From Candidatus Nitrosocosmicus agrestis (GTDB taxonomy: Archaea; Thermoproteota; Nitrososphaeria; Nitrososphaerales; Nitrososphaeraceae), in NCBI RefSeq assembly GCF_008389435.1, contig NZ_VUYS01000018.1, positions 1-64,000 of the forward strand: a stretch of DNA of 64,000 nt. Direction: 5' to 3'. Under the pieces are notes generated by a model that saw only the letters and a list, made by a program, of their open reading frames with translations, searched no databases and was not told where the DNA came from. Position numbers and translations under genes: made by a program. Position 1 is the stretch's first letter, and each line of letters starts with the position of its first letter. Of this stretch, positions 1-64,000 are shown one piece after another.

Positions 1-195
1 AAGGATAGGCCTGAAAAGTACAAATGCAACCCATAATATACATACTTTGAAGGCGTTCTGTTTCTAGTAAGCATAAAAGAAATGGAATGCTTTCAAGCTA
101 TAGGCTTATCGTTAACTGAACAGAGCCCTGATAACTATTCTCTTATTCAAATATATTAATAGCCTCCTAAACCTCTGTGGAAATGTAGAGATTCC

Positions 196-567
196 TTGAG
201 AGTCAGAGTCGATCTTTCGTACGTCGATTACAATGATGTATTTCAGTTTCTTGAATCTTTAAAGCATGAATTCCCTGAAGTGGGAGAATATTTGAATCGA
301 CAGAAAAACCTGCCTGAAAACTTGGTCTTTTATTTCGACTTTAATGATTCATTTTCTGAATTTGAAAAACATGTTCGCAAGACTGTGGATTCCGATAAGA
401 ATCTACATTATGATGTGGCTGTGGATTCAAAGGAAGACAATACTTTAACTTTGTTAAAACCCGATGATCTTGAACAGCTAGGCATTTTCATTTGTGAATT
501 TTGTGGTGCTGTTTCTAGCAGTGAAGAAGAAAAATACATTCATGAACGTGCGCATTATTTTTTTTAA
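196..567 (+). CDS. Small protein with C-terminal C2H2 zinc finger
   Basis: A 123-aa protein starting at TTG. The last 29 residues form a canonical C2H2 finger: C100, C103, H116 and H120, i.e. CX2CX12HX3H. The first 95 residues are acidic and mixed alpha/beta and match no family I recognise. The same finger spacing ends the 143-aa protein at 9884-10315, so the two may be distant relatives with a variable N-terminus. A single finger of this kind may bind DNA, RNA or protein, so no target is assigned. It stands alone, with no gene closely upstream in the window. Confidence 0.7.
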   Translation: MRVRVDLSYVDYNDVFQFLESLKHEFPEVGEYLNRQKNLPENLVFYFDFNDSFSEFEKHVRKTVDSDKNLHYDVAVDSKEDNTLTLLKPDDLEQLGIFICEFCGAVSSSEEEKYIHERAHYFF

Positions 568-766
568 AGGTATACAAGTTGACTACATTATTTTTTATTC
601 ATAAAAACCCGACTATTTTGGTAATTAAAAATGCAAATAACTAATCAAAATATAAAAAAATACAGATTATTAGAAGAAAATATTGTCAATACATCTACCT
701 GCCCAATATGAAAATATATCATTCTAATTATTGAAAAATGATGATTATTGGTTTTATACTTGCTAC

Positions 767-862
767 TTAGTGTGCTTCGTGATTGTGCTTGTCTAATTCC
801 TCAACAGTGTCAAAAGCAGCCCCACAGTTACAATCGAATTTCTTTTTATTTTCTTCTGACAT
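767..862 (-). CDS. 31-aa C2H2-like zinc-finger microprotein
   Basis: An ATG-started 31-aa reading frame in an otherwise empty gap. After a basic lead (KKKF) it is essentially one finger: C11, C13, H26 and H28/H31, with F17 and L23 at the hydrophobic-core positions seen in the larger fingers of this window. The metal-ligand pattern in so short a frame argues that it is coding. The CXC spacing is one residue shorter than canonical. Function unknown. Confidence 0.6.
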   Translation of the reverse strand: MSEENKKKFDCNCGAAFDTVEELDKHNHEAH

Positions 863-1036
863 GTATATTACATGTATAACATACTATATAACAATCAATT
901 GAATTCTAATATCTAAATTTTTGTTATTTGACTCTTGAGAGTTAAGGCCGCATCAATTTTATTTCAAATTAAGATCTAATGATATTATAGTCTTCCTAAA
1001 AAATTGCCATTCTTATATGTATGATTCATTTATTAT

Positions 1037-1183
1037 ATGAATATGGACTCTCGAAAATATCATATTTGTAGAAGCTGTGGTCATTTGCGACTGTCACATA
1101 GATTTGATGCTCATAGGCCTGATGATCATCATTGTTTTATTTGTGTGTGTAAAAATTTTTTTGGTTATGATCCTCGTTCATGA
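1037..1183 (+). CDS. 48-aa Cys/His-rich zinc-ribbon microprotein
   Basis: ATG-started 48-aa frame with a CRSCGH knuckle near residue 11 and a second knuckle HHCFICVC near residue 32, plus several histidines between, which is the layout of a small zinc ribbon. A second in-frame ATG lies two codons in. There is no clear Shine-Dalgarno sequence. It runs convergently towards the 88-aa zinc-ribbon gene on the other strand. Function unknown; it is called coding because of the paired CXXC motifs. Confidence 0.55.
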   Translation: MNMDSRKYHICRSCGHLRLSHRFDAHRPDDHHCFICVCKNFFGYDPRS

Positions 1184-1278
1184 ATTATTTATTATATTTT
1201 TCTTGATAAGTTGATGATTTTTGGTATATTACAAAAAATATATTTTAAAAAAATATTTGTTGATTGCTTTGATGCTCT

Positions 1279-1545
1279 TTAATCAAAATCAAATAAATCT
1301 CCAAAGAAACCTTTCTTTTTATGTTTTCTCCTGTAATAATAATCATCATCGTCATCATCGTATTCCCTTCCATGATGATATTTTTGAAAGTGATCGTCAT
1401 CGTAACGATTTTGCATACTGGTAATTTTTTCTAATTCACCACGATCAAGCCATACTCCTTTACACTTAGGACAATGATCTATTTCGACACCGTTCTTGCT
1501 GCTCAACAACATTTGTGTACTACAGTTAGGACATCTCAAGCTCAT
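1279..1545 (-). CDS. TFIIB-type zinc-ribbon protein
   Basis: An 88-aa protein. Residues 5-45 carry two Cys pairs (CPNC and CPKC) followed by GVWLDRGELEKI, the signature of the zf-TFIIB zinc-ribbon family (PF13453 type). The C-terminal half is a charged tail with a run of Asp and Tyr, then RRKHKKK and an acidic aromatic end (FGDLFDFD). Members of this family are small cytoplasmic proteins of unknown role. Start at ATG. Confidence 0.8.
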   Translation of the reverse strand: MSLRCPNCSTQMLLSSKNGVEIDHCPKCKGVWLDRGELEKITSMQNRYDDDHFQKYHHGREYDDDDDDYYYRRKHKKKGFFGDLFDFD

Positions 1546-1666
1546 AAGATTGCTATAACTATTAAACTATTTAACTCAAATATGTGGATATGAAATTTAA
1601 AAGTCCGGATGTACAATTATATAAAAAATATGTAAACTTGCCACTTTGTATTCTATTTGTTAATAG

Positions 1667-2077
1667 TCATTTTCGTGTTCTATGTCGAAAAACTTTAAGA
1701 TATTTTTGATAAATCTTTATTCCAGATTTAGTAATCTTTGAGGATTTATACACCTTTACAATTGGTTTGGCAAATTTTATTGGGAAAAGTAGTGGAATTA
1801 ACAGTGTCAACAAGATATCTACCCAATATTTTCCCAAAAACTCAACATGATTAAAACCGGTTAACTTTAATTTTATAGTCAAGTCAATTATCAATACGAG
1901 AAACAGTGCCCAAGGTAGATAATCGTAGATTTCCTTGAATTCCTTGGGAAGTATATAAGGTGAATTCTTCAAACCCAATAAATCATAATCAAAGGATAGA
2001 AATAAAATAGCCAGTAATGAAGCTAATATTAGAACTATAATGTCTATCAGAATCAAAACCGTTTTATAGTTATTCAA
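1667..2077 (-). CDS. Small multi-pass membrane protein
   Basis: A 136-aa protein with three hydrophobic segments (about residues 5-28, 53-72 and 83-103) followed by a strongly basic C-terminal tail ending in RHRTRK. The arrangement resembles part of a voltage-sensor or ion-channel-like bundle, but no selectivity-filter or S4 arginine ladder is visible, so no function is assigned. The chosen start is TTG; there is no ATG near the N-terminus. Confidence 0.55.
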   Translation of the reverse strand: MNNYKTVLILIDIIVLILASLLAILFLSFDYDLLGLKNSPYILPKEFKEIYDYLPWALFLVLIIDLTIKLKLTGFNHVEFLGKYWVDILLTLLIPLLFPIKFAKPIVKVYKSSKITKSGIKIYQKYLKVFRHRTRK

Positions 2078-2425
2078 ATCCTTTGCAAATTGACTGCCAT
2101 GCTAAATTAATCCTTGCGGGGTTTCTACATAAAGCAGACTAATAATACAATTAAACTTAGTTATTTCTCAAATCCGAAACCTTGAAGAGATATCTACATT
2201 ATTGTGACTGCCTAATCCTAAAGAATAAGCCAAAGTAAATACCCATAATCAGGATAAAATAAATAATATGATTAGTCGAAGACTTACTTTCTGTTCAAGT
2301 ATGGTTTGATCTCGTTAATCACCAAGAAACAATAAATCAGGTCTTTGACCTAAAGAAGAATACCAAAAAATATAGCAGTAATAAGTTGATAAATTCTAAT
2401 ATTGTTTAAGATTGAATTCTAAAAC
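2078..2425. other. Intergenic, nothing recognised
   Basis: AT-rich stretch of about 350 bases between the small membrane protein and the secreted 101-aa protein. It should hold promoters for both divergent genes; I see no clear RNA gene or repeat. Confidence 0.5.
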
Positions 2426-2731
2426 ATGAGAACATTAATAACTGTTGCCGCTGTTCTTACTATTTTAACTACTGCGACACTACTAGCTTCCTTCATAGGT
2501 GTGAAACCGATTTATGCACTTTGTAGCGAAGTGAAAGATCCAAATGTATCCTGTCATGAACAATACAACACTCGCTCCAACATTGATTCTACAACTAGCA
2601 CCTCTACAGAAGAAGACGATAATACGTCCCCATTGTTGTGTTCGGATCTAAAATGCAAGTTGGGACATGAATATATGTTAGATCCAGATAATGACTTGGT
2701 TGAAGATCCATTAGATTTTATGGACTATTAA
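2426..2731 (+). CDS. Secreted small acidic protein
   Basis: A 101-aa protein with a typical signal peptide (RT- followed by hydrophobic residues 3-30, then IYALCSEV). The mature part is Ser/Thr/Asp/Glu-rich with four cysteines in two pairs (C32/C43 and C72/C77 regions), which could form disulfides outside the cell. ATG start. No family recognised; an extracytoplasmic or surface role is inferred only from the signal peptide. Confidence 0.65.
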   Translation: MRTLITVAAVLTILTTATLLASFIGVKPIYALCSEVKDPNVSCHEQYNTRSNIDSTTSTSTEEDDNTSPLLCSDLKCKLGHEYMLDPDNDLVEDPLDFMDY

Positions 2732-2793
2732 ACAAGTCTATCCTCCAAACTTTATTTCGAAATACCAATTTTTGAGGTCTTTAGTAGTAAACT

Positions 2794-3255
2794 TTACATT
2801 CTAATGTTGGAATCTACCCATTTTTCGACATTTTTAGTGACAGTTTGAAGAGTAGAAACCAGGTCTAGAATCTCAAATTTGGATTCAGTTTTTTGAGGGT
2901 CTATGGAAAAATTTTTTTGAATCATAAGTTCTTCATCAGTGTTTGAAAGCAAGATTTCATTCTCGTTCAGCATTTCTTTCATAGCTATATCCAGTTCTAT
3001 TCTATTTTTTAAGTCGGATGTACTTAACTTTGGGAATTGTTCTTTTAAATTAACAAGTTTAGCTTGAAACATTATTCCATTTCCTAAACTAGGATATGAA
3101 ATCAATTCTAATACCGGTAGAGCTTCGGGGGAAATTATTTTTGCATAAAACTCCGAGGTAACTATGGTATGTTTTTCGTCAGAGATTGTAAAGCCTGATT
3201 CTCTTAAATAGCTTATAACAGAATTAAATCGATATTCTTTGCTATCATCAGTCAC
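2794..3255 (-). CDS. DUF2299-like protein (paralogue 1 of 3)
   Basis: A 153-aa cytoplasmic protein starting MTDDSKEY. It follows the pattern shared with the proteins at 8778-9263 and 28214-28912: an N-terminal helix, then G-(F/Y)-x-(I/V)-x-(D/E)-E, a strand containing (F/Y)YAK or FQAE, a strand with G(I/F)(M/L)(F/L), a long central helix, and a C-terminal helix ending near W. I believe this is the archaeal family DUF2299, named from memory. Function unknown. Stand-alone gene. Confidence 0.65.
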   Translation of the reverse strand: MTDDSKEYRFNSVISYLRESGFTISDEKHTIVTSEFYAKIISPEALPVLELISYPSLGNGIMFQAKLVNLKEQFPKLSTSDLKNRIELDIAMKEMLNENEILLSNTDEELMIQKNFSIDPQKTESKFEILDLVSTLQTVTKNVEKWVDSNIRM

Positions 3256-3876
3256 TAATTTGATAATAAAGTCGAATTATTTATTCTAATTGATCAAAAA
3301 ATAAAATAAATTCACAATTTTTTAAATTGGAATCGGATTCGGAGATCTCTTGTTTTTAAAATGTAAATTATTTGGTTTTGAGAGATAAGCATTTAAATCA
3401 TATAACTTTTATCCATTTTGTTATTTTACCAGAACAAACTAAGTGTTCTTTATCATTCAACCGAGTTTATTCTTTTTTTCAACCGATTTTTATTATTATT
3501 GGCCCGAATTACTATCTTCTTTTTTCTGCATTCTTATTTAACTATAAACTATTTGCAACAATAAAGATAATGCCGATTATTCGATAGGTGCGAAATTTCA
3601 ATATCGACCAGACTTGCCGAAATTTATTATTGTGAACGGGAAAGCCTTTTTGTACTAGTAGGGTCAGTTTAATTATTTAGAAAGTATGAATTCCATTTTC
3701 TATTCTTTAGTGTAACTTCGTATTATGAACAGGTTTGTTATCTGCATTCGTAGCAACGTAGGATGCCAATAACTATGCTTCACATCTTGGGAATAAAATA
3801 AGGAAGATATATATGGTTTTATCAAATAGAAAAATCTTGTCAAACTTTAATATATATAGAAATCTGAAAATAATTT
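3256..3876. other. Intergenic, promoter of the downstream surface protein
   Basis: About 620 bases of AT-rich DNA. A 71-codon open frame inside it (3372-3587) has composition no different from the surroundings and is not called. The right end carries a good archaeal TATA box (separate entry). Confidence 0.5.
3846..3857 (+). promoter_or_regulatory. TATA box of the Asp-repeat surface protein
   Basis: TTTAATATATAT preceded by an A-rich BRE-like stretch; its centre is about 25 nt before the ATG at 3877, so transcription should start at or next to the start codon and the mRNA is probably leaderless. No Shine-Dalgarno sequence is present. Confidence 0.5.
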
Positions 3877-5133
3877 ATGGTAAAAAAACTTGGTGTTTTT
3901 TTTGCAGTATTGTTGACTGTTTTATTATTATCTAGTACTCATGTTGATAATAGTATAGTGGCATTTGCTCAGAATATTACTACGCCTGCAAATCCATCAA
4001 ATATAACTGCGGTTAATAGTACATCTAATACCGCATCACCCACATCACCCGACAAAGTTAGTATTGAACCTGCTACAACGACCACAAAGTTAGATGGCGG
4101 TATAAAAATTACTTCACCTGACAAAGGTGATCTAGTTCCCTTAAACTCCAATAAATCATTAGTTATTAATGGAGTTTCAAAAGATAATGCAACTTCTGAT
4201 TGTGATGTAACTATCATATTAAATAATGTGAAACCATATCAGAATGTTCAACCAACAGGATTGGGAGGCTCCAATGACTATTCTTCATGGAAATATACAC
4301 TTTCAAGCAATTACACCAGCATTAATGAGGGAAACAACAAGATAACATCTAAGATATACTGTGCAAACCTTGGAGGTCAGTCCTCTCAAGATTATTATTC
4401 TGTTAACGTAACTGCAACCAACTTTACTCAAGCACAATTATCTAATTATGAAATGATGTTGAATTCGCCAATGAATTCAACTAACAATAGTACTATGGGG
4501 GGTAATACCACATTAACGACCCAAGTTCAACCCATTGCTCAAGTCCAACAATTTAACGACGATACTGGTAACGGACCGATTTGTTGTAAGACCACCAGTG
4601 CATTAACTGGTGTAGATAATAGCTTTGGCGGTTCAAGCGGGAGCAGCAGCAGCAATAGCAACGACGACGACGATGATGACAACAATGACGATGACAATAC
4701 AAGCCGTAGCAGCAACGACGACGATGATGATGACAACAATGACGATGACAATACAAGCCGTAGCAGTAGCAACGACGATGATGATGACAACAATGACGAT
4801 GACAATACAAGCCGTAGCAGTAGCAACGACGATGATGATGACAACAATGACGATGACAATACAAGCCGTAGCAGTAGCAACGACGACGATGATGATGACA
4901 ATGACAGCTTTGACTTCTCTAATAGGGTGGATGACTTTGACTTTGGATTTGACTTTGACAACGGTGGTTCTGACGACGACAACGGTGGTTCTGACGACGA
5001 CAACGGTGGTTCTGACGACGACAACGGTGGTTCTGACGACGACTTTGGCTCATCAAATTCCGGCATTGGCGATATTTTTGACAATGTTGAAGACACCATG
5101 AAGTCTGCTGGAATTGATTTTAGCTTTAGTTAA
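3877..5133 (+). CDS. Secreted Asp/Ser-rich repeat protein
   Basis: A 418-aa exported protein. Residues 1-32 form a signal peptide ending near IVAFAQN. A Thr/Asn-rich linker leads into a region of about 100 residues (85-185) with alternating strands that could be an Ig-like or beta-sandwich domain. From about residue 250 the protein is low complexity: four 18-aa units of the type NDDDDDNNDDDNTSRSSS, then four exact 7-aa units NGGSDDD. A tail containing DIFDNVEDTMKSAGIDF ends the protein. The extreme acidity suggests calcium binding or a hydrated cell-surface coat, which is inference. Long open frames on both strands opposite the repeats are by-products of the repeat and are not genes. Confidence 0.8.
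   Translation: MVKKLGVFFAVLLTVLLLSSTHVDNSIVAFAQNITTPANPSNITAVNSTSNTASPTSPDKVSIEPATTTTKLDGGIKITSPDKGDLVPLNSNKSLVINGVSKDNATSDCDVTIILNNVKPYQNVQPTGLGGSNDYSSWKYTLSSNYTSINEGNNKITSKIYCANLGGQSSQDYYSVNVTATNFTQAQLSNYEMMLNSPMNSTNNSTMGGNTTLTTQVQPIAQVQQFNDDTGNGPICCKTTSALTGVDNSFGGSSGSSSSNSNDDDDDDNNDDDNTSRSSNDDDDDDNNDDDNTSRSSSNDDDDDNNDDDNTSRSSSNDDDDDNNDDDNTSRSSSNDDDDDDNDSFDFSNRVDDFDFGFDFDNGGSDDDNGGSDDDNGGSDDDNGGSDDDFGSSNSGIGDIFDNVEDTMKSAGIDFSFS
4660..4905 (+). repeat. 54-bp coding tandem repeat
   Basis: About four and a half units of 54 bp encoding an Asp/Asn block followed by TSRSSS. Units 2-4 are nearly identical at the DNA level; the first differs by extra GAC codons and one missing Ser codon. In frame with the surface protein, so length changes keep the frame. 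Confidence 0.85.
4960..5043 (+). repeat. 21-bp coding tandem repeat, four perfect copies
   Basis: Four identical 21-bp units (AAC GGT GGT TCT GAC GAC GAC) encoding NGGSDDD. Perfect identity implies recent expansion or ongoing homogenisation. Confidence 0.9.
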
Positions 5134-5339
5134 CTAACTAGGGTCAACAATTCCAATTTATTAGCGATCTGAGAAATTATTTATTTTTTTATGGTATTCT
5201 GATAAGGTAAATTTTAAATTTTCACACATATTATAAAGTCAAGTCGCTGTGAATAAGTCAAACTTACTGCTTGTTATCCATTAATTTTTTTATCAAGTGA
5301 ATCAAAACTACATAAACACACAAAAATCAAATATGTTTC

Positions 5340-5939
5340 TCAAGTTTGACGATATTGTTTCATCCATTCACAATTTTCGAGATATTCTATTAGTTTGATC
5401 ATTTGAGATATCCTTTCCTCACCGCCCATCTTAACTTTGCAACTTTCGTAATGCTTCAACAATAAGGTGTCTAAATCAGGCGAAATATATTCGAGTTTTT
5501 CGACATCATCAAAAAATCTGTCCTCCTTTCCAGTATGATCATCTATAAATATTGCATAGGTTCTTAAAAATCGTGCAACTGGTTCTTTCTTATCTATATT
5601 TTCTCTTTCTGGGATTTGGTTGTTTCTTTCTGAGTTCCTCAGATTGGTTGTGGCGCTTCTTAGCATTTTTGCGATCCTTCTTCCAAATTCATGCTCAATC
5701 AAGAATTTTCGCACTTCTTCTGCATAATTGTTCTTATCTTTAGTCTCCGGAAAGTAAGCCGACTCCTCCTTTCCATGATGAAAATTATCTATAAATTCTT
5801 CAATTACAACTGATATAATCTCTATATCCTCAATAGGAATAGATTTATTTTCCAAAAGAAGCTTGGAACTTTTCATCGCAATGTCCCGAACTCTTCTTAA
5901 AGTTACATGGTCCTCCTTAAGCTCTTGAGTCGCTCTCAA
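5340..5939 (-). CDS. Hemerythrin-like HHE domain protein
   Basis: A 199-aa four-helix protein with the ligand pattern of hemerythrin/HHE cation-binding domains: H11 in helix 1, H54-H55-G-K-E-E58 in helix 2, H83 in IEHEFGRR, and H135 with E139 in DDHTGKED. A di-iron site binding O2, NO or acting in oxidative-stress handling is what the family is known for; the substrate here is not shown. An insertion of about 25 polar residues sits between helices 3 and 4. Cytoplasmic, ATG start, stand-alone gene. Confidence 0.85.
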   Translation of the reverse strand: MRATQELKEDHVTLRRVRDIAMKSSKLLLENKSIPIEDIEIISVVIEEFIDNFHHGKEESAYFPETKDKNNYAEEVRKFLIEHEFGRRIAKMLRSATTNLRNSERNNQIPERENIDKKEPVARFLRTYAIFIDDHTGKEDRFFDDVEKLEYISPDLDTLLLKHYESCKVKMGGEERISQMIKLIEYLENCEWMKQYRQT

Positions 5940-6059
5940 TTTGGCTAATTATTATTAGTCATTATAATTAAATTAATTACATTTAACAAATTGATTTAGA
6001 GCAGATAATTTTTCGGGTATCTGCGTACAGGTCAGACACATGCAAGCAGTAATGATGTA

Positions 6060-6809
6060 TTAGGTCCTACCATCAGTCCTAATTGCGGCACCATTGACAC
6101 TTTTTGAGCTATCTGAACAGAGATAAAGGATAACTCTAGCTAAATCATTGGGATCCAACCATTTTGAAAAGTCTGAATGTGGCATTGCCTCTCTATTTGC
6201 TTTTGTATCTATTATTGTAGGAAGAATGCAGTTAATGTTAATCCCATTATTTTTGACTTCTTCCTTAACCGATTCGACCAATCTTATCAAACCAGCCTTA
6301 GAAGACGAATAAGCTGTGTCGTTACCAAATGCCTTTACACCTGATGCTGAAGAAACATGGACTATCTTGCCTGTACTTCTTAATTTCATTGAAGATATGG
6401 CATACTTGGTTAGCAGAAAAGCTGCTTTTAAATTAATGTTAATCATGAAATCAAATTCCCCTAGTGTAGTCTCTTCAATGGATTTACCTCCCATGTATCC
6501 CCCTACTATATTTGCCAAAATGTCTATTTTATCATATTTTTGTTCAATCTCAGTAATCATTGCTTTTACACTATCTTCTGTCGTCACATCAGCTTTAACA
6601 AATTCAACGATAGTATCCGTCTTTTTGGAGATTGCTTCCTTCCCACCTTCATCCAAAAGATTTGAAAAGCTGCTTTTATCCTTCTCTGTTCGATGAGCTA
6701 TTACCAACACTTTGGGATTCTGTTTAATGAACATATTGACTACTGATGTGCCTAGTCCTCCAGTTCCTCCTGTGACAAGTATTACCCGATCAGCAAATTC
6801 ATTATCCAT
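6060..6809 (-). CDS. Short-chain dehydrogenase/reductase
   Basis: A 249-aa classical-size SDR. The NAD(P)-binding TGGTGGLG lies at residues 13-20, an NIVGG version of the NNAG motif follows strand 4, and the catalytic Ser/Tyr/Lys are present in VSSASG and Y167-SSS-K171. The segment AHRTEKDK after strand 2 contains basic residues, which favours NADP over NAD. The substrate cannot be told. ATG start, no operon partner. Confidence 0.9.
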   Translation of the reverse strand: MDNEFADRVILVTGGTGGLGTSVVNMFIKQNPKVLVIAHRTEKDKSSFSNLLDEGGKEAISKKTDTIVEFVKADVTTEDSVKAMITEIEQKYDKIDILANIVGGYMGGKSIEETTLGEFDFMININLKAAFLLTKYAISSMKLRSTGKIVHVSSASGVKAFGNDTAYSSSKAGLIRLVESVKEEVKNNGININCILPTIIDTKANREAMPHSDFSKWLDPNDLARVILYLCSDSSKSVNGAAIRTDGRT

Positions 6810-7037
6810 ATAATTTGTCTAACCTCAAGTCATTTAACTTTCACTAGTACCTTCTGTAGAATTGAAAGGATAAGATGGTCTATAAATTGACTATCAACAA
6901 GGAGGACATTTATTTGAACTTTCAATATAAGCGAAGTTACACCCTATAAATAATAATAACGACTGAACATATTTCAAAAGTAATTGGTTTCACTGAATTG
7001 CTTTATATGTTCCAATTTGTAGAGATACCGTTATTTA

Positions 7038-7625
7038 ATGAAGGATATTTTTTTAAAAAACCGCGAGTATATAGTAGAGCTTGGCTCAGGCGACGGTAGA
7101 ATGTTGTTTGATCTTTCTTGCACTAATTTAACCGGTAATTACTACTATGTCGGAATTGAAATCGATCACAAACTTCATAAACAATCCCTCTCGTTAATAT
7201 TGAATAAAAGAAACGATAACATATATTTTTTAAACGATGACTTTGAAGAGGTAGTTTACAATCTGCCTGACAGAACAATTAACACCTTTTTATGTATTTT
7301 ACCACATCCAAACTACATAGGAATAGAAAGGGAGTATGAATGGAAAAATCTTTATCTTACATTAAGAGAAAAATTAAAACAAAATGGTAAACTAGTATTG
7401 GTTACTGAATATACCAATGAATTATTATCACCAGTTCTTTTGGAGGAGTTTCAAACATGGAAAAAATGGTTGTTAACAACGTTTGCCATGTTAGGATTTC
7501 ATTTAATTAAATTACAAGATGATGTTCCATCCTTATATATCTCCAACTACGTGAGAAAGTTTAAGCAAGATCCAGACCGCATTAAGATACTCTTGTTGGA
7601 ATTAGAAAAGTCACGTAATCGATAG
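7038..7625 (+). CDS. Class I SAM-dependent methyltransferase, TrmB-like shape
   Basis: A 195-aa Rossmann methyltransferase. Motif I is VELGSGDGR near residue 15 and an acidic end of strand 2 is in VGIEID. A strand-4 region LCILPHPNYIG is followed by YLTLREKLKQNGKLVLVTE. The position of the Pro-rich strand-4 motif followed by a helix and a GG/NGKL strand resembles tRNA (guanine-N7) methyltransferases, but the family's usual PDPW motif is not there, so the substrate is left open. ATG start. Confidence 0.7.
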   Translation: MKDIFLKNREYIVELGSGDGRMLFDLSCTNLTGNYYYVGIEIDHKLHKQSLSLILNKRNDNIYFLNDDFEEVVYNLPDRTINTFLCILPHPNYIGIEREYEWKNLYLTLREKLKQNGKLVLVTEYTNELLSPVLLEEFQTWKKWLLTTFAMLGFHLIKLQDDVPSLYISNYVRKFKQDPDRIKILLLELEKSRNR

Positions 7626-8777
7626 ATTACATTCAATTTCATGTATTACCTCGGAAAATTGTTATTCTTCTTTTTTTACGTTATGGTTCACAAATTCGAT
7701 TAAACTCAATGAATTTTTATGAAGGATCATTTTTGCTACAATCAATAAAATCTTTGTTATCATTGATAACTTAGAATGCACATTCTAAAGGCATAGTATA
7801 ACAGTATATTCAGACCTCTATATTGAAAGAACTAGCGTTTCATTTAGGACTGTTACACGTAGTAGATTGGATTTTATACAGACTGACATGCTCTTTTTTT
7901 GTATATTACACAAAATATTACAGACACCTTTTATCAAGAATGTAGAATAAACCTTCAATTTAATATTGAAGGCGATTTTTTTTTGAGTATTACTTTCAGG
8001 TTTTTGAAATTAATGCTTAAGATCGAATTAACCATCAAATTGTAATAGTATCTTCATTATAAAATCAGATAACATACTATCATATGCAATATTATAATTC
8101 AAATATTGTCAGAAAGATGTAACAACATGAATCTCAAAATAGTATCAAAAAATTGCAACCAAAGTTAAACAATATTTGTTATTTCTTAGAATCTTTTTTC
8201 CTGCGATACTATTGAAGAAAAAACATATAACAATGGGTTTGGGTGATCCTTTCTCTTTGCTCTATTAATGGAAAATGCTTTTTTATTTAGAAATTTAAAT
8301 TCATAAAATAAGCATTAATTACTATTGAATACATTCAGGAAAATCGTCGGACCGCTTTACCCATAGTTTTCCTAATGACAAATAAATTGTATTCATTTCG
8401 CGGATTAAAGACTGTTGCATTCCACTTTTCTTTTATTGTACTTTGGTTTTTCTGTTCTATTCGTAATAAGAAAATAATAATATCCTAATTGTTAATTAAT
8501 CAATATAACTGTAAAATTTTTAAAATTCTTGAGCAAATACTTTGTTTAAAGTGTAGTTTGCATCCAGCGTCAATTAGATTAAAAATATATTACTTTGATT
8601 TCGATATTAATTGTTTAGTCTTTTTTCAGAGCCAATTTGCATCAAGTCATGAAAATGATAGGATATGGTATTCTACTTTAAATTTTTTGGACTTCCCTAA
8701 ATTTGTCTCAATAAATTACTTTGATTCATATTACTATATTCCATTTACTTAAATATTGGACTTTGTTACCTCTAGTA
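7626..8777. other. Long intergenic region with one terminator-like hairpin
   Basis: About 1.15 kb without a convincing gene. It contains a strong hairpin plus T-run (7952-7984, separate entry). An 87-codon open frame at 8489-8752 has Phe/Ile/Tyr-rich composition typical of translated AT-rich spacer and is not called. Confidence 0.5.
7952..7984 (+). terminator. Intrinsic-terminator-like hairpin with T-tract
   Basis: CCTTCAAT-TTAAT-ATTGAAGG gives a perfect 8-bp stem with a 5-nt loop, followed by CGA and nine T. It lies 327 nt after the methyltransferase stop codon, so it either ends a long 3' UTR or a separate short transcript in the gap. Confidence 0.5.
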
Positions 8778-9263
8778 ATGACTGATAGTAACAAGGAGCA
8801 TGTGTATAGGACCATGTTACAATGGCTGAAAGATTATAATTATTCTATTAATGAAGAATCTAAAATTGAAAATGGACCTCAATATTACGCAAAGGTTTTT
8901 CCTCCAAACGAGGCTATAAAATTTTTTGAAATCGTCTCAGAGGAAGAGTATCGAGATGGTTTTCTACTCAGAATGCGTGTAGCATTCACACCAAAAGACA
9001 GGACCGACTTTGAACATTTGAAGGAAGAAGTACAAAATAGTCTCTTTATAAGAATGCACAAGATACTTTCTCCAATACGTTTGCTTTGTAAAATCGAAAA
9101 TGCGGTTATAAGTGTGGAAAAGTATTTGTTCATTGATGTAGGTTCTATAACTTGTAAACAATACTTTTGGGATAGTGTTATTGAGATGTCTAATGCAATG
9201 TACCTGATTGAGTTGACATTTTATGAGTTTATAGATGACTTGTTCCCAAAAAAGAAAAAATAA
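8778..9263 (+). CDS. DUF2299-like protein (paralogue 2 of 3)
   Basis: A 161-aa protein. An upstream in-frame start at 8721 would add 19 hydrophobic residues, but the ATG at 8778 gives MTDSNKEHVYR, which lines up with MTDDSKEYRF at the start of the paralogue at 2794-3255, so I choose it. It shares the patterns WLKDYNYSINEESKI, YYAKVFPP and DGFLLRMRV with the other two family members. It ends in a basic PKKKK tail. Cytoplasmic, function unknown. Confidence 0.65.
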   Translation: MTDSNKEHVYRTMLQWLKDYNYSINEESKIENGPQYYAKVFPPNEAIKFFEIVSEEEYRDGFLLRMRVAFTPKDRTDFEHLKEEVQNSLFIRMHKILSPIRLLCKIENAVISVEKYLFIDVGSITCKQYFWDSVIEMSNAMYLIELTFYEFIDDLFPKKKK

Positions 9264-9883
9264 CGATGTAGTTTATATAAACCAACAGGGTAAGTATAAG
9301 ACATGTTTATATTACTAAGAACAAGAACTTGACTGCTTATTTGCAACAAATACCGCCTCCTCAAAACTGAGGCTTCTTAGTAGTGTGAGGCATACTTGTA
9401 TATTAGATTAGAACATAATATTAATAGGATACTTAAAGGGGAATTAAGGGTCTGTATACATATCCCTTTGAGTGTATACAAACTAAAGGCCATTGGTTTG
9501 ATCTAGTCTGCTGATTCCTTAGATTGCCAAAGTGCGAAATATAATACCGGCTCTTGTGTTGCCAAACTATTTTCTTGGCATAGATTGATATGATTTTTTT
9601 TGTGTATATGTAAATATATTTACAACTGTTATAAACTTTATAACATTTGAGGGATCATAATATTCTATATTTTTTTTAAAAAAAGTTTTGATATCACATA
9701 AAATATTTATGTTTTATCTAAACTTGCCTATTTGAAAACTATTATGCTAAATAAAAGGTCACCACGAAATTATAATGAATAACCGGACTATGTCACAATA
9801 TAAACTTCCTTCCTAAGCTACCCGGAGAGTCAACCTTTCCTAAAAAACTCTGGTAGAAAAATTTCAAAGCATAAAGAGGTTGA
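9264..9883. other. Intergenic, minor hairpin only
   Basis: About 620 bases. A small hairpin CCTCA-AAAC-TGAGG lies at 9359-9372 and a run of T and A near 9670; neither is strong enough to name. No gene seen. Confidence 0.5.
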
Positions 9884-10315
9884 TTAAATAATAAAATGAA
9901 TTCTCAGATGGTTTCCTAGTTGCATCTCGTCCTCAAATTCCATTCCGCAATGTCGACAATGCAATATTCCTTTAGACTCTGCATTAGATCTTTCTAAGAA
10001 AGTCAAACTTTCATAAGAGTTAGAGTCCTTCGTTACAACAAAATCAGCAATCGCCAATCTAACTAAAATTTCCTTTAATTTCAGTTTAATTTCATTTACC
10101 ATATCGATTTGCTCCTCTATCTCAATACCTTTAATCATATCAGTTCTTTTATCTGAATTTCTCTTATCATCATTCCCAGTAGAATTATCGCGGTAAATTA
10201 TTCTGTAGTAATCTGTCCTATTATTATCGTTAGGAAAAAACTCTATTTCTATTTCCCTCAAGACTTTCATTTTAGTTTCAAAGGGGAGGTGTTCAAGGTT
10301 TATAAAAATGACCAT
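9884..10315 (-). CDS. Small protein with C-terminal C2H2 zinc finger
   Basis: A 143-aa protein. The final 25 residues form a CX2CX12HX3H finger (C120, C123, H136, H140) with Phe and Leu core residues. The first 90 residues are acidic and unrecognised; the middle (DMVNEIKLKLKEILVRLAIADFV) looks like an amphipathic helix. It resembles the 123-aa protein at 196-567 in design. ATG start. Possibly a regulatory or nucleic-acid-binding protein, by analogy only. Confidence 0.7.
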   Translation of the reverse strand: MVIFINLEHLPFETKMKVLREIEIEFFPNDNNRTDYYRIIYRDNSTGNDDKRNSDKRTDMIKGIEIEEQIDMVNEIKLKLKEILVRLAIADFVVTKDSNSYESLTFLERSNAESKGILHCRHCGMEFEDEMQLGNHLRIHFII

Positions 10316-10658
10316 TTCGTATCGCCGGCAATGTTATTTATCATTCTAGATATAATAGCGTTTAAAGAGAGAATCAATTATTATTATCTTATTATTATAA
10401 TTAAAGAATCCGGTATCAGAACGTCAAGTTCTTGTCCAAAAGTGTTCAAACCAGGGATTGCTAACCGACCATTAATACAAGAATATTCCATTTCAATCCA
10501 TTCTTTAAATAATTGACATGGATTTAGCAACCACAAAATGCTATAACGATCTTTTTAATCGAATTTTCAAAAATAAAAAAATATAAGAATATTTATGGCT
10601 GTAACTTACAAAAAGTCGCCTTCATTATATTTTTGGTAATCCAAATTCTTATTTTATT
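10316..10658. other. Intergenic, nothing recognised
   Basis: About 340 AT-rich bases between the zinc-finger gene and the 3' end of the transporter gene. An open frame of 75 codons here runs antisense to and past the zinc-finger gene start and is not supported. Confidence 0.4.
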
Positions 10659-11696
10659 TCAAATTTCTTTCTTCTCTACTTTGCTTTGCACAATCTTTTT
10701 CTTTTTAGTTACCATTAGAGCTACCCCAAACAGTATTATAATCATTGCAACAATTGTAGTGATAGTTAAGTGCTCATTTAATATGGCCCAACCTAGGAGT
10801 ACAGCAATAACTGGACTGACATAAGCAAAAGTATTTGCCAATGATGCCGAAGTAACTCTTAACAGATAATAAAAGTCTGTAAACCCTATAATGGTAATTA
10901 TTACTATGAGATAAACTTGGGCCATCAGGGATTGAGATGATATTTGAAACAAATCTAGTGATTTATATTCACCAAAAAGGAAGCTTACTCCCGCAAGCAT
11001 TAATCCTCCAGTAAGCATTATCATTCCAGAAGAAGCTAGCATACTTACCGGCAACTTTGATTTTGTAGAGTAAATCGACCCTGCAGCCCATGAAACCGAA
11101 CTGATTATCAGTGCCGCGGCCCCGATTGGATTCATCTCGCCGGATCCTATCGAAGGAGCAACTAGTAACATTAACCCGCCAAACCCACAAATAAGTCCCA
11201 TGGTTGTTAGTTTGGTCAGTTTTGGACCATCATTTGATTTTTTTATCCACCTATATAAAATGTATAGCAAAATTGCCACCCAAAGAGGAATAGTTGAATT
11301 CAACAAGCCTGTCATACCAGAGGACAAATACTGTGCCCCCCACGTAAGTAAACCCTGACCACCTAAGAATAAAGTAACACCCAAAATGAGGCTGTCCTTC
11401 CATTGATTCAAAGTTATTTTTTCTCTGGGATGATTCGATTGGGCTTTTAAACTAAAAATCCCTATTCTTGATTTGGTCGGCCTTGTACCTAAGGATGCAG
11501 TCGATGATTCACTCTTTTGAGTGATAAGGAAGTAAAGCGTAAACAATACAAGTCCTGCCAGGATAAATCTTAACCCAGCACTCAACAATGGTGGGATTGT
11601 GTCGATGGCTACCTTTATAGCAAGAAAGCTCGATCCGTTAATAATCCACAGCGAAACAAGAATTAGCCATATTTTAGTTTGATTATTCATTTCCAT
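10659..11696 (-). CDS. DMT-superfamily (EamA) transporter
   Basis: An integral membrane exporter of about 345 aa with ten predicted helices arranged as two EamA repeats: the first begins WLILVSLWIINGSSFLAIKVAID and the second follows GSGEMNPIGAAALIISSVSWAAGS. The end is LTITTIVAMIIILFGVALMV and a basic KKKKIVQSKVEKK tail. EamA proteins export amino acids, metabolites or drugs. The frame is open to a TTG at 11816 that would add 40 residues, but the ATG at 11696 sits just before the first helix, as is normal. Substrate unknown. Confidence 0.85.
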   Translation of the reverse strand: MEMNNQTKIWLILVSLWIINGSSFLAIKVAIDTIPPLLSAGLRFILAGLVLFTLYFLITQKSESSTASLGTRPTKSRIGIFSLKAQSNHPREKITLNQWKDSLILGVTLFLGGQGLLTWGAQYLSSGMTGLLNSTIPLWVAILLYILYRWIKKSNDGPKLTKLTTMGLICGFGGLMLLVAPSIGSGEMNPIGAAALIISSVSWAAGSIYSTKSKLPVSMLASSGMIMLTGGLMLAGVSFLFGEYKSLDLFQISSQSLMAQVYLIVIITIIGFTDFYYLLRVTSASLANTFAYVSPVIAVLLGWAILNEHLTITTIVAMIIILFGVALMVTKKKKIVQSKVEKKEI

Positions 11697-11904
11697 GTAA
11701 CTATATAATTTCCAGAAAACTTGGTCATGTATAATGCTTACTTGCGGATTGTCCACTAATTTGATATGAATATCTTTAAAATCTCCCTCGTCAAGCAGAT
11801 GATCCTTGGATTCCAAAAAAATTGTTTTATTATTTAAACCAACAAAGGAATTTTCAACCTAAGTTTACGAACGTGACGGTAGAATCCAAAACAAGAAATT
11901 TTGT

Positions 11905-12288
11905 TTATTCTGTGAGTAAATCATTAATTTTTTGTACAAAAACACTGTTTTCAATGGGTTTTTGTATAATTGTAATAGATTTTGGAAGGACCATTTTGCT
12001 ATTGTTGAACAGACTAATTTGTTCGCTCGATGTAAGAAAGCATATTTTTGCATTACTATCGATATCTTTAATCCTACTGTACAGTTCTGTTCCAGATATG
12101 GAGGGCAATTTTAAATCTAATAAAATCAAATCGTAATAGTTTTTTTTATAATTTGACAATGCTTCAATTGGATCATTGAATATCTCAACCTCATAGTTAG
12201 AGTCTTCCAATATAATTTTAAAAATGAAAGTAATATCTTCTTCATCGTCTACTATCAGAATCTTTTTTTTAAAATCAATACCAATCAT
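11905..12288 (-). CDS. Response regulator receiver protein (CheY-like)
   Basis: A 127-aa single-domain receiver. Acidic pocket D14/D15 (ILIVDDEED), phosphoacceptor D58 in LILLDLKLP, T86 in FLTSSE and K110 in IIQKP are all present, so it should be phosphorylatable. There is no DNA-binding output domain, so it probably acts by protein contact. The gene begins 3 nt after the stop of the histidine kinase gene on the same strand, making the two a two-component operon. Confidence 0.95.
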   Translation of the reverse strand: MIGIDFKKKILIVDDEEDITFIFKIILEDSNYEVEIFNDPIEALSNYKKNYYDLILLDLKLPSISGTELYSRIKDIDSNAKICFLTSSEQISLFNNSKMVLPKSITIIQKPIENSVFVQKINDLLTE

Positions 12289-12291
12289 AAG

Positions 12292-15200
12292 CTATCTTTC
12301 ATCCAGAATGCTATCATTACCCTTGGGTAACGAAATAATAAATTTTGCTCCTTTACCTGATGGATTATTTTGTGCGACTAACATTCCATTATGAGCTGCT
12401 ATGATGCTCTTAGAAATATATAATCCAAGACCAATCCCATTAAATGATTTCGTAGCAAATTTTGTAAACAATTTAGGAAGAATTTCTTCATCAATCCCGC
12501 TGCCATTGTCTTCTACTACTATTTCCATCCATCTCGATACACCATTGGATTCTTGCCGTATTTGTGATTTCGTAGATATGGTTATTTGACCTTCTGTTTC
12601 GGGTAAAAATTTTATCGCGTTATCAATTAAATTGGATATTACTCTACTGATACCATTCTTATCTGCACTGACAATCGAATCATCATAATCTAGGGAGGTT
12701 GTAAATACAACATTTGCCTTTTCAATGTTTTGTTTGTAATTATCGATATTTTCAAGTATAACTTCATTAATGTCAAACTTTTCTTTTTTTAAATTCAAAA
12801 CATATCCTTCAATTTTTGTAACGTCAAGGATGTCCTCGGCTAGTTTCTTTAACCTTCTGGCATTTCGGTCAACTATCTCAACTAATCCCTTCTCTCTGTC
12901 ATTCTTGGGGTACCCTTTCAATATTTCCGCTGCCCCAAGGATCGGTTGTATGGGTGTCCTCAATTCATGTGCCGCAGTGTTGATAAATTCTCTTTGCATT
13001 TTATCGTGCAATTGGAGCTGCTTGTAAAGTTCCGCTTGCCTCCAAAAACTTTCAAATATGGAATAGTACGTAAGTACTGTAGATGAACTATTTGAATAGG
13101 TAACTAGGCCTATAGCTTCTTTAGTGGTATTTTTTGAATCATCCTTAACCTCAACTGCTAAGGAATACTTTTTGTCTATTACGACAATGGATGCCTTGAT
13201 TTGCATACTGCGGTCAATTAACCTGATTTTGATACGATCAGCAAAACCCTGTTTTTCAACTTCGTCTATTATTTTGTAAATTGAGTCTTCTTCTGGTACA
13301 AGAATACGCACTGTTAGTCCCGTGCTTTTGAATCTTTCGTTTAGCAATGCAAAAGACAGAGAGTTCTTCTGTCTTTCAAATGCTCTAGCTGTAGAGAATA
13401 TACCTACGATGTCAATAGATGCTGTCTTAAGCAAATCATTGAGCATTTTTTCAAAAGCTTCGGGATTCTGTATGATTTCTATATTTTCATTGTCTAAGCC
13501 TAATTGGATATCTTTGATTCTACTTTTGGCGTCTATTCCATTACTCCACAGTTCCTCAAAAATGGATCTGAAATGTTCTAGGTAAGCCTTTTCATTTGTA
13601 GTTAATAAATTTTGGATGACTTGCCCTCCTTCTGTTTTTTGTATGGTCGCTATCATTTCTCTTTCTGATGCGGCAAAATTAATAGGTGGTAGATTTCTTA
13701 CGTGCCTGATTTCTATCCCTAAATTTAAAAAATGAGATGCAGTTATAATATCATTGTTATCATCAATTTTAGTCACAATTCTTATTCCATCATGAGCAAA
13801 AGCCTGCTTGTGTTTACATATTCTTTGATATACGTCAAAATAATTGTTGTAAGCTAGGAGAAGACCCTGTGTCTTGGTGCACAGTATGAATTCACGTGAA
13901 TCTATGAGTATATTTTTACTCTTAGATATGATATCCTCGACATTGTGTATTATTTTTATTTCTTTGAGTACGGACTTGAGGTATTCACGGGTATCTTGGT
14001 CAGTAAAGGTTGACTGAAGACCAGTACTTTGAGCCATCTGAATTTTCTCATACTCGACTACCCCGATTACCTTTTTCTCAATTTCCTGAATCATTTGAGC
14101 AGATCCAATACTGACAAGGAGTCTAGACTCTTCTATTGCTGAATCCCTTATGGATTGACGCAACTTCAAGTCCTGGGATACAGTAATCGCTGATGAATAA
14201 AGTCCCAACATGAACAAATAGGTAGAAAGCAATACTAATGAATGGGCGGCTACACCAAAAGTGGGTTCAACCGCTGAAGTTGAAAGAGATATCCCTACAA
14301 TAGTATCTCCAATCCCAGCTAGAATTAAAAAGTCTTTGATCTTGGAACTCTTCATCTTGTTGGCGACAATAAAAAAGGCCAAACCAAACAGAATATTGCC
14401 CGCAATCGTTCCAAGCCTGAACAATATCCTAAAAAAGTATCTATATGCTTCATCAATCCCTGTCAGGCTTTCTCCCGAGAAAAACCCTGGCATTTTGCCA
14501 ATAATATAAAGAACTAATGGTAGGGAAAGAATGATCCAAAACCATATAGGCAGTGAGCCAAACTTTTGGTAAATATTTCTTAATAGCATTGTGGACGCTG
14601 TCCATCTAAACACAAAACCAACTGGCAAAATTATTGAATTAAGTAAATTATATGTCTCTAAAATCTCACTGGGAATAACAAAATAGCTGGTACCAAATTT
14701 ATTAGAATCTATAAAAACAACTTGGCCGCCAAACTTATCAGACTGTTTATATTGAAATGATGAATCATAGGTTGTGTCCGACTTATGATCATCTTCGAAA
14801 ATGATATCAATCATAAAAAACTTGGTTGTAAAATCTTCGATAATTGAGCATGCAAGTGTCAGTGTTGCCAAGGCATAAAATAGTACAATTGAGTTTTTGT
14901 ATTTACTGGCTTTATACCATGAAAAAAATTTATATGTTAATACGGCCATAATTGCGGTCGCAAGTACTGAACTTATTGCAAAGACAAACCTCGAAAAAAT
15001 ATAGTCGGGGTTACCATATAGTAGCATTACAATTAGAACACAGAGAAGTATAGTTTGAATCACAATGACTGACCAGTGAATCGATGAACTTAGTCTCGAT
15101 TTTTGCCTCAAACTCTTTGAAACGTGATGGGCGAATACTAGTAATACATATGTCCCAAACCCATATCCAACTATGATAGTAAGAACGAACATTATTCTTC

Positions 15201-15357
15201 CAATAGTTGGGTCATATGAAAGGAGCTGCCGTGTCATAAGCAAATCTACTATAACAATTATGATCATGGAAATACCTATAAAAAATGGTAATCTATTTTG
15301 CATATGATTTCCAAGTATTAGATTTGATACAGTATTTCCATTCATACCCAATAACAC
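12292..15357 (-). CDS. Membrane sensor histidine kinase
   Basis: A 1021-aa kinase. Residues 1-430 contain about ten hydrophobic segments, an unusual large membrane sensor with an extracytoplasmic loop of about 60 residues near 185-240. Residues 430-780 are a cytoplasmic sensory region with helical linkers. The HisKA box is FINTAAHELRTP with phosphoacceptor H797. The ATPase domain has NLIDNAIKF (N box), VEDNGSGID (G1), GIGLGLYIS and GKGAKFIISLP (G2/G3). The following receiver gene is 3 nt downstream. The signal is unknown. ATG start. Confidence 0.92.
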   Translation of the reverse strand: MLLGMNGNTVSNLILGNHMQNRLPFFIGISMIIIVIVDLLMTRQLLSYDPTIGRIMFVLTIIVGYGFGTYVLLVFAHHVSKSLRQKSRLSSSIHWSVIVIQTILLCVLIVMLLYGNPDYIFSRFVFAISSVLATAIMAVLTYKFFSWYKASKYKNSIVLFYALATLTLACSIIEDFTTKFFMIDIIFEDDHKSDTTYDSSFQYKQSDKFGGQVVFIDSNKFGTSYFVIPSEILETYNLLNSIILPVGFVFRWTASTMLLRNIYQKFGSLPIWFWIILSLPLVLYIIGKMPGFFSGESLTGIDEAYRYFFRILFRLGTIAGNILFGLAFFIVANKMKSSKIKDFLILAGIGDTIVGISLSTSAVEPTFGVAAHSLVLLSTYLFMLGLYSSAITVSQDLKLRQSIRDSAIEESRLLVSIGSAQMIQEIEKKVIGVVEYEKIQMAQSTGLQSTFTDQDTREYLKSVLKEIKIIHNVEDIISKSKNILIDSREFILCTKTQGLLLAYNNYFDVYQRICKHKQAFAHDGIRIVTKIDDNNDIITASHFLNLGIEIRHVRNLPPINFAASEREMIATIQKTEGGQVIQNLLTTNEKAYLEHFRSIFEELWSNGIDAKSRIKDIQLGLDNENIEIIQNPEAFEKMLNDLLKTASIDIVGIFSTARAFERQKNSLSFALLNERFKSTGLTVRILVPEEDSIYKIIDEVEKQGFADRIKIRLIDRSMQIKASIVVIDKKYSLAVEVKDDSKNTTKEAIGLVTYSNSSSTVLTYYSIFESFWRQAELYKQLQLHDKMQREFINTAAHELRTPIQPILGAAEILKGYPKNDREKGLVEIVDRNARRLKKLAEDILDVTKIEGYVLNLKKEKFDINEVILENIDNYKQNIEKANVVFTTSLDYDDSIVSADKNGISRVISNLIDNAIKFLPETEGQITISTKSQIRQESNGVSRWMEIVVEDNGSGIDEEILPKLFTKFATKSFNGIGLGLYISKSIIAAHNGMLVAQNNPSGKGAKFIISLPKGNDSILDER

Positions 15358-15822
15358 TCCTTATCCGCACCCACTTTTAGGCTTTGTTATTAACTAATTC
15401 AAACTGTCAAATAGAATTTAAATGATGAAAAACTTTTAAAATATTTGAGAAGTTTTTGTATTTTTTAGCACATTTGTTTATGTTTTCAAACGTTCCTGAA
15501 TTTATAAGCTATAGTCTTGCGTTTAAAGGTGAAGGAAAAACAAGGCCAATCTGTATCTCCAATGATGAAATTAACTTAAAACAATTGTATCACATTTGGA
15601 AAAAATTAATTTTCTATTGATAAAATTCCTCCGTCTCTGCTAAATAGTTTTTTGAAAACTTGCAAAGATGAATGTCTTACTCCGGTAATTCTTTAAAACA
15701 TTTCAACAATGCGGTCTCACCGTTGAATATGCGGGCTAAAATAATGCTATTGGCAAATTCAAACCAATTTACTATTTTGAATTAGTTATGTTAAAATGAA
15801 TGGGACGTAGATTTTGGTCTTG
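15358..15822. other. Intergenic, nothing recognised
   Basis: About 460 bases between the divergent histidine kinase and VOC-protein genes. It must hold both promoters; I see no RNA gene. Confidence 0.4.
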
Positions 15823-16206
15823 ATGAATAACTCCGAATATTTTCCAACTGGTTATCATTCAGTCAATCCATTTATTATAGTGAGTTCAATTAGTGAATAT
15901 TTCTCATTTCTCAAAACCGTTTTCGGAGCCTGCATCAGAAAAAAAGTTGAAAATGATGCGGAAAGATATCTGGAAGCTGAAATAGGCGATTCTGTACTGA
16001 TGATTCAGGAACAAAGCGGAGATAGAAAATCTGAAAGAGTATCATTGTGGATATATTTGAAGGATGTAAATCGAGTATATGAATTAGCGATTAGAAATGG
16101 CTGTACCTCTATAGAGTCTCCTACACCCAAGTTCAAAACAGACATTGTAGCCAAGATTTCTGACCCTTTTGGAGTGATATGGTTTTTGTCAAGTTACAAC
16201 TCATGA
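15823..16206 (+). CDS. VOC-superfamily (glyoxalase/bleomycin resistance-like) protein
   Basis: A 127-aa protein of two beta-alpha-beta-beta-beta modules: first HSVNPFIIVSSISEYFSFLKTVFGA with AEIGDSVLMI, then VSLWIYLKDVNRVYELAIRNGCTSIESP with ISDPFGVIWFL. That is the layout of PhnB/YkcA-like VOC proteins. Metal ligands are incomplete compared with true glyoxalase I, so no reaction is assigned. The ATG at 15823 is preferred over the upstream TTG at 15814. Confidence 0.8.
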   Translation: MNNSEYFPTGYHSVNPFIIVSSISEYFSFLKTVFGACIRKKVENDAERYLEAEIGDSVLMIQEQSGDRKSERVSLWIYLKDVNRVYELAIRNGCTSIESPTPKFKTDIVAKISDPFGVIWFLSSYNS

Positions 16207-16584
16207 CAACAATGAAATAATTTTTTATGTTCCAATAAGAAAGATGACTTGACGCTACCGGATGGCTTCAAGTGATAGGAATTCTTCTTTTTAAGATTAA
16301 ATTATCATTATAATTATTATTATTATTATCAAAATACATCCGCAGATATATCTTACATGATCTATTAGAGTATGATTTAGCTGATTACTTTTTTTATCCC
16401 TGACCCACCTATACTCGACAATTAATTTTATTAATGATCCAGGTACTAGAATTCCCAACCTTGCTAAAAATATCACATGTTTTATTTAAAATATTAAAAA
16501 AAATTGAAAAGTATTATGAAAACTCATGTAGAAAAGCAAGTTATATATCTTTGAAATTCATTTCTAGTTAAGGGGGTAACGGGG
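16207..16584. other. Intergenic with simple ATT repeats
   Basis: About 380 AT-rich bases including short ATT/TTA repeats near 16305-16330. A G-rich stretch directly before the downstream GTG (AAGGGGGTAACGGGG) may act in start selection. No gene seen. Confidence 0.45.
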
Positions 16585-18099
16585 GTGTCACATGACTATT
16601 TTAATAAAAAACTAAAAATGGATAAAATAAAGAATTCTCCCCCAAAAACCAACGAAATACAGACCTTGTGGGGGATCGAAATCTACAACCGTCTAAAACT
16701 TTTCCCATGGTGGGTTTCATATCACAAGGGCAATACCGTCGAATCTGAATTGCGTGAAAACATTATTTCAATCGGGCATAAATTGGGTATGAAAGACAAG
16801 TGGCTAAAGAAAATTTTGCGTCACACCGTTTCGGAGTTCTCCAAGAAAGGTCTAGGTAGCGATTATTACGGCTATCACAACATACAACATGAACTGGAGG
16901 CAGCTTATTTTACTCTTTTGTCTATCGACGGCCTTTGCCAATCAAAGAGATATGAAATAACTCGAAATGACATTTGCTATCTATTCGTGTCCGCTTTATT
17001 TCATGATTATGACCCCGGGAAGGAATTTGATAAACCAAACGAAGATTGTGTAGAATTTTACATTAGGAACGATAAAAAAATTACTAGGCTTATTGAGGAA
17101 GCAGGACTTGATCTGAACATTGTTGTGGCATTAATACATAGGACTGCATATCCCTTCGAAGGTAAAATTGCGGATCATGCTAGAAACAAAATCCAGCGAT
17201 TAATGTGCAAAACTTCAACTACCCGCGGTGATGCCTACACAACTCAGAAAATTGAAAAACTGGGCTGGCTACTTTCTGTATCTGAGAGAATGGCCGGTTA
17301 TGCCCTGGGCGGGATCGAACATGCAAGGGATATGGCAAGGAGGAATGCACATGCTTTAGGTTGGCATCCTTCCGTAATTAACAAGAATTCAGTTAAATTT
17401 TTTGATTATTTAATGAAAAACGAAAAAGAAATGTTTGATATGGTGATATCTGCTGTTCCTCAACAATTTAGGACGAATTTTTATAACAATGTAGCAAATT
17501 TTAAAGAGTCATGGAACAAAGAATTAAGTCTGAGAGACTTAAAGAAGGGGTCTAAATTAGTATTTGTCACAGAGAACAATTCAACAGATATTTCTAATGC
17601 TACTATAGCTGACCTGTTAGAAGTATTTGGAACCGTACCTACCTTGATGCGAATCAATGAAAATGAATTCATAAAATCAATTCATGACTTGAACTCTATA
17701 ATCGTGACAATGAGGCTCGACGAACCTGACGGAAAAATTATAGGATATGCAAAGGGTGGTCCTCTTGAGTGTTACTCCCTTAGACCTGGAACAATAGATA
17801 GGTATTATGGCAGAAGAAATACAGTTTATCTGGAGGGAATCAGCGTGATAGAAGGTTACTGGGGAGGCACAGGAGGACATTATCTGAGAATCAAATTCCT
17901 TAATGAGGCATTGGGACGTAGATACAAATTTTTGACAGGATATGCTCACAGAGATGTGATATTACAGAGGCGGAAGAAATTGGAGATGATTGATATTGTG
18001 AGAAAGTATGATCCAGATATGCTTGATTATTATAGGATAGATTTGAATAATTCGATATATAAAAAAACCATGGTAGATTCCTACGATCTGATTTGTTAG
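16585..18099 (+). CDS. HD-domain hydrolase-like protein with C-terminal extension
   Basis: A 504-aa cytoplasmic protein. The N-terminal half is a helical HD-type metal phosphohydrolase: YH98NIQH102ELEAAY, then ALFH140D141YDPG, a later H in VVALIHRTAYPF, and further helices up to about residue 260, resembling cyclic-nucleotide phosphodiesterase or HD-hydrolase folds. The C-terminal 200 residues (from about 310) are alpha/beta with YLEGISVIEGYWGGTGGHYLR followed by a helix, a pattern like a GNAT acetyltransferase acyl-CoA loop, suggested with low confidence. Start is GTG behind a G-rich segment. Substrate unknown. Confidence 0.65.
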   Translation: MSHDYFNKKLKMDKIKNSPPKTNEIQTLWGIEIYNRLKLFPWWVSYHKGNTVESELRENIISIGHKLGMKDKWLKKILRHTVSEFSKKGLGSDYYGYHNIQHELEAAYFTLLSIDGLCQSKRYEITRNDICYLFVSALFHDYDPGKEFDKPNEDCVEFYIRNDKKITRLIEEAGLDLNIVVALIHRTAYPFEGKIADHARNKIQRLMCKTSTTRGDAYTTQKIEKLGWLLSVSERMAGYALGGIEHARDMARRNAHALGWHPSVINKNSVKFFDYLMKNEKEMFDMVISAVPQQFRTNFYNNVANFKESWNKELSLRDLKKGSKLVFVTENNSTDISNATIADLLEVFGTVPTLMRINENEFIKSIHDLNSIIVTMRLDEPDGKIIGYAKGGPLECYSLRPGTIDRYYGRRNTVYLEGISVIEGYWGGTGGHYLRIKFLNEALGRRYKFLTGYAHRDVILQRRKKLEMIDIVRKYDPDMLDYYRIDLNNSIYKKTMVDSYDLIC

Positions 18100-18375
18100 T
18101 AGTATTCATTCTAGATTTCCCGTTTGTGTGAAAGTTTTTATTTTGAATAACCTTTTGAGATTGATTTATCATAAAAATATTCATCGCTGTATTCGATTTC
18201 TATGATCTTTTATCAAAGTCAATTTGGTAACTAAAGGAGTATTGGTACATTTGACTAGTATTTACTAGGGAGTCTCGAATTATTTGATCCTTATTCTTGT
18301 GAAGTCTTGATTATATAGTGCGATATTGCCAATAAAAAGCAATACTTTAAAAGTAAGTGGATCTTACAGTATAAT

Positions 18376-18594
18376 ATGGTTAAAGTAGTTGCGGAACCAC
18401 AATATTGGTATACAAAGGGCTTGAAATATTATAATGAAAAGTGTTATGGCATAGCGATCAGGTGTTTTGATAAATATCTTGATTTCCATTCCGGAAATAA
18501 CTATGGCGCTTGGTTTATGAAAGGAAATTCATTCTATCAACTTCGAGAGTATGCTAAAGCAGTATATTGCTTCAACAAGTCCATATGCGACTAA
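18376..18594 (+). CDS. Short TPR-type protein
   Basis: A 72-aa protein consisting of two tetratricopeptide-like helix pairs: YWYTKGLKYYNEKCYGIAIRCFDKYLD and YGAWFMKGNSFYQLREYAKAVYCFNKS, with the W/G/Y/A/F spacing of TPR consensus. It is far shorter than typical TPR proteins, so it may be a stand-alone adaptor or a remnant. ATG start; no close neighbour on its strand. Confidence 0.65.
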   Translation: MVKVVAEPQYWYTKGLKYYNEKCYGIAIRCFDKYLDFHSGNNYGAWFMKGNSFYQLREYAKAVYCFNKSICD

Positions 18595-18763
18595 CAGGAA
18601 TCAGGTATTTCAAGAAATAATTTATTTTGTAAAATGAATTTACTAATTTCCATTTTTTTGCAGTTATTTATCCTTCTGCATAATATAGGAACGACACAAT
18701 CAATTTAGATTTCTAATACGTTGAATTCTTCGAATTGTTATCGAGTGAGTGGATTGAGTTACT

Positions 18764-19993
18764 TTATCGAGATTTGACTTTTATTCCATGATCCTCTATT
18801 ACTTTAAGGGTTTTTTCTGCTCCTTCTCTAATAGACCTTGAAATTGTTTTTGGTGAAAAATCTGCATTTTCAAAAATATGAGGGAACTCTTCATCTCTTG
18901 AAATATAAAAAATCTCTTTGATTTCAGCTCCATGATCTTGGTGATATTTTTTATATTTTCTGTTAATTTTGGTTATTGTTTTTTCATCTAACTGTAACTT
19001 ATCCATATTTGTGTTAACAATTTGATACAGTTCTTCAATAAAATCTAAATATCTCGTAATCGTAGCCGACATTTTTATAGAGTGTTCTGTCTTGTCTGAA
19101 AATATTATGTCTCTTGCCCTGTGATAAACTTCGCCAAGGTTTCCAGGAAGCTTTTTCACCCTTTTGGGATAGTTTTCGACTAAAAATATCACTTTATCCT
19201 TTATAGGAGACGCGTCCAATACTTCTCTCAGCGGTGTATTACTTAGTAGCCCTCCATCCCATGCATACACATCTGTTTCTACCTCGATCCAAGGAAAGTT
19301 GTACAATGGGTAAGCAGATGTTGCCAAGATGTGTTTTGGTTTGATTTGCATCTGTTTACTATCGAATATCAGCGGTCTTGAATTCAGTACATTCACTGCA
19401 GTTAAAATTAATCTCATCTTGTTATCCGATTGAGGATTCAACTTTTCAAAATCGACATATGCCTCCAGTGTTTTCAAAAGAGGTCTGTGATCGTAGATAT
19501 ATGTCCACTTGGCAGGATTAAGGAATCCTGAATCCATTGGTTCTTTGGCAACCAACCATCTAGGCATGAAAAACTTTGAATTTCCAAATAATGCCGAACT
19601 ACTAAATGATTGGATTTGATCGTATTTTATTTTTTGTTCGCGTTTGAGATCCTGATGATCGGGAGACGGGTTCATCGAAGGAAGGGGAAATATAATGTTC
19701 CTGTAAAATTTTTCAAAATTCTCGTAATAAAGTTCACTCATATTTTTGTTGGGAACAAATCCTTCAGAGAGTTCGATCCAAAATTCTTCTAACTTTTGAG
19801 CCGCATTGTCCTCGTCCCTTGAACCTGCAATGATGGCTGCATTTATTCCACCAATTGATGTGCCTGCTATTATATCCAAGACAAATCCTTGACTAGCAAT
19901 ACTTTTGTAAACACCACATCCAAACGCCCCCAGCGATCCACCACCTTGAAGGATTAAGACTTTTTCGAGGTTGTTCTTTTGTTGATTCGACAA
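18764..19993 (-). CDS. Patatin-like phospholipase
   Basis: A 409-aa patatin-fold lipid acyl hydrolase. The oxyanion loop is LQGGGSLGAFGCG at about residue 15, the nucleophile elbow is G-T-S46-I-G, and the Asp of the catalytic dyad is D246 in WDGGLLSNTPL. The C-terminal helical part resembles the DUF3734 extension found in bacterial members. No signal peptide, so it acts in the cytoplasm or at the inner face of the membrane. All catalytic residues are intact. ATG start. Confidence 0.92.
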   Translation of the reverse strand: MSNQQKNNLEKVLILQGGGSLGAFGCGVYKSIASQGFVLDIIAGTSIGGINAAIIAGSRDEDNAAQKLEEFWIELSEGFVPNKNMSELYYENFEKFYRNIIFPLPSMNPSPDHQDLKREQKIKYDQIQSFSSSALFGNSKFFMPRWLVAKEPMDSGFLNPAKWTYIYDHRPLLKTLEAYVDFEKLNPQSDNKMRLILTAVNVLNSRPLIFDSKQMQIKPKHILATSAYPLYNFPWIEVETDVYAWDGGLLSNTPLREVLDASPIKDKVIFLVENYPKRVKKLPGNLGEVYHRARDIIFSDKTEHSIKMSATITRYLDFIEELYQIVNTNMDKLQLDEKTITKINRKYKKYHQDHGAEIKEIFYISRDEEFPHIFENADFSPKTISRSIREGAEKTLKVIEDHGIKVKSR

Positions 19994-20337
19994 TTGGTTT
20001 AGGTTGTATCCTTAATCTAAAAAGCTTTGAGGTTCTTCAAATCTCTATGATGAATGTCTAACTAACTTAAATATATAAACACAATTATAATTTAATGTTT
20101 CAATCAGTAAATTACACTTACCGAAAATAATTTCCTCAATTGCCCAGAGCGATTTTAATGAGGTATCACAAAAAAATTATAACAAAGAGGTTATACGCCA
20201 GCTTACCTAGATTCATTCAAGTTTGGTATTGTATTTTTGAACTGATTTATAGTGGTGCCAATATCTCCTTTAGATTTTAATTCTCAAATCAGAGAATAGG
20301 CTTGTGAATTAAATATATCTCTGGATAGGTTTTGAGT
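19994..20337. other. Intergenic, nothing recognised
   Basis: About 340 AT-rich bases between divergent patatin and secreted-protein genes. ACTTAAATATATAAAC near 20072 could be a TATA element. No RNA gene or repeat seen. Confidence 0.4.
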
Positions 20338-21426
20338 ATGCATTACTTTAAGGTCTCAAAAAGGATGGTAATGTTTCTTACCGCCATAATATCATCCATA
20401 TTAATCGGTGCAAATTTTTCTGGGTCAGTCATGGGGCAAATCAATGATACTGCCCAAGGTACCGACAAAGATTATACTGGTTTTCATTCGAATATTGAAC
20501 AGATCAAGGGGCATATAGAAAAAGCGGCATATAACAAATTTTTCAACAATCAAACTCTAACCATTGGCCACACCCTCCATCCAATCGAGGAAGTTCTGAG
20601 TCTAGTTACAATACCTTTGACTCAATCTAATAGCAGCTTAAATCAGACTTATTTTGATGATTTGTATCAGTTATCTACAATGGCGACTGAGAACAGTACA
20701 GTTGCAGACTTTGAAAATAAATCACATTCCTCACTACAATTGTCTGACGAGGTGATTTCAACGGTGGTACCAAAGCAAGTATTAAGCTCTCCCAGCCATA
20801 ATATTAGTGTCATCAAAGATCTGCTAACTGTCTCTGGCTCTGAATATGCTGAAGGTGTTGCTGATAGCAAAATTATATTAGAATTGGAATTCCAGGATGG
20901 ATCAGCTTTTATAGATAGAGCTTATGCACTATTCAACGATACTCAGAATATTTCTAACGACACAGGTAAAATAACAACGCTTTTAACAGATTTTTCCAAC
21001 CTTACTGATTCCGTCAACAATCTTAAAGACCCAACAATTATCAACCAATTAATTGAAAAAATCAACTCAGAGATAGGAGGTGATACTCAAATAAATGGTA
21101 CCTCTGTCCAATCTGACGGCCAGCAGACTTCTGGTGATTATATCGCAAAAATCCGTGGTCTATTGGATCAAGTGATTTCATCTTACGAAGCAAACGATAA
21201 TGTTAAGGCCAAAGAACTGGCAACAACTGCGTATCTAGATAACTTTGAGTATATCGAAGCTCCAATAGGTAAGGAATTATCAGACAAAGGTGAATCATTG
21301 TTAAGGGAAAAACTTAGAGACCAGATAGATGCGAATGTTTCTCTTGACGAAATTAGGCAAACTATAGCAGATATCCATGAGGTATTAAATGAATCAGAAG
21401 TAGTCCTATCTTCCAACCAACAATAA
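20338..21426 (+). CDS. Exported protein resembling the extracytoplasmic part of FTR1/imelysin-type proteins
   Basis: A 362-aa protein with a signal peptide (residues 8-34, ending near SVMGQ). The mature protein is mostly helical. Near residues 60-75 it has GHTLHPIEEVLSLV; near 285-320 it has an IRGLLDQVISSYEANDNVKAKELATTAYLDNFEYIEAPIGKEL-like segment, with LDNFEYIEAPIGKEL the most telling part. The YL-x-F-E-x-x-E-A-P pattern is what I associate with periplasmic helical domains of FTR1-type iron permeases, so a role in metal handling is a guess. The ATG at 20338 is chosen over a TTG two codons earlier. Confidence 0.55.
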   Translation: MHYFKVSKRMVMFLTAIISSILIGANFSGSVMGQINDTAQGTDKDYTGFHSNIEQIKGHIEKAAYNKFFNNQTLTIGHTLHPIEEVLSLVTIPLTQSNSSLNQTYFDDLYQLSTMATENSTVADFENKSHSSLQLSDEVISTVVPKQVLSSPSHNISVIKDLLTVSGSEYAEGVADSKIILELEFQDGSAFIDRAYALFNDTQNISNDTGKITTLLTDFSNLTDSVNNLKDPTIINQLIEKINSEIGGDTQINGTSVQSDGQQTSGDYIAKIRGLLDQVISSYEANDNVKAKELATTAYLDNFEYIEAPIGKELSDKGESLLREKLRDQIDANVSLDEIRQTIADIHEVLNESEVVLSSNQQ

Positions 21427-21670
21427 AACTCTTTTTTTCATGTATATAATATTTGCTAGTGACATACTGATCAATATATCATATCATTGACCCAAAAACT
21501 ATTTTTAAAATGAAGGGATTGGGGAAACTACTTTAATATTTTAATTTACTGAATCATCCATATTGCCTCGATCAAGTGAATTCAAGTCACAATGTGGAGG
21601 CATTTTTGTCAAAGTAAAAAAATGATTGTAATGATTGGAATTTATAGGATGACACACTTTCAAAAATTGA

Positions 21671-22609
21671 TTGATCAAGACTGAAACCAAACAGTTGAAA
21701 AAATTTTTGATACTGTCCACAATAGTGATCCTTTTTGTACTTGTACTTTCAATTAATTATACCTTAACTTTTGCGCTGGATAATTCAGCAACTTTATCTA
21801 ACTCCACTGGAATCACCAATCAGGGCTTTTCTGATGAAAAAATACGTTTAGAGCAATTTTCAAATTTCGTCACCTCAAAATTAAATGAAACTATTTCAAC
21901 CCTTCAGGTGGCAAGTGAGAATCACATTTTGAATAATTTTGATTATAAAGCCAATGTGAGCGAGGTCTTACATGGACTCCCCAACGATATGGAAAAATCT
22001 AAGAGAGATTTCTTATCCGACATTATAAAATCAAATCCCGACATCGCTAGCATCTTTTTAGTATTACCTAATGGAAATATCTATCTTGGGGAACCGTTCT
22101 CTGATCAGAAACAACTACCTAGACTCAATTTCGCAGATAGAGAATGGTACAAAGGGGTTAATTTGAAAGATGGTTTGTATGTGAGCACTGTATTTTCATC
22201 TGCTGCGATAAATGCTCCAGCCATCGCAGTGGCTATCCCTATTATAAATTCTCAGTCAAATGGAACTTCCATTCAATACAACGGCGTCCAATCCGATAAG
22301 GCAGGATATTTGGTCGCGATTATGGATTTCAATTATACCCGAGAACTATTATTCAAATATTCCGATAATACTAATGATACCTTTAATTTGGTCGACAGAA
22401 ATGGCACCGAATTGATAAATTCAAATAACAGTACTTACAGCACCGACTTGAAGTCTTTTTATTACAAAAGTATTATCAATTCTGATAAAAATCTCAAAAC
22501 AATTAAAAAATATGAATTCAATGATGAACAAGGAACAAAGTTCATTTATTTAATGCCTGTAACAATTACCGGCAATACATGGTACATGGTTATGATAAGC
22601 CCCAGATAG
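21671..22609 (+). CDS. Exported or membrane-anchored dCache-like sensor domain
   Basis: A 312-aa protein with one N-terminal hydrophobic segment (about residues 11-37) and an extracytoplasmic remainder. A long helix is followed by two PAS-like lobes: DIASIFLVLPNGNIYLGEPF with FADREWYKGV and YVSTVFSS lies in the first, and FNLVDRNGTELINSNN with GNTWYMVMIS in the second. That is the pattern of dCache_1 ligand sensors, which normally precede a kinase or chemoreceptor domain. Here the protein stops right after the sensor, so it must signal through a partner or serve as a binding protein. Start is TTG. Confidence 0.75.
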   Translation: MIKTETKQLKKFLILSTIVILFVLVLSINYTLTFALDNSATLSNSTGITNQGFSDEKIRLEQFSNFVTSKLNETISTLQVASENHILNNFDYKANVSEVLHGLPNDMEKSKRDFLSDIIKSNPDIASIFLVLPNGNIYLGEPFSDQKQLPRLNFADREWYKGVNLKDGLYVSTVFSSAAINAPAIAVAIPIINSQSNGTSIQYNGVQSDKAGYLVAIMDFNYTRELLFKYSDNTNDTFNLVDRNGTELINSNNSTYSTDLKSFYYKSIINSDKNLKTIKKYEFNDEQGTKFIYLMPVTITGNTWYMVMISPR

Positions 22610-22815
22610 TTATTTTATATCTAACATTGTCACTTTCATCATGTTTTTTTAAAAATATCTGCTAATCAATACCGCATAGAGGTATAGAATTTAAACGTGC
22701 TTTGGTACCACTCGATTGTTTGACAATGATAATAGTGGTTAGGTAAGAATTTGACTTGCTTATACTTTTATTTTATTTTGATGAGGTCAAATAAAATTTG
22801 TTCAAAGATCCTGTA

Positions 22816-23430
22816 CTAACCACCGTCTTGATAAACTATGGCACTGCGGCATTCAGTAGATTTAACCCCATCCTTTGTAGCCAGAATGTCTTTAATCCCT
22901 TGAATCATAAACTTGTCCATTTTGGATTTAATTGATGCACTTTCCTGAGCTGATATGAATTTGTTTGGCAAAATTCCTATTTTAAGACTCTGAACTTCTG
23001 TGTCATCCGTAGAATTAATATTCCAATCATCATAATATTCTTGAAGGAAGCTTAACTTTCCAAGACCTTTCACAATAACTTTGTCCACACTCGTCTGATT
23101 ATCCCCCAAAGTCTGCCTGTTAGTGACATTAATCTTACCGGTATCGATGAGAGTGTTGACTTGACTCTGCGGACCACTAAAAGCGATAGGAATAGGAACA
23201 TCGGGGTTTTCAATTGCCTGAATTTGCATTTTCAATAGTTCTCTCTCTTTGATGTTCTCTAGATTCTTGTACATTGTATATGCATTTCCGAGGAATTCGT
23301 AACAATCACCATCCAAGTTAATATTCACATTCTTATGAGGATAAAAGTTGTAAGCTGCAAAAAATAACAGTATTCCACCAATTAATCCCACTATAATTCC
23401 TGGAATTATAATTATCTGCAAATTCCGCAA
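22816..23430 (-). CDS. Membrane-anchored protein of unknown function
   Basis: A 204-aa protein with one N-terminal transmembrane segment (residues 4-28, rich in Ile and Gly) and an extracytoplasmic domain of about 170 residues. Two cysteines (DGDCYEF and STECRS) lie at either end of that domain and could pair. No family recognised. Start is TTG. It lies convergent to the dCache-like gene. Confidence 0.6.
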   Translation of the reverse strand: MRNLQIIIIPGIIVGLIGGILLFFAAYNFYPHKNVNINLDGDCYEFLGNAYTMYKNLENIKERELLKMQIQAIENPDVPIPIAFSGPQSQVNTLIDTGKINVTNRQTLGDNQTSVDKVIVKGLGKLSFLQEYYDDWNINSTDDTEVQSLKIGILPNKFISAQESASIKSKMDKFMIQGIKDILATKDGVKSTECRSAIVYQDGG

Positions 23431-23793
23431 GGCCGGCTATCAAATTAAAAGATTACAAAGTGGTTATTAAAAATAACTACAAAAAAGTAAAAAATATTCA
23501 TTCAAGTATTACCATGAATTGATCCAAATGAGATGCCTTATACTGTGACCAAACTATTTAGAAAACCAGTCTAGCGGGCATGGATATTTTTTGGTTGATG
23601 AACCCTGTAGTATTCTGATTAAAAAAAAAAAGTCCCTGGCATTCAAACTATTATTTGGTACATGTAATTCGCAGTTTCTATTATTGACCTAAATATAATT
23701 TGAAAAGAAATTCTGTTCTTTTTGACAGTTTGAATATTTGAGAATTGTGAGTTATCCTTTTATCTGCCCCCACTAATTTATTGTAGACTGTCT
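23431..23793. other. Intergenic, nothing recognised
   Basis: About 360 bases with an A11 tract near 23620; no gene or structured RNA seen. Confidence 0.4.
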
Positions 23794-24996
23794 CTATATT
23801 TTATTAAAAGACTTGGCATTTTTCTTTACCAATTCTCCAAATTTCTCAATGGGGATAGTTTTTATTGGATCCATGATAAAATATTTTTTCTGTTCCATCT
23901 TCCCACTCTTGTCCTTTTTATACAATGTATCCAATCTGGACAAATGCTCTTTAATCTCCTTTTCTAGTTCAATATGACACACCTTGCTGTTACTAATGGC
24001 CAATAAGGAAGCCTGTAACATTTCTGTTAAATGATCCTTACCTTTTTCTTCATGGAAATGAGGATTTCTAGTTTCTATTTGAAATATTTCAACACCCTTT
24101 TCTACAATATCTGGAGAATCAGCTGGGAGTAAGCCACCAAATTTCTCCAAAATATTGATAAATTCGTATGGTTCAATTGAATATCCGCTTGAATAGTTTA
24201 AACTTTCAGCCAAAGACATTGACAATGCATGTTCGCCAGAGTTCCCTGTTTTGATAATGTCTGTTTCAAATCCAGTAATGTATGACAGTAAGGCATTGAG
24301 ATATTTGTTAGTTACTTCTGAAGTTCTTCCCCATTTTGGAAATTTGAGAATATTGTTCCTAATTTTGGGTTTGTATAACCAGGATATTCGTATATTGCTA
24401 TATGGTGTGGATGCCATGCCAAAACCAACTGCGTAAATCTTACAATACTCGTTAACTGCCCCCGGGAAATAATTGTCACTATCAATAAAACCTACATATT
24501 TCTTATTATGCATTTTTGCCATTAAAATGCCTATTATCATACCTTCTGCTTTACCATCTCTTATTTGTTTTTTAGAATCTAGAATCGAAGTGTAATTAAC
24601 CTCTTCAAATATTTTGGCCAAATCAGGATCCCTCTGATGAATTAAAATTATCTTCTTATCTGCAAATTGAGAGTATTGTTTTATCATCTCCACTTCCATT
24701 GAAAATCTATTAACGGGAGAAATTTGACTATTCGAAACTATAACAACCATACACTCATTTGGAATGCCACTCAGCACTCCTTCAATTAACCTCAATCTCT
24801 CATTTTTTATTGGAATTACAATTGCTAAATCTTTAAAAATACTAGCAAGTTCGTCATGATCAAAAGCACGAATTGTCCGGTGCCCACCATGAAATTCAGG
24901 GGATTTTCCTGAATCCAATTCATAGATTTTCTGAACGGCATGAAGGCTGATAGCTCCTATCCTCTCTGAAAATCTCGGGGGGAAATCAAGTTTCAT
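23794..24996 (-). CDS. mpgS: Mannosyl-3-phosphoglycerate synthase
   Basis: A 400-aa GT55-type glycosyltransferase that joins GDP-mannose to 3-phosphoglycerate, the first step of mannosylglycerate synthesis, a compatible solute. Features seen: LAIVIPIKNERLRLIEGVL at the start of the nucleotide-binding fold, GKAEGMIIGI, the metal-binding FID172SD174NYFPG, and ETRNPHFHEEKG near residue 310, all characteristic of the family. Full length (about 390-400 aa is usual). ATG start. A HAD phosphatase gene lies 96 nt away on the opposite strand and is a candidate for the second step. Confidence 0.92.
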   Translation of the reverse strand: MKLDFPPRFSERIGAISLHAVQKIYELDSGKSPEFHGGHRTIRAFDHDELASIFKDLAIVIPIKNERLRLIEGVLSGIPNECMVVIVSNSQISPVNRFSMEVEMIKQYSQFADKKIILIHQRDPDLAKIFEEVNYTSILDSKKQIRDGKAEGMIIGILMAKMHNKKYVGFIDSDNYFPGAVNEYCKIYAVGFGMASTPYSNIRISWLYKPKIRNNILKFPKWGRTSEVTNKYLNALLSYITGFETDIIKTGNSGEHALSMSLAESLNYSSGYSIEPYEFINILEKFGGLLPADSPDIVEKGVEIFQIETRNPHFHEEKGKDHLTEMLQASLLAISNSKVCHIELEKEIKEHLSRLDTLYKKDKSGKMEQKKYFIMDPIKTIPIEKFGELVKKNAKSFNKI

Positions 24997-25092
24997 ACCT
25001 TCTTATAACTTCTCTCATAATAATACCTATTCCATCAAACATGAGTAAATCATATAATGGTCATTAATCCTACTTTAATTATCTGACTCGAA

Positions 25093-25746
25093 ATGACAAA
25101 GAAAACAAAACTCGTTGCATTTGATATGGATGGTACCCTCATTCAAGGAAGACTTATTGAGGTTCTCTCAAGGAAATACCAAATTTCAGACAAAGTAAAA
25201 TCAATCCAAAACGAAAAATCTTTACTTGGATTTCAAAAAACGGAAATAATTGCCAAACTACTGACTGGTATAAGAGTCGAAGACGTAGTACAATCTATTG
25301 ATTCAATACCGATCATGCATAATGCCAAAAAAATGGTCGGTTGGTTCAAAAATAATGGCTACTACACCGGCATTATAACTGATAGTTATACTATAGCTGC
25401 AGAAGTTGTAGCAAGGAAGTTAGGACTAGATTTTTATGCGGCAAATGAACTTGAAGTTAGGGATGGTATTATAACTGGTGAGATATCGATGCCTTTAGGT
25501 TGGGAAAAGAATAATTGTCCATGTCAAATTTCGATATGCAAAAGATATCATCTTAGTTTGTATGCTAACAAATTTGATGTTGAGATTAAGAATACCATAG
25601 CTATTGGGGATACCCGCGGTGATATTTGCATGATAAATCATGCGGGCCTAGGAATCGCGTTTATGCCCAAAGATAATGAGATAATAAGGCATAGCAAGAA
25701 CATCATCCGAAATCCTGACCTAAATGAAATTATGAATTATATGTAG
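25093..25746 (+). CDS. HAD-superfamily phosphatase (SerB-like)
   Basis: A 217-aa HAD hydrolase. Motif I is D11MD13GT, motif II is IITDSYT, and motif IV is GDTRGDICM, so all catalytic positions are there. The cap lies between motifs I and II and is helical, as in the phosphoserine-phosphatase-like IB subfamily, whereas the known mannosyl-3-phosphoglycerate phosphatases are IIB-type HADs. Its divergent placement next to mpgS makes it a possible non-orthologous phosphatase for that pathway; phosphoserine phosphatase is the alternative. ATG start. Confidence 0.8.
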   Translation: MTKKTKLVAFDMDGTLIQGRLIEVLSRKYQISDKVKSIQNEKSLLGFQKTEIIAKLLTGIRVEDVVQSIDSIPIMHNAKKMVGWFKNNGYYTGIITDSYTIAAEVVARKLGLDFYAANELEVRDGIITGEISMPLGWEKNNCPCQISICKRYHLSLYANKFDVEIKNTIAIGDTRGDICMINHAGLGIAFMPKDNEIIRHSKNIIRNPDLNEIMNYM

Positions 25747-25832
25747 TATATAAAGTGTAATACTTAAATTTGAGTAATGAAGTTATTATTATATCTTGTC
25801 ATACAATAGTATTTGTTTAGGAAATTTTTAAA

Positions 25833-27533
25833 ATGTGTGGAATTGTAGGAATTTTAAGCAAAAAAGGAGAAAATGTAGCACCGCTTATAGAGAAAATGTT
25901 GTCCTGTATGAAGAACAGGGGGCCAGATGGAGTGGGATTAGCTACTGAGGATGAGATCATTTATTCAAATACTTTTGATAAAGTGTTCTTTTCTCAGACA
26001 ACGGCAAATAGTGTCCTTGGTCATTCTCGCCTCGCAATCGTTGGTGGATCTTGTGGTTCTCAACCTTTCGTAAGTTGTGATAAAAAGCTCGTTTTGGAAC
26101 ACAATGGAGAAATTTACAATTATCGTGATTTAAGAAGGACGTTAGAAACGAGACATGAATTTCATACCTCTACAGATAGTGAGGTGATAATACATCTGCT
26201 TGAGGATCATTATGAAAAGACCCATGGAGATTTGCTGGAAGCTGTCAAGCGAACTGTTTTTCAGCTTGATGGTATTTACATTCTAGCAATACGTGAACAG
26301 GCAACAGGAAATATTATACTTGTGAGAGATGGTATCGGAGTTAGACAGATCTATTATGGAGAGAATGATCGATTTTTTGCATTCGGGTCAGAGAAAAAGG
26401 CATTGTGGAAAATCAACATGTCCCATAAAATTCATAGGTTATTGCCAGGTTATGCTATGTTTATTAAACAATCACCGTCTGAAGGCAATTATGTAACGAC
26501 ACTTCATCCAATTACGGTTAATACCAACAAGTCAATCCGATCAAAGTATCCTATTTTATACAAGGATATAAACTCGGCATTGAATGCTTACAAAGATGCA
26601 CTTCTTAGGTCTGTTGAAAAAAGAGTGCGAGATTTCGATCGAATAGGGATCGTCTTTTCTGGAGGAATTGATAGCGTAATCGTGGCCTACTTGGCTAAGC
26701 AAATGGTTCCTGAAGTAATCTGTTATACTTCCGGTATTAAAGATTCCAACGACATCACAAATTCCATCGATATTGCAGAAAAATTGGATTTGCAGTTAGA
26801 AATAAATGAATTATCTGAAGCAGACGTAGAAAAAATGATCCCAGAAATAATAAACGTAATAGAAGATGATAACATGGGTCAGGTTGAAGTGGCCATCCCA
26901 ATTTATGCTGCGGTAAAGCTAGCTAGAGAACAAGGGATTCGAGTAATGTTAACCGGTCAGGGTGCAGATGAAATATTTGGGGGATATTCATGGTATTCTA
27001 AAATTGTCCAAAAATTTGGTTACGACAAGATTTTAGAATACATGATAAAAGATGTTCAGTTACTTTATAAAGAAACTCTTGAAAGAGAGGACAAAATAAC
27101 AATGTCTCAAAGTATTGAGCTTAGGGAGCCTTTCCTCGATCCCAACTTAATTGACACTGTCTTAAAAATTGACCCACGTTTAAACATCCAAAATAGTGGT
27201 AGTAATGAATTTGACACCTTGGGGAAACGAGTTCATAGAAAATTAGCCGAAAATCTGGGTATCCCAAGGGAAATTGCATTTCGGATCAAAGAGGCGGCGC
27301 AGCATGGCTCAGGGATACACAATATGTTAGATTCAATTGCAATTAAGAATGGATTTGACAAGTCTGCAATTAAGAACACCTATTTGGAACAACTCAACAA
27401 AAGAGAGTTAATGGGTAGTTCGCAAAGGTATGGTCATCTATTTGAAACTGAGCAGATCTGGAATATAGAACCTCACATTCAAATGTACTTGGAAAAAATC
27501 GCCTCGAATATTTTACCCACTATTAGTAAGTAA
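25833..27533 (+). CDS. asnB: Asparagine synthetase (glutamine-hydrolysing)
   Basis: A 566-aa class II glutamine amidotransferase plus synthetase. The N-terminal MCGIVGIL exposes the catalytic Cys2 after Met removal. RGPDG, RLAIVGG and EHNGEIYNYRDLR follow as in AsnB. The synthetase part has the PP-loop S276GGIDS and GQGADEIFGGY, and LREPFLD near the end. It should convert aspartate to asparagine with ATP and glutamine in the cytoplasm. It is 86 nt downstream of the HAD gene on the same strand and may be co-transcribed. ATG start. Confidence 0.95.
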   Translation: MCGIVGILSKKGENVAPLIEKMLSCMKNRGPDGVGLATEDEIIYSNTFDKVFFSQTTANSVLGHSRLAIVGGSCGSQPFVSCDKKLVLEHNGEIYNYRDLRRTLETRHEFHTSTDSEVIIHLLEDHYEKTHGDLLEAVKRTVFQLDGIYILAIREQATGNIILVRDGIGVRQIYYGENDRFFAFGSEKKALWKINMSHKIHRLLPGYAMFIKQSPSEGNYVTTLHPITVNTNKSIRSKYPILYKDINSALNAYKDALLRSVEKRVRDFDRIGIVFSGGIDSVIVAYLAKQMVPEVICYTSGIKDSNDITNSIDIAEKLDLQLEINELSEADVEKMIPEIINVIEDDNMGQVEVAIPIYAAVKLAREQGIRVMLTGQGADEIFGGYSWYSKIVQKFGYDKILEYMIKDVQLLYKETLEREDKITMSQSIELREPFLDPNLIDTVLKIDPRLNIQNSGSNEFDTLGKRVHRKLAENLGIPREIAFRIKEAAQHGSGIHNMLDSIAIKNGFDKSAIKNTYLEQLNKRELMGSSQRYGHLFETEQIWNIEPHIQMYLEKIASNILPTISK

Positions 27534-27736
27534 TACCCTTATTTTTTTACAATCATTTTTTTTAAACTGCTTTCGACAATCTTAAATTTTATATGTTCTC
27601 TTTTCTGATGGTTGTTAATTATCTAGGCTTTTTCTTAATATTTTACAATTTGGATTATGATAATATTTGATATTTAAGGCAGAAGAAAAATCCGGCAGGG
27701 AAAAAGTTATCCTACTTTAAAATTTGTAAATCTTGT

Positions 27737-28117
27737 TTACCTGCTATTAATAAAGTTGAGAACACGTTTTATTGCAATTATTACAATTTTAACAGAAATT
27801 TTGGATTTGCTCCTAACTTTGACAATCAACCTTAACAACAAGTCAGACATCGTTCCCCGATGGACTTGATCCTCTACGGGTTCCTCACGGATTAATTTTT
27901 CAGGTTGAATAAGTGAATAGTCATACTCTTCACGTTTGATGGGATCTGATAAGATATTATATGCAGTGTTGATCTTTAACATCATTTCATTAGCAAATGG
28001 GCTTTTGTTACGATCAGGATGATACTTTAATGCTAATCTTCTATAAGCCGACGTTATGTCTTTAGAAGAAGCATTTTTTGGTATCCCCAGGATTGCGTAA
28101 AGATCTAATCTGGTCAA
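27737..28117 (-). CDS. J-domain (DnaJ-like) protein
   Basis: A 126-aa protein. Residues 4-68 form a complete J domain (LYAILGIPKNASSKDITSAYRRLALKY split by the catalytic H33-P34-D35), which stimulates Hsp70 ATPase. There is no Gly/Phe linker, zinc domain or substrate-binding domain as in true DnaJ; instead a basic amphipathic C-terminus (about residues 90-126) could contact membrane or nucleic acid. Start is TTG, 11 aa shorter or longer alternatives are not evident. Confidence 0.88.
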   Translation of the reverse strand: MTRLDLYAILGIPKNASSKDITSAYRRLALKYHPDRNKSPFANEMMLKINTAYNILSDPIKREEYDYSLIQPEKLIREEPVEDQVHRGTMSDLLLRLIVKVRSKSKISVKIVIIAIKRVLNFINSR

Positions 28118-28213
28118 TTTTTACACATGCTGTTAAAAGATATATCTCGTTCTTAAATTTGTTCTACTTTGATTTCTTGCGTTTCCACTAAATGCTATAA
28201 TAAAAAAAGTTGA

Positions 28214-28912
28214 TCACTTTCTTAATATTTTTTCCAGTTCTAAATCGTTAATTTTTCTTTCAGCCTTCTCAGCCTTCTCAGCCTTCTCAGCCTTCTCAGC
28301 CTTCTCAGCCTTCACTTTATTATCTGTGGTTCTCATCTGGTAATACCTTTCGTCCCATTTCCCAATGATGATTGTCATTGAATTAATGAGATCATTTATC
28401 CCGTCCAGAAATTCTTGCTTTCTTAATCCAGGATAAAACATTACTTTGTAAAGCTTGAGGAAAGGGTGATCTTTGATTATTGACACTTTAAGTGGAAGAA
28501 TGATTTGATTGATCTCAATATAAGTCAGCTCAATTTCCCTAGCACGATTTTGACTATTCAAATAAATCTCGATATTCTTGTCCAACTCAAAAGTAGTCCT
28601 TAAAATAAAACCGTCTTCCAAATTGTCTTGGAACTCGAGATAAAAGGGAGTACTCAGACCAGAAGGATATGGGATTTGAGGAATAACTTCTGCCTGAAAT
28701 TCAATTCCTGGAATGTTGATAATTTTAGTTTTATCCGTTACTTTAAATCCCCACTTTTGTAACAACTCCGTCAATTCTTTAAATTTTGACGATTTCGTAT
28801 CTTGAATTGAAATTTTGGATACTTTCTCACTGCTTTCTGAATTTTCTACTGTTTTTGGATTAGATCCTATATCTTTAGTCTCAGTTGATGTAGAGCTAGT
28901 TGAAGAGGACAT
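28214..28912 (-). CDS. DUF2299-like protein with KAE-repeat tail (paralogue 3 of 3)
   Basis: A 232-aa protein. The first 45 residues are a Ser/Thr-rich disordered leader. Residues 45-195 carry the family pattern: LLQKWGFKVTDKTKII, FQAEVIP, DGFILRTTF, and a closing helix NSMTIIIGKWDERY. The tail holds six KAE triplets in a row (54 bp of DNA repeat), forming a charged single helix. It is the only one of the three local paralogues with both extensions. ATG start. Function unknown. Confidence 0.65.
   Translation of the reverse strand: MSSSTSSTSTETKDIGSNPKTVENSESSEKVSKISIQDTKSSKFKELTELLQKWGFKVTDKTKIINIPGIEFQAEVIPQIPYPSGLSTPFYLEFQDNLEDGFILRTTFELDKNIEIYLNSQNRAREIELTYIEINQIILPLKVSIIKDHPFLKLYKVMFYPGLRKQEFLDGINDLINSMTIIIGKWDERYYQMRTTDNKVKAEKAEKAEKAEKAEKAERKINDLELEKILRK
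28261..28314 (-). repeat. 9-bp coding tandem repeat, six copies
   Basis: Six head-to-tail 9-bp units (plus-strand CAGCCTTCT, the last ending in A) encoding KAE repeats near the C-terminus of the DUF2299-like protein. In-frame, so copy-number changes only alter helix length. Confidence 0.9.
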
Positions 28913-29201
28913 AACGTATTCTAAAATAATGCGTTATTTAAATAATAATACATATGTATTGAATACTTATGGCCTTTCACCGTAAACCAAGTTAGTAAAT
29001 TCTCTTTCTAAACGAGTCCAAAGTTTTAGACAAGTATTGAGGCTTTTTTACAAAATTATTATTAGTTGTATGTTAGATTTAGTAGGCAGGCATCAGTGGA
29101 TACTATAATTGATCGATTCAATACAAGCCTTATATGGATAAAAGAGGAATAATAAAAATTTTAATCAGTTTGCATAAGCAATGATTTACTATAATTATAA
29201 T

Positions 29202-30131
29202 TCATTCATCGGCAATTACTTTTGCTGATCTGATAAGTGCATAGTCAATGAATCCGCTTTGAGAGGCTGATTTCATTTTTAGAATCGAACTATTTAAAAT
29301 CTGTTCAAAGAATTTTGGATATCTACTAGTTATTAATTCAAATAATCTTTCTCTATTTTTTATAAAATAATCTGCGAGGGGTATGTAAACCTTTGCTCCG
29401 ATAAGTTCAACCTCCTGTATACTAAAGCCGCAGCAACTCAAAATATTTTTAATTGAATCAAGGGTATAATGCTCAGAAGCCCAAGTAAATTTTAGAATAC
29501 CCAAATTTAATAACTCTGAAAAGTAATTAAAGTTATTTTCTTTGGATATTATTGGTATAGCAATTACTAATAGTCCGGACTCTTTTAATACCCTATTTGA
29601 TTCCATTACAAATTTCTTCAAAGGTTTGAAATGCTGAGCCGATTCAAAGGCTACAATTTTATCCATTGATTCACTCATAATTGGCAATAAAGTAGATGTA
29701 GATTCCAAAAGACTTAGTCGGTTGTCAAAGTCATCATTAAAATTCATTTTGAAATTAGTATACAGTCCCCATTCATCTTTTCTGATATTATTCTTGGCTG
29801 TTAGTAATTGCCTTCCGCTTATATTGATACTAATAACTTTAAGAAGCGGATACTTCATCAACCAAGATAATGCCGGAGCACAGTACCCACTGCCTACATC
29901 TAGAATATTATCAGATTCTAAGAATGAACCAAATTTAGCCAATTTATGGGTCAAATTAAGTTGTGCTTGCAATGGATCAACAGTTTTTCCATCCCAATAA
30001 CCAAAGTTTAAAAAGCTGCCACCAGTCCCGATTATCATCAGGTCTGAAAATGTATCATAAATACTTTTAACGTCATTTTCATTTCTTCTAAATAATGAAA
30101 AAAAAGCAATCTTACCAATTTTGAGTGACAA
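29202..30131 (-). CDS. Class I SAM-dependent methyltransferase
   Basis: A 309-aa methyltransferase. Motif I is ILDVGSGYCAPALSW near residue 85, followed by an end of strand 2 in VISINIS, and MDKIVAFESAQHF for motif II. The lead GGSFLNFGYWDG and the helical C-terminal part resemble the small-molecule and lipid C/O-methyltransferases related to ubiquinone/sterol enzymes, so a lipid, quinone or natural-product acceptor is possible. Start is TTG. Stand-alone, convergent to nothing nearby. Confidence 0.8.
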   Translation of the reverse strand: MSLKIGKIAFFSLFRRNENDVKSIYDTFSDLMIIGTGGSFLNFGYWDGKTVDPLQAQLNLTHKLAKFGSFLESDNILDVGSGYCAPALSWLMKYPLLKVISINISGRQLLTAKNNIRKDEWGLYTNFKMNFNDDFDNRLSLLESTSTLLPIMSESMDKIVAFESAQHFKPLKKFVMESNRVLKESGLLVIAIPIISKENNFNYFSELLNLGILKFTWASEHYTLDSIKNILSCCGFSIQEVELIGAKVYIPLADYFIKNRERLFELITSRYPKFFEQILNSSILKMKSASQSGFIDYALIRSAKVIADE

Positions 30132-30494
30132 CTATCAAAGACTAATTTTATTAATTTACATAATTAAAAGGTAACGTAAATATTGAGATTTAGATATCGA
30201 CACATTCATTTTCTTAATTATTTTGATAAAAGGATCGAAATTGTGGCCCTTTGAAATTTGATTCCATCTTATGATTAACATACCATGGACAATCAAGAAC
30301 CCTGATAGTCCAATTCTTTGTAATTAGATCATTGCTTTAGTTTGATCGTCTACTTCTAGTCCTTTTGAAAAACTTATTGAATTTCTCTACCAACTATTTA
30401 CCATCATATTATTGACGAAAATAGCAGAATTTTGTTAAATTACGATTATTTTAAAATAACCTATTAATATGCCACCAAAGGTCTTTAATTATTA
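30132..30494. other. Intergenic with the ATPase operon promoter
   Basis: About 360 bases between divergent genes. TTATTTTAAAATAAC at about 30446-30460, some 40 nt before the K-subunit ATG, is the best TATA candidate. No RNA gene seen. Confidence 0.4.
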
Positions 30495-30836
30495 ATGAAA
30501 CAATCTCGTTATTCAAAATTGTTTATGATACCCATAATCGGAGGAGCAGCTTTATTGGCATTTGCATTGCTAACACCACAGGCATTTGGACAAGAAAGCG
30601 GAGCTGGGGATGCAGGATTAAACAAGTCATTATTAGCCGTGGCAGCTGCAATAGCAATTGCTGGTGGGTTAATTGGTACTGGAAATGCACAACAGGGAAT
30701 TGGTGCAGCCGGTATGGGAATTATCGCTGAAAAGCCAGAAAAATTTGGCCAGGTTTTGTTCTTCTTCGTCATTCCTGAAACTCTATGGATCATTGGTTTC
30801 GTTCTTGGTATTATCCTGTTATTGGGTATACTGTAA
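30495..30836 (+). CDS. atpK: A/V-type ATPase proteolipid subunit K (c)
   Basis: A 113-aa membrane-rotor subunit. An N-terminal hydrophobic segment ending TPQAFGQES looks like a signal peptide, then two helices form the c hairpin: LAVAAAIAIAGGLIGTGNAQQGIG and GQVLFFFVIPE95TLWIIGF. E95 in the second helix is the ion-binding carboxylate. The sequence around it gives no sodium-type Gln/Ser set that I can confirm, so protons are the default ion. First gene of the operon, ATG start. Confidence 0.93.
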   Translation: MKQSRYSKLFMIPIIGGAALLAFALLTPQAFGQESGAGDAGLNKSLLAVAAAIAIAGGLIGTGNAQQGIGAAGMGIIAEKPEKFGQVLFFFVIPETLWIIGFVLGIILLLGIL

Positions 30837-30851
30837 AAATAGTAATATCAA

Positions 30852-31412
30852 ATGTCTGCCCTCAACACATTTGATGAAGAGATTCAGGACCGAAAAAGAA
30901 AGGAACTGTCTGTCCTGAATTCTTTGTTAGAAGAAAAGAAAACAAAGACTCAAGAAATCAAGGCTTTGAAAATAAAGGACATTAAGGAAAAATACGACAA
31001 TGAAGCTGAAAATAAATCACAAAGAGAATATGCCCGAATTACTGAAAGTGCCAGGTTAGAAGCAAAGAAAATTTTGTTTGATACAATTAATATGAATATG
31101 CATTCGGCTTTCGAGACTATTAGGCGCGAAATCAAGAATTATACAAAAAAGGCAGAGTACAAAAAGTCGCTTGAAAACATGGTTAAATATGCTAAAAGTC
31201 AATTTGGTGAGGATGTAATAATAAGTTGTAGAGAATCTGATTTGCCAATAATAAAGGAGCTTAATGTAGCCGCTGGACCTCCGATAAACACCATTGGTGG
31301 GATAACCGCCACAGACAAAGGAGGAACTAGAGAACTAGACTTGACATTTGAAGAATTATTAGAGAACAATGAAGATGAATTGAAAAACTACTTGTACGAA
31401 AAAATGGTTTGA
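30852..31412 (+). CDS. atpE: A/V-type ATPase peripheral stalk subunit E
   Basis: A 186-aa protein: a long N-terminal charged helix (residues 1-90, coiled coil), then a compact C-terminal domain with ISCRESDLPIIKEL, the usual subunit E layout. With subunit H it forms the peripheral stalk that holds the catalytic head against the membrane part. It starts 15 nt after subunit K; its TGA overlaps the ATG of subunit C by one base. Confidence 0.9.
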   Translation: MSALNTFDEEIQDRKRKELSVLNSLLEEKKTKTQEIKALKIKDIKEKYDNEAENKSQREYARITESARLEAKKILFDTINMNMHSAFETIRREIKNYTKKAEYKKSLENMVKYAKSQFGEDVIISCRESDLPIIKELNVAAGPPINTIGGITATDKGGTRELDLTFEELLENNEDELKNYLYEKMV

Positions 31413-32485
31413 TGAAAATGACTACATCCTCTTATTCATCTTCTTATGGAAGATTGCAAGCAATTTCTATTAATTTTTTGTCTAAGGATTTTATTGAAAC
31501 TTTAGTTAAAGCCGAAGATGTTAATGAAGTCTCTAGGTTGCTCGAATCTACTTGGTATGGCGCTGAAATTGACCGTGCCGCAGCGATGTATACTCCACCT
31601 GAATTACTAGAGGTTGCTATTAATCGTCACCTAGTCGAAGTAAACAAGATTGCTCTTGAAGCTACTCCATTTAGCGGAAAACAAGCGATTAGAGCTTACT
31701 TTTCTAAATGGGATATCCATAATATTGAACTAATCTTGTCTTCAAAAGTCATTGGTCGAACAATAACAGAAACTGAACCCTTTTTGGTCTCTAGCCGCAA
31801 TTTTCCGGCTGGAATAACAGCGGGGAATATTCCTCACGATGAAATGAAAATCATACTTTCTCAACCTACGGTTGAGGGAGTGGTTAATCAACTGGTTAAA
31901 TACAAATATGGTACTATTTTAATTCAAAACCTCGATACGTATCAGAAAACGTCTGACATTAGTCCTATGATGACTGAACTTTTGTCCTTTTACTATACAA
32001 ATCTCCTTGAAAGTATCAAGTTTTTTCAAGGCGACGAAGGAATTACAAGAGATTTGTTTAGGACTCAAATTGATAAGAAAAATATTTTAACATTACTTAA
32101 AGGGAAGGATTCTAAACTAGATCGAGATTTAGTGAAGAAACATTTGATAGAAAACGGAAAAATTCCCATCGACAAACTTATGGAAATTTTCACTGCAAAT
32201 ACAGTTGAGGAGTTCATTAACCGTATTGAAGAACATATTAAATTTGGTGATTTGTTAGATAATTATGTGAAAACTCAAAATCTAGTCGATTTCGAAGTTG
32301 CTATGGACAAATATATCAACAATAATTATGTAAGAAAATTAAAAAATATAGCTCTTTCTATTGGAACGATTTTTCATTTTATTATAAAAGCTGAATTTGA
32401 ATGGGATAATATAAAAAGAATAGCCTATGGAAAGCGTTACAATCTTACACCTGACCGGATTAATTCAATGTTGGTGATGGAGTAA
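31412..32485 (+). CDS. atpC: A/V-type ATPase subunit C (V0 d-type)
   Basis: A 357-aa helical protein that links the central stalk to the rotor ring. It starts with ATG overlapping the previous TGA (TGATG); a TTG one codon earlier is also open. Features: SYGRLQAISINFLS at the start, then successive helical repeats, e.g. FSGKQAIRAYFSKWDIHNIELIL and KKNILTLLKGKD, typical of the family. Translation is probably coupled with subunit E. Confidence 0.88.
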   Translation: MKMTTSSYSSSYGRLQAISINFLSKDFIETLVKAEDVNEVSRLLESTWYGAEIDRAAAMYTPPELLEVAINRHLVEVNKIALEATPFSGKQAIRAYFSKWDIHNIELILSSKVIGRTITETEPFLVSSRNFPAGITAGNIPHDEMKIILSQPTVEGVVNQLVKYKYGTILIQNLDTYQKTSDISPMMTELLSFYYTNLLESIKFFQGDEGITRDLFRTQIDKKNILTLLKGKDSKLDRDLVKKHLIENGKIPIDKLMEIFTANTVEEFINRIEEHIKFGDLLDNYVKTQNLVDFEVAMDKYINNNYVRKLKNIALSIGTIFHFIIKAEFEWDNIKRIAYGKRYNLTPDRINSMLVME

Positions 32486-32491
32486 GTAAAA

Positions 32492-32827
32492 ATGTCAAGC
32501 AAGAAATCAGATAATATTAAATCGATTGCTGTTATCGGTGAGAGAGAGATAGTAATGGGATATAGGCTATTGGGAGTTGAGGACACATTCGTTGTAAATG
32601 ATAAAAACGAAGCCGTAAAGAAAATGGATGAACTTTTTTCCTCTCATAAATACAATCTAGTAATAGCAAGTCAGTTTGTTCAAGAATCACTTCCTCAAGT
32701 TACCAGGACAAGGATCGAGTCTTCTATAGATCCACTTGTACTCTTTATGCCAGCATTGCAAGGTGCAATACACGAAGAGTCGATAGCCGCATTAGCCAAA
32801 CGGGTATTAGGAATAAGTTTGGGATAA
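32492..32827 (+). CDS. atpF: A/V-type ATPase subunit F
   Basis: A 111-aa Rossmann-like central-stalk subunit: IAVIGEREIVMGYRLLGVEDTFVV, then LVIASQFVQESLP and PLVLFMPALQG, with normal length for the family. It contacts subunit D inside the head. It begins 6 nt after subunit C. ATG start. Confidence 0.92.
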   Translation: MSSKKSDNIKSIAVIGEREIVMGYRLLGVEDTFVVNDKNEAVKKMDELFSSHKYNLVIASQFVQESLPQVTRTRIESSIDPLVLFMPALQGAIHEESIAALAKRVLGISLG

Positions 32828-32866
32828 GTATTAAAATGGGATAATAAAGGTGAAAGGTAAGGCAAG

Positions 32867-34633
32867 ATGTCAAATTCAATAGTTTCGCGTATTTCAGGAT
32901 CAGTAGTTGTTGCTACTGATGTAGAGGATGCAGAAATGTACCATGTGGTACGCATTGGAGATTTAGGATTATTAGGAGAGATTATTAGATTAGAAGGAAA
33001 TAAAGCTACTATTCAGGTATATGAGGATACAACCGGAATCAGGCCAGGTGAAAAAATTGTTAATACTAAAAGACCTTTGTCAATTCAGCTAGGACCAGGT
33101 TTACTAACTTCAATTTATGATGGTATTCAGAGACCACTAGATGTATTAAGAGAAAAAAGTGGTGATTTTATTGGCAGAGGGGTTACAATACCTGCACTTG
33201 ATCAACACAAAAAATGGACATTCGTTCCATTGAAAGGAAAAAACGACGAAGTCCATGAGGGAGAAATAATAGGGGAAGTTCAAGAAACCCCATTAATAAA
33301 TCACAAAATAATGGTTCCATTCGGAATAAATGGTAAGATAACCGATATAGCAGAAGGAAAGTATACAGTAAATGAGAATGTAGCAGAAATCAAAACAGCA
33401 ACTGGCAAATCAAATGTGGGTTTATCAAATTGGTGGATGGTGAGGAGTCCACGACCAGTCGCTAAAAAGCTGCCTCCAGTCTCTCCTTTGCTGACTGGAC
33501 AGAGAGTTTTGGATACATTTTTCCCTGTTGCCAAAGGAGGTACTGCAGCTATTCCCGGACCGTTTGGGAGCGGCAAAACAGTAACACAACAACAACTAGC
33601 AAAATGGGCGGACAGCAACGTAATTGTTTACATTGGTTGCGGCGAACGTGGAAATGAGATGACCGAAATTTTGACCACTTTTCCTGAATTAGAAGATCCG
33701 AAATCAAAAAGACCGTTAATGGAAAGAACCATACTAGTTGCTAACACATCTAATATGCCTGTTGCTGCTAGAGAAGCCAGTATATACACTGGAATCACTA
33801 TGGGTGAATACTATAGAGATATGGGATATGATGTCGCACTAATGGCCGACAGCACGTCAAGGTGGGCAGAAGCACTAAGAGAAATATCTGGTAGACTTGA
33901 GGAAATGCCCGGTGAAGAGGGATACCCGGCTTATTTGGGTCGTAGACTTGCGGAGTTTTACGAACGTGGAGGAAAAGCGGTAGTTACTTCTCCTGAACAA
34001 CGATTAGGCTCACTAACATTGGTTGGAGCTGTTTCACCTCCAGGTGGAGACTTTTCAGAACCCGTTTCTCAGAATACATTGAGAGTCACCCGTGTATTTT
34101 GGGGATTGGATGCAAACTTGGCTTCACGTCGTCACTTTCCATCCATTAACTGGCTCACTAGTTATTCACTTTATGCTGATGATATGGATGACTGGTACAA
34201 GAACAATATATCTCCACAATGGACTGCTTTGAGAAAGGAAGCATTGGAAATCCTTCAACGAGAAGCTGAGTTACAAGAAATTGTGCAGTTAATTGGCTAC
34301 GATGCTTTACCTGAGCCAGAAAAGGGAATACTTGATACCGCTCGTTCGATTCGAGAAGACTACTTACAACAGAGTGCTTATGATGAAGTTGACACGTATA
34401 CCTCCATCAAAAAACAGTTTTTGATGCTCCAGACCATACTGGAATTTGGACGATTGGAAGCCGAAGCAATCAAGAAAGGTGTTCAATCAACAAAGATTGG
34501 TACTTTACCAACCCGGAAAGAATTGTCAATGATAAAGTGGACAAGAGAAGAAGAAGTAAATGCTAAAGTAGAAGAAATTAAGACTAATATGAGTAAGCAA
34601 TTTAAAGAATTAATTATGGAGGTTGCACGCTAA
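32867..34633 (+). CDS. atpA: A/V-type ATPase catalytic subunit A
   Basis: A 588-aa catalytic subunit. The P-loop GPFGSGKT is at residues 231-238, followed by the catalytic Glu region YIGCGERGNEMTE and ALMADSTSRWAEALREISGRLEEMPGEEGYPAYLGRRLAEFYERGG broken into its family motifs. The non-homologous insert that separates A from F-type beta is present before the P-loop (about residues 110-195). It hydrolyses or makes ATP in the cytoplasmic head. Its stop codon is followed without a gap by the ATG of subunit B. Confidence 0.97.
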   Translation: MSNSIVSRISGSVVVATDVEDAEMYHVVRIGDLGLLGEIIRLEGNKATIQVYEDTTGIRPGEKIVNTKRPLSIQLGPGLLTSIYDGIQRPLDVLREKSGDFIGRGVTIPALDQHKKWTFVPLKGKNDEVHEGEIIGEVQETPLINHKIMVPFGINGKITDIAEGKYTVNENVAEIKTATGKSNVGLSNWWMVRSPRPVAKKLPPVSPLLTGQRVLDTFFPVAKGGTAAIPGPFGSGKTVTQQQLAKWADSNVIVYIGCGERGNEMTEILTTFPELEDPKSKRPLMERTILVANTSNMPVAAREASIYTGITMGEYYRDMGYDVALMADSTSRWAEALREISGRLEEMPGEEGYPAYLGRRLAEFYERGGKAVVTSPEQRLGSLTLVGAVSPPGGDFSEPVSQNTLRVTRVFWGLDANLASRRHFPSINWLTSYSLYADDMDDWYKNNISPQWTALRKEALEILQREAELQEIVQLIGYDALPEPEKGILDTARSIREDYLQQSAYDEVDTYTSIKKQFLMLQTILEFGRLEAEAIKKGVQSTKIGTLPTRKELSMIKWTREEEVNAKVEEIKTNMSKQFKELIMEVAR

Positions 34634-36037
34634 ATGTCTAAAATAGCTTATAAAAATCTGTCAAAAATAGCCGGACCGCTTATTTTCGTCGAAGGGGTAA
34701 GAGATGCTGCTTATGGTGAGATGGTAGAAGTTAAACTAGCAAATGGTGAGAGAAGGAAAGGCCAAGTGCTCGATACAAGAGAAGGCTTAGCGGTTGTTCA
34801 AGTCTTTGGGCAAACCTATGGACTAGGAACAGATAATACATCAACCAAATTCGTAGGTGAAACTGCGATGATTTCCGTTTCTGATGAGATGCTAGGGAGA
34901 ACTTTTGATGGACTAGGTAATCCGAGGGATAATGGTCCAAAAATTATATCCAAAGAAAGATTCGACTTGGTCGGTTCTGGAATAAATCCTTACTCTCGAG
35001 AAGAGCCATCTGAATTTATTCAGACTGGTATGTCAAACATTGACGGTATGAATACTCTTGTTAGAGGTCAAAAATTACCTATATTTTCAGGAGCGGGTTT
35101 GCCTCATAATCTACTGGCTTCTCAGATTGCACGTCAAGCCAAGGTGTTGTCCTCCTCTGAATCTTTTTCAGTGGTTTTTGGCGCCATTGGTATTACTAGT
35201 GAAGAAGCAAACTTTTTTGTCAAACAATTTGAAGAAAGTGGAGCACTTGGACGTAGTGTGTTGTTTCTGAACCTATCATCAGATCCCTCAATGGAGCGTA
35301 TCCTTACGCCTAGGTTAGCCTTGACCACTGCGGAGTTCCTGGCTTACGAAAGGGAAATGCATGTTCTTGTGATCTTGACTGATATGACTAACTACTGCGA
35401 AGCATTGAGAGAAATTTCTGCTGCTCGTGAAGAAGTACCAGGCAGGAGAGGGTATCCAGGATACATGTATACCGATTTGGCATCAATTTATGAAAGAGCT
35501 GGCAAGATAAAGGGTCGAAAAGGCTCTGTTACGCAAATTCCAATATTGGCAATGCCTGCAGATGATATTACACATCCCATACCTGATTTGACCGGTTACA
35601 TTACTGAAGGTCAAATAGTAATGAGCAGAGAATTGCACAGGTTAAATATTCAACCTCCCGTAGACGTCTTGACAAGTTTGTCCAGATTGATGAATCAAGG
35701 TATTGGCAGTGGAAGAACTAGGGAAGATCATCGTAACCTTGCCGATCAGTTATATGCTGCATACGCACAAGGTAAAGATGCTAGAGCATTGGCTGCAATT
35801 GTAGGTGAAGAGGCCTTAAGTGATATAGACCGAAAATTCTTGGCAATTGCAAACAACTTTGAAAGAAAATTTGTTAATCAAGGGATTGACGAAAATAGAT
35901 CAATAGAACAAACGCTTGGAATCGGCTGGGAACTACTATCAGATCTACCAGAATCTGAAATGAAGAGAATCAAACCTGAATTTATTGCTAAATACAGGAA
36001 AAAATCTCTAGAAGTCGAATCTGAAAAAGAGGAGTAA
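34634..36037 (+). CDS. atpB: A/V-type ATPase regulatory subunit B
   Basis: A 467-aa non-catalytic head subunit. It lacks the P-loop Lys, having FSGAGLPHN in its place, as B subunits do, and keeps [17 protein letters not shown] and [13 protein letters not shown], the B-type signatures. Three A and three B alternate in the head. It follows subunit A with no spacer, so the pair is surely co-translated. ATG start. Confidence 0.97.
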
Positions 36038-36045
36038 GAATACTA

Positions 36046-36711
36046 ATGCCATCTGCTACGGATATCAGGCCTACTAGGCTAGAATACATTCGTACCAAAA
36101 GAAGAATAGTCATTGCTAAAAAGGGATTAAAGCTTTTAAAACTAAAGCGACAAGCCCTTATTTTGGAATTTTTCAATACAAGCAAGACCGCTGCGGCTTT
36201 AAGGGAAAACTTGCAGAAAGAGCTAATCAAAGGATATGAATCAATAAGAATGGCTGAAATTTTGGCCGGTTCTATGCGATTGGAAAATGAATCAATGAAA
36301 CTTCCTATGATGGGGAAACTGAATGTAAAATCTAAAAGTATAATGGGTGTCCACATACCCAGACTTGAAGGTGGACAAAACAAAGTTTATGAGGAGTATT
36401 TACTTGAGCTCCCAACATCCATAAATGAAGCCATTAGCTCATTTAACAAAATTCACAAAATTGTGTTAGAAGTTGCAGAGAAAGAAACTGCACTAAGAAA
36501 ATTGCTTTACGAAATTGAAAGAACAAAACGCAAATCTAATGCAATCGAAAATGTTTTCATTCCACGACTTATGAGTGCTGTCAAATTTATTACATTTCGT
36601 TTAGATGAAATAGAACGTGACACTTTTATTATGTTGAAAACAGTAAAGAGAAAGATGGGTGAACGGGAATCAGAGGAATTGAAGGAGGTTGAAGCTGAGA
36701 TAAATGTTTAA
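36046..36711 (+). CDS. atpD: A/V-type ATPase central-stalk subunit D
   Basis: A 221-aa protein forming the rotating shaft. It begins DIRPTRLEYIRTKRRIVIAKKGLKLLKLKR, the conserved D-subunit start, and ends with ENVFIPRLMSAVKFITFRLDEIERD in the returning helix. Both long helices for an antiparallel coiled coil are visible. It begins 8 nt after B. Its stop overlaps the start of a small membrane protein gene. Confidence 0.94.
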   Translation: MPSATDIRPTRLEYIRTKRRIVIAKKGLKLLKLKRQALILEFFNTSKTAAALRENLQKELIKGYESIRMAEILAGSMRLENESMKLPMMGKLNVKSKSIMGVHIPRLEGGQNKVYEEYLLELPTSINEAISSFNKIHKIVLEVAEKETALRKLLYEIERTKRKSNAIENVFIPRLMSAVKFITFRLDEIERDTFIMLKTVKRKMGERESEELKEVEAEINV

Positions 36712-36862
36712 CGATATGAATAATAGTAGTTTTAATAATGGTTTCAAAAATGAGAATCAGAAGAAGTTCCACCGAATTATGAGAGTTATCAAGTTTGGTA
36801 ATATTATGGCAACTGCAATTTTATTGATATTTCTAATCAATTATTTAATAGGTGTAAATTAA
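36704..36862 (+). CDS. 52-aa single-helix membrane protein inside the ATPase operon
   Basis: An ORF starting at ATG 36704, overlapping the last 8 nt of subunit D, and ending 2 nt before subunit H. A second in-frame ATG is at 36716. A GGAGGT Shine-Dalgarno sequence (36684-36689) lies 14 nt ahead of the first ATG. The protein has an Asn-rich, then basic N-terminus (KKFHRIMRVIKFG) and one transmembrane helix (NIMATAILLIFLINYLIGV). Tight packing on both sides argues it is a real operon member. No family recognised; a small accessory or assembly subunit is inferred from position. Confidence 0.75.
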   Translation: MFNDMNNSSFNNGFKNENQKKFHRIMRVIKFGNIMATAILLIFLINYLIGVN

Positions 36863-36864
36863 AG

Positions 36865-37200
36865 ATGGTAAATGATTCCGAACAAGAACAATATATAAAA
36901 TCACTTGTAAAAATAAAAGAAATAGAGGACAGGGTTCAAAAGGAAATTGAGCAACGAAAAGTGGAAGTCGATGCTGAAATTAAAGAATTGGATGAAGATT
37001 TAATATCTTCAATCAATTTGGCAGAAGATGAAGGTAAACAACTAGTAGAATCAAGTATATCTAAATCTCGTCTGAAAGCAGAGTCTGAGGCCAAGAAAAT
37101 AATATCAGATGCCGAAGCCAAATCTAAGAACATTACATTCAACTTTGATCAATCCATGGTTAAAGAGATTTTGGAGATCCTGTTTAAGGGACTAAAATAG
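36865..37200 (+). CDS. A/V-type ATPase peripheral stalk subunit H (G-like)
   Basis: A 111-aa, highly charged protein made almost entirely of heptad-type helix (residues 8-95, rich in Glu, Lys and Ile/Leu), as expected for the H/G stalk partner of subunit E. Assignment rests on composition, length and position between D and I, since this subunit is poorly conserved. It starts 2 nt after the small membrane protein and ends 13 nt before subunit I. Confidence 0.75.
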   Translation: MVNDSEQEQYIKSLVKIKEIEDRVQKEIEQRKVEVDAEIKELDEDLISSINLAEDEGKQLVESSISKSRLKAESEAKKIISDAEAKSKNITFNFDQSMVKEILEILFKGLK

Positions 37201-37213
37201 GAATTTAAACATC

Positions 37214-39256
37214 ATGACATTACTTCGTCCAGAACCTATGTCTAAAATAGCAGTTCTGGGATTAAAAAAATACCGTCAAAAAATAGTTTCAATATTACAG
37301 GAGATGAGTGTTGTTCAAATTGAACCGATATCCAAGGAGATATCAACGTATTTAAGTTCTGAGAAGGAAAGCGAATCCCATAGGCATATTTCAGATCAAC
37401 TGATCAGAATTCGAGGATTATTGAGCGCTATCCCGGTGATCCCAATAAAAGAAAAAATCAAGTTTGATTCTGTTGAAGAACTTGACTCCGTCCTACGAAA
37501 GTTAGATATCGATAGCCGAGTTTCTTCCCTGGAAAGACAGAAAGAGAATTTGCTTACTACTATTAGGAATACTCAAAATAATATAAAACTGTTAACTGAA
37601 TTTTCGTTCTTTCCTGAGGATTTAAGTGTTTTACACCTAAAGTCTGCACGTTCATTTTTTGGCAGAGTGTCTAGTGAAAAATACCCTGAATTTAAAAAGA
37701 AATTAGAATCAAATAACCAGGATATTATTCTATATGCAAATGAAGGTGAGAAAGTAACTAGATTTGTTTTAGTCGTTTTACCACACTATCCCTCTAATGC
37801 TTTGGCATCTATTATTAATTTGTACAGTGTTCATATGGAAGCAGTGCCTGACTTGAAGGGAAAGCCAGAAAAGGTGATTCAAGAATTAAAGCATAATTTA
37901 GAGGAACATGAAAGCAATCTTGGAAAAATTGAAAATGAGTTGTTGGAGATTTCTAAAGATAAATTTTCATTGCTAAAGGGATTAGAAGAACAACTGGATA
38001 TTGAGAACAAAAGGTTGGAGGTAATTGATAATTTGGGCGTGACTAAAGACACTTTTACCTTGGAAGGTTGGATTCCTAAATCAAAATTAGAAGAAACCAA
38101 GGCATCGATTAGTCATCATAGCATAGGGACCATGGTTTTTGTTTTGAATACGGATGAAATTCCTCCTACATTACAAAGTAATCCTAAAAAAACAAGGGTT
38201 TTTGAGTCATTTATTAGATTTTATTCTTTGCCTTCGGGCAATGAATTTGATCCCACTCTGGTTTTTGCATTGGTATTTCCGGTTTTTTATGGTATGATGT
38301 TTGCAGATTTTGGTTATGCCGTAGTAATCTTGCTAGTGTCCAGATGGGTAATCCGAAGAGTTGAGGGTGGCAAGAAGAACTTAACAATTATGCCTAAATT
38401 TCTGAGAAACTTTGGAAAAACCATACTTTTGCCTACCCAGATGGTTAAAATCGCAAAGGCAATTACACCCGGTTGCATCATTGCAATGGTGCTGGGATTC
38501 TGTTTCAATCTTTACTTTGGATTCCACTTAAATGAATATATTTTTGGATTCCTAAATAGCATTGGTGGTCTTCATCTGCCTGCGGATGGAACTATTTTCG
38601 ACCCATTATCTACATGGGGTCTTCGAAAACTTTTGTTGATTAGTGGATACATTGGATTGGGAATGGTTTCATTTGGATTTATCTTAGGAATTATAAATGA
38701 TATAAACCACAAGAACAAAAGACACGCAATAGGAAAGATTGGATGGTTGCTCTTTGGATGGGGCGTTGTATTTATTGGATTGGGCTTGATAGGACACGAA
38801 AATATCAATCCCACTGCTAGTATAACTGGGGCTGTTTACTTTGCTCTGATATTTGGAGGAATTGGATTGATGTTTTACGGTGAAGGCTCTAGAGCTATGA
38901 TGGAGTTACCTTCCATTATTAGCCATATTTTGTCATTCACTAGGTTGATTGGTATCATGATGGCTTCAATTATATTGGCAGATGTAATCGATCATATTTT
39001 CATTCGAACATCTGATAATGGGATCATATTTCTGATAGTAGGTACTGCCATCCTCGTTATTGGGCATTTGTTTAATATAATATTAGGCGTATTTGAACCG
39101 GGAATTCAGGGAGCCAGGCTCTTGTATGTCGAATTCTTCTCAAAGTTTTACCATGGTAATGGAAGGCCGTTTAAGCCATTTGGCTTCAAGAGACGGTATA
39201 CAGAAAATCAATATCCAAAGCCTACTCCCCCTGAACCCAAACCTCATATTAGTTAA
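37214..39256 (+). CDS. atpI: A/V-type ATPase membrane subunit I (a)
   Basis: A 680-aa stator subunit. Residues 1-330 are a cytoplasmic domain with long coiled-coil helices; residues 340-660 hold about eight transmembrane segments. The region FGYAVVILLVSRWVIRR and the later SFTRLIGIMMASI contain the buried arginine typical of the ion channel half; VLGFCFNLYFGF and FEPGIQGARLLYVEFFSKFY are also conserved features. The C-terminus is Pro-rich. Last gene of the operon; a T-rich stretch follows. Confidence 0.95.
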   Translation: MTLLRPEPMSKIAVLGLKKYRQKIVSILQEMSVVQIEPISKEISTYLSSEKESESHRHISDQLIRIRGLLSAIPVIPIKEKIKFDSVEELDSVLRKLDIDSRVSSLERQKENLLTTIRNTQNNIKLLTEFSFFPEDLSVLHLKSARSFFGRVSSEKYPEFKKKLESNNQDIILYANEGEKVTRFVLVVLPHYPSNALASIINLYSVHMEAVPDLKGKPEKVIQELKHNLEEHESNLGKIENELLEISKDKFSLLKGLEEQLDIENKRLEVIDNLGVTKDTFTLEGWIPKSKLEETKASISHHSIGTMVFVLNTDEIPPTLQSNPKKTRVFESFIRFYSLPSGNEFDPTLVFALVFPVFYGMMFADFGYAVVILLVSRWVIRRVEGGKKNLTIMPKFLRNFGKTILLPTQMVKIAKAITPGCIIAMVLGFCFNLYFGFHLNEYIFGFLNSIGGLHLPADGTIFDPLSTWGLRKLLLISGYIGLGMVSFGFILGIINDINHKNKRHAIGKIGWLLFGWGVVFIGLGLIGHENINPTASITGAVYFALIFGGIGLMFYGEGSRAMMELPSIISHILSFTRLIGIMMASIILADVIDHIFIRTSDNGIIFLIVGTAILVIGHLFNIILGVFEPGIQGARLLYVEFFSKFYHGNGRPFKPFGFKRRYTENQYPKPTPPEPKPHIS

Positions 39257-39287
39257 ATTTTTCCCCTTTTTCTTTTCCCTTTTTCTC
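39257..39287 (+). terminator. T-rich archaeal terminator after the ATPase operon
   Basis: Three T5 runs (and one T4) separated by C-tracts directly after the stop of subunit I. Archaeal RNA polymerase terminates at such T-runs without a hairpin. Confidence 0.5.
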
Positions 39288-39337
39288 TGATTTGGTTCAT
39301 AGATAACTATTAATTGGTTCTTGTCTCATTTGACACT

Positions 39338-39481
39338 ATGGAAGGAATATTAAAACTAAAATGCAATGTCTGTGGTACAATGTTTATGTCTGAAACCCAA
39401 CAATCAAAATGTCCATCATGTGCTGAGCAAAGCAGCAATATGGGAGGTCACTCAGGTTGTGGATGTGGACATAGCCATTAA
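39338..39481 (+). CDS. 47-aa zinc-ribbon microprotein
   Basis: ATG-started 47-aa frame with CNVCG and CPSC knuckles 14 residues apart, followed by a Gly/Ser/His-rich end GHSGCGCGHSH. The first part is a rubredoxin- or FmdB-like zinc ribbon; the His/Cys tail could bind a further metal. It lies 81 nt after the ATPase operon terminator. Function unknown. Confidence 0.65.
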   Translation: MEGILKLKCNVCGTMFMSETQQSKCPSCAEQSSNMGGHSGCGCGHSH

Positions 39482-39567
39482 ATATTTTTTAAAAATAACT
39501 TGTATATACAATAAAAAATAAAAAGATTTCTGATTTTTTGGTATTGCAACTATGTAAAGATTATTTT

Positions 39568-39780
39568 CTATTTACCAATATTGTTTGCGACATTAGTTGA
39601 AACATTATTAACTAATTTGCTAAATTCTGTCTGCGCAGTATCCGTTATGTTTCTTACAACAGGAATTTCTTTTACCTTGTCTGCACCCTTCATAAGGGCT
39701 GAGAAAAAGTTGGTCCAACCAATCCCAAGGATTACTAGTCCTATTATTGCAACTAAAATGAGAGTTATGAGAATACCCAA
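39568..39780 (-). CDS. Small single-pass membrane protein
   Basis: A 70-aa protein: residues 2-25 form one transmembrane helix (ILITLILVAIIGLVILGIG), the rest is an amphipathic Lys/Asn/Thr-rich helix. No family recognised. Start is TTG. Confidence 0.55.
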   Translation of the reverse strand: MGILITLILVAIIGLVILGIGWTNFFSALMKGADKVKEIPVVRNITDTAQTEFSKLVNNVSTNVANNIGK

Positions 39781-39874
39781 CTAATAATTATAGTGCATTC
39801 TAAACTTTTAAGCCTTATGAAATATTATAAAGTTCTTTATAAACAATAGTTGTTTAGGATTTCATGTAATTAAT

Positions 39875-40285
39875 TTGTTCGACACCAATGTAATAAGGCT
39901 TCTTGAAGGAGAAAATATTGCATCGCTTGCTACCATATCACCCCGGGGTAACCCTCAAGTGTCTGCTGTTTGGGTTGACTTTGACTCAGATCACAATATT
40001 TTGATAAATACTGCTTTGGGAAGACAAAAGGAAAGAAACACTAGATCAAATAAGAAAGTAGCATTGTCCATAGTAAATAGACTCAATTCCTACGAAACTG
40101 TAACAATATCGGGGCTTGTCATTGATAGAATAACTAAAAATGCGTTATTGCATTTTGACAAACTTTCTCAAAAATACCTCCATATCAGTAAATACCCTTT
40201 GCACCAAGCACGTGTAGACAGAGTCATACTGAAAATAAGGCCCCTAAAAGTTAACTATACTTTGATCCCCCTTCAGGTGAATTGA
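39875..40285 (+). CDS. PPOX-class (F420/FMN-dependent) flavin-site protein
   Basis: A 136-aa split-barrel protein of the pyridoxamine-phosphate-oxidase-like superfamily. It begins NVIRLLEGENIASLATISPRGNPQVSAVWVDFD and continues ILINTALGRQKERNTRSNKKVALSI, the pattern of archaeal and actinobacterial F420-dependent members. The substrate is not evident; F420 rather than FMN is favoured by the GRQKERN phosphate-binding segment. Start is TTG. Confidence 0.85.
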   Translation: MFDTNVIRLLEGENIASLATISPRGNPQVSAVWVDFDSDHNILINTALGRQKERNTRSNKKVALSIVNRLNSYETVTISGLVIDRITKNALLHFDKLSQKYLHISKYPLHQARVDRVILKIRPLKVNYTLIPLQVN

Positions 40286-40989
40286 AAAAAAAGAGCAATA
40301 TTCATGTTACCTAGATTAGGGATAATAAAAACTCATGCGACCTTGCAAACCCGCGACTAGTGATTGTTTTAAGGAGCAGAATTGAATTCTAGGCTTTTTG
40401 TTCTTAAGGGTCAGTGTTTAATTTCGATATTTCTTAATTTTATTGATTATGCTGCCAAGGTTTTCTAACAAACCAATGTTTGCTTTAGTATGCCAACTAT
40501 CGAAGTGACAATGGGCTTAAAAGAAAGATTCTGGTAAAAGCATAAGGACTCATTTTTGGCTAAGATATTGAAGAATTAGTATAGTTTTGAAATTACCAGA
40601 AAGAAAAGAACAAGTGCTAACACATTCCATGCCTTTTATTTATTAAAAATTAAATCTTTTTGGCAGACAGCTTGTATTTTTGTCTAGTTTGTCTTTACAC
40701 CCAAAATTTCTATTATTCACAGATGTCTAAATAATTTCCAATACATTTCGCCTATTTCTATTATAGATTTTATTATTTATGATGATAATAATTAGATTGG
40801 AATGTGACAGAATTGGGAGCAACCTAGAATTCATTGGCCGTTTAGATCTTGAAGTTTATTATATTCGGAGAAAATGGTTGAAGTAAAAACCTAATTAAAG
40901 GAACAATAGTATCTTCTTCATTCTACATCAAAAACAATTTGAGTCTAATCAATTTTAATATATATCACATTGTCCTATCATTTTTTAGA
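40286..40989. other. Long intergenic region, nothing recognised
   Basis: About 700 AT-rich bases. No stable hairpin, tRNA signature or coding frame with sensible composition. A 15-codon frame near 40490 is not called. Confidence 0.45.
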
Positions 40990-41391
40990 ATGAGAGTTGA
41001 TCACATAGCAATAGCTGTAAACGATGCTAATAAAGCATTAGAAAATTATAAAAAAGTTCTAAATATTGACAAGATAGAGGTTGAGGAGGTACCTAATGAA
41101 AAAGTTAGAGTTGTAATGATCAATCTGGAAGATTCTAGATTGGAGCTCCTTGAGCCAATGGATGATACTAGCCCAATAAGCAAATTTCTTAAAGAAAGAG
41201 GAGAGGGAATTCATCATGTTGCAATTACAGCTGATGAAATTGAAAGTGATGTCAACAAAGCAATGGAAAATGGTATAAGGTTTTTAGGCAATATTAGAAC
41301 AGGTTCCTATGGGCGCAAGATAACTTTTATTCATCCAAAGTCTCTAAATGGTGTTTTGGTTGAATTTTGTCAGGCTCCTCCATCAAATTAA
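40990..41391 (+). CDS. mce: Methylmalonyl-CoA epimerase
   Basis: A 133-aa VOC protein. It begins MRVDHIAIAVNDANKALENYKKVL, has RLELLEPMDDTSPISKFLKERGEG and HHVAITADEIESDV, and ends FIHPKSLNGVLVEF. The metal ligands His (VDH), Glu (ELLEP region), His (IHHVA) and Glu (VEF) are present. It interconverts (2S)- and (2R)-methylmalonyl-CoA, a step of the 3-hydroxypropionate/4-hydroxybutyrate carbon-fixation cycle in these archaea. The frame is open to a TTG at 40939, but ATG 40990 gives the family's usual start. Confidence 0.92.
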   Translation: MRVDHIAIAVNDANKALENYKKVLNIDKIEVEEVPNEKVRVVMINLEDSRLELLEPMDDTSPISKFLKERGEGIHHVAITADEIESDVNKAMENGIRFLGNIRTGSYGRKITFIHPKSLNGVLVEFCQAPPSN

Positions 41392-41468
41392 ATTTACAAA
41401 TACCAGTCCTTTATTAACAAGCTTCATCTATGAATATATAGAAACGGGTAGTATTTGTAAATATAGAA

Positions 41469-41798
41469 ATGGAACATCACGAAAACTCTTACAAAATAAA
41501 AAATTTAAACGATAATGGTGTCTCGGTTACACTTACCTTGGTTGAAGATATAGAATTGGAGCCTGTTACTCAACAGCAGATGATGCTCGAAGCAATCAAT
41601 CGTGCTATTCCAGATAAAGAAATGAAAGAGCAGTTGCAGCCAATCATGGAGGCCATGTTAAGGACACAACCGCAAACTATTATTCAATCATACCCGCAAA
41701 CCAATATTACAATAACAATGCCTAAAAGAAATTATGAAAATTATGGGAGACCTCAAGTAGGAGAATCCTTGGTAATTAATATATTTAGAAAAAAATAA
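41469..41798 (+). CDS. Hypothetical protein, 109 aa
   Basis: A cytoplasmic protein not assigned to a family. The N-terminal part (residues 5-35) is beta-rich with SVTLTLVEDIELEP, the middle is a Gln/Met-rich helix (TQQQMMLEAINRAIPDKEMKEQLQPIMEAMLR), and the C-terminus again looks stranded. ATG start. It sits between mce and a small ribbon-helix-helix-like gene on the same strand. Confidence 0.65.
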   Translation: MEHHENSYKIKNLNDNGVSVTLTLVEDIELEPVTQQQMMLEAINRAIPDKEMKEQLQPIMEAMLRTQPQTIIQSYPQTNITITMPKRNYENYGRPQVGESLVINIFRKK

Positions 41799-41891
41799 TG
41801 GTATGTTTCCATTATTTATGAACTACCATTTAAATTTACCAAACTAATTTGTTGGAAAAATTTAATATACTGCTTTGAGATTATCAGAAAT

Positions 41892-42041
41892 ATGAATAAC
41901 CCCAGAAGAACAATGCCAGTTTGCTTTACACCAGACCAAGTTAAATTGTTGGAGAGTTATGCTAAAAGAAACGGTATGCTTAACACTAGCCAGGCTATTG
42001 AGCATATATTAGAATTAATAGTTGGCAAAAACAAGGATTAA
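41892..42041 (+). CDS. 49-aa ribbon-helix-helix-like microprotein
   Basis: ATG-started 49-aa frame: a short strand RRTMPVCFTPDQ, then helix KLLESYAKRNGM, a turn, and helix NTSQAIEHILELIVG. This strand-helix-helix layout is that of MetJ/Arc-type DNA-binding domains and is the right size for a dimerising regulator. Distance to the 109-aa gene is 93 nt. Target unknown. Confidence 0.6.
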   Translation: MNNPRRTMPVCFTPDQVKLLESYAKRNGMLNTSQAIEHILELIVGKNKD

Positions 42042-42198
42042 AGCAATTTTTATCCCTAACCCTGAACAGATGAATAGAATAAAGCGATAAATTTTATTAT
42101 TTAATCTATTGAATTTATTTAGCTGCGATTACCATGTAAGACCTGATTAATGCTCTTGTATCTATTTAAATAGCTCGAATTAAAAGCATAAAAATATC

Positions 42199-42411
42199 TT
42201 GTTTAACTTCTTAAAGAAACACAAGTGCGAGTATTGTAAGAAAAAATTTAGAAAGATAGAATATTTAATGCATCATACATTGCTGAACCATCCTGACTCC
42301 TCTACCTACGATTGTTCTAATTGTGGAGAAAAATTCTCCGATATGGACAAACTCAAGGCACATGTAAAGAAAATGCATTTTTATAAAAAGAAGTTGCAGG
42401 AAAAAGGCTAG
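42199..42411 (+). CDS. Two-finger C2H2 protein
   Basis: A 70-aa protein with two tandem C2H2 fingers: C10/C13/H26/H31 and C39/C42/H55/H60, both CX2CX12HX4H, with a basic tail. Two fingers and a positive charge make nucleic-acid binding likely. Start is TTG; a slightly different start cannot be excluded. Confidence 0.75.
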   Translation: MFNFLKKHKCEYCKKKFRKIEYLMHHTLLNHPDSSTYDCSNCGEKFSDMDKLKAHVKKMHFYKKKLQEKG

Positions 42412-42461
42412 GCTATTGGTTACAAAAATTGATCTGTTTTAGTTTTTAATATTTCAAGCCC

Positions 42462-42635
42462 TCAGTGACTAGCCTTCTCCCACATGTATTCATCTTGAGA
42501 GAGTTGTTTCCAAAGACCTATTGTTCCACATTTTGGACATCTTTTTCTTTGAATATGCTGTTCAATAGACTCATTATGCTTTAATCTGATGATGTCCTTT
42601 AATCCGCATTTACATTTTAATATATTTGACATCAT
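42462..42635 (-). CDS. 57-aa zinc-ribbon protein
   Basis: A small protein with CKCG near residue 8 and CPKCG near residue 33, i.e. one zinc ribbon, and a C-terminal LWKQLSQDEYMWEK helix. The frame extends 18 codons further upstream, but MMSNILKCKCG gives the more natural beginning. Convergent to the two-finger gene. Function unknown. Confidence 0.6.
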   Translation of the reverse strand: MMSNILKCKCGLKDIIRLKHNESIEQHIQRKRCPKCGTIGLWKQLSQDEYMWEKASH

Positions 42636-42765
42636 GACACAATTAATGAGATGTTCAAGTATATAAGAAAAGTGTAGGTTAGATTGCATCCTTACACATC
42701 TTTAGATATCCATTCTTGATAATTGAGGTTTTGATTTGATGGCAGAAGAATGTCCAACAAATAAT

Positions 42766-44943
42766 CTAATGTGAAATTATACGATCTTGATGTTGATCTT
42801 CTCCAATTTTAGTCCAATAGTAACTGTTATCATGATTACTTTTATCTACTCTCCAAAAATCATAATTCTCACTAATTCGGTCCCCTGCTTTATTTAAATT
42901 AATCTTCCCTGAGACACCATCTAATGATTTAGCCACATCCACCAAAATCTCATTGAGTGACTGGGTGTTCTCAACGTTACTCTGGTTTAATGCAATATCA
43001 CTGGTATATTGCTCCAGTGTTCTTGCCGCAATCCATAAAGCATCATATGCCAACGCTGGATAAGTGATTGAGGTATCGTGATAGGAATTACCCAGTTTGT
43101 GTGCAAAATCTATGTATTTTGTGTTCTCAGATGCAGTTGAATACAAGGGATTGGTAAAATTAGTTTCTAAGGCAAACTGCCCTGAGTCAATATTCTTAAT
43201 TATATGATGGTTTTCAGCCACACTGTCACTTCCGTACCACCTAACTTTCGTTAGGGGGTCGAATAACTGTGCTTGTATCAGTATAGGAGTAATCTCATCA
43301 AATGCTACCACATAAACTGCAACAGATTTAGGGCCATATTTACTGATTTCTTCTGCGACGATGGAATTTAGTTTCTTTAATTCTTGATTCCACATTATAA
43401 AATTAATTCTGTGCAGACTGGTTGCAAATTTTCCTGTATGTGGTTTGTATTTTACACCATAATCCACTTTGCCACCTAGATTTTCAAAATTTAGCTTTGT
43501 TGCATTCATTAGCTGATTGCCATAAATATCAGCCCTCCAAAAGGGGATCATTACTTTGATTCCGTCGTCCCTCATTTTCTCAGCAATTATTTTTCCTTGC
43601 ATTTTATCATCAGGTACTAGTCGGAATAGATTGTCATTTTCAATTGAAAGAGCAGGGGAAGTACTGGCGTAACTTAAAAGTGTGATATTGTTTTTAGCTG
43701 CATAGTCTTTAACAGCATCTACTGCAGTGCTTGTTGCCGGACCAACAACAACTTTTACACCTGCGGCCGATAGTTGTTTGATGGCAAATAGTGTAGATTC
43801 AGGACTAGTCTTTGAATCTGATACAATAAGTTTGATTCTTACTGTTGAATTGATTGAACTATAGTAATCGTTGATGTCTTGTTCAGCCATCTGTAAGGAT
43901 GTTACAATAGGTTTACCTATAGAGGAAAGCGATCCGGTCAGTGGTACAATGGCCCCTATCGATATTATTTCTTGGTCTCCGTGAACTTGCATGAATCCTG
44001 AATTGCTCAATCCATTTTCACCCAGGCCTCCGGCATCCTCGGATGTAATATCAATTTCTGAAAAGTATAGAATTCCCATAACAATCGAGAAGACGATGAC
44101 AAAGATAGTTGAAATAATTATATTTTTTGAACTTTTCAAATATAATTTACCCTGATTTTTCCTCGTCGGCCAACGAGTGTTCCACTTTACAGAATATCGT
44201 AAATACCACACAAGTCCTCCTGCTAACATCATATAGTGCGAAGAGATCAAGACTGCTGAAATCCAAATTTCGTCAACAAACGCCGTCAAAACTATAATGG
44301 CAAACCAGCTGTCTCCTACGACTATGGCTAACAATCCTATTAACTCGCAAATCCATGGAACTGAAATATGATGTTGACCTTTGATATTCAGTAATATTGA
44401 TAAAGCAAGTACAGTCAGTATCGAGTTCAAAATCGGATATGTGACAGTGACAACCAAAAGCATGATTCCACGAGAATTAGAGACTTCAGTTAAACTAATC
44501 ATCAAATTTAAAATATAAGCTAAAAATATTCCGGTAATTATTGAGGTAATGTAAATAATTTTGTTGTTTCCCTTTTTCTCTATTCTTTTGTATGTGACTA
44601 TGAGTCTGTATATTAAAAATCCATAAGCAGACATGAGGAATAGGTCAGCGATGGATGGAACGGGAGAAACTATGTCTAACACTATCTCATAATATCCCCA
44701 AACGATATTTGCTAAAAAGTAGAATAATAATCCTATTGTAAAATAAATGCCTGTCCTGTCTCTTCTAATCGATGTTCTTTCCTTTATTAGGACTACCATT
44801 GATAATCCTGCCGCTATCAGGGAATTAATTATAAGCATCCAACTAGAGTATATTAATTTGCTATCAGAATCGGCTAGAATAAGCAAAAGATTTGCAACTG
44901 CGATAGCAACAAGTAATATTACAAAGAAGTAGATTGGTTGCAA
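42766..44943 (-). CDS. Membrane protein with a C-terminal leucine-binding-type receptor domain
   Basis: A 725-aa protein. Residues 1-245 hold about seven or eight transmembrane helices and residues 270-290 one more. Residues 325-720 form an extracytoplasmic periplasmic-binding-protein domain of the Leu/Ile/Val or ANF-receptor type: ISIGAIVPLTGSLSSIGKPIV, VVVGPATSTAVDAVKDYAAK, LLSYASTSPALS and AYDALWIAARTL. Normally this domain feeds an ABC transporter or kinase; here it is fused behind a multi-helix membrane domain. No transporter genes lie nearby, so a sensory role seems more likely. Start is TTG. Confidence 0.82.
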   Translation of the reverse strand: MQPIYFFVILLVAIAVANLLLILADSDSKLIYSSWMLIINSLIAAGLSMVVLIKERTSIRRDRTGIYFTIGLLFYFLANIVWGYYEIVLDIVSPVPSIADLFLMSAYGFLIYRLIVTYKRIEKKGNNKIIYITSIITGIFLAYILNLMISLTEVSNSRGIMLLVVTVTYPILNSILTVLALSILLNIKGQHHISVPWICELIGLLAIVVGDSWFAIIVLTAFVDEIWISAVLISSHYMMLAGGLVWYLRYSVKWNTRWPTRKNQGKLYLKSSKNIIISTIFVIVFSIVMGILYFSEIDITSEDAGGLGENGLSNSGFMQVHGDQEIISIGAIVPLTGSLSSIGKPIVTSLQMAEQDINDYYSSINSTVRIKLIVSDSKTSPESTLFAIKQLSAAGVKVVVGPATSTAVDAVKDYAAKNNITLLSYASTSPALSIENDNLFRLVPDDKMQGKIIAEKMRDDGIKVMIPFWRADIYGNQLMNATKLNFENLGGKVDYGVKYKPHTGKFATSLHRINFIMWNQELKKLNSIVAEEISKYGPKSVAVYVVAFDEITPILIQAQLFDPLTKVRWYGSDSVAENHHIIKNIDSGQFALETNFTNPLYSTASENTKYIDFAHKLGNSYHDTSITYPALAYDALWIAARTLEQYTSDIALNQSNVENTQSLNEILVDVAKSLDGVSGKINLNKAGDRISENYDFWRVDKSNHDNSYYWTKIGEDQHQDRIISH

Positions 44944-45151
44944 CTATACCCTTTTAAGTATTTTAATTACTTGGTTTATTAAATCTTATTTTGATTAATT
45001 GATTGATAAAAAAAATTATTATTGGATGATTTTGCCAAAGGTAAAACTAACCGATCATTAATGAACCACCAGAAGGGGTCATTTTTGGCTAAATGCAAAA
45101 TAGGAATATTTTTTCACAAACCAGCTAGAAAAATACTTATAAAAAAATAAT

Positions 45152-45742
45152 TTAGTTAAGATCTACAGCAGGACTATTTATCACAACATTTGACTTAAGT
45201 ACCGTAAGCTCTCCTTTAGCTTGCGCATCCAAAACTTCCTGAGCTGATTTGAGTACCTTTGGCTGAGATCCATTATTCCAGGTTACGTAATTTATTTCAA
45301 ATAATGGACTATAGCCTTCATCATCTGCTGAAGCAGTTGCAATAGGGAGCTGGTGATCAAATGTTCCGTTACCCTCAACTCCGTTTGTAAAGACATAGCC
45401 TTGTTGACGTGAAACTTCTGGAGTATCTGCTAGAGTTGGTGCATAATTAACATTGAATTTTGTAGTATTGGTGACGGATGAAACTATCATTTGTTCTGAG
45501 GCGTCAGTACTAATGAAATAAGATACATTTCCATTAACATATCCTTTTTCTACCGGGATAGTAAGTGAGAACGGAAAATTATTTTTGTCAATCTGTGGAT
45601 CAGTATTATTTGTTATCTGGTTTTGAGTAATATTATTATTATTCTGAGCAAAGCTAGCATGAGAGAAGCTCATAGTAATAATCACTGACATTACAATCAA
45701 ACTGACTGAAACAATCTTAGTATCAAGTTTTATCATCATCAA
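45152..45742 (-). CDS. Exported protein of unknown function
   Basis: A 196-aa protein with a clear signal peptide (hydrophobic residues 10-29, cleavage near SFAQN) and an Asn/Thr-rich linker, followed by a beta-rich domain (FSLTIPVEKGYVNGNVSYFISTD and so on). There are no cysteines. Three ATG codons open the frame, so the exact start is uncertain by two residues. No family recognised. Confidence 0.65.
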   Translation of the reverse strand: MMMIKLDTKIVSVSLIVMSVIITMSFSHASFAQNNNNITQNQITNNTDPQIDKNNFPFSLTIPVEKGYVNGNVSYFISTDASEQMIVSSVTNTTKFNVNYAPTLADTPEVSRQQGYVFTNGVEGNGTFDHQLPIATASADDEGYSPLFEINYVTWNNGSQPKVLKSAQEVLDAQAKGELTVLKSNVVINSPAVDLN

Positions 45743-45791
45743 CTAGTGATTTTTCAAATATAAAAGAATTACTTGATCATCTACAATTCAA

Positions 45792-45902
45792 ATGATAGAG
45801 TTCAGTTTTCCATTTGAAGACTTTGAAATCACAACTGAAGGAAACAAAAAATACATCTATTTCAAAATTTTTCAATGTTCTAAATTGTATGCTTTGGCCT
45901 GA
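45792..45902 (+). CDS. Possible 36-aa microprotein
   Basis: ATG-started 36-aa frame (MIEFSFPFEDFEITTEG, then KKYIYFKIFQCSKLYALA). Its only support is a good TATA box, AAATATAAAAG at 45756-45766, centred 31 nt ahead of the ATG. No homology recognised; could be chance. Confidence 0.25.
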   Translation: MIEFSFPFEDFEITTEGNKKYIYFKIFQCSKLYALA

Positions 45903-46191
45903 AAATTAGAAAACATACCTCAAGAAACTTAGCTTATGAAAAGCGTCAGTATTCTGAATATGATTTAGGTTAAGTTTTTCACCTTGCCAACACAGCTTGA
46001 TTATTTGAATTGGTTATTGATTTTTATTTTTGAGTTATTGTCTTTTGTCAGAATTATATAAATAATTAAATATTACAATAACATTTATGTAATGTGGTAA
46101 ACTTGAAATGCTTTCCATTTAAGGAAGATATTACTCAAATGTTTAATTTATACGATTGTCAAATTAAAGTAGGATATATTTTGAAAGCGGC

Positions 46192-46197
46192 GAGGAG
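46192..46197 (+). promoter_or_regulatory. Shine-Dalgarno sequence of the DUF308 gene
   Basis: GAGGAG ending 10 nt before ATG 46208, one of few clear ribosome-binding sites in the window. A competing ATG at 46201 opens only an 18-codon frame, so 46208 is the start. GGATATATTTT just upstream (46172-46182) is a TATA candidate. Confidence 0.6.
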
Positions 46198-46207
46198 AGT
46201 ATGAATC

Positions 46208-46774
46208 ATGGTTTCAGAAAATTCTTCACCTCCAGGAAAATCACCAACTTGGCTTAGAATGGCTCAAATTGGTCTTGGAATTGTCATCCTGATATTATCA
46301 ATAATAGTGCTTGTCAATCCTATACTAGGCTCTGTTTCAATTATCATATTTTTGGCATTCCTATTACTGTTTGCTGGAATAGAAAAGATTATCAGTGGGA
46401 TTATCTTTGCCGGTCGAACCAGATTTATTAGCATTGGATTAGGTATTTTGGTCGTTATTGTAGCCATGATAGCTTTGGCTTATCCTTTGGGTGCCAGTAT
46501 ATTTGTTGTATTATTGTTAGGAGTGGCCTTATTAATTGATGGTGTATCAAGAATCATTCATAGTATAAAAGATCATACTAGTAGTAGATGGTCCAAGTAT
46601 TTTGGTATTGGAGTTGGTATACTGTCAATAATTCTTGCAGCAGCGGTAATTGCATATCCAGGTATTGGACTGGCACTTGCAGGCATTTTAATAGGAATAG
46701 CACTCCTAATAACTAGTATTCAAATCATTTCAGCAGGAGTAACAGGGGAAAATCAAAGAAGACGGTTAATTTGA
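46208..46774 (+). CDS. DUF308 (HdeD-like) membrane protein
   Basis: A 188-aa protein of six transmembrane helices arranged as three internal pairs, each with the family's G-x-x-x-(I/L)-x-x-(G/A) and Y-P-G/L turn: IGLGIVILILSIIVLVNP, ISIGLGILVVIVAMIALAYP and FGIGVGILSIILAAAVIAYPG. HdeD-type proteins are linked to acid resistance in enterobacteria; the role in archaea is unknown. ATG start with a good Shine-Dalgarno sequence. Confidence 0.88.
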   Translation: MVSENSSPPGKSPTWLRMAQIGLGIVILILSIIVLVNPILGSVSIIIFLAFLLLFAGIEKIISGIIFAGRTRFISIGLGILVVIVAMIALAYPLGASIFVVLLLGVALLIDGVSRIIHSIKDHTSSRWSKYFGIGVGILSIILAAAVIAYPGIGLALAGILIGIALLITSIQIISAGVTGENQRRRLI

Positions 46775-47104
46775 AATTTAACCATTTTCTTGATTAATTT
46801 ATTTTGGATGGATTTTTTAACTTAATTTTCGATTTTTTTGGCAATCTTGCAAAGTTGCAGCCGACTCTCAGAGTTGTGATCAGTCTAATTAGTTACTTAC
46901 ATTGCAAGTAGGAAACTACTTTGCTTTACTTTCAATAATCTTAAATTTAGTTACTAAACTGGTCAACGACGCTTTTTCACCCGTTGGTTGTACTTTGACA
47001 TTTAACTTGAACTCCTCTAAAGAGCCGTATTATAATTCATAGTAACATCTTAATGCAAGCCTATCTGGAAAAAGTCTTTATAATTCATAGGGATGTTACA
47101 AATT
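46775..47104. other. Intergenic, nothing recognised
   Basis: About 330 AT-rich bases before the Lrp-type gene; no gene or RNA seen. Confidence 0.4.
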
Positions 47105-47338
47105 ATGCCTACCGCCTATCTTCTAATATGCTGTGATTTGGATTTTGAGAATGAAGTAGTTACTCAAATGAAAAAATTTCGTGATGTTATTGAAGTGAAT
47201 AGAGTATTTGGCGTGTATGATATAATAGCAACTATAACTTCTGATAACACGGACAAACTTAGAGAATTGATTACTCTCAATATAAATAAAATACCAAAAA
47301 TCCGATCCGTATTAACCATTGTGAAAAATGAAACCTGA
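47105..47338 (+). CDS. Stand-alone Lrp/AsnC ligand-binding (RAM) domain
   Basis: A 77-aa protein with a beta-alpha-beta-beta-alpha-beta ferredoxin-like fold: TAYLLICCDLDFENEVVTQM, then GVYDIIATITSDNTDKLREL and IRSVLTIVKNE. The N-terminal helix-turn-helix of full Lrp regulators is missing, as in the SraA-like stand-alone forms common in archaea, which oligomerise and bind amino acids or join full-length partners. ATG at 47105 matches family starts; ATG 47093 is four codons upstream. Confidence 0.85.
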   Translation: MPTAYLLICCDLDFENEVVTQMKKFRDVIEVNRVFGVYDIIATITSDNTDKLRELITLNINKIPKIRSVLTIVKNET

Positions 47339-48362
47339 AACCCGAGATTAGGAAGTATAATGGATTTCAAATTAATGTAAGTATCGACCCAATTATTAAG
47401 TGGATTACTATTTCTTTCTAAAAAAATCATGATAACATTCAATATAATTACTATTAGTTAGGACATTGATTGACGATACGAGATTATTGTCTACAAAGGT
47501 GTTAAATCGATGTCCCAAAAATGGAATAAATATTATAGAAAAAATAATGCAAAAGTAAAAGTGATATTAATGAATATAAGAAAAAGGGCATCCTTGCTCC
47601 TTATGTATCCATGGGAATGAAGGTTTATAGCAGGAAACTGCTGATTAATCTGGTCTATCACGTTATGTAACTTTACTGTCTAGATACAAGTTGATAAAAA
47701 ATATCTTCTAGCAATATGATATCTCATTCAACTTAAAAATTCAGTAAATAGAAGAAGAGGAATCAAAACTGGAATAATAAAAGGAAAAATCCTCCCAACT
47801 CAATTATAAACAACGAAATAAGGAACGTGAATATGAGGACACAGTCAAAGGATTTTCTTAAGCGATAGCAGAAAATACAATGGTAGGTGGATACCACCAG
47901 ATGGTTCTTCCGATGGCAAAAAAGTCATTTCGAAGGAATGTGTCTGTAGTTAAGAATTAACTAGGGGTAAAAGGGACTAAACAAAATTGTAATTCTGTAG
48001 GCTGTTTAGATGTATATAATGTAATGGACGAATCAATTTAACTGACCAGAATTTAAAAAATAAAGTAAACCTCAGAGAATGTCCATTTAAAATATTTAGT
48101 TTTTAAAATAAAATGCTAAACTATTGATCAAATTATGATTGTTGTCCATATCACAGGATATTCAGATATCTACCTACCATTCTTGTGTAGAATTACCTCT
48201 ATCAATCTCACAGTTGATCAACTTTTTCAGGATATCAAGTTTTCAAATGCCTTTTGAATTAAAATAAACTGTCGTTAAATTACTAGAAATACTTTGATTG
48301 GTCCTATTCATAAGGAAGTCAATCTTAATTTGATTGGCTATACTTTAACGATGGTAATCAGG
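47339..48362. other. Gene-free stretch left of the IS remnant
   Basis: About 1 kb with no convincing coding frame, RNA gene or repeat. It looks like decayed or spacer DNA and begins the transition into the accessory region. Confidence 0.5.
48355..48362. repeat. Left target-site duplication of the IS6-like element
   Basis: TAATCAGG, matching GAATCAGG (49069-49076) at the other end in seven of eight bases. Eight-base duplications are typical of IS6-family insertion. Confidence 0.6.
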
Positions 48363-49068
48363 GGCTCTGTTAACTTAAGCGTTAATCATCTGTGCGTTAT
48401 GATGATCCACAAATGGATTCAACCAGTTTCTTACATGCTTTAGTTTACAACTCTTTTTTCTACAAGGAAAGTAATCATCGAAACTTTCAGTTCTATCCTT
48501 GATATATTGTATCGTTCTTTCAATCCTGCTTTTCTCTATAGGAGAATGAACATGGTGATCGAGTCTGAGAAACTGACAAGCCATCGGGTACCATGTTCTT
48601 TCACCATCAGTAGATACTGGATACATGCTTTCCATAATCTCTTACGACTCCTGACAGAAACCTCTCGGCAACAAACATGTTTCTTTCTTGAGTTATTCCT
48701 TTGGCAAAAAAGTGCTAGAATTTGATGACTTTCTGGCTCAATTGATTGCAATCCAAAGCCATATTAATTCTGGACCAACCTTGATAAGTAATGTTTCATC
48801 AACTATGAATTCATCAATTTTCCTTCTCTTCTTTGAGGATGTGCTTCTGAAATGACCTTTTTGAATCCACTTCCAGATTGCAACATGGCTTCTCTTAACA
48901 TTATGTAAGAATAACAATGCTTTGGCAACACATCTAGTCGACAAACCAAGAAAGTACAAATACAATGCACGGTCGATATCTAATGAAGATGTTCTTTGTT
49001 TCTTTTGATAACCATATGGAAATAGGGACAACATCTTCAAGCTATAAGAATTCCTTAAATGAAGAGCC
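48363..49068 (-). mobile_element. Decayed IS6/IS240-like insertion sequence
   Basis: A 706-bp element. The left end reads GGCTCTGTTAACTTAAG and the right end, read inward, GGCTCTTCATTTAAGG: an imperfect terminal inverted repeat whose GGxxCTGTT style is that of IS6 elements. It is flanked by 8-bp repeats with one mismatch. It encodes one transposase on the minus strand, now broken (next entry). Length and single-gene content fit the family. The mismatched duplication and frameshifts show an old, immobile copy. Confidence 0.8.
48375..49040 (-). pseudogene. Frameshifted IS6/IS240-type DDE transposase
   Basis: Three pieces in different frames make one transposase. The N-terminal part (49040-48741) has a helix-turn-helix region SLDIDRALYLYFLGLSTRCVA and the first catalytic Asp in IDEFIVDET, ending WLWIAIN. 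A 1-nt shift at about 48740 leads to EPESHQILALFCQR. A second shift near 48625 leads to YPVSTDGERTWYP (second Asp) and SRIERTIQYIKDRTESF (catalytic Glu). All three catalytic residues can be placed, but no single frame connects them, so the protein cannot be made intact. Confidence 0.85.
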
Positions 49069-49076
49069 GAATCAGG
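49069..49076. repeat. Right target-site duplication of the IS6-like element
   Basis: GAATCAGG, the partner of TAATCAGG at 48355-48362. Confidence 0.6.
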
Positions 49077-49956
49077 TATAAAAACACTTAAATACCATGA
49101 TTACAAATATATAAACATACTGTAATCTGCAGCTAGCATATAGTGAAAACGTGGATATGAATGTGAATATTTGTTTTATTTGTTATGAAAAAGAAAACAA
49201 AAAAGTTGTGTCACTTGCGACACATTTATTTAAGTAATTTCCCTTAATATATCTATACTAACTCAGCTTTATAAATGGTTTAAACAAAGATGACCGTAAA
49301 TTAGCTTGTTGGATTGGTTAATAGCTGGAATCACGTTGCTGCCTTGCGGACTGATGGATTAAATAACTAGTTAACAGACTATACTAGTTCTGACCGACAC
49401 TTTTGTAGATTAATATACAGTTTCTTCTCTACCAATTGAGGAAAAATAATTACCTAATCCTCCCTTACATAGCCTTGATATATTGGATCTTACATCAAAG
49501 AGACTTTCCCCAAAGGATTAGTGATATTAGTAAGTCAGGACAATTTTAGGAATTAGAGTATGTACAAAAGTAGCAAGCCTGCGTATTTTATTGAGAAAGA
49601 TTGTATCCTAGTTACTATTCTTTGTATAGAGATAAAAAAAGTAGTAGTTCCTATGTGTTCTTTTTTTTTTACTATTCATTTGTCATTAATTTCAACATAT
49701 ACTGGGAAAGTATAGAGATAGAGAATTAGTCCTTAATCAATATGTTTATTGTATGTCTATGAGATACTGAAGACTTATACAACTCTAATATGACCTTTTG
49801 TCAGATCCTAAATGTTAGTCAAAGATTTATTTCCTGTTAATTTAATGACATTTCGCTTCATGCATTTGTTTACCCTAGTGAACAAATATAAGCAAAGAAT
49901 TATTGTTCCTTATATTTTGTTCGTACATTACTCTTAAAAATGTCGTAAAAAACATG

Positions 49957-49985
49957 AGCGCGGGGAGTGGGATTCGAATCCATTA
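49957..49985 (-). other. Partial tRNA 3' end, possible attachment site
   Basis: On the minus strand the bases read TTCGAAT (T-loop), CCCAC (3' T-stem), TCCCCGC (3' acceptor strand) and G (discriminator), a contiguous 20-nt match to the expected end of a tRNA gene. The 5' T-stem strand is ATGGA instead of GTGGG, pairing at only three of five positions, and no matching 5' acceptor GCGGGGA exists within several hundred bases. It is therefore a fragment and not a functional tRNA. Such fragments are left where an element integrates into a tRNA gene. Confidence 0.5.
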
Positions 49986-50496
49986 GGTTATCTTGGGGGT
50001 TGTAATATTTATGCTATATATTTTTCTCGAAGAAGCCGAACTCAGGTAATACTATAGGGATAAAAAAAATATTAACCGGTAGTCACGAGTTGGATTCTAA
50101 CTCGGTTTCTTGCACTCACGGCCTTATACTTTCCTTTATAAAGCAGACTACTGCTTCAATTTCCAATGCCGGTGCAGGTCTTAATCCCATATTAAAAACT
50201 GGAAATCAATTTCTTATTCTTTGAAAAATAAATTTGTCAGAATTCCGAAAGTATCCACAACTTTAGGATCTTTTCTAGGAATTTACAATAACAGTCATAG
50301 AAGTATGACAAATATTATCAATGTTAGTATAAATGTCACTGTTGCCAGCAATACCAATTTTTCTCTATTAGTTTGATATTTTTGCAATTTATTCGCATCT
50401 TAATAGGATTGTCACGGTGGCGCCGATTATACCTAAAGCACTTAACAACCTAACAATTGTAACAATTTTTCATTGAATTTATTGTGGCCCGAAAAT

Positions 50497-50506
50497 GAAT
50501 ATAAAG
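50497..50506 (+). promoter_or_regulatory. TATA box of the cassette's first gene
   Basis: GAATATAAAG centred about 27 nt before ATG 50529, so transcription is predicted to begin at the start codon (leaderless mRNA). Confidence 0.5.
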
Positions 50507-50509
50507 CAC

Positions 50510-50528
50510 TTAAATCAGACTGATTTAA
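50510..50528 (+). promoter_or_regulatory. Perfect 19-bp palindrome, likely operator
   Basis: TTAAATCAGACTGATTTAA: two 9-bp arms around a single A, lying exactly between the TATA box and the ATG at 50529. A dimeric regulator bound here would block transcription initiation. I do not see the same sequence at the other promoters of the cassette. Confidence 0.6.
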
Positions 50529-51368
50529 ATGATTAAACTTGATTATTCTTCAAAGAATCGCGGTTATCATATTAATAGTGCGTATCTAAAAAATAGTAAG
50601 ATGTTTTTTGAATGTATGATGGTTCAGATCATTCCACCCAAGAACGGACGGATAGTTTTTGAATGTGAAAATTACTATTTTTATCATGATGACTTCGTTA
50701 AAATTTATGATGCTAATGGCATAGAATACTTTCCAATGGAAGTTTCCGATGAATTTTCAATAACCGAACTGATTGTCAAGCGGATAGGAGGATTAATGGC
50801 TTCTCGAACAGTCGACTCTGATACCACTAACAGGAGCATTGCTGCTAAGAAATGGGGAATTGATATAGGTGTTTCTGGAAATCGAAAAAAAGAATCAACA
50901 AGAGAATTGCCGCGAGATGTAGAATCGATAATAGAGGAGTCTCTAGCAAATAAAGAACGACTAGCAATTTTATTTAACAATATTGATAAATATGATGTAA
51001 ATTACTTAAATGACTTATCAAAAAAACTATTGATAATCTCAAGGAAACCTGAATGGAAAATAATTATATTATTGGCATTTGGGGAAGACGCTTTTCAAAA
51101 AAATTTTGACAAAATAGGAAATCTCGGTGATAGTGTGTATAATCCAAAAACCGAAACTGTTAAGTTAATTCCTCAACTCTATGCGGGCCTAAACAATGAA
51201 GAGAGAGATCTCTTTGCTACTTATGAGAGTTTTGAATTATTTATTGCTCTGTCCAGGGGGAGTGAAAATGATTTACGCTATTTGTATTCACAGGTAATTA
51301 ATTTAAGACTTATTAAAATTGATGTAGCCGAAATCAATATTTTATCAACACTTATTCAAAATAGGTGA
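50529..51368 (+). CDS. Unrecognised protein, first gene of the accessory cassette (P1)
   Basis: A 279-aa protein of no family I know. Residues 1-85 are beta-rich (FECMMVQIIPPKNGRIVFECENYYFYHDD), residues 85-135 a polar linker with many Ser/Thr/Arg, and residues 135-279 are helical (DVESIIEESLANKERLAIL, WKIIILLAFGEDAFQKNFD, LFATYESFELFIALSRG). No signal peptide, membrane helix or catalytic motif is visible. It precedes P2 by 88 nt on the same strand and sits behind the 19-bp palindrome. ATG start. Confidence 0.75.
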   Translation: MIKLDYSSKNRGYHINSAYLKNSKMFFECMMVQIIPPKNGRIVFECENYYFYHDDFVKIYDANGIEYFPMEVSDEFSITELIVKRIGGLMASRTVDSDTTNRSIAAKKWGIDIGVSGNRKKESTRELPRDVESIIEESLANKERLAILFNNIDKYDVNYLNDLSKKLLIISRKPEWKIIILLAFGEDAFQKNFDKIGNLGDSVYNPKTETVKLIPQLYAGLNNEERDLFATYESFELFIALSRGSENDLRYLYSQVINLRLIKIDVAEINILSTLIQNR

Positions 51369-51456
51369 AACACAAACATGTTTTGCCTATTCTATTCTTG
51401 GTCAGGATTCAAAATACTTATAAGTAAATGACTTAGTGAGAATATTTATTAATTAA

Positions 51457-52896
51457 TTGCCGAATTTTGGATCTGGTAAAAGTTTAGTAACATTGACGAA
51501 TAAAATTACTTCGATTCTGAGTGATTATGAATTAACTTTAAAAGATGATTCTTTTGGCAATTCCGATCGGAAAATCTTGGATGAAATCAAATTTGTATAT
51601 AATATAGACGGAACAGATACGTTGCAGTCCATTAAACGAATTTTTGAATTATTGTCATTGGATAATGCGGTTCAATTGATTGAACTCATTTATTATTCAA
51701 AGAACGGCGTCAGTGTGTCAAATTATAATTATTTAGGAAAAGAAGTTAATTTCGAATCCCTTGTAAAAGAATTAGAGAAAGAAAATATTATAAAAATAGA
51801 AAATAAGTTTTTGGTAGGAGGCAATTTCATAGAAGAAGTTATGGTTTGTATAAATATGTTAAAAAAATTCCTCCCACTGTGGGAAAGTCAAAAAAATCTC
51901 GCTTCCGAGATGGATTTAGAAGTGATAAGATTAGGAAACAAACCGATCTTTAAGGATGAAATATATCAAATTAGGCCATACATGCAGGAAGTTAATATTA
52001 ATCATTTTATCCAATCAATGGTAGACTTTCGCTCTAGGTTTGACGTGCTCAATGTGGCTATTAAGAATATTACTATTAATTATAATGACAAGAGCATTGA
52101 ACTAGACTTTTCAATACATGTGAGTGAGTCCTTGAAAAAAACCCGGAATTCTGTTGAAATTGCTCTTCCTGAAAACTTTATTGTTACAAAATTGAGAGAT
52201 CAGGAATTTAAACTAATCCCTGGCATTATGTTACTAGATAATAGTAAATATAGTATAAATCTGAATAAATTGAATAGTAATGAAAATTATATCATAAGTG
52301 TTAAAGGTAATATTAGTTCTAAGTTAATAACTGATCTGGTAAAGATCAAACTTTATGGGGCGAATGATAATTCTGAAAAATATAATACTTATTGGTTGAA
52401 TGCTATAATTCAGAATATAGATTTATTGGAGAAGTATTGTAAAGTTCTTCAAATTGAAGACATTAACATCGGCGTAGATATTTCGATAGTAAAGTTGATT
52501 TCTAGCGAATTGCCGCCAGAACTAACTGATATTAGTAAAAAAACAATCGAATTTCTAAACGCCGGTTATACAACTGATCGAGATAAATTATTTCATGCTT
52601 GGAGAGATTTACATAAAGCCCATAGGAATTTCAGAATGGATTATGCAAACATCTTAAAAGTCATTAATAGCATATCGGATGCGAGCGAGTTTGCAAGATA
52701 CTTATCTATTAAACCTCCATTTCACGTTGCAGGTGTAAGACGTGTAGATAAATATGCTGGATATATTCCTCAAAAAATTGAAGTTGATATCCTTACCGAT
52801 CTTAGTCTGACTCAACCTGTTGCAAATGGCGAGTTAATTTTCAAAAAAGAAGACTATATTAATCATATTAAAAAACAACTCACTCTATTGAAATGA
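51457..52896 (+). CDS. Unrecognised protein P2, paralogous over its C-terminal 300 residues to P3
   Basis: A 479-aa protein with three parts. Residues 1-130 are helical and resemble a winged-helix-like unit (VNFESLVKELEKENIIKIENKFLVGGN). Residues 180-320 are beta-rich. Residues 330-479 are a conserved helical/strand module containing EDINIGVDISI, AWRDLHKAHRN, SIKPPFHVAGVRR, KYAGYIPQK and LTDLSLTQP. Over about 146 residues of that module I count about 80 identities with P3 at 53298-54224. No catalytic motif recognised. Start is TTG. Confidence 0.75.
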   Translation: MPNFGSGKSLVTLTNKITSILSDYELTLKDDSFGNSDRKILDEIKFVYNIDGTDTLQSIKRIFELLSLDNAVQLIELIYYSKNGVSVSNYNYLGKEVNFESLVKELEKENIIKIENKFLVGGNFIEEVMVCINMLKKFLPLWESQKNLASEMDLEVIRLGNKPIFKDEIYQIRPYMQEVNINHFIQSMVDFRSRFDVLNVAIKNITINYNDKSIELDFSIHVSESLKKTRNSVEIALPENFIVTKLRDQEFKLIPGIMLLDNSKYSINLNKLNSNENYIISVKGNISSKLITDLVKIKLYGANDNSEKYNTYWLNAIIQNIDLLEKYCKVLQIEDINIGVDISIVKLISSELPPELTDISKKTIEFLNAGYTTDRDKLFHAWRDLHKAHRNFRMDYANILKVINSISDASEFARYLSIKPPFHVAGVRRVDKYAGYIPQKIEVDILTDLSLTQPVANGELIFKKEDYINHIKKQLTLLK

Positions 52897-53297
52897 AATA
52901 TCTAAAATTTGATCGAGAAATGCTAATAAAATTACTACATAAGAGTTAAAAAAATGGCATAAGAACCACCAGACTTACTATTAAAAAAGGGAGTAACTTA
53001 TTTTATTTACCCGAATGAGCCTTATACAATATACGAGTGGATAAAAATCGGATTATGAAGGCTAAGAGAATTCATAACCTAACAAAGGTGTGAATACTGC
53101 GACGATTTTCTTCAGAAGGAACGACTATATCAGAATCATTGCCTAGACCTTTTTGTCACTAATTGGTGTTAACGAATTTTATTCTTTCTATCTCAAATAA
53201 TATGATTTGTTATCGAGTGCTATTACATGTATCTCAAAGGTTTGTTGTCTAGAGTTTTGTTCAATAGATTATTTATGGATATATCAAGGGATGAATT
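52897..53297. other. Intergenic between the two convergent halves of the cassette
   Basis: About 400 AT-rich bases between the stops of P2 and P3; nothing recognised. Confidence 0.45.
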
Positions 53298-54224
53298 TTA
53301 TTTCTTTAGTTTTTTCAATCCCAATTCGTTTTCAACGTATTTGCTATAATCCGCCTTCTTGAATAATAATACTCCGTCTGCTTTTGGCTCTGTCAGACTT
53401 AACCTTGTAATCACTTCTACAGACATTTTTTGAGGAATATATCCAGCATATTGATCAATCCTTCTTATCGGTCCTAAGTAAAAAGGAGGCTTAGTAGACA
53501 AATATCGATCAAAATCACGTGCGTCAGAAATCTTGTTGAGCACTCGAATAATATGAGAATAATCAATTTTAGAATTCTTACTAACTTTGTATAGGTCTCT
53601 CCAGGCTGCGTATAACCTATTACGATCATTTCCCTGTCCTGCTTTTACAAATTCAACAGTTTTCATACTTACATCTGACAACTCAGATGGCAATGAGGTT
53701 GCAATGGCTTTCATTATAGATATGTCTACCCCTATGTTAACATCTTCAATTTCTAGGCTGCTCCAAAGTGACTGAAAGGAATGGACGTTTTTTATAACGG
53801 CCCTAAGCCAATATTTGTCATATTTTTCAGAAGAATCACGATTGGCAGATCTTTGGATCCATACTAAATCATCCAAAAATGATGGATCTATTTTCCCTTC
53901 CAAAGTGATATAGTATTTTTCATCGCCCGGTAAATTTTTTGTATTTAATTTCCATCTGTCTTTATCTAGATACCATGCTCCAGTGATAATAGAAAAACTC
54001 TGACTATGCATTCTCTTAATTACAAAGTCTTTGTTGTATGGAATTACCACTGAGTGAAATTGGTTTTTTATTGATGACGGGACGTGCACAAGAAATTGCA
54101 TCTCTGCTGTTCCTTTTTCGTAGTTGATGGAAAAATTTTTGTATTCTCCCTTGTAGGGTTTGAAATATTCAAACCCTTTCTTTATCCAGTCAGCAACCCT
54201 GGCGACGTCGATACTAATTACCAT
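53298..54224 (-). CDS. Unrecognised protein P3, paralogue of the P2 C-terminal region
   Basis: A 308-aa protein lacking the N-terminal 170 residues of P2. Residues 1-150 match the beta-rich middle of P2 loosely (AEMQFLVHVPSSIKNQ against IELDFSIHVSESLKKT); residues 160-305 match closely, sharing GVDISI, AWRDLYK, KPPF, DQYAGYIPQK and TRLSLTEPKADG. The shared block suggests a common binding partner. It starts 3 nt after the stop of P4, so P4-P3 form an operon on the minus strand. ATG start. Confidence 0.75.
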   Translation of the reverse strand: MVISIDVARVADWIKKGFEYFKPYKGEYKNFSINYEKGTAEMQFLVHVPSSIKNQFHSVVIPYNKDFVIKRMHSQSFSIITGAWYLDKDRWKLNTKNLPGDEKYYITLEGKIDPSFLDDLVWIQRSANRDSSEKYDKYWLRAVIKNVHSFQSLWSSLEIEDVNIGVDISIMKAIATSLPSELSDVSMKTVEFVKAGQGNDRNRLYAAWRDLYKVSKNSKIDYSHIIRVLNKISDARDFDRYLSTKPPFYLGPIRRIDQYAGYIPQKMSVEVITRLSLTEPKADGVLLFKKADYSKYVENELGLKKLKK

Positions 54225-54227
54225 TCT

Positions 54228-55277
54228 CTATTTTACCGGTTGCTCCAAGGTCAAATCTTCTACATCTAAAAGTGAGTAGTCCTCTATGTTATTGAAGGCT
54301 AAATCGGTGATAAACTCTAGATTTTTAGTTCTTCTCTTATCCGTTACTCTTATTTCTCTTTTCAATGGACCATATTCATTTCCTATGCTATCAACGTAAG
54401 ATAATTTCAAATGCAATTTTTCGGATTCAGATATCATCTTTCCACGAAACCTAACAGGCATACTTAAGCGAATGTTTTCGCTCGGATTGACAATTTTCAT
54501 TTCCGCAATTATAAAGGCGCCGATGGTGTTGGAGGAATTTTTCAAGAGCATGAAATATTTATTAATTTTCTTTTGATCCTTAAAGAATTCCTTTATCTCG
54601 TTGATATGCTCCTCTGAAAAATCGGCATATCCAATATATTCTTCGAAGGAAGTAGAATTTTCTAATTTATTGAGAAGTAACTCAATTTCTATCTTGTCCA
54701 GTTCTTGTTCTTGATCCTCCTCATTAGGATTTTCTGATAATGTATCCAACAATAATTTACGTATCACTTCACGGACAGTAGAATGGTTCTCTGAAATTGA
54801 TTTGTCGCCTAATGTGGCTTCTATTTTTAATGTAATTTCTCCCAAACCGAACAATTTTAGGCATAACGATAACGGTTTCATGGGATCCTGGATCTCGATT
54901 TCGTCTGGACATTGATCTATTTCAAGGAGTGGTCTGAATGTTCTTGTTTCAACATCCTTCCTGTCAATCTCAATGCCGTTAAGATAAGCAACAATTGTCA
55001 CATTGTTTAATTCATAAATGGAAAAAGGAATGCGTTTAGTTTTTAGTATCATACCAAAATATGTGTAATCAATGAATTCAGAGTCAAAAATTTCGGTAAT
55101 TTCAGCAACATTCTTCGAGATGTAATTATACGAAGACACGTTCAAAAAGCCTTTAAATTCCAACCCTTCAGAAAGTGTAATTACTATTTTATCATATCTT
55201 CTTTTTTCAATTTCTACCGTGATCGGTATATCCTCCTTTGGAAGAGTCCAGCGAACGGTATCAGCCTTCACAATCAC
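54228..55277 (-). CDS. Unrecognised beta-sandwich-rich protein P4
   Basis: A 349-aa protein. Residues 1-165 and 245-335 are dominated by alternating strands (IPITVEIEKRRYDKIVITLSEGL, NVTIVAYLNGIEIDRKDVETR, LSMPVRFRGKMISESEKLHLKLSYVD), like two beta-sandwich or arrestin-type domains. They flank a helical, very acidic middle (SENPNEEDQEQELDKIEIE). No catalytic motif, signal peptide or membrane helix. GTG start. Transcribed away from P5 and followed immediately by P3. No family recognised. Confidence 0.72.
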   Translation of the reverse strand: MIVKADTVRWTLPKEDIPITVEIEKRRYDKIVITLSEGLEFKGFLNVSSYNYISKNVAEITEIFDSEFIDYTYFGMILKTKRIPFSIYELNNVTIVAYLNGIEIDRKDVETRTFRPLLEIDQCPDEIEIQDPMKPLSLCLKLFGLGEITLKIEATLGDKSISENHSTVREVIRKLLLDTLSENPNEEDQEQELDKIEIELLLNKLENSTSFEEYIGYADFSEEHINEIKEFFKDQKKINKYFMLLKNSSNTIGAFIIAEMKIVNPSENIRLSMPVRFRGKMISESEKLHLKLSYVDSIGNEYGPLKREIRVTDKRRTKNLEFITDLAFNNIEDYSLLDVEDLTLEQPVK

Positions 55278-55533
55278 TATTAATTGAAAAAGTCATATAA
55301 ACGTTGGAAATTTTATGGTTTTAGTGTAATTTTAAATTTTAATATGTATATTTTATAATCGTCATGAAAAAAACGAGAGTAATCGTTCAAATAATACACA
55401 CGACTTTGACCTACGATAGACTCCAACAATTCTATTATGGTCATTAAATTGGTATAATTATTTAAACAAAATTAGGTTGATATAATCTCATAAGAGACAA
55501 ATACAACACACGTTATAGTTAGCCAACTAGCAT

Positions 55534-58500
55534 TTGAAAAATTTTAATGAAGACTTAATACGAAAACTCCAGATGGAAAACCCTACATTGATAAACTATT
55601 ACAAAGGCGCGATACATGTTTTTAATGACAAGTCAAATCCGGATAGATTTTCTCAATCCGCCAATTCAATAAGGGAATTAATCGAAAAGTTGTTTAGGGA
55701 TGGAAAATACGAAAAACAAACGAGCAACAGCGATAGGGAGAACAATGCATTTAAAATTAAAATTCAAAAATATGTTGATCCTTTAGGTAATATTCCAAAA
55801 AAATATGTATCTATATATTCATCATTTCATGATTCTACATATCAATATTTTCTTAAAGTAACACATCATGGTATAATTCCAGATGAAAAAGAATACTTAG
55901 AAAAATTAGAGATTTTTGAAGAACAACTAATGGATTTGCTGTTGGATTATTCTGAATGTATGGAATATACAGATAAAATGATTAGGAAAGACAACCCAGA
56001 ACTAATTGACATCGAAGAACTAATTAGGAAATTAAAATTTGATACTTTGCGTAGGAATTTTTTCTACAGTATTTCGCCTAAGTGGATAAAACTTTTAAAA
56101 GAAAATGATTTTTTTAAGAATCCTCCGTCACAAACCGAAAGCCATACCTGTCCAATTTGGTATGAATCAAAGTTTTTGGTCAACAGTTCAAAATTTTCTA
56201 ATATAGATTTCGAAATTCTCTATTTAATTATTCAACAGTGCACTATGAGCATAGATGTTAACAAGAGAAACCATAATGTGACACTTGATTTTTTGCAAGT
56301 TGCAGCAAATGCCCCTGTGTCATATACTAATAAGATTATAACTCTGTTATTAGAAAGGGGATGGCTCGATTTGCCTATTCACCAGTATTACTTCGACCTT
56401 AGAGTTTATACAGAAATTACTGAAAAACTACTAAAAAATTCGATATACAACGATAAGTGGAATAGGCATATCCTTGAAATCAAGGATTTAGATAATAAGA
56501 AAGAAATTGAACAACAAACAAATGACGGCAAGACAAATCCTGAACTCAAAAAAACTATTAATAATTTTATCAATTATCCACTGAGGAACATAAACTACAA
56601 TGAATTTGTGAGATGGATTCAGTTAATTTATCGTGACCTTAATCAATTTTTGAAATCATTAGATTTCATTTATGCATTATTTGATACTTTTAAAAAATTG
56701 GTAAATACGTATGAAATAATTCTTAAATATCAAAGTAAAGGATCCGATTTCTTTATTGAATTAGATCCTATCAAACCTATCCCATTGTTCAACCTAAACC
56801 GAATCAGGGTGGATAACGAGTTGAAAGAAAATATTGAGGTAGACATTTTACTCTATGACTTGCTTAAGAGTTCAATTTTTGAATTACTTCAACGAGATAA
56901 CCCAATTGAATTATTACAATTTATACGCAATAGAGTTTCAAATCCGAGACATTCGTCGATAATGTATAAAAGATTTTTGCTTTCGATTTACTCTTTCACT
57001 CCATCATATTTTCAGGATGAAATTAAGAACTGCATTATTGAATATCTGGGAAATGAAGACATTTATCATGAATATTCAATAATAGTTCGAAAAACTTTAC
57101 CAACCTTTGACATTGAATATAGAACTAAATATATCGAACAGGTGTCAAATAAAGTCAAAACACTTGATCTAGATTTAGAGAATGATCTTTCAGATGTTCA
57201 TACTTTTCTTAGGTTCTATGAACCTATAGAGAACTTTCTACCTACTGGAGTAAAAGCAACCTATGATAATTTAATCTCAAGATATTCTGCATACAGGCCT
57301 GAGGGATACATGGGAAAAGTGTCCATCTGGCATGATCAAACTATTATTGAGGATATTTCATATTCAGATCTTAAGCAGATTCTTAAACAAGAGAAATATG
57401 AAATAAATCAATATTATTTAATAGAGTATAATCTAGAAAAACATGCACTCGAATTTGTAAAGAATGTTAATGATATTGATACTATTAATGGGTTATTTTA
57501 CTCTACTATACTTAAGTCTATTTTAGAAACTAACAATAATGGCAAGATCCCTACAGAAGAGATATTACCACTGGTAGATCACATAGTTACAATTGATAAG
57601 AATAGAAACAATGAATTGTTGCATCAAATTTTACATTTTGTCCATAAATATATGAACGATAACATCAGTTTTGAAATGAACAATTATGCAATTTACTCTA
57701 TAATTAAATATCTATTGAAAATATCGTCTCATATAGAGATTGATATTAATCAGCCAATTGGCAAAAAGTTGTTTGAAAGTGTTTTGGATTCACATCAGTT
57801 TCATGCACAGGCGGCTCTAATTAAATATAACTTTTGGAGGAATAAAAATACAAGTGCTGTTGGAATTTTGGATGAGTTATCTGATCTACGAGAAATAAAA
57901 CAGCATGGAATTAATTCGGTATTTATATTGGCTGCATACGCGGGTTATTTTACTACTATTAGTTCTCTTGATGAATCGTTCGTATCAAAAAACATGGATG
58001 TCATACTTCCTACTTTAGATCATGGTAGTAAACTTCTATTTTATGTAGCCTGGGTATTTTTCTTGAATGAAAATTCCGTTAAAATTATAATAGAAAATAA
58101 CTTTCAAAAATTGCTATGCTTCTTTAAAAACCTAAAATGTTTAAGATCAGAAAAGTCAGACCCTATTAATTTATTGACGATTAATGCTATTCTATATCCA
58201 TTTCTTAACGATAAAGACGAGAACGATTCTTTACTTGATGCTTTCATTGATTCTTCCAGCATTGAGACTCGAACTAATTTCTTGATTGAACTGGTAAAAT
58301 TTGTGAAGAACAATAAACAAAAATCTCTTAGTGAATCATTCATTAACAGATTCAAAAAGGTTTTGTCCAAGAATAAATTTAAGACCAATCCCAAATTAAT
58401 AGATGTATTTTTGAATAGTCCATTTGAAAAAAATTATTCTCTCGAACTGATATATCAATATTTAACCCGACCTGAATTCGATGTAAAATCCGATTATTTC

Positions 58501-58764
58501 AATCTTAGTAATGTAGTGTTAGAATTATCCAAATTCCCCGATGTTAACGAAGAAAAGGTTCTTTCTTTGATAAATTTAATCCTTAAAAAATCGACGGAGG
58601 TCGGATCCTATCTTAACTATGAAATGGTATATGAAAGTCTAAATAGAATTAAAGAAAGTATTGACAATAAAGAACAGTTTAATAAGATTATCGAATATAT
58701 ACTTAAAACGTCTTTTGAAACAAAATTTAACCAACTAAAAATAAATACAAAATTGATTAAATGA
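55534..58764 (+). CDS. Unrecognised 1076-aa helical protein P5
   Basis: The largest protein of the cassette, almost wholly alpha-helical. Residues 10-150 contain YYKGAIHVFNDKSNPDRFSQ, SIRELIEKLF and a later FHDSTYQYFLKVTHHG, a pattern I recall from the N-terminus of large bacterial hypothetical proteins (unverified). Residues 210-300 look like a winged helix (LDFLQVAANAPVSYTNKIITLLLERGWLDL). The rest is HEAT-like helical repeats with no catalytic motif seen. Divergent from P4 across 256 nt. Start is TTG. It may be a scaffold or sensor for the cassette. Confidence 0.78.
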   Translation: MKNFNEDLIRKLQMENPTLINYYKGAIHVFNDKSNPDRFSQSANSIRELIEKLFRDGKYEKQTSNSDRENNAFKIKIQKYVDPLGNIPKKYVSIYSSFHDSTYQYFLKVTHHGIIPDEKEYLEKLEIFEEQLMDLLLDYSECMEYTDKMIRKDNPELIDIEELIRKLKFDTLRRNFFYSISPKWIKLLKENDFFKNPPSQTESHTCPIWYESKFLVNSSKFSNIDFEILYLIIQQCTMSIDVNKRNHNVTLDFLQVAANAPVSYTNKIITLLLERGWLDLPIHQYYFDLRVYTEITEKLLKNSIYNDKWNRHILEIKDLDNKKEIEQQTNDGKTNPELKKTINNFINYPLRNINYNEFVRWIQLIYRDLNQFLKSLDFIYALFDTFKKLVNTYEIILKYQSKGSDFFIELDPIKPIPLFNLNRIRVDNELKENIEVDILLYDLLKSSIFELLQRDNPIELLQFIRNRVSNPRHSSIMYKRFLLSIYSFTPSYFQDEIKNCIIEYLGNEDIYHEYSIIVRKTLPTFDIEYRTKYIEQVSNKVKTLDLDLENDLSDVHTFLRFYEPIENFLPTGVKATYDNLISRYSAYRPEGYMGKVSIWHDQTIIEDISYSDLKQILKQEKYEINQYYLIEYNLEKHALEFVKNVNDIDTINGLFYSTILKSILETNNNGKIPTEEILPLVDHIVTIDKNRNNELLHQILHFVHKYMNDNISFEMNNYAIYSIIKYLLKISSHIEIDINQPIGKKLFESVLDSHQFHAQAALIKYNFWRNKNTSAVGILDELSDLREIKQHGINSVFILAAYAGYFTTISSLDESFVSKNMDVILPTLDHGSKLLFYVAWVFFLNENSVKIIIENNFQKLLCFFKNLKCLRSEKSDPINLLTINAILYPFLNDKDENDSLLDAFIDSSSIETRTNFLIELVKFVKNNKQKSLSESFINRFKKVLSKNKFKTNPKLIDVFLNSPFEKNYSLELIYQYLTRPEFDVKSDYFNLSNVVLELSKFPDVNEEKVLSLINLILKKSTEVGSYLNYEMVYESLNRIKESIDNKEQFNKIIEYILKTSFETKFNQLKINTKLIK

Positions 58765-58949
58765 AAACACTTTATGACACGTGCACCTTAGGAAATCATG
58801 GACATATTTATTAAATCGTCCTGATTGACTTGAATTAAGAATGTCTGAGTCTTCTCCACTTTTTCTCATTACAATATAATCGACTTTCCGATTCTTGTTG
58901 CTCATATGGTAACTTAAAATTAGTTTCTAAAATTTTAAGTTATATTGGA

Positions 58950-59524
58950 TTAATGTTTGTTTTGATTTAGCCATTTACTGCTTGGTTTGGTTGGTGTATC
59001 GCGGTCGAATTCTTTTAAGAATGAATAACGTAATTCCTTCCAATTACAAACGATGTTATTTCGTGCAGTCTCTTTAGCGTCTTCGGGAATATCATTGTAT
59101 CCTAGTTTTTCAATTTCATTTAGTATTTCTTTGAATGGTTCGAATGGTTAAACTCCCTTCAGACAGTGGTTTCTCCAACATTCTCGAAGGATACACGAAC
59201 TTCATCTATTACCATACGAAGGTCTACAGTAGTTTTGGCAAAAAATTCGGGAGTCGGGTTCGCTGTATGGGTATATTGGATTGAGTTTTGAACTGCCGCT
59301 ATTATGCGATGTCAAAGATCTTTTAATGTCTTAATGTATTCCGTCCTTCTCGGAAATGAATTTACAAAATAGGCTGCCGGAATAGCCACAATTATAATTG
59401 AAAGATCTTTATAGGAAGTATATGCAATAGGAGAGTACACCGAGAGAACATAGCCAACTGCTATTGCAACTCCGTTAATAGACATTATTAATAATGTTAT
59501 GATAAATTGTCGTCCGCGATTCAC
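58950..59524 (-). pseudogene. Disrupted two-helix membrane protein gene
   Basis: The GTG at 59524 opens a 70-codon frame with two transmembrane segments (FIITLLIMSINGVAIAVGYVL and LSIIIVAIPAAYFV). After its TGA the same frame continues without ATG as HRIIAAVQNSIQYTHTANPT through FAKTTVDLRMVIDEVRVSFENVGETTV and stops at TGA. Then a different frame, with a TAA at its beginning, reads PFEPFKEILNEIEKLGYNDI and on to SSKWLNQNKH. Together they make one plausible protein of about 190 residues with a cytoplasmic helical domain, broken by two nonsense changes and a frameshift. The intact N-terminal 70 aa may still be translated. Confidence 0.7.
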
Positions 59525-59807
59525 CTTTTATCATCCCCTTATTAGAAAAATGAATGTTACACTAATACAGTTGCAGAAATATTATAAATGATTTAGAACA
59601 TTTGCTTTTTGCATTGGAGGTCGAATATCTAAATTTGCAAACAGAGGATCTTAGGCCATAATTCTTAATATTTTTTGGAACATAGTTTCGTATATACATA
59701 TGAGATGGAACGATTTAAACAACAAATCCTATTCTAATTCTTGATACTTGTAGTAGGGCTCTACTTAATTAGATAATCATTAAGTTAATCAGTCGTCGCT
59801 TCTCAAA

Positions 59808-60446
59808 ATGACTATATCGTCAAAAATTCTTTTGAACATAAGGATACATTCTCAAAAGGAATTCATTTTAAGGATAATAAAAAGTTGTGTATATTACGAT
59901 GTTGGTGAAACGAGGTCTTTAGAAGTTATTGAGAGGCTGACAAAGAAGAGATTATCAGTAAAAACTTTCTACAACTACAAGAAAATATTGTATAAGAATT
60001 CTAAAATCTATGAAACGAAATTTAACCACGGAGAATGGGTTTACAGAGATCTACTTATCAAGTCACATTTGCTATTCTTATCAGAGGATGATATGGCAAA
60101 ACAGTTCCAAGTTGATAAATTGATATGCAATGAATTTCCAGATATACCGAAAAATTATAGAGAAAGAATGAAAAACTTTGGTAAGAATGAAATCGATAAT
60201 ATTTTGAACAAATTTCATGAATTGAAAAATAAAATAAACAAGGAGAAAGAGAAGGAGTCGGAATTAAGATTAATTCCTATAAAAGCCACTATAAGAAAAG
60301 AAGAAATAAAATGCGGAAAGAAAGGATGTCATCAATGTCCTCATGGTCCTTACTACTACGCCTATTGGAAGGAAGAAGATGCTAAAACTTTGAAGAAAGT
60401 TTATCTTGGTTCTGAATTGCCAGAACAGTTTATTCATTCAATTTAG
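59808..60446 (+). CDS. DUF6788-type protein of mobile elements
   Basis: A 212-aa protein. The last 50 residues hold RKEEIKCGKKGCHQCPHGPYYYAYW, with the CGKxGCxxCPHGPYYY core I associate with DUF6788, a small domain common in archaeal plasmids and integrated elements; its Cys/His set may bind metal. The N-terminal 130 residues are basic and helical with SVKTFYNYKKILYKN resembling a helix-turn-helix recognition helix. A DNA-binding role within the element is plausible. ATG start. Confidence 0.72.
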   Translation: MTISSKILLNIRIHSQKEFILRIIKSCVYYDVGETRSLEVIERLTKKRLSVKTFYNYKKILYKNSKIYETKFNHGEWVYRDLLIKSHLLFLSEDDMAKQFQVDKLICNEFPDIPKNYRERMKNFGKNEIDNILNKFHELKNKINKEKEKESELRLIPIKATIRKEEIKCGKKGCHQCPHGPYYYAYWKEEDAKTLKKVYLGSELPEQFIHSI

Positions 60447-60644
60447 TAAACAGGTGATAGTTAAATTGATGGGTTACATAAGATTGCATAAGATGTAAAT
60501 TTATGATGAAGAATCGAAGAAAAATAATATTTTTGAAAATACATAGAAATACTATGATTTGGAACATCATATCAAATGCTGAATTAACTAGGTTCAATCT
60601 AATTTATTAAAAATATTAATAGTTTGCTTGTGCTATTTACTATC

Positions 60645-60851
60645 ATGGGTAAAGTCGATAGAATATCTAATATATCACTTGAGAGAACTTACGAAAATAC
60701 AGATACCCATTCATTTATCTTACACATTCCTTCCGAATTTGTTAAGGAAATGGATATTATCAATTCAAGAGTGTTAGTTCACTTAGTGGATTTAAAGGAG
60801 GGTAGTTTTCTAATGATTTCAAAATATCATGAAGAAATAGTATTAAGTTAG
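60645..60851 (+). CDS. AbrB/SpoVT-like small protein
   Basis: A 68-aa, mostly beta protein: HSFILHIPSEFVKEMDIINSRVLVHLVDLKEGSFLMISK has the strand-P-x-x-(F/L)-hydrophobic pattern of swapped-hairpin AbrB DNA-binding domains. An upstream TTG at 60624 is in frame but ATG 60645 gives a natural start (MGKVDRIS). Likely a transcription factor or antitoxin-like protein of the element; no toxin partner is adjacent. Confidence 0.5.
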   Translation: MGKVDRISNISLERTYENTDTHSFILHIPSEFVKEMDIINSRVLVHLVDLKEGSFLMISKYHEEIVLS

Positions 60852-60910
60852 TTTGTCAGTTTAAATTAGATTCTCGGCAATTCGAATTGCATCGCACTTT
60901 AACAATGGGA

Positions 60911-61885
60911 TCATTTATCCTCTAATATTTTCTTCATTTCGTCATATTCTTCCCTGTTTATTTCACCTTTAGCAAATCTCATTTTAAGTATGGCAATAGG
61001 ATCATTTGTCTGAACGCTCCGATGATTGTTAGGCGATTTGGTATCGCTGAAAGATTGCCTATTTTTTATTATTACTTGATATAATTGTGCAGCCCATTCT
61101 CTGATCGCTTTCCCGTTTAATGATGATACTCCAAATACAGGCCTATGAATTATTCCATTCTCGTCCTTATACGGAATTACCAGCCTATGAATCTTGCCGG
61201 TAGCACTTAGTAACCCTCCCACAAAAGTGAAATCTTCATTACCAACGCCTATGGCCGAAAAATTTGTATTTCGAGTTTCCTCATGAACATTCCACTGTTC
61301 TATAATTACAGAGCCCAAAGGAATGAATATTTCCCATAAATTCGAAGGATTTTTGTCACTCTTTAGAAATACCGCGTATCTGCTTGTAAGGTAAAATGCG
61401 CCTCTTTCATGATCACCTAGTTTTCCACCGGCTAAATGAAACTTGTGTCCTCCATAATATTCACCATCCTTTGCCTGTAAGACTATATCACCATAGATAT
61501 GATTAAAGCAAGACATACACAAATGTTGACCCGAAAATTTGAACGTAGTTTCATTTCTATAACAATTGGTGCAAATTATCGTTCCCTTTAATAAGGCATT
61601 GAATTTTAGCCTGGAGTTAACATCACTATCAACTATTTTTAATATTCTTAAATGTTCTAATAAATAGAAAGGCGTTACGCCCCAAACTAAGATGTGCATT
61701 GATTGGGCTTCATCTATTAATCCCGTATCGTTATTTTTATGATGAAACTCTTGAGAAGTCATGTTGTTGATACTTTTGGCGAAGGAAATTGATAACGCTA
61801 TAAACGTTGTAGTCGAAAGGAGGTGCTTTCTTGTAATTGGTATGGTCTTAATTTCATTGATATTTTTGAGAGGAATTCTGAACAA
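60911..61885 (-). CDS. PH-like and zinc-ribbon protein with SHOCT tail
   Basis: A 324-aa frame from a TTG. N-terminal PLKNINEIKTIPITRKHLLS looks like the inside of a PH-like domain. Residues 105-135 carry CTNC and CMSC, a zinc ribbon. Residues 140-260 are beta-rich (GAFYLTSRYAVFLKS, a second PH-like unit). The last 28 residues, PIAILKMRFAKGEINREEYDEMKK, are a SHOCT domain. The same frame is open for 35 more codons upstream, to the TAA of the preceding gene, and those codons read as normal protein (KKVRKLFISLEDDSIEIH), so the true start or relation to the upstream gene is unclear. Confidence 0.7.
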   Translation of the reverse strand: MFRIPLKNINEIKTIPITRKHLLSTTTFIALSISFAKSINNMTSQEFHHKNNDTGLIDEAQSMHILVWGVTPFYLLEHLRILKIVDSDVNSRLKFNALLKGTIICTNCYRNETTFKFSGQHLCMSCFNHIYGDIVLQAKDGEYYGGHKFHLAGGKLGDHERGAFYLTSRYAVFLKSDKNPSNLWEIFIPLGSVIIEQWNVHEETRNTNFSAIGVGNEDFTFVGGLLSATGKIHRLVIPYKDENGIIHRPVFGVSSLNGKAIREWAAQLYQVIIKNRQSFSDTKSPNNHRSVQTNDPIAILKMRFAKGEINREEYDEMKKILEDK

Positions 61886-61990
61886 GGGCTCTGAATTCTT
61901 ATCCTTCTTTAGATGAATTTCAATACTGTCGTCCTCTAATGATATAAATAATTTTCTGACTTTCTTAGTATCTTCGTTATCGATGCTATT

Positions 61991-62440
61991 TTATATTAAT
62001 TTTATATCATAGTCTTTTTTCTTTAACAGTTCATCATTCAATTTAGACCATATGGTAAGTTCAGTTGGTCTTCTAACAATCCAGCCGTCAGCGGCTATTT
62101 CACTTTCTACTTTATCTATAATATACCCGGTAACGAACGGGATTCTTTCGCCAATCGCCAGGACAAGTGGTTCCAAAAATCTTTTATCTGGCCTAAAGGC
62201 AATTTGCAGTGTATCGTATATTTCGACAGTGGTAGTATTTACGTCACTCTTTGAAAAGAATATGTAATAGTTAATGCTAAATGCAGATCTGCTTAGCATC
62301 CGAGATTTTCCTAATATTCTATGCATTTGTTCGTCTGCTATCTTTACTGGCCCATTCAATTTATCACAAGTCTCCTTAATATGGCTGAAAGCAGATTCTA
62401 TCGGTTCAGAAGTTTGAAATACAGCCCGGCTATAAAGCAC
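61991..62440 (-). CDS. 149-aa protein in frame with the downstream SHOCT protein
   Basis: A GTG-started cytoplasmic protein: strand FQTSEPIESAFSHIKETCDKL, then SAFSINYYIFFSKSDVNTTTVEIYDTLQI and KRFLEPLVLAIGERIPFVTGYIIDKVE, an alpha/beta layout without recognised motif. It ends in a TAA, after which the same frame continues into the SHOCT protein with no further stop. Either an operon with an unusual second start or a once-single protein of about 510 residues. Confidence 0.6.
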   Translation of the reverse strand: MLYSRAVFQTSEPIESAFSHIKETCDKLNGPVKIADEQMHRILGKSRMLSRSAFSINYYIFFSKSDVNTTTVEIYDTLQIAFRPDKRFLEPLVLAIGERIPFVTGYIIDKVESEIAADGWIVRRPTELTIWSKLNDELLKKKDYDIKLI

Positions 62441-62578
62441 AAGTTACAAAACAACTCAGGTAATTATATAAAACCTTCTACTCTATACCTTATCGTCATT
62501 ATTCTAATTTTGTAATTATTCTATTTTTGTAAATTTCTTTTGTTCCAATGATACTAAATAAGGTTATGGTCTATCCGC

Positions 62579-63715
62579 TTATGCTATTTGTTTGATTTGT
62601 AGCATTTTGTATAAATCAGGTAATTCTTCCCTAACTTTGCGGATAGATAAAGGATAGAAAGAACTCACTTTTCTTAAAACATTTCTCAGATATGCATGAT
62701 AGTTAAAATGTATTTGTAATTGTTTTTTACGATCACAAATCTTTAACCAATTTTCAGCAATCTGAAAAGCGTCGTCTTCTGCATATTGTTTAACATTCAC
62801 CAAATAGGGACATATTATTTTCCATAAACAAATTTTTCTATTATCTTCTATTGGGACCTGAAGAAGATTCTCTATCCAGTCAATACTTTTATTGGACGAA
62901 TGACTTAAACTATCATATGTTATAGACTTTTTTTGAGCGTTTCTTCGTTTCTTTTCTTTTATAATCAAACTTCTCTTGTCTACCAGGTAATCAAAAAAAT
63001 CTTCTGCTACCCACTTGACATTTGGTAATTTTCCATCCCATTTTTGGATGATTTCAACCGCCTTACCATTTTTAGAATTTATAGTTCCTGGAACTCTTAA
63101 CAAGCAATTATTAATTGAGGGATGATGTTGCGGATCGGCCTTTTCATCCGAAAAGAATTTTTCAGCAAACCTCATAAACTCAGTGGTTAGATCTTTTTGG
63201 TTTAAGTATGGGAGAAAATTGTGAAATATTTGCTCTTCCTCAAAGACTATTCCATTCAATGGTTGGTATATATGATATCCATTGCCAGTCCACAAGACTG
63301 TGGGATTGGCCATTCCTTTAAATTTCTGAGATAATTTGTTTAATATTTTAGTTAATCTTTTATCTAAATACTCACGACTATCAAAATATTCCATATCGAG
63401 ATCAATCATAATTAACGATGTAGAAGTCATATTTTTTACATCAAAATCAATTGAATGTTTTACCCTATAAGGAAACGCATTTATTCTGCAATCGACGAAT
63501 TTATAAATTCGGAAGTATGCAAAGATCCGATCACTACAATTTCTTTCATTTACATCGAAATCCATCACTTTCCATCTTTTCTTATCGCCAAGAAGGATGG
63601 TTCTAGGAAATAACTCATGTTGGCTTTTGAAATGTGATAGCATAAAGTCAATGTTATCCTTCATTTTTTGAAGATAAAAATAATGTTCCTTAGTATGCTC
63701 TGCATCATCCCCCAT
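62579..63715 (-). CDS. AEP/PrimPol-type DNA primase
   Basis: A 378-aa replication protein of the archaeo-eukaryotic primase superfamily. Motif I is MID105LD107MEY (metal-binding DxD), motif II is WTGNGYH148IYQP (the G-x-H phosphate motif), and motif III lies in the segment with D194 before LLRVPGTINSK. The C-terminal 110 residues are helical (DAFQIAENWLKICD, YHAYLRNVLRKVSSF), like PriCT/PriX-type extensions. It would prime or initiate replication of a plasmid or integrated element. ATG start. Confidence 0.82.
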   Translation of the reverse strand: MGDDAEHTKEHYFYLQKMKDNIDFMLSHFKSQHELFPRTILLGDKKRWKVMDFDVNERNCSDRIFAYFRIYKFVDCRINAFPYRVKHSIDFDVKNMTSTSLIMIDLDMEYFDSREYLDKRLTKILNKLSQKFKGMANPTVLWTGNGYHIYQPLNGIVFEEEQIFHNFLPYLNQKDLTTEFMRFAEKFFSDEKADPQHHPSINNCLLRVPGTINSKNGKAVEIIQKWDGKLPNVKWVAEDFFDYLVDKRSLIIKEKKRRNAQKKSITYDSLSHSSNKSIDWIENLLQVPIEDNRKICLWKIICPYLVNVKQYAEDDAFQIAENWLKICDRKKQLQIHFNYHAYLRNVLRKVSSFYPLSIRKVREELPDLYKMLQIKQIA

Positions 63716-63744
63716 GTGCTTATTTGGAGGCTCATCAATGGGTG

Positions 63745-63966
63745 TTAAGAAAAATCACCCCCACGTGTACAGTTATTTTTGTTAATAATGTTAACCAAGG
63801 ATATATTGACATATGATTCCTCTTCATTTGTGATCAAAAGATCAATGTTTCTACTTTGGTAACTTCCTTCTAATTCATTTAAATGGTTTGCATGAGTGTG
63901 ATAATAGTGATCCTCTATTTCTTCTCTTATATCATTACTGGATTCACAGAATTTACAATGATACAC
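63745..63966 (-). CDS. C2H2 zinc-finger protein, possibly cut by the window edge
   Basis: A 73-aa frame from a GTG, with a finger C4/C7/H20/H25 at its start (YHCKFCESSND, then DHYYHTH) and a polar remainder ending RGGDFS. The frame stays open from the GTG to the right edge (reading PEAKPFSSVIEVYHC), so the true start may lie outside the window and more fingers may precede this one. It ends 29 nt before the primase ATG, suggesting co-transcription. Confidence 0.6.
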   Translation of the reverse strand: MYHCKFCESSNDIREEIEDHYYHTHANHLNELEGSYQSRNIDLLITNEEESYVNISLVNIINKNNCTRGGDFS

Positions 63967-64000
63967 TTCAATTACGGAGGAAAAAGGTTTTGCCTCTGGT

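What the first reader, a model, noticed from the sequence alone, without database searches (positions are those of the whole stretch)
50529..58764. Five-gene cassette of unrecognised proteins with an inverted paralogous pair
P1 and P2 run rightward, P4 and P3 run leftward to meet them, and the 1076-aa P5 runs away from P4. P2 and P3 share a module of about 146 residues (about 80 identities by hand count) containing GVDISI, AWRD, KPPF and YAGYIPQK, which I cannot assign to a family. None of the five shows a signal peptide, membrane helix or classical enzyme motif. P5 is a giant helical scaffold-like protein with a winged-helix-like segment. The cassette sits in a region with element-type genes. 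The arrangement (large scaffold, duplicated module with and without an extra N-terminal domain, beta-sandwich partner) resembles defence or conflict cassettes in architecture only.
Basis: partly seen in the sequence, partly recalled or inferred. Interest (0 to 1): 0.75.

Follow-up and report, generated by a model that had tools for sequence, protein, structure and literature searches.

The report
Mobile-element cargo with conserved gene pair
Five unfamiliar genes in an ammonia-oxidising archaeon turn out to be the cargo of an 18.8-kb DNA element inserted in a tRNA gene; two of them form a previously unnamed gene pair that recurs beside DNA-cutting defence genes in other archaea, so they may be part of an unrecognised archaeal immune or conflict module.

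Summary
The five ORFs and the P2/P3 duplication are real (81 identities in 146 residues; 126/277 overall). They are not one five-gene system. They are cargo of an 18.8-kb integrated element: a 26-bp copy of the 3' end of tRNA-Ser(GCU) at 49957-49982 is repeated at the intact tRNA 18.8 kb to the right, beside a tyrosine recombinase. A relative of the same genus has the uninterrupted site. The cargo breaks into units. (1) P4-P3 is a fixed, ordered, abutting pair, found in six Nitrososphaeria genomes, in diverged form in a seventh, and on a Haloplanus plasmid. Four of the five other Nitrosopumilaceae loci with both genes lie beside restriction or other defence-type genes. (2) P2 is P3 duplicated onto an orphan N-terminal domain, behind orphan P1. 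(3) P5 is an independent giant protein; one homologue sits between cas1 and polB of a casposon-like locus. No member is a known family in Pfam, NCBIfam, PADLOC or PHROGs. Best reading: MGE-borne conflict (defence-type) modules, with P4-P3 as a non-enzymatic heteromer, probably a sensor or adaptor. Location and pairing are shown; function is inferred. The 'cassette' fails as a unit, but the conflict intuition is supported for P4-P3.

The parts
49957..49982 (.). att repeat at the left end of the element: AGCGCGGGGAGTGGGATTCGAATCCA, copy of the 3' end of tRNA-Ser(GCU); partner copy at contig position 68742-68767 (L059:4742-4767), beyond the window
   Evidence: 22-bp exact core found only at 49957 and 68742; one mismatch over 26 bp; matches the single uninterrupted tRNA-Ser of G093 (L055:5747-5831)
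50529..51368 (+). P1, 279 aa, orphan protein
   Evidence: no convincing homologue in 250 genomes or plasmids; not a diverged P4 (hhalign prob 0.2%)
51457..52896 (+). P2, 479 aa: orphan N-terminal domain (about residues 1-200) fused to a full P3-like module (residues 203-479)
   Evidence: N-terminal domain not found in 40 relatives
53298..54224 (-). P3, 308 aa: N-terminal helix, beta domain (27-125), second beta part (136-169 and 242-288) interrupted by a helical insert (171-239)
   Evidence: AlphaFold2 model, mean pLDDT 76; homologues
54228..55277 (-). P4, 349 aa, beta-rich protein with a central helical insert; upstream partner of P3 (3 nt between the P4 stop codon and the P3 start)
   Evidence: model mean pLDDT only 53
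55534..58764 (+). P5, 1076 aa giant protein with a conserved N-terminal motif (Y-x-GA ... NPDR-x-SQSA-x-S-x-RE); weak match of residues 16-54 to pP_pnuc_1
59808..60446 (+). 212-aa element gene of unknown function (DUF6788 match not significant)
60911..61885 (-). 324-aa protein ending in a SHOCT domain (element backbone; relatives in G209 and G126)
61991..62440 (-). 149-aa element backbone gene (relative beside the SHOCT gene in G209)
62579..63715 (-). PriX-type primase, 378 aa (element replication)
   Evidence: NCBIfam PriX above cut-off, Pfam PriX E 2.8e-13; relatives in 37 of 250 genomes, up to 7 matches per genome

Best explanation
P1-P5 are the cargo end of an 18.8-kb integrated element (a 'cryptic integrated element') of a Nitrososphaeria archaeon, inserted by a tyrosine recombinase into the 3' end of tRNA-Ser(GCU). 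The cargo consists of separable modules. The conserved core is P4-P3: two beta-rich proteins without a recognisable enzymatic motif, made from abutting genes in fixed order. I infer that they form one complex that works as the sensing or adaptor half of an inter-element/antiviral conflict module and is combined in different genomes with different nucleases. In this element P3 has been duplicated onto a new N-terminal domain (P2) with a new partner (P1), which would give the module a second input or output. P5 is a separate large protein of the kind that moves between mobile elements, and probably acts on its own. Shown: the element boundaries, the modularity, the pairing and order, the defence-gene neighbourhoods, and the absence from close relatives. 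Inferred: complex formation, the sensing role and the antiviral function.
For: Element: in G093 of the same genus the flanking genes are syntenic and an intact tRNA-Ser with no insert lies between them; the tRNA 3' end matches both 49957-49982 and 68742-68767. The integrase ORF begins inside the tRNA end (PHROG integrase E 2e-22). The element also has a PriX primase and an AAA/HTH helicase-like protein. Pairing: every genome with a full-length P4 hit has P3 directly downstream (own, G179, G103, G132, G091, G011); the order also holds on a Haloplanus plasmid (P3 E 3e-25, P4 hhalign E 1.8e-17) and in the diverged pair of G348 (P4 E 4.4e-8). Patchiness: 7 credible genomes of 300 and none of the other genomes of its genus searched. 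Defence neighbours: type III Mod/Res (PADLOC E 5e-191 and 5e-244) about 0.4 kb downstream in G179; MvaI/BcnI R-M 0.24 kb away in G091; Mrr, coupling-protein-like ATPase and DISARM-like helicase/PLD genes in G103; HNH-HIT and PDC-S11 (E 5e-88) directly upstream on the same strand in G011. P5: casposon-like location in G164 between cas1 (E 1.8e-50) and a DNA_pol_B_2 polymerase; a 4.1-kb block of P5 homologue plus a membrane-type protein is shared at 86% DNA identity with an unrelated site in G075.
Against: No direct evidence of antiviral activity. Five other Nitrosopumilaceae loci are a small sample; G132 shows no defence gene at hand and G185 is cut by the contig end. In the window itself no known nuclease accompanies the genes. 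Mobile elements and R-M genes share genomic islands for many reasons, so co-location alone does not prove function. My rough chance estimate for an N6/N4 methylase within 5 kb in 2 of 5 loci, from the counts, is about 0.01, and it was made after seeing the data.
Confidence: 0.5

Rival explanations
1. P4-P3 is a component of the mobile elements' own biology (plasmid maintenance, copy control, conjugation or a virion/structural pair) that also persists in decayed elements; neighbouring R-M genes are merely fellow cargo.
For: The pair lies on a tRNA-integrated element here, on a 221-kb haloarchaeal plasmid, near a tyrosine recombinase in G091, and the G185 copy lies about 1 kb from a tRNA-Arg. 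P2 and the P4 model give faint hits to adhesin/Ig-like beta folds.
Against: The PriX-bearing relatives (37 of 250 genomes) mostly lack it. No match in IMG/VR viral contigs or PHROGs. In G179 it stands in line with a type III R-M operon on the same strand.
Confidence: 0.22
2. P4-P3 is a counter-defence or regulatory accessory (for example protecting the element from host R-M or modulating methylation), not an effector system.
For: Repeated adjacency to R-M genes of different types fits a partner that modifies R-M action as well as one that uses it; the proteins have no enzymatic motif.
Against: The neighbours are different unrelated nucleases, so a specific anti-restriction action would have to be general; in the window no R-M genes are nearby.
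Confidence: 0.15
3. The five genes form one co-operating defence system.
For: Contiguity in this element; P2 and P3 share a module; all five are at the cargo end.
Against: No other locus has more than P4-P3 together; P5 homologues stand apart from P3/P4 in G164, G075 and G260, and G206 had no P3/P4 hit reported; three gene groups in two orientations.
Confidence: 0.08
4. Ordinary cellular accessory genes (chaperone, trafficking or sorting-like beta proteins) picked up by the element.
For: Beta-rich folds; the P3 model gives Foldseek hits to M1 aminopeptidases and OST1 (E about 1e-5).
Against: TM-scores are 0.17-0.22 with rmsd above 8 A, so the match is at most local; the distribution is far too patchy for a housekeeping role (7 of 300).
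Confidence: 0.05

Closest known systems
Thaumarchaeal cryptic integrated elements (Krupovic et al. 2019, PMC6563490)
   Same: Median 17 kb, tyrosine integrase, 3' end of a tRNA gene as target, short att repeats, MCM/primase-type replication genes, most genes without annotation
   Different: Replication module here is a PriX-type primase with an AAA/HTH protein ('PriX' does not occur in that paper); the cargo is the P1-P5 set
Family 1 casposons (Cas1 + protein-primed PolB, often in the ef-2 gene)
   Same: A P5 homologue (L026:8580-11873) sits between cas1 and polB at such a locus in G164, next to an EF-2-like gene
   Different: The window element has no cas1 or polB and uses a tyrosine recombinase; terminal inverted repeats were not identified in G164
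pPIWI-associated nuclease pP_pnuc_1 (PF18165) / PADLOC Aga_Nuclease
   Same: Residues 16-54 of P5 align with positions 6-43 of the model (E 4.6e-5; PADLOC E 1e-3), within a well conserved stretch of the P5 family
   Different: Score 23.5, below the cut-off 26.3; only 39 of 133 positions; no piwi gene recognised nearby; the other four P5 homologues do not match
DISARM / BREX / type I-IV R-M systems
   Same: P4-P3 is found beside genes of these kinds in four genomes
   Different: P1-P5 match no component of any of them

Membership tests
Thaumarchaeal cryptic integrated element (CIE) | Integrase gene in the element | tested here: met
   505-aa tyrosine recombinase at contig 67251-68768: PHROG integrase E 2e-22, Pfam Phage_integrase E 1.4e-4 below cut-off
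Thaumarchaeal cryptic integrated element (CIE) | Direct att repeats, one being the end of an intact target gene, with an empty site in a relative | tested here: met
   26-bp repeats at 49957 and 68742, tRNA-Ser(GCU), empty site in G093
Thaumarchaeal cryptic integrated element (CIE) | No virion, casposase or conjugation genes | tested here: met
   Pfam on the listed element proteins shows none; PHROGs only integrase among those scanned. ORFs under 60 aa not scanned
Casposon | cas1-type casposase and PolB | tested here: not met
   No Cas1 or PolB among element genes; the P5 homologue's locus in G164 has both
pP_pnuc_1 (PF18165) nuclease | Score above the gathering cut-off over the domain | tested here: not met
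   23.5 bits against 26.3, 39 of 133 positions; 1 of 5 family members
Any known anti-phage system in PADLOC-DB | Match to a system's core protein | tested here: not met
   Only P5, E 1e-3 to Aga_Nuclease over 32 residues
Antiviral defence system (functional class) | Protects cells from virus or plasmid | not testable with these tools
   Needs a challenge experiment
Two-gene module P4-P3 (this report) | P4 directly upstream of P3, same strand, abutting or overlapping | tested here: met
   own, G179, G103, G132, G091, G011, G348 (P3 by position), Haloplanus plasmid

The most novel reading that the evidence does not exclude
P4-P3 is the portable sensor/adaptor heteromer of an undescribed archaeal immune system that couples to unrelated nucleases (type III R-M, MvaI-type R-M, HNH-HIT/PDC-S11, Mrr/DISARM-like), spread across Nitrososphaeria and Halobacteria, with P1-P2 as a duplicated version; and the P5 family is a second, independent conflict module shared by tRNA-integrated elements and casposons.
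Probability: 0.25. Interest if true: 0.8.

Novelty: new variant of a known kind. Interest (0 to 1): 0.5.

Why it matters
Ammonia-oxidising archaea are abundant, yet I know of little experimental work on their immunity and mobile-element conflicts. A two-gene pair that keeps its order from Nitrososphaeria to a haloarchaeal plasmid, turns up beside several unrelated nuclease systems, and matches no family in four libraries is a concrete, testable candidate. The haloarchaeal copy makes it reachable with Haloferax genetics. The P5 result adds that one cargo block can occur both at a casposon-like locus and at an unrelated site.

Tried and rejected
Five genes as one system: rejected because homologues occur apart. 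P1 as a diverged P4: hhalign probability 0.2%. P3 and P4 as mutual homologues: 0.2%. P3 as an M1-aminopeptidase/OST1-like fold: Foldseek E 8e-6 but TM about 0.2 and rmsd 9-16 A, kept only as 'beta-rich'; P4 model too poor to use. P3 in the viral structure library: nothing convincing. PDB sequence searches with the three family profiles: nothing. Viral-contig scans for P3, the P3 alignment, the Haloplanus P3, P5, the helicase and the primase gave no usable locus. P5 in phages and plasmids: none. The G284 hit of P3 (E 0.005, two stops) treated as chance. The two copies on the Haloplanus plasmid are one recent large duplication (identical protein accessions), so they are not counted as two cases. 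Haloplanus upstream gene P0001 recurs with a divergent regulator gene in four haloarchaeal plasmids, but no P4/P3 gene was recognised in three of them, so it is not counted as part of the module. IS remnants at 48375-49040 lie outside the left att site.
Full report
OBSERVATION. The five ORFs are present at the stated coordinates and strands. The shared module is larger than described: 277 aligned residues without a gap, 126 identical (45%), E 2e-93. Changes fall mainly at third codon positions (113/73/166), dN is 0.44 and dS saturated, so both copies have been kept as proteins. P2 and P3 are more alike (44-45%) than P3 is to relatives elsewhere (18-35%), which points to a duplication in this lineage. 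P2 carries about 200 extra N-terminal residues that were not found in 40 related genomes. None of the five has a transmembrane-like stretch, and none passes a curated family cut-off; PADLOC and PHROGs add nothing convincing.

THE CASSETTE IS CARGO OF AN INTEGRATED ELEMENT. The window is contig 17 of a 3.2-Mb genome. In G093, of the same genus, the genes left of the cassette (window 42766-47338) and right of it (contig 68967-82782) are neighbours in the same order, separated by under 1 kb. Between them G093 has an intact tRNA-Ser(GCU). Its 3' end matches two places in our contig: the complete tRNA-Ser at contig 68743-68827 and a lone 26-bp copy at 49957-49982 (the 22-bp exact core is found at these two places only). 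This is the signature of site-specific integration into a tRNA gene. The element is 18.8 kb, with P1 starting about 0.55 kb inside the left end. At the right end lies a 505-aa tyrosine recombinase whose reading frame begins within the tRNA end (GSNPTPRA; PHROG integrase E 2e-22). Further element genes are a PriX primase, a 626-aa AAA/HTH helicase-like protein, a 258-aa protein, a SHOCT-domain protein and two small genes. Size, target and gene content fit the cryptic integrated elements of Thaumarchaeota (PMC6563490). PriX relatives occur in 37 of 250 genomes, up to 7 matches per genome, but the loci examined lack P1-P5, so P1-P5 is element-specific cargo.

P4-P3 IS THE CONSERVED UNIT. P3 was found in 7 credible genomes of 300 of the class and P4, by profile, in 7 of 400. 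In every genome where both can be seen they are adjacent, on one strand, P4 first, abutting or overlapping by a few bases: own, G179, G103, G132, G091, G011. G185's P3 lies at a contig end. G348 holds a diverged P4 (hhalign 95%, E 4.4e-8) followed by a 331-aa protein in the P3 position; its sequence similarity to P3 is not significant on its own, so that case rests on position and a matching register. A plasmid of the haloarchaeon Haloplanus sp. GX21 encodes P3 (94% coverage, 24.9% identity, E 3e-25) preceded by P4 (hhalign 98.9%, E 1.8e-17), overlapping by 4 bases. The pair therefore spans Nitrososphaeria and Halobacteria.

NEIGHBOURS OF P4-P3. G179: type III methylase and restriction subunit in line downstream (PADLOC E 5e-191, 5e-244). 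G091: MvaI/BcnI endonuclease and methylase, convergent, 0.24 kb away, with a tyrosine recombinase upstream. G103: a coupling-protein/HerA-like ATPase (weak mads_8), an Mrr endonuclease, and SNF2-type helicase pieces with a PLD nuclease resembling DISARM components. G011: HNH-HIT and a PDC-S11 (DUF4268) gene on the same strand directly upstream. G132: none recognised; a DUF6293 (CARF-like) gene about 3.3 kb away, and such a gene also adjoins the Haloplanus operon. From the number of N6/N4 methylase matches per genome (2-6, and 24 in G132), I estimate by hand about 0.01 for two of five loci having one within 5 kb by chance. This is post hoc, ignores the other defence genes, and should be taken as an indication only.

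P5 IS SEPARATE. P5 homologues (20-32% identity in the matched segments) occur in G164, G075, G260 and G206; in the three whose surroundings were read, P3/P4 are not near. In G164 the homologue lies between a cas1 gene (E 1.8e-50, beginning at the end of an EF-2-like ORF) and a DNA_pol_B_2 polymerase: the anatomy of a family 1 casposon, for which ef-2 is the commonest target; terminal inverted repeats were not identified. The 4.1-kb block of P5 homologue plus a 246-aa convergent membrane-type protein appears at 86% DNA identity in G075 with no matching flanks, so it moves as a unit. G260 has three clear and one marginal P5 relative on one 21-kb contig, with a DUF3800 gene. The weak pP_pnuc_1 match falls on a well conserved stretch of the family but fails the cut-off and is not shared by the other members.

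STRUCTURE. P3 is predicted (5 sequences, mean pLDDT 76) as beta domain, helical insert, beta domain. Foldseek's top hits, M1 aminopeptidases and OST1, have E about 1e-5 but TM-scores near 0.2, so I claim only a beta-rich, non-catalytic-looking fold. P4's model is too uncertain. PDB sequence profiles found nothing.

MECHANISM. Best supported (0.5): P4 and P3 form a heteromer that works as a sensor or adaptor in conflicts between mobile elements, viruses and hosts, and is paired with different nucleases in different genomes; P1-P2 is a derived second copy with a new input/output domain; P5 is an independent conflict protein. Complex formation and antiviral action are inference from fixed gene order, neighbours and mobility. 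Rivals: element maintenance or structure (0.22), counter-restriction or regulation (0.15), one five-gene system (0.08), cellular accessory (0.05).

NOVELTY. The element is a new member of a known kind. The P4-P3 pair and the P5 family are not named in any library searched; co-location with defence genes on mobile elements is a known way such modules behave, hence 'new variant of a known kind'.

Noticed in passing
L026:6757-15048 (G164) and L027:4621-8765 (G075): A casposon-like locus with cas1 and polB carries a P5 homologue plus a 246-aa membrane-type protein; the same 4.1-kb block is found at 86% DNA identity in another genome with no casposon genes beside it.
   Followed up: partly
L028 and L029 (G260 contig 106, 21 kb): Three clear and one marginal giant P5-like genes in opposite orientations on one contig, with a DUF3800 gene: a local expansion.
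   Followed up: partly
window 62579-63715; PriX-type primase genes are multicopy (up to 7 matches per genome) in this genus, suggesting a large, poorly described group of PriX-bearing integrated elements.
   Followed up: partly
L069:11450-15891, L070:5904-8217, L071:5917-8241, L072:5871-8232: In four haloarchaeal plasmids a 256-aa protein (P0001 family) and a small gene follow a divergent gene, annotated DUF6293 in three and MarR-type regulator in the fourth; only in Haloplanus are P4-P3 recognised downstream.
   Followed up: partly
window 47093-47338 and contig 68967-69215: Two Lrp/AsnC-like single-domain genes flank the element; in G093 they are close neighbours with the tRNA-Ser between them.
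   Followed up: yes
window 48375-49040: Transposase remnant just outside the left att site of the element, related to copies in G070.
   Followed up: no
window 3877-5133: 418-aa secreted-looking protein with a tandem Asp/Ser/Asn-rich repeat tail.
   Followed up: no
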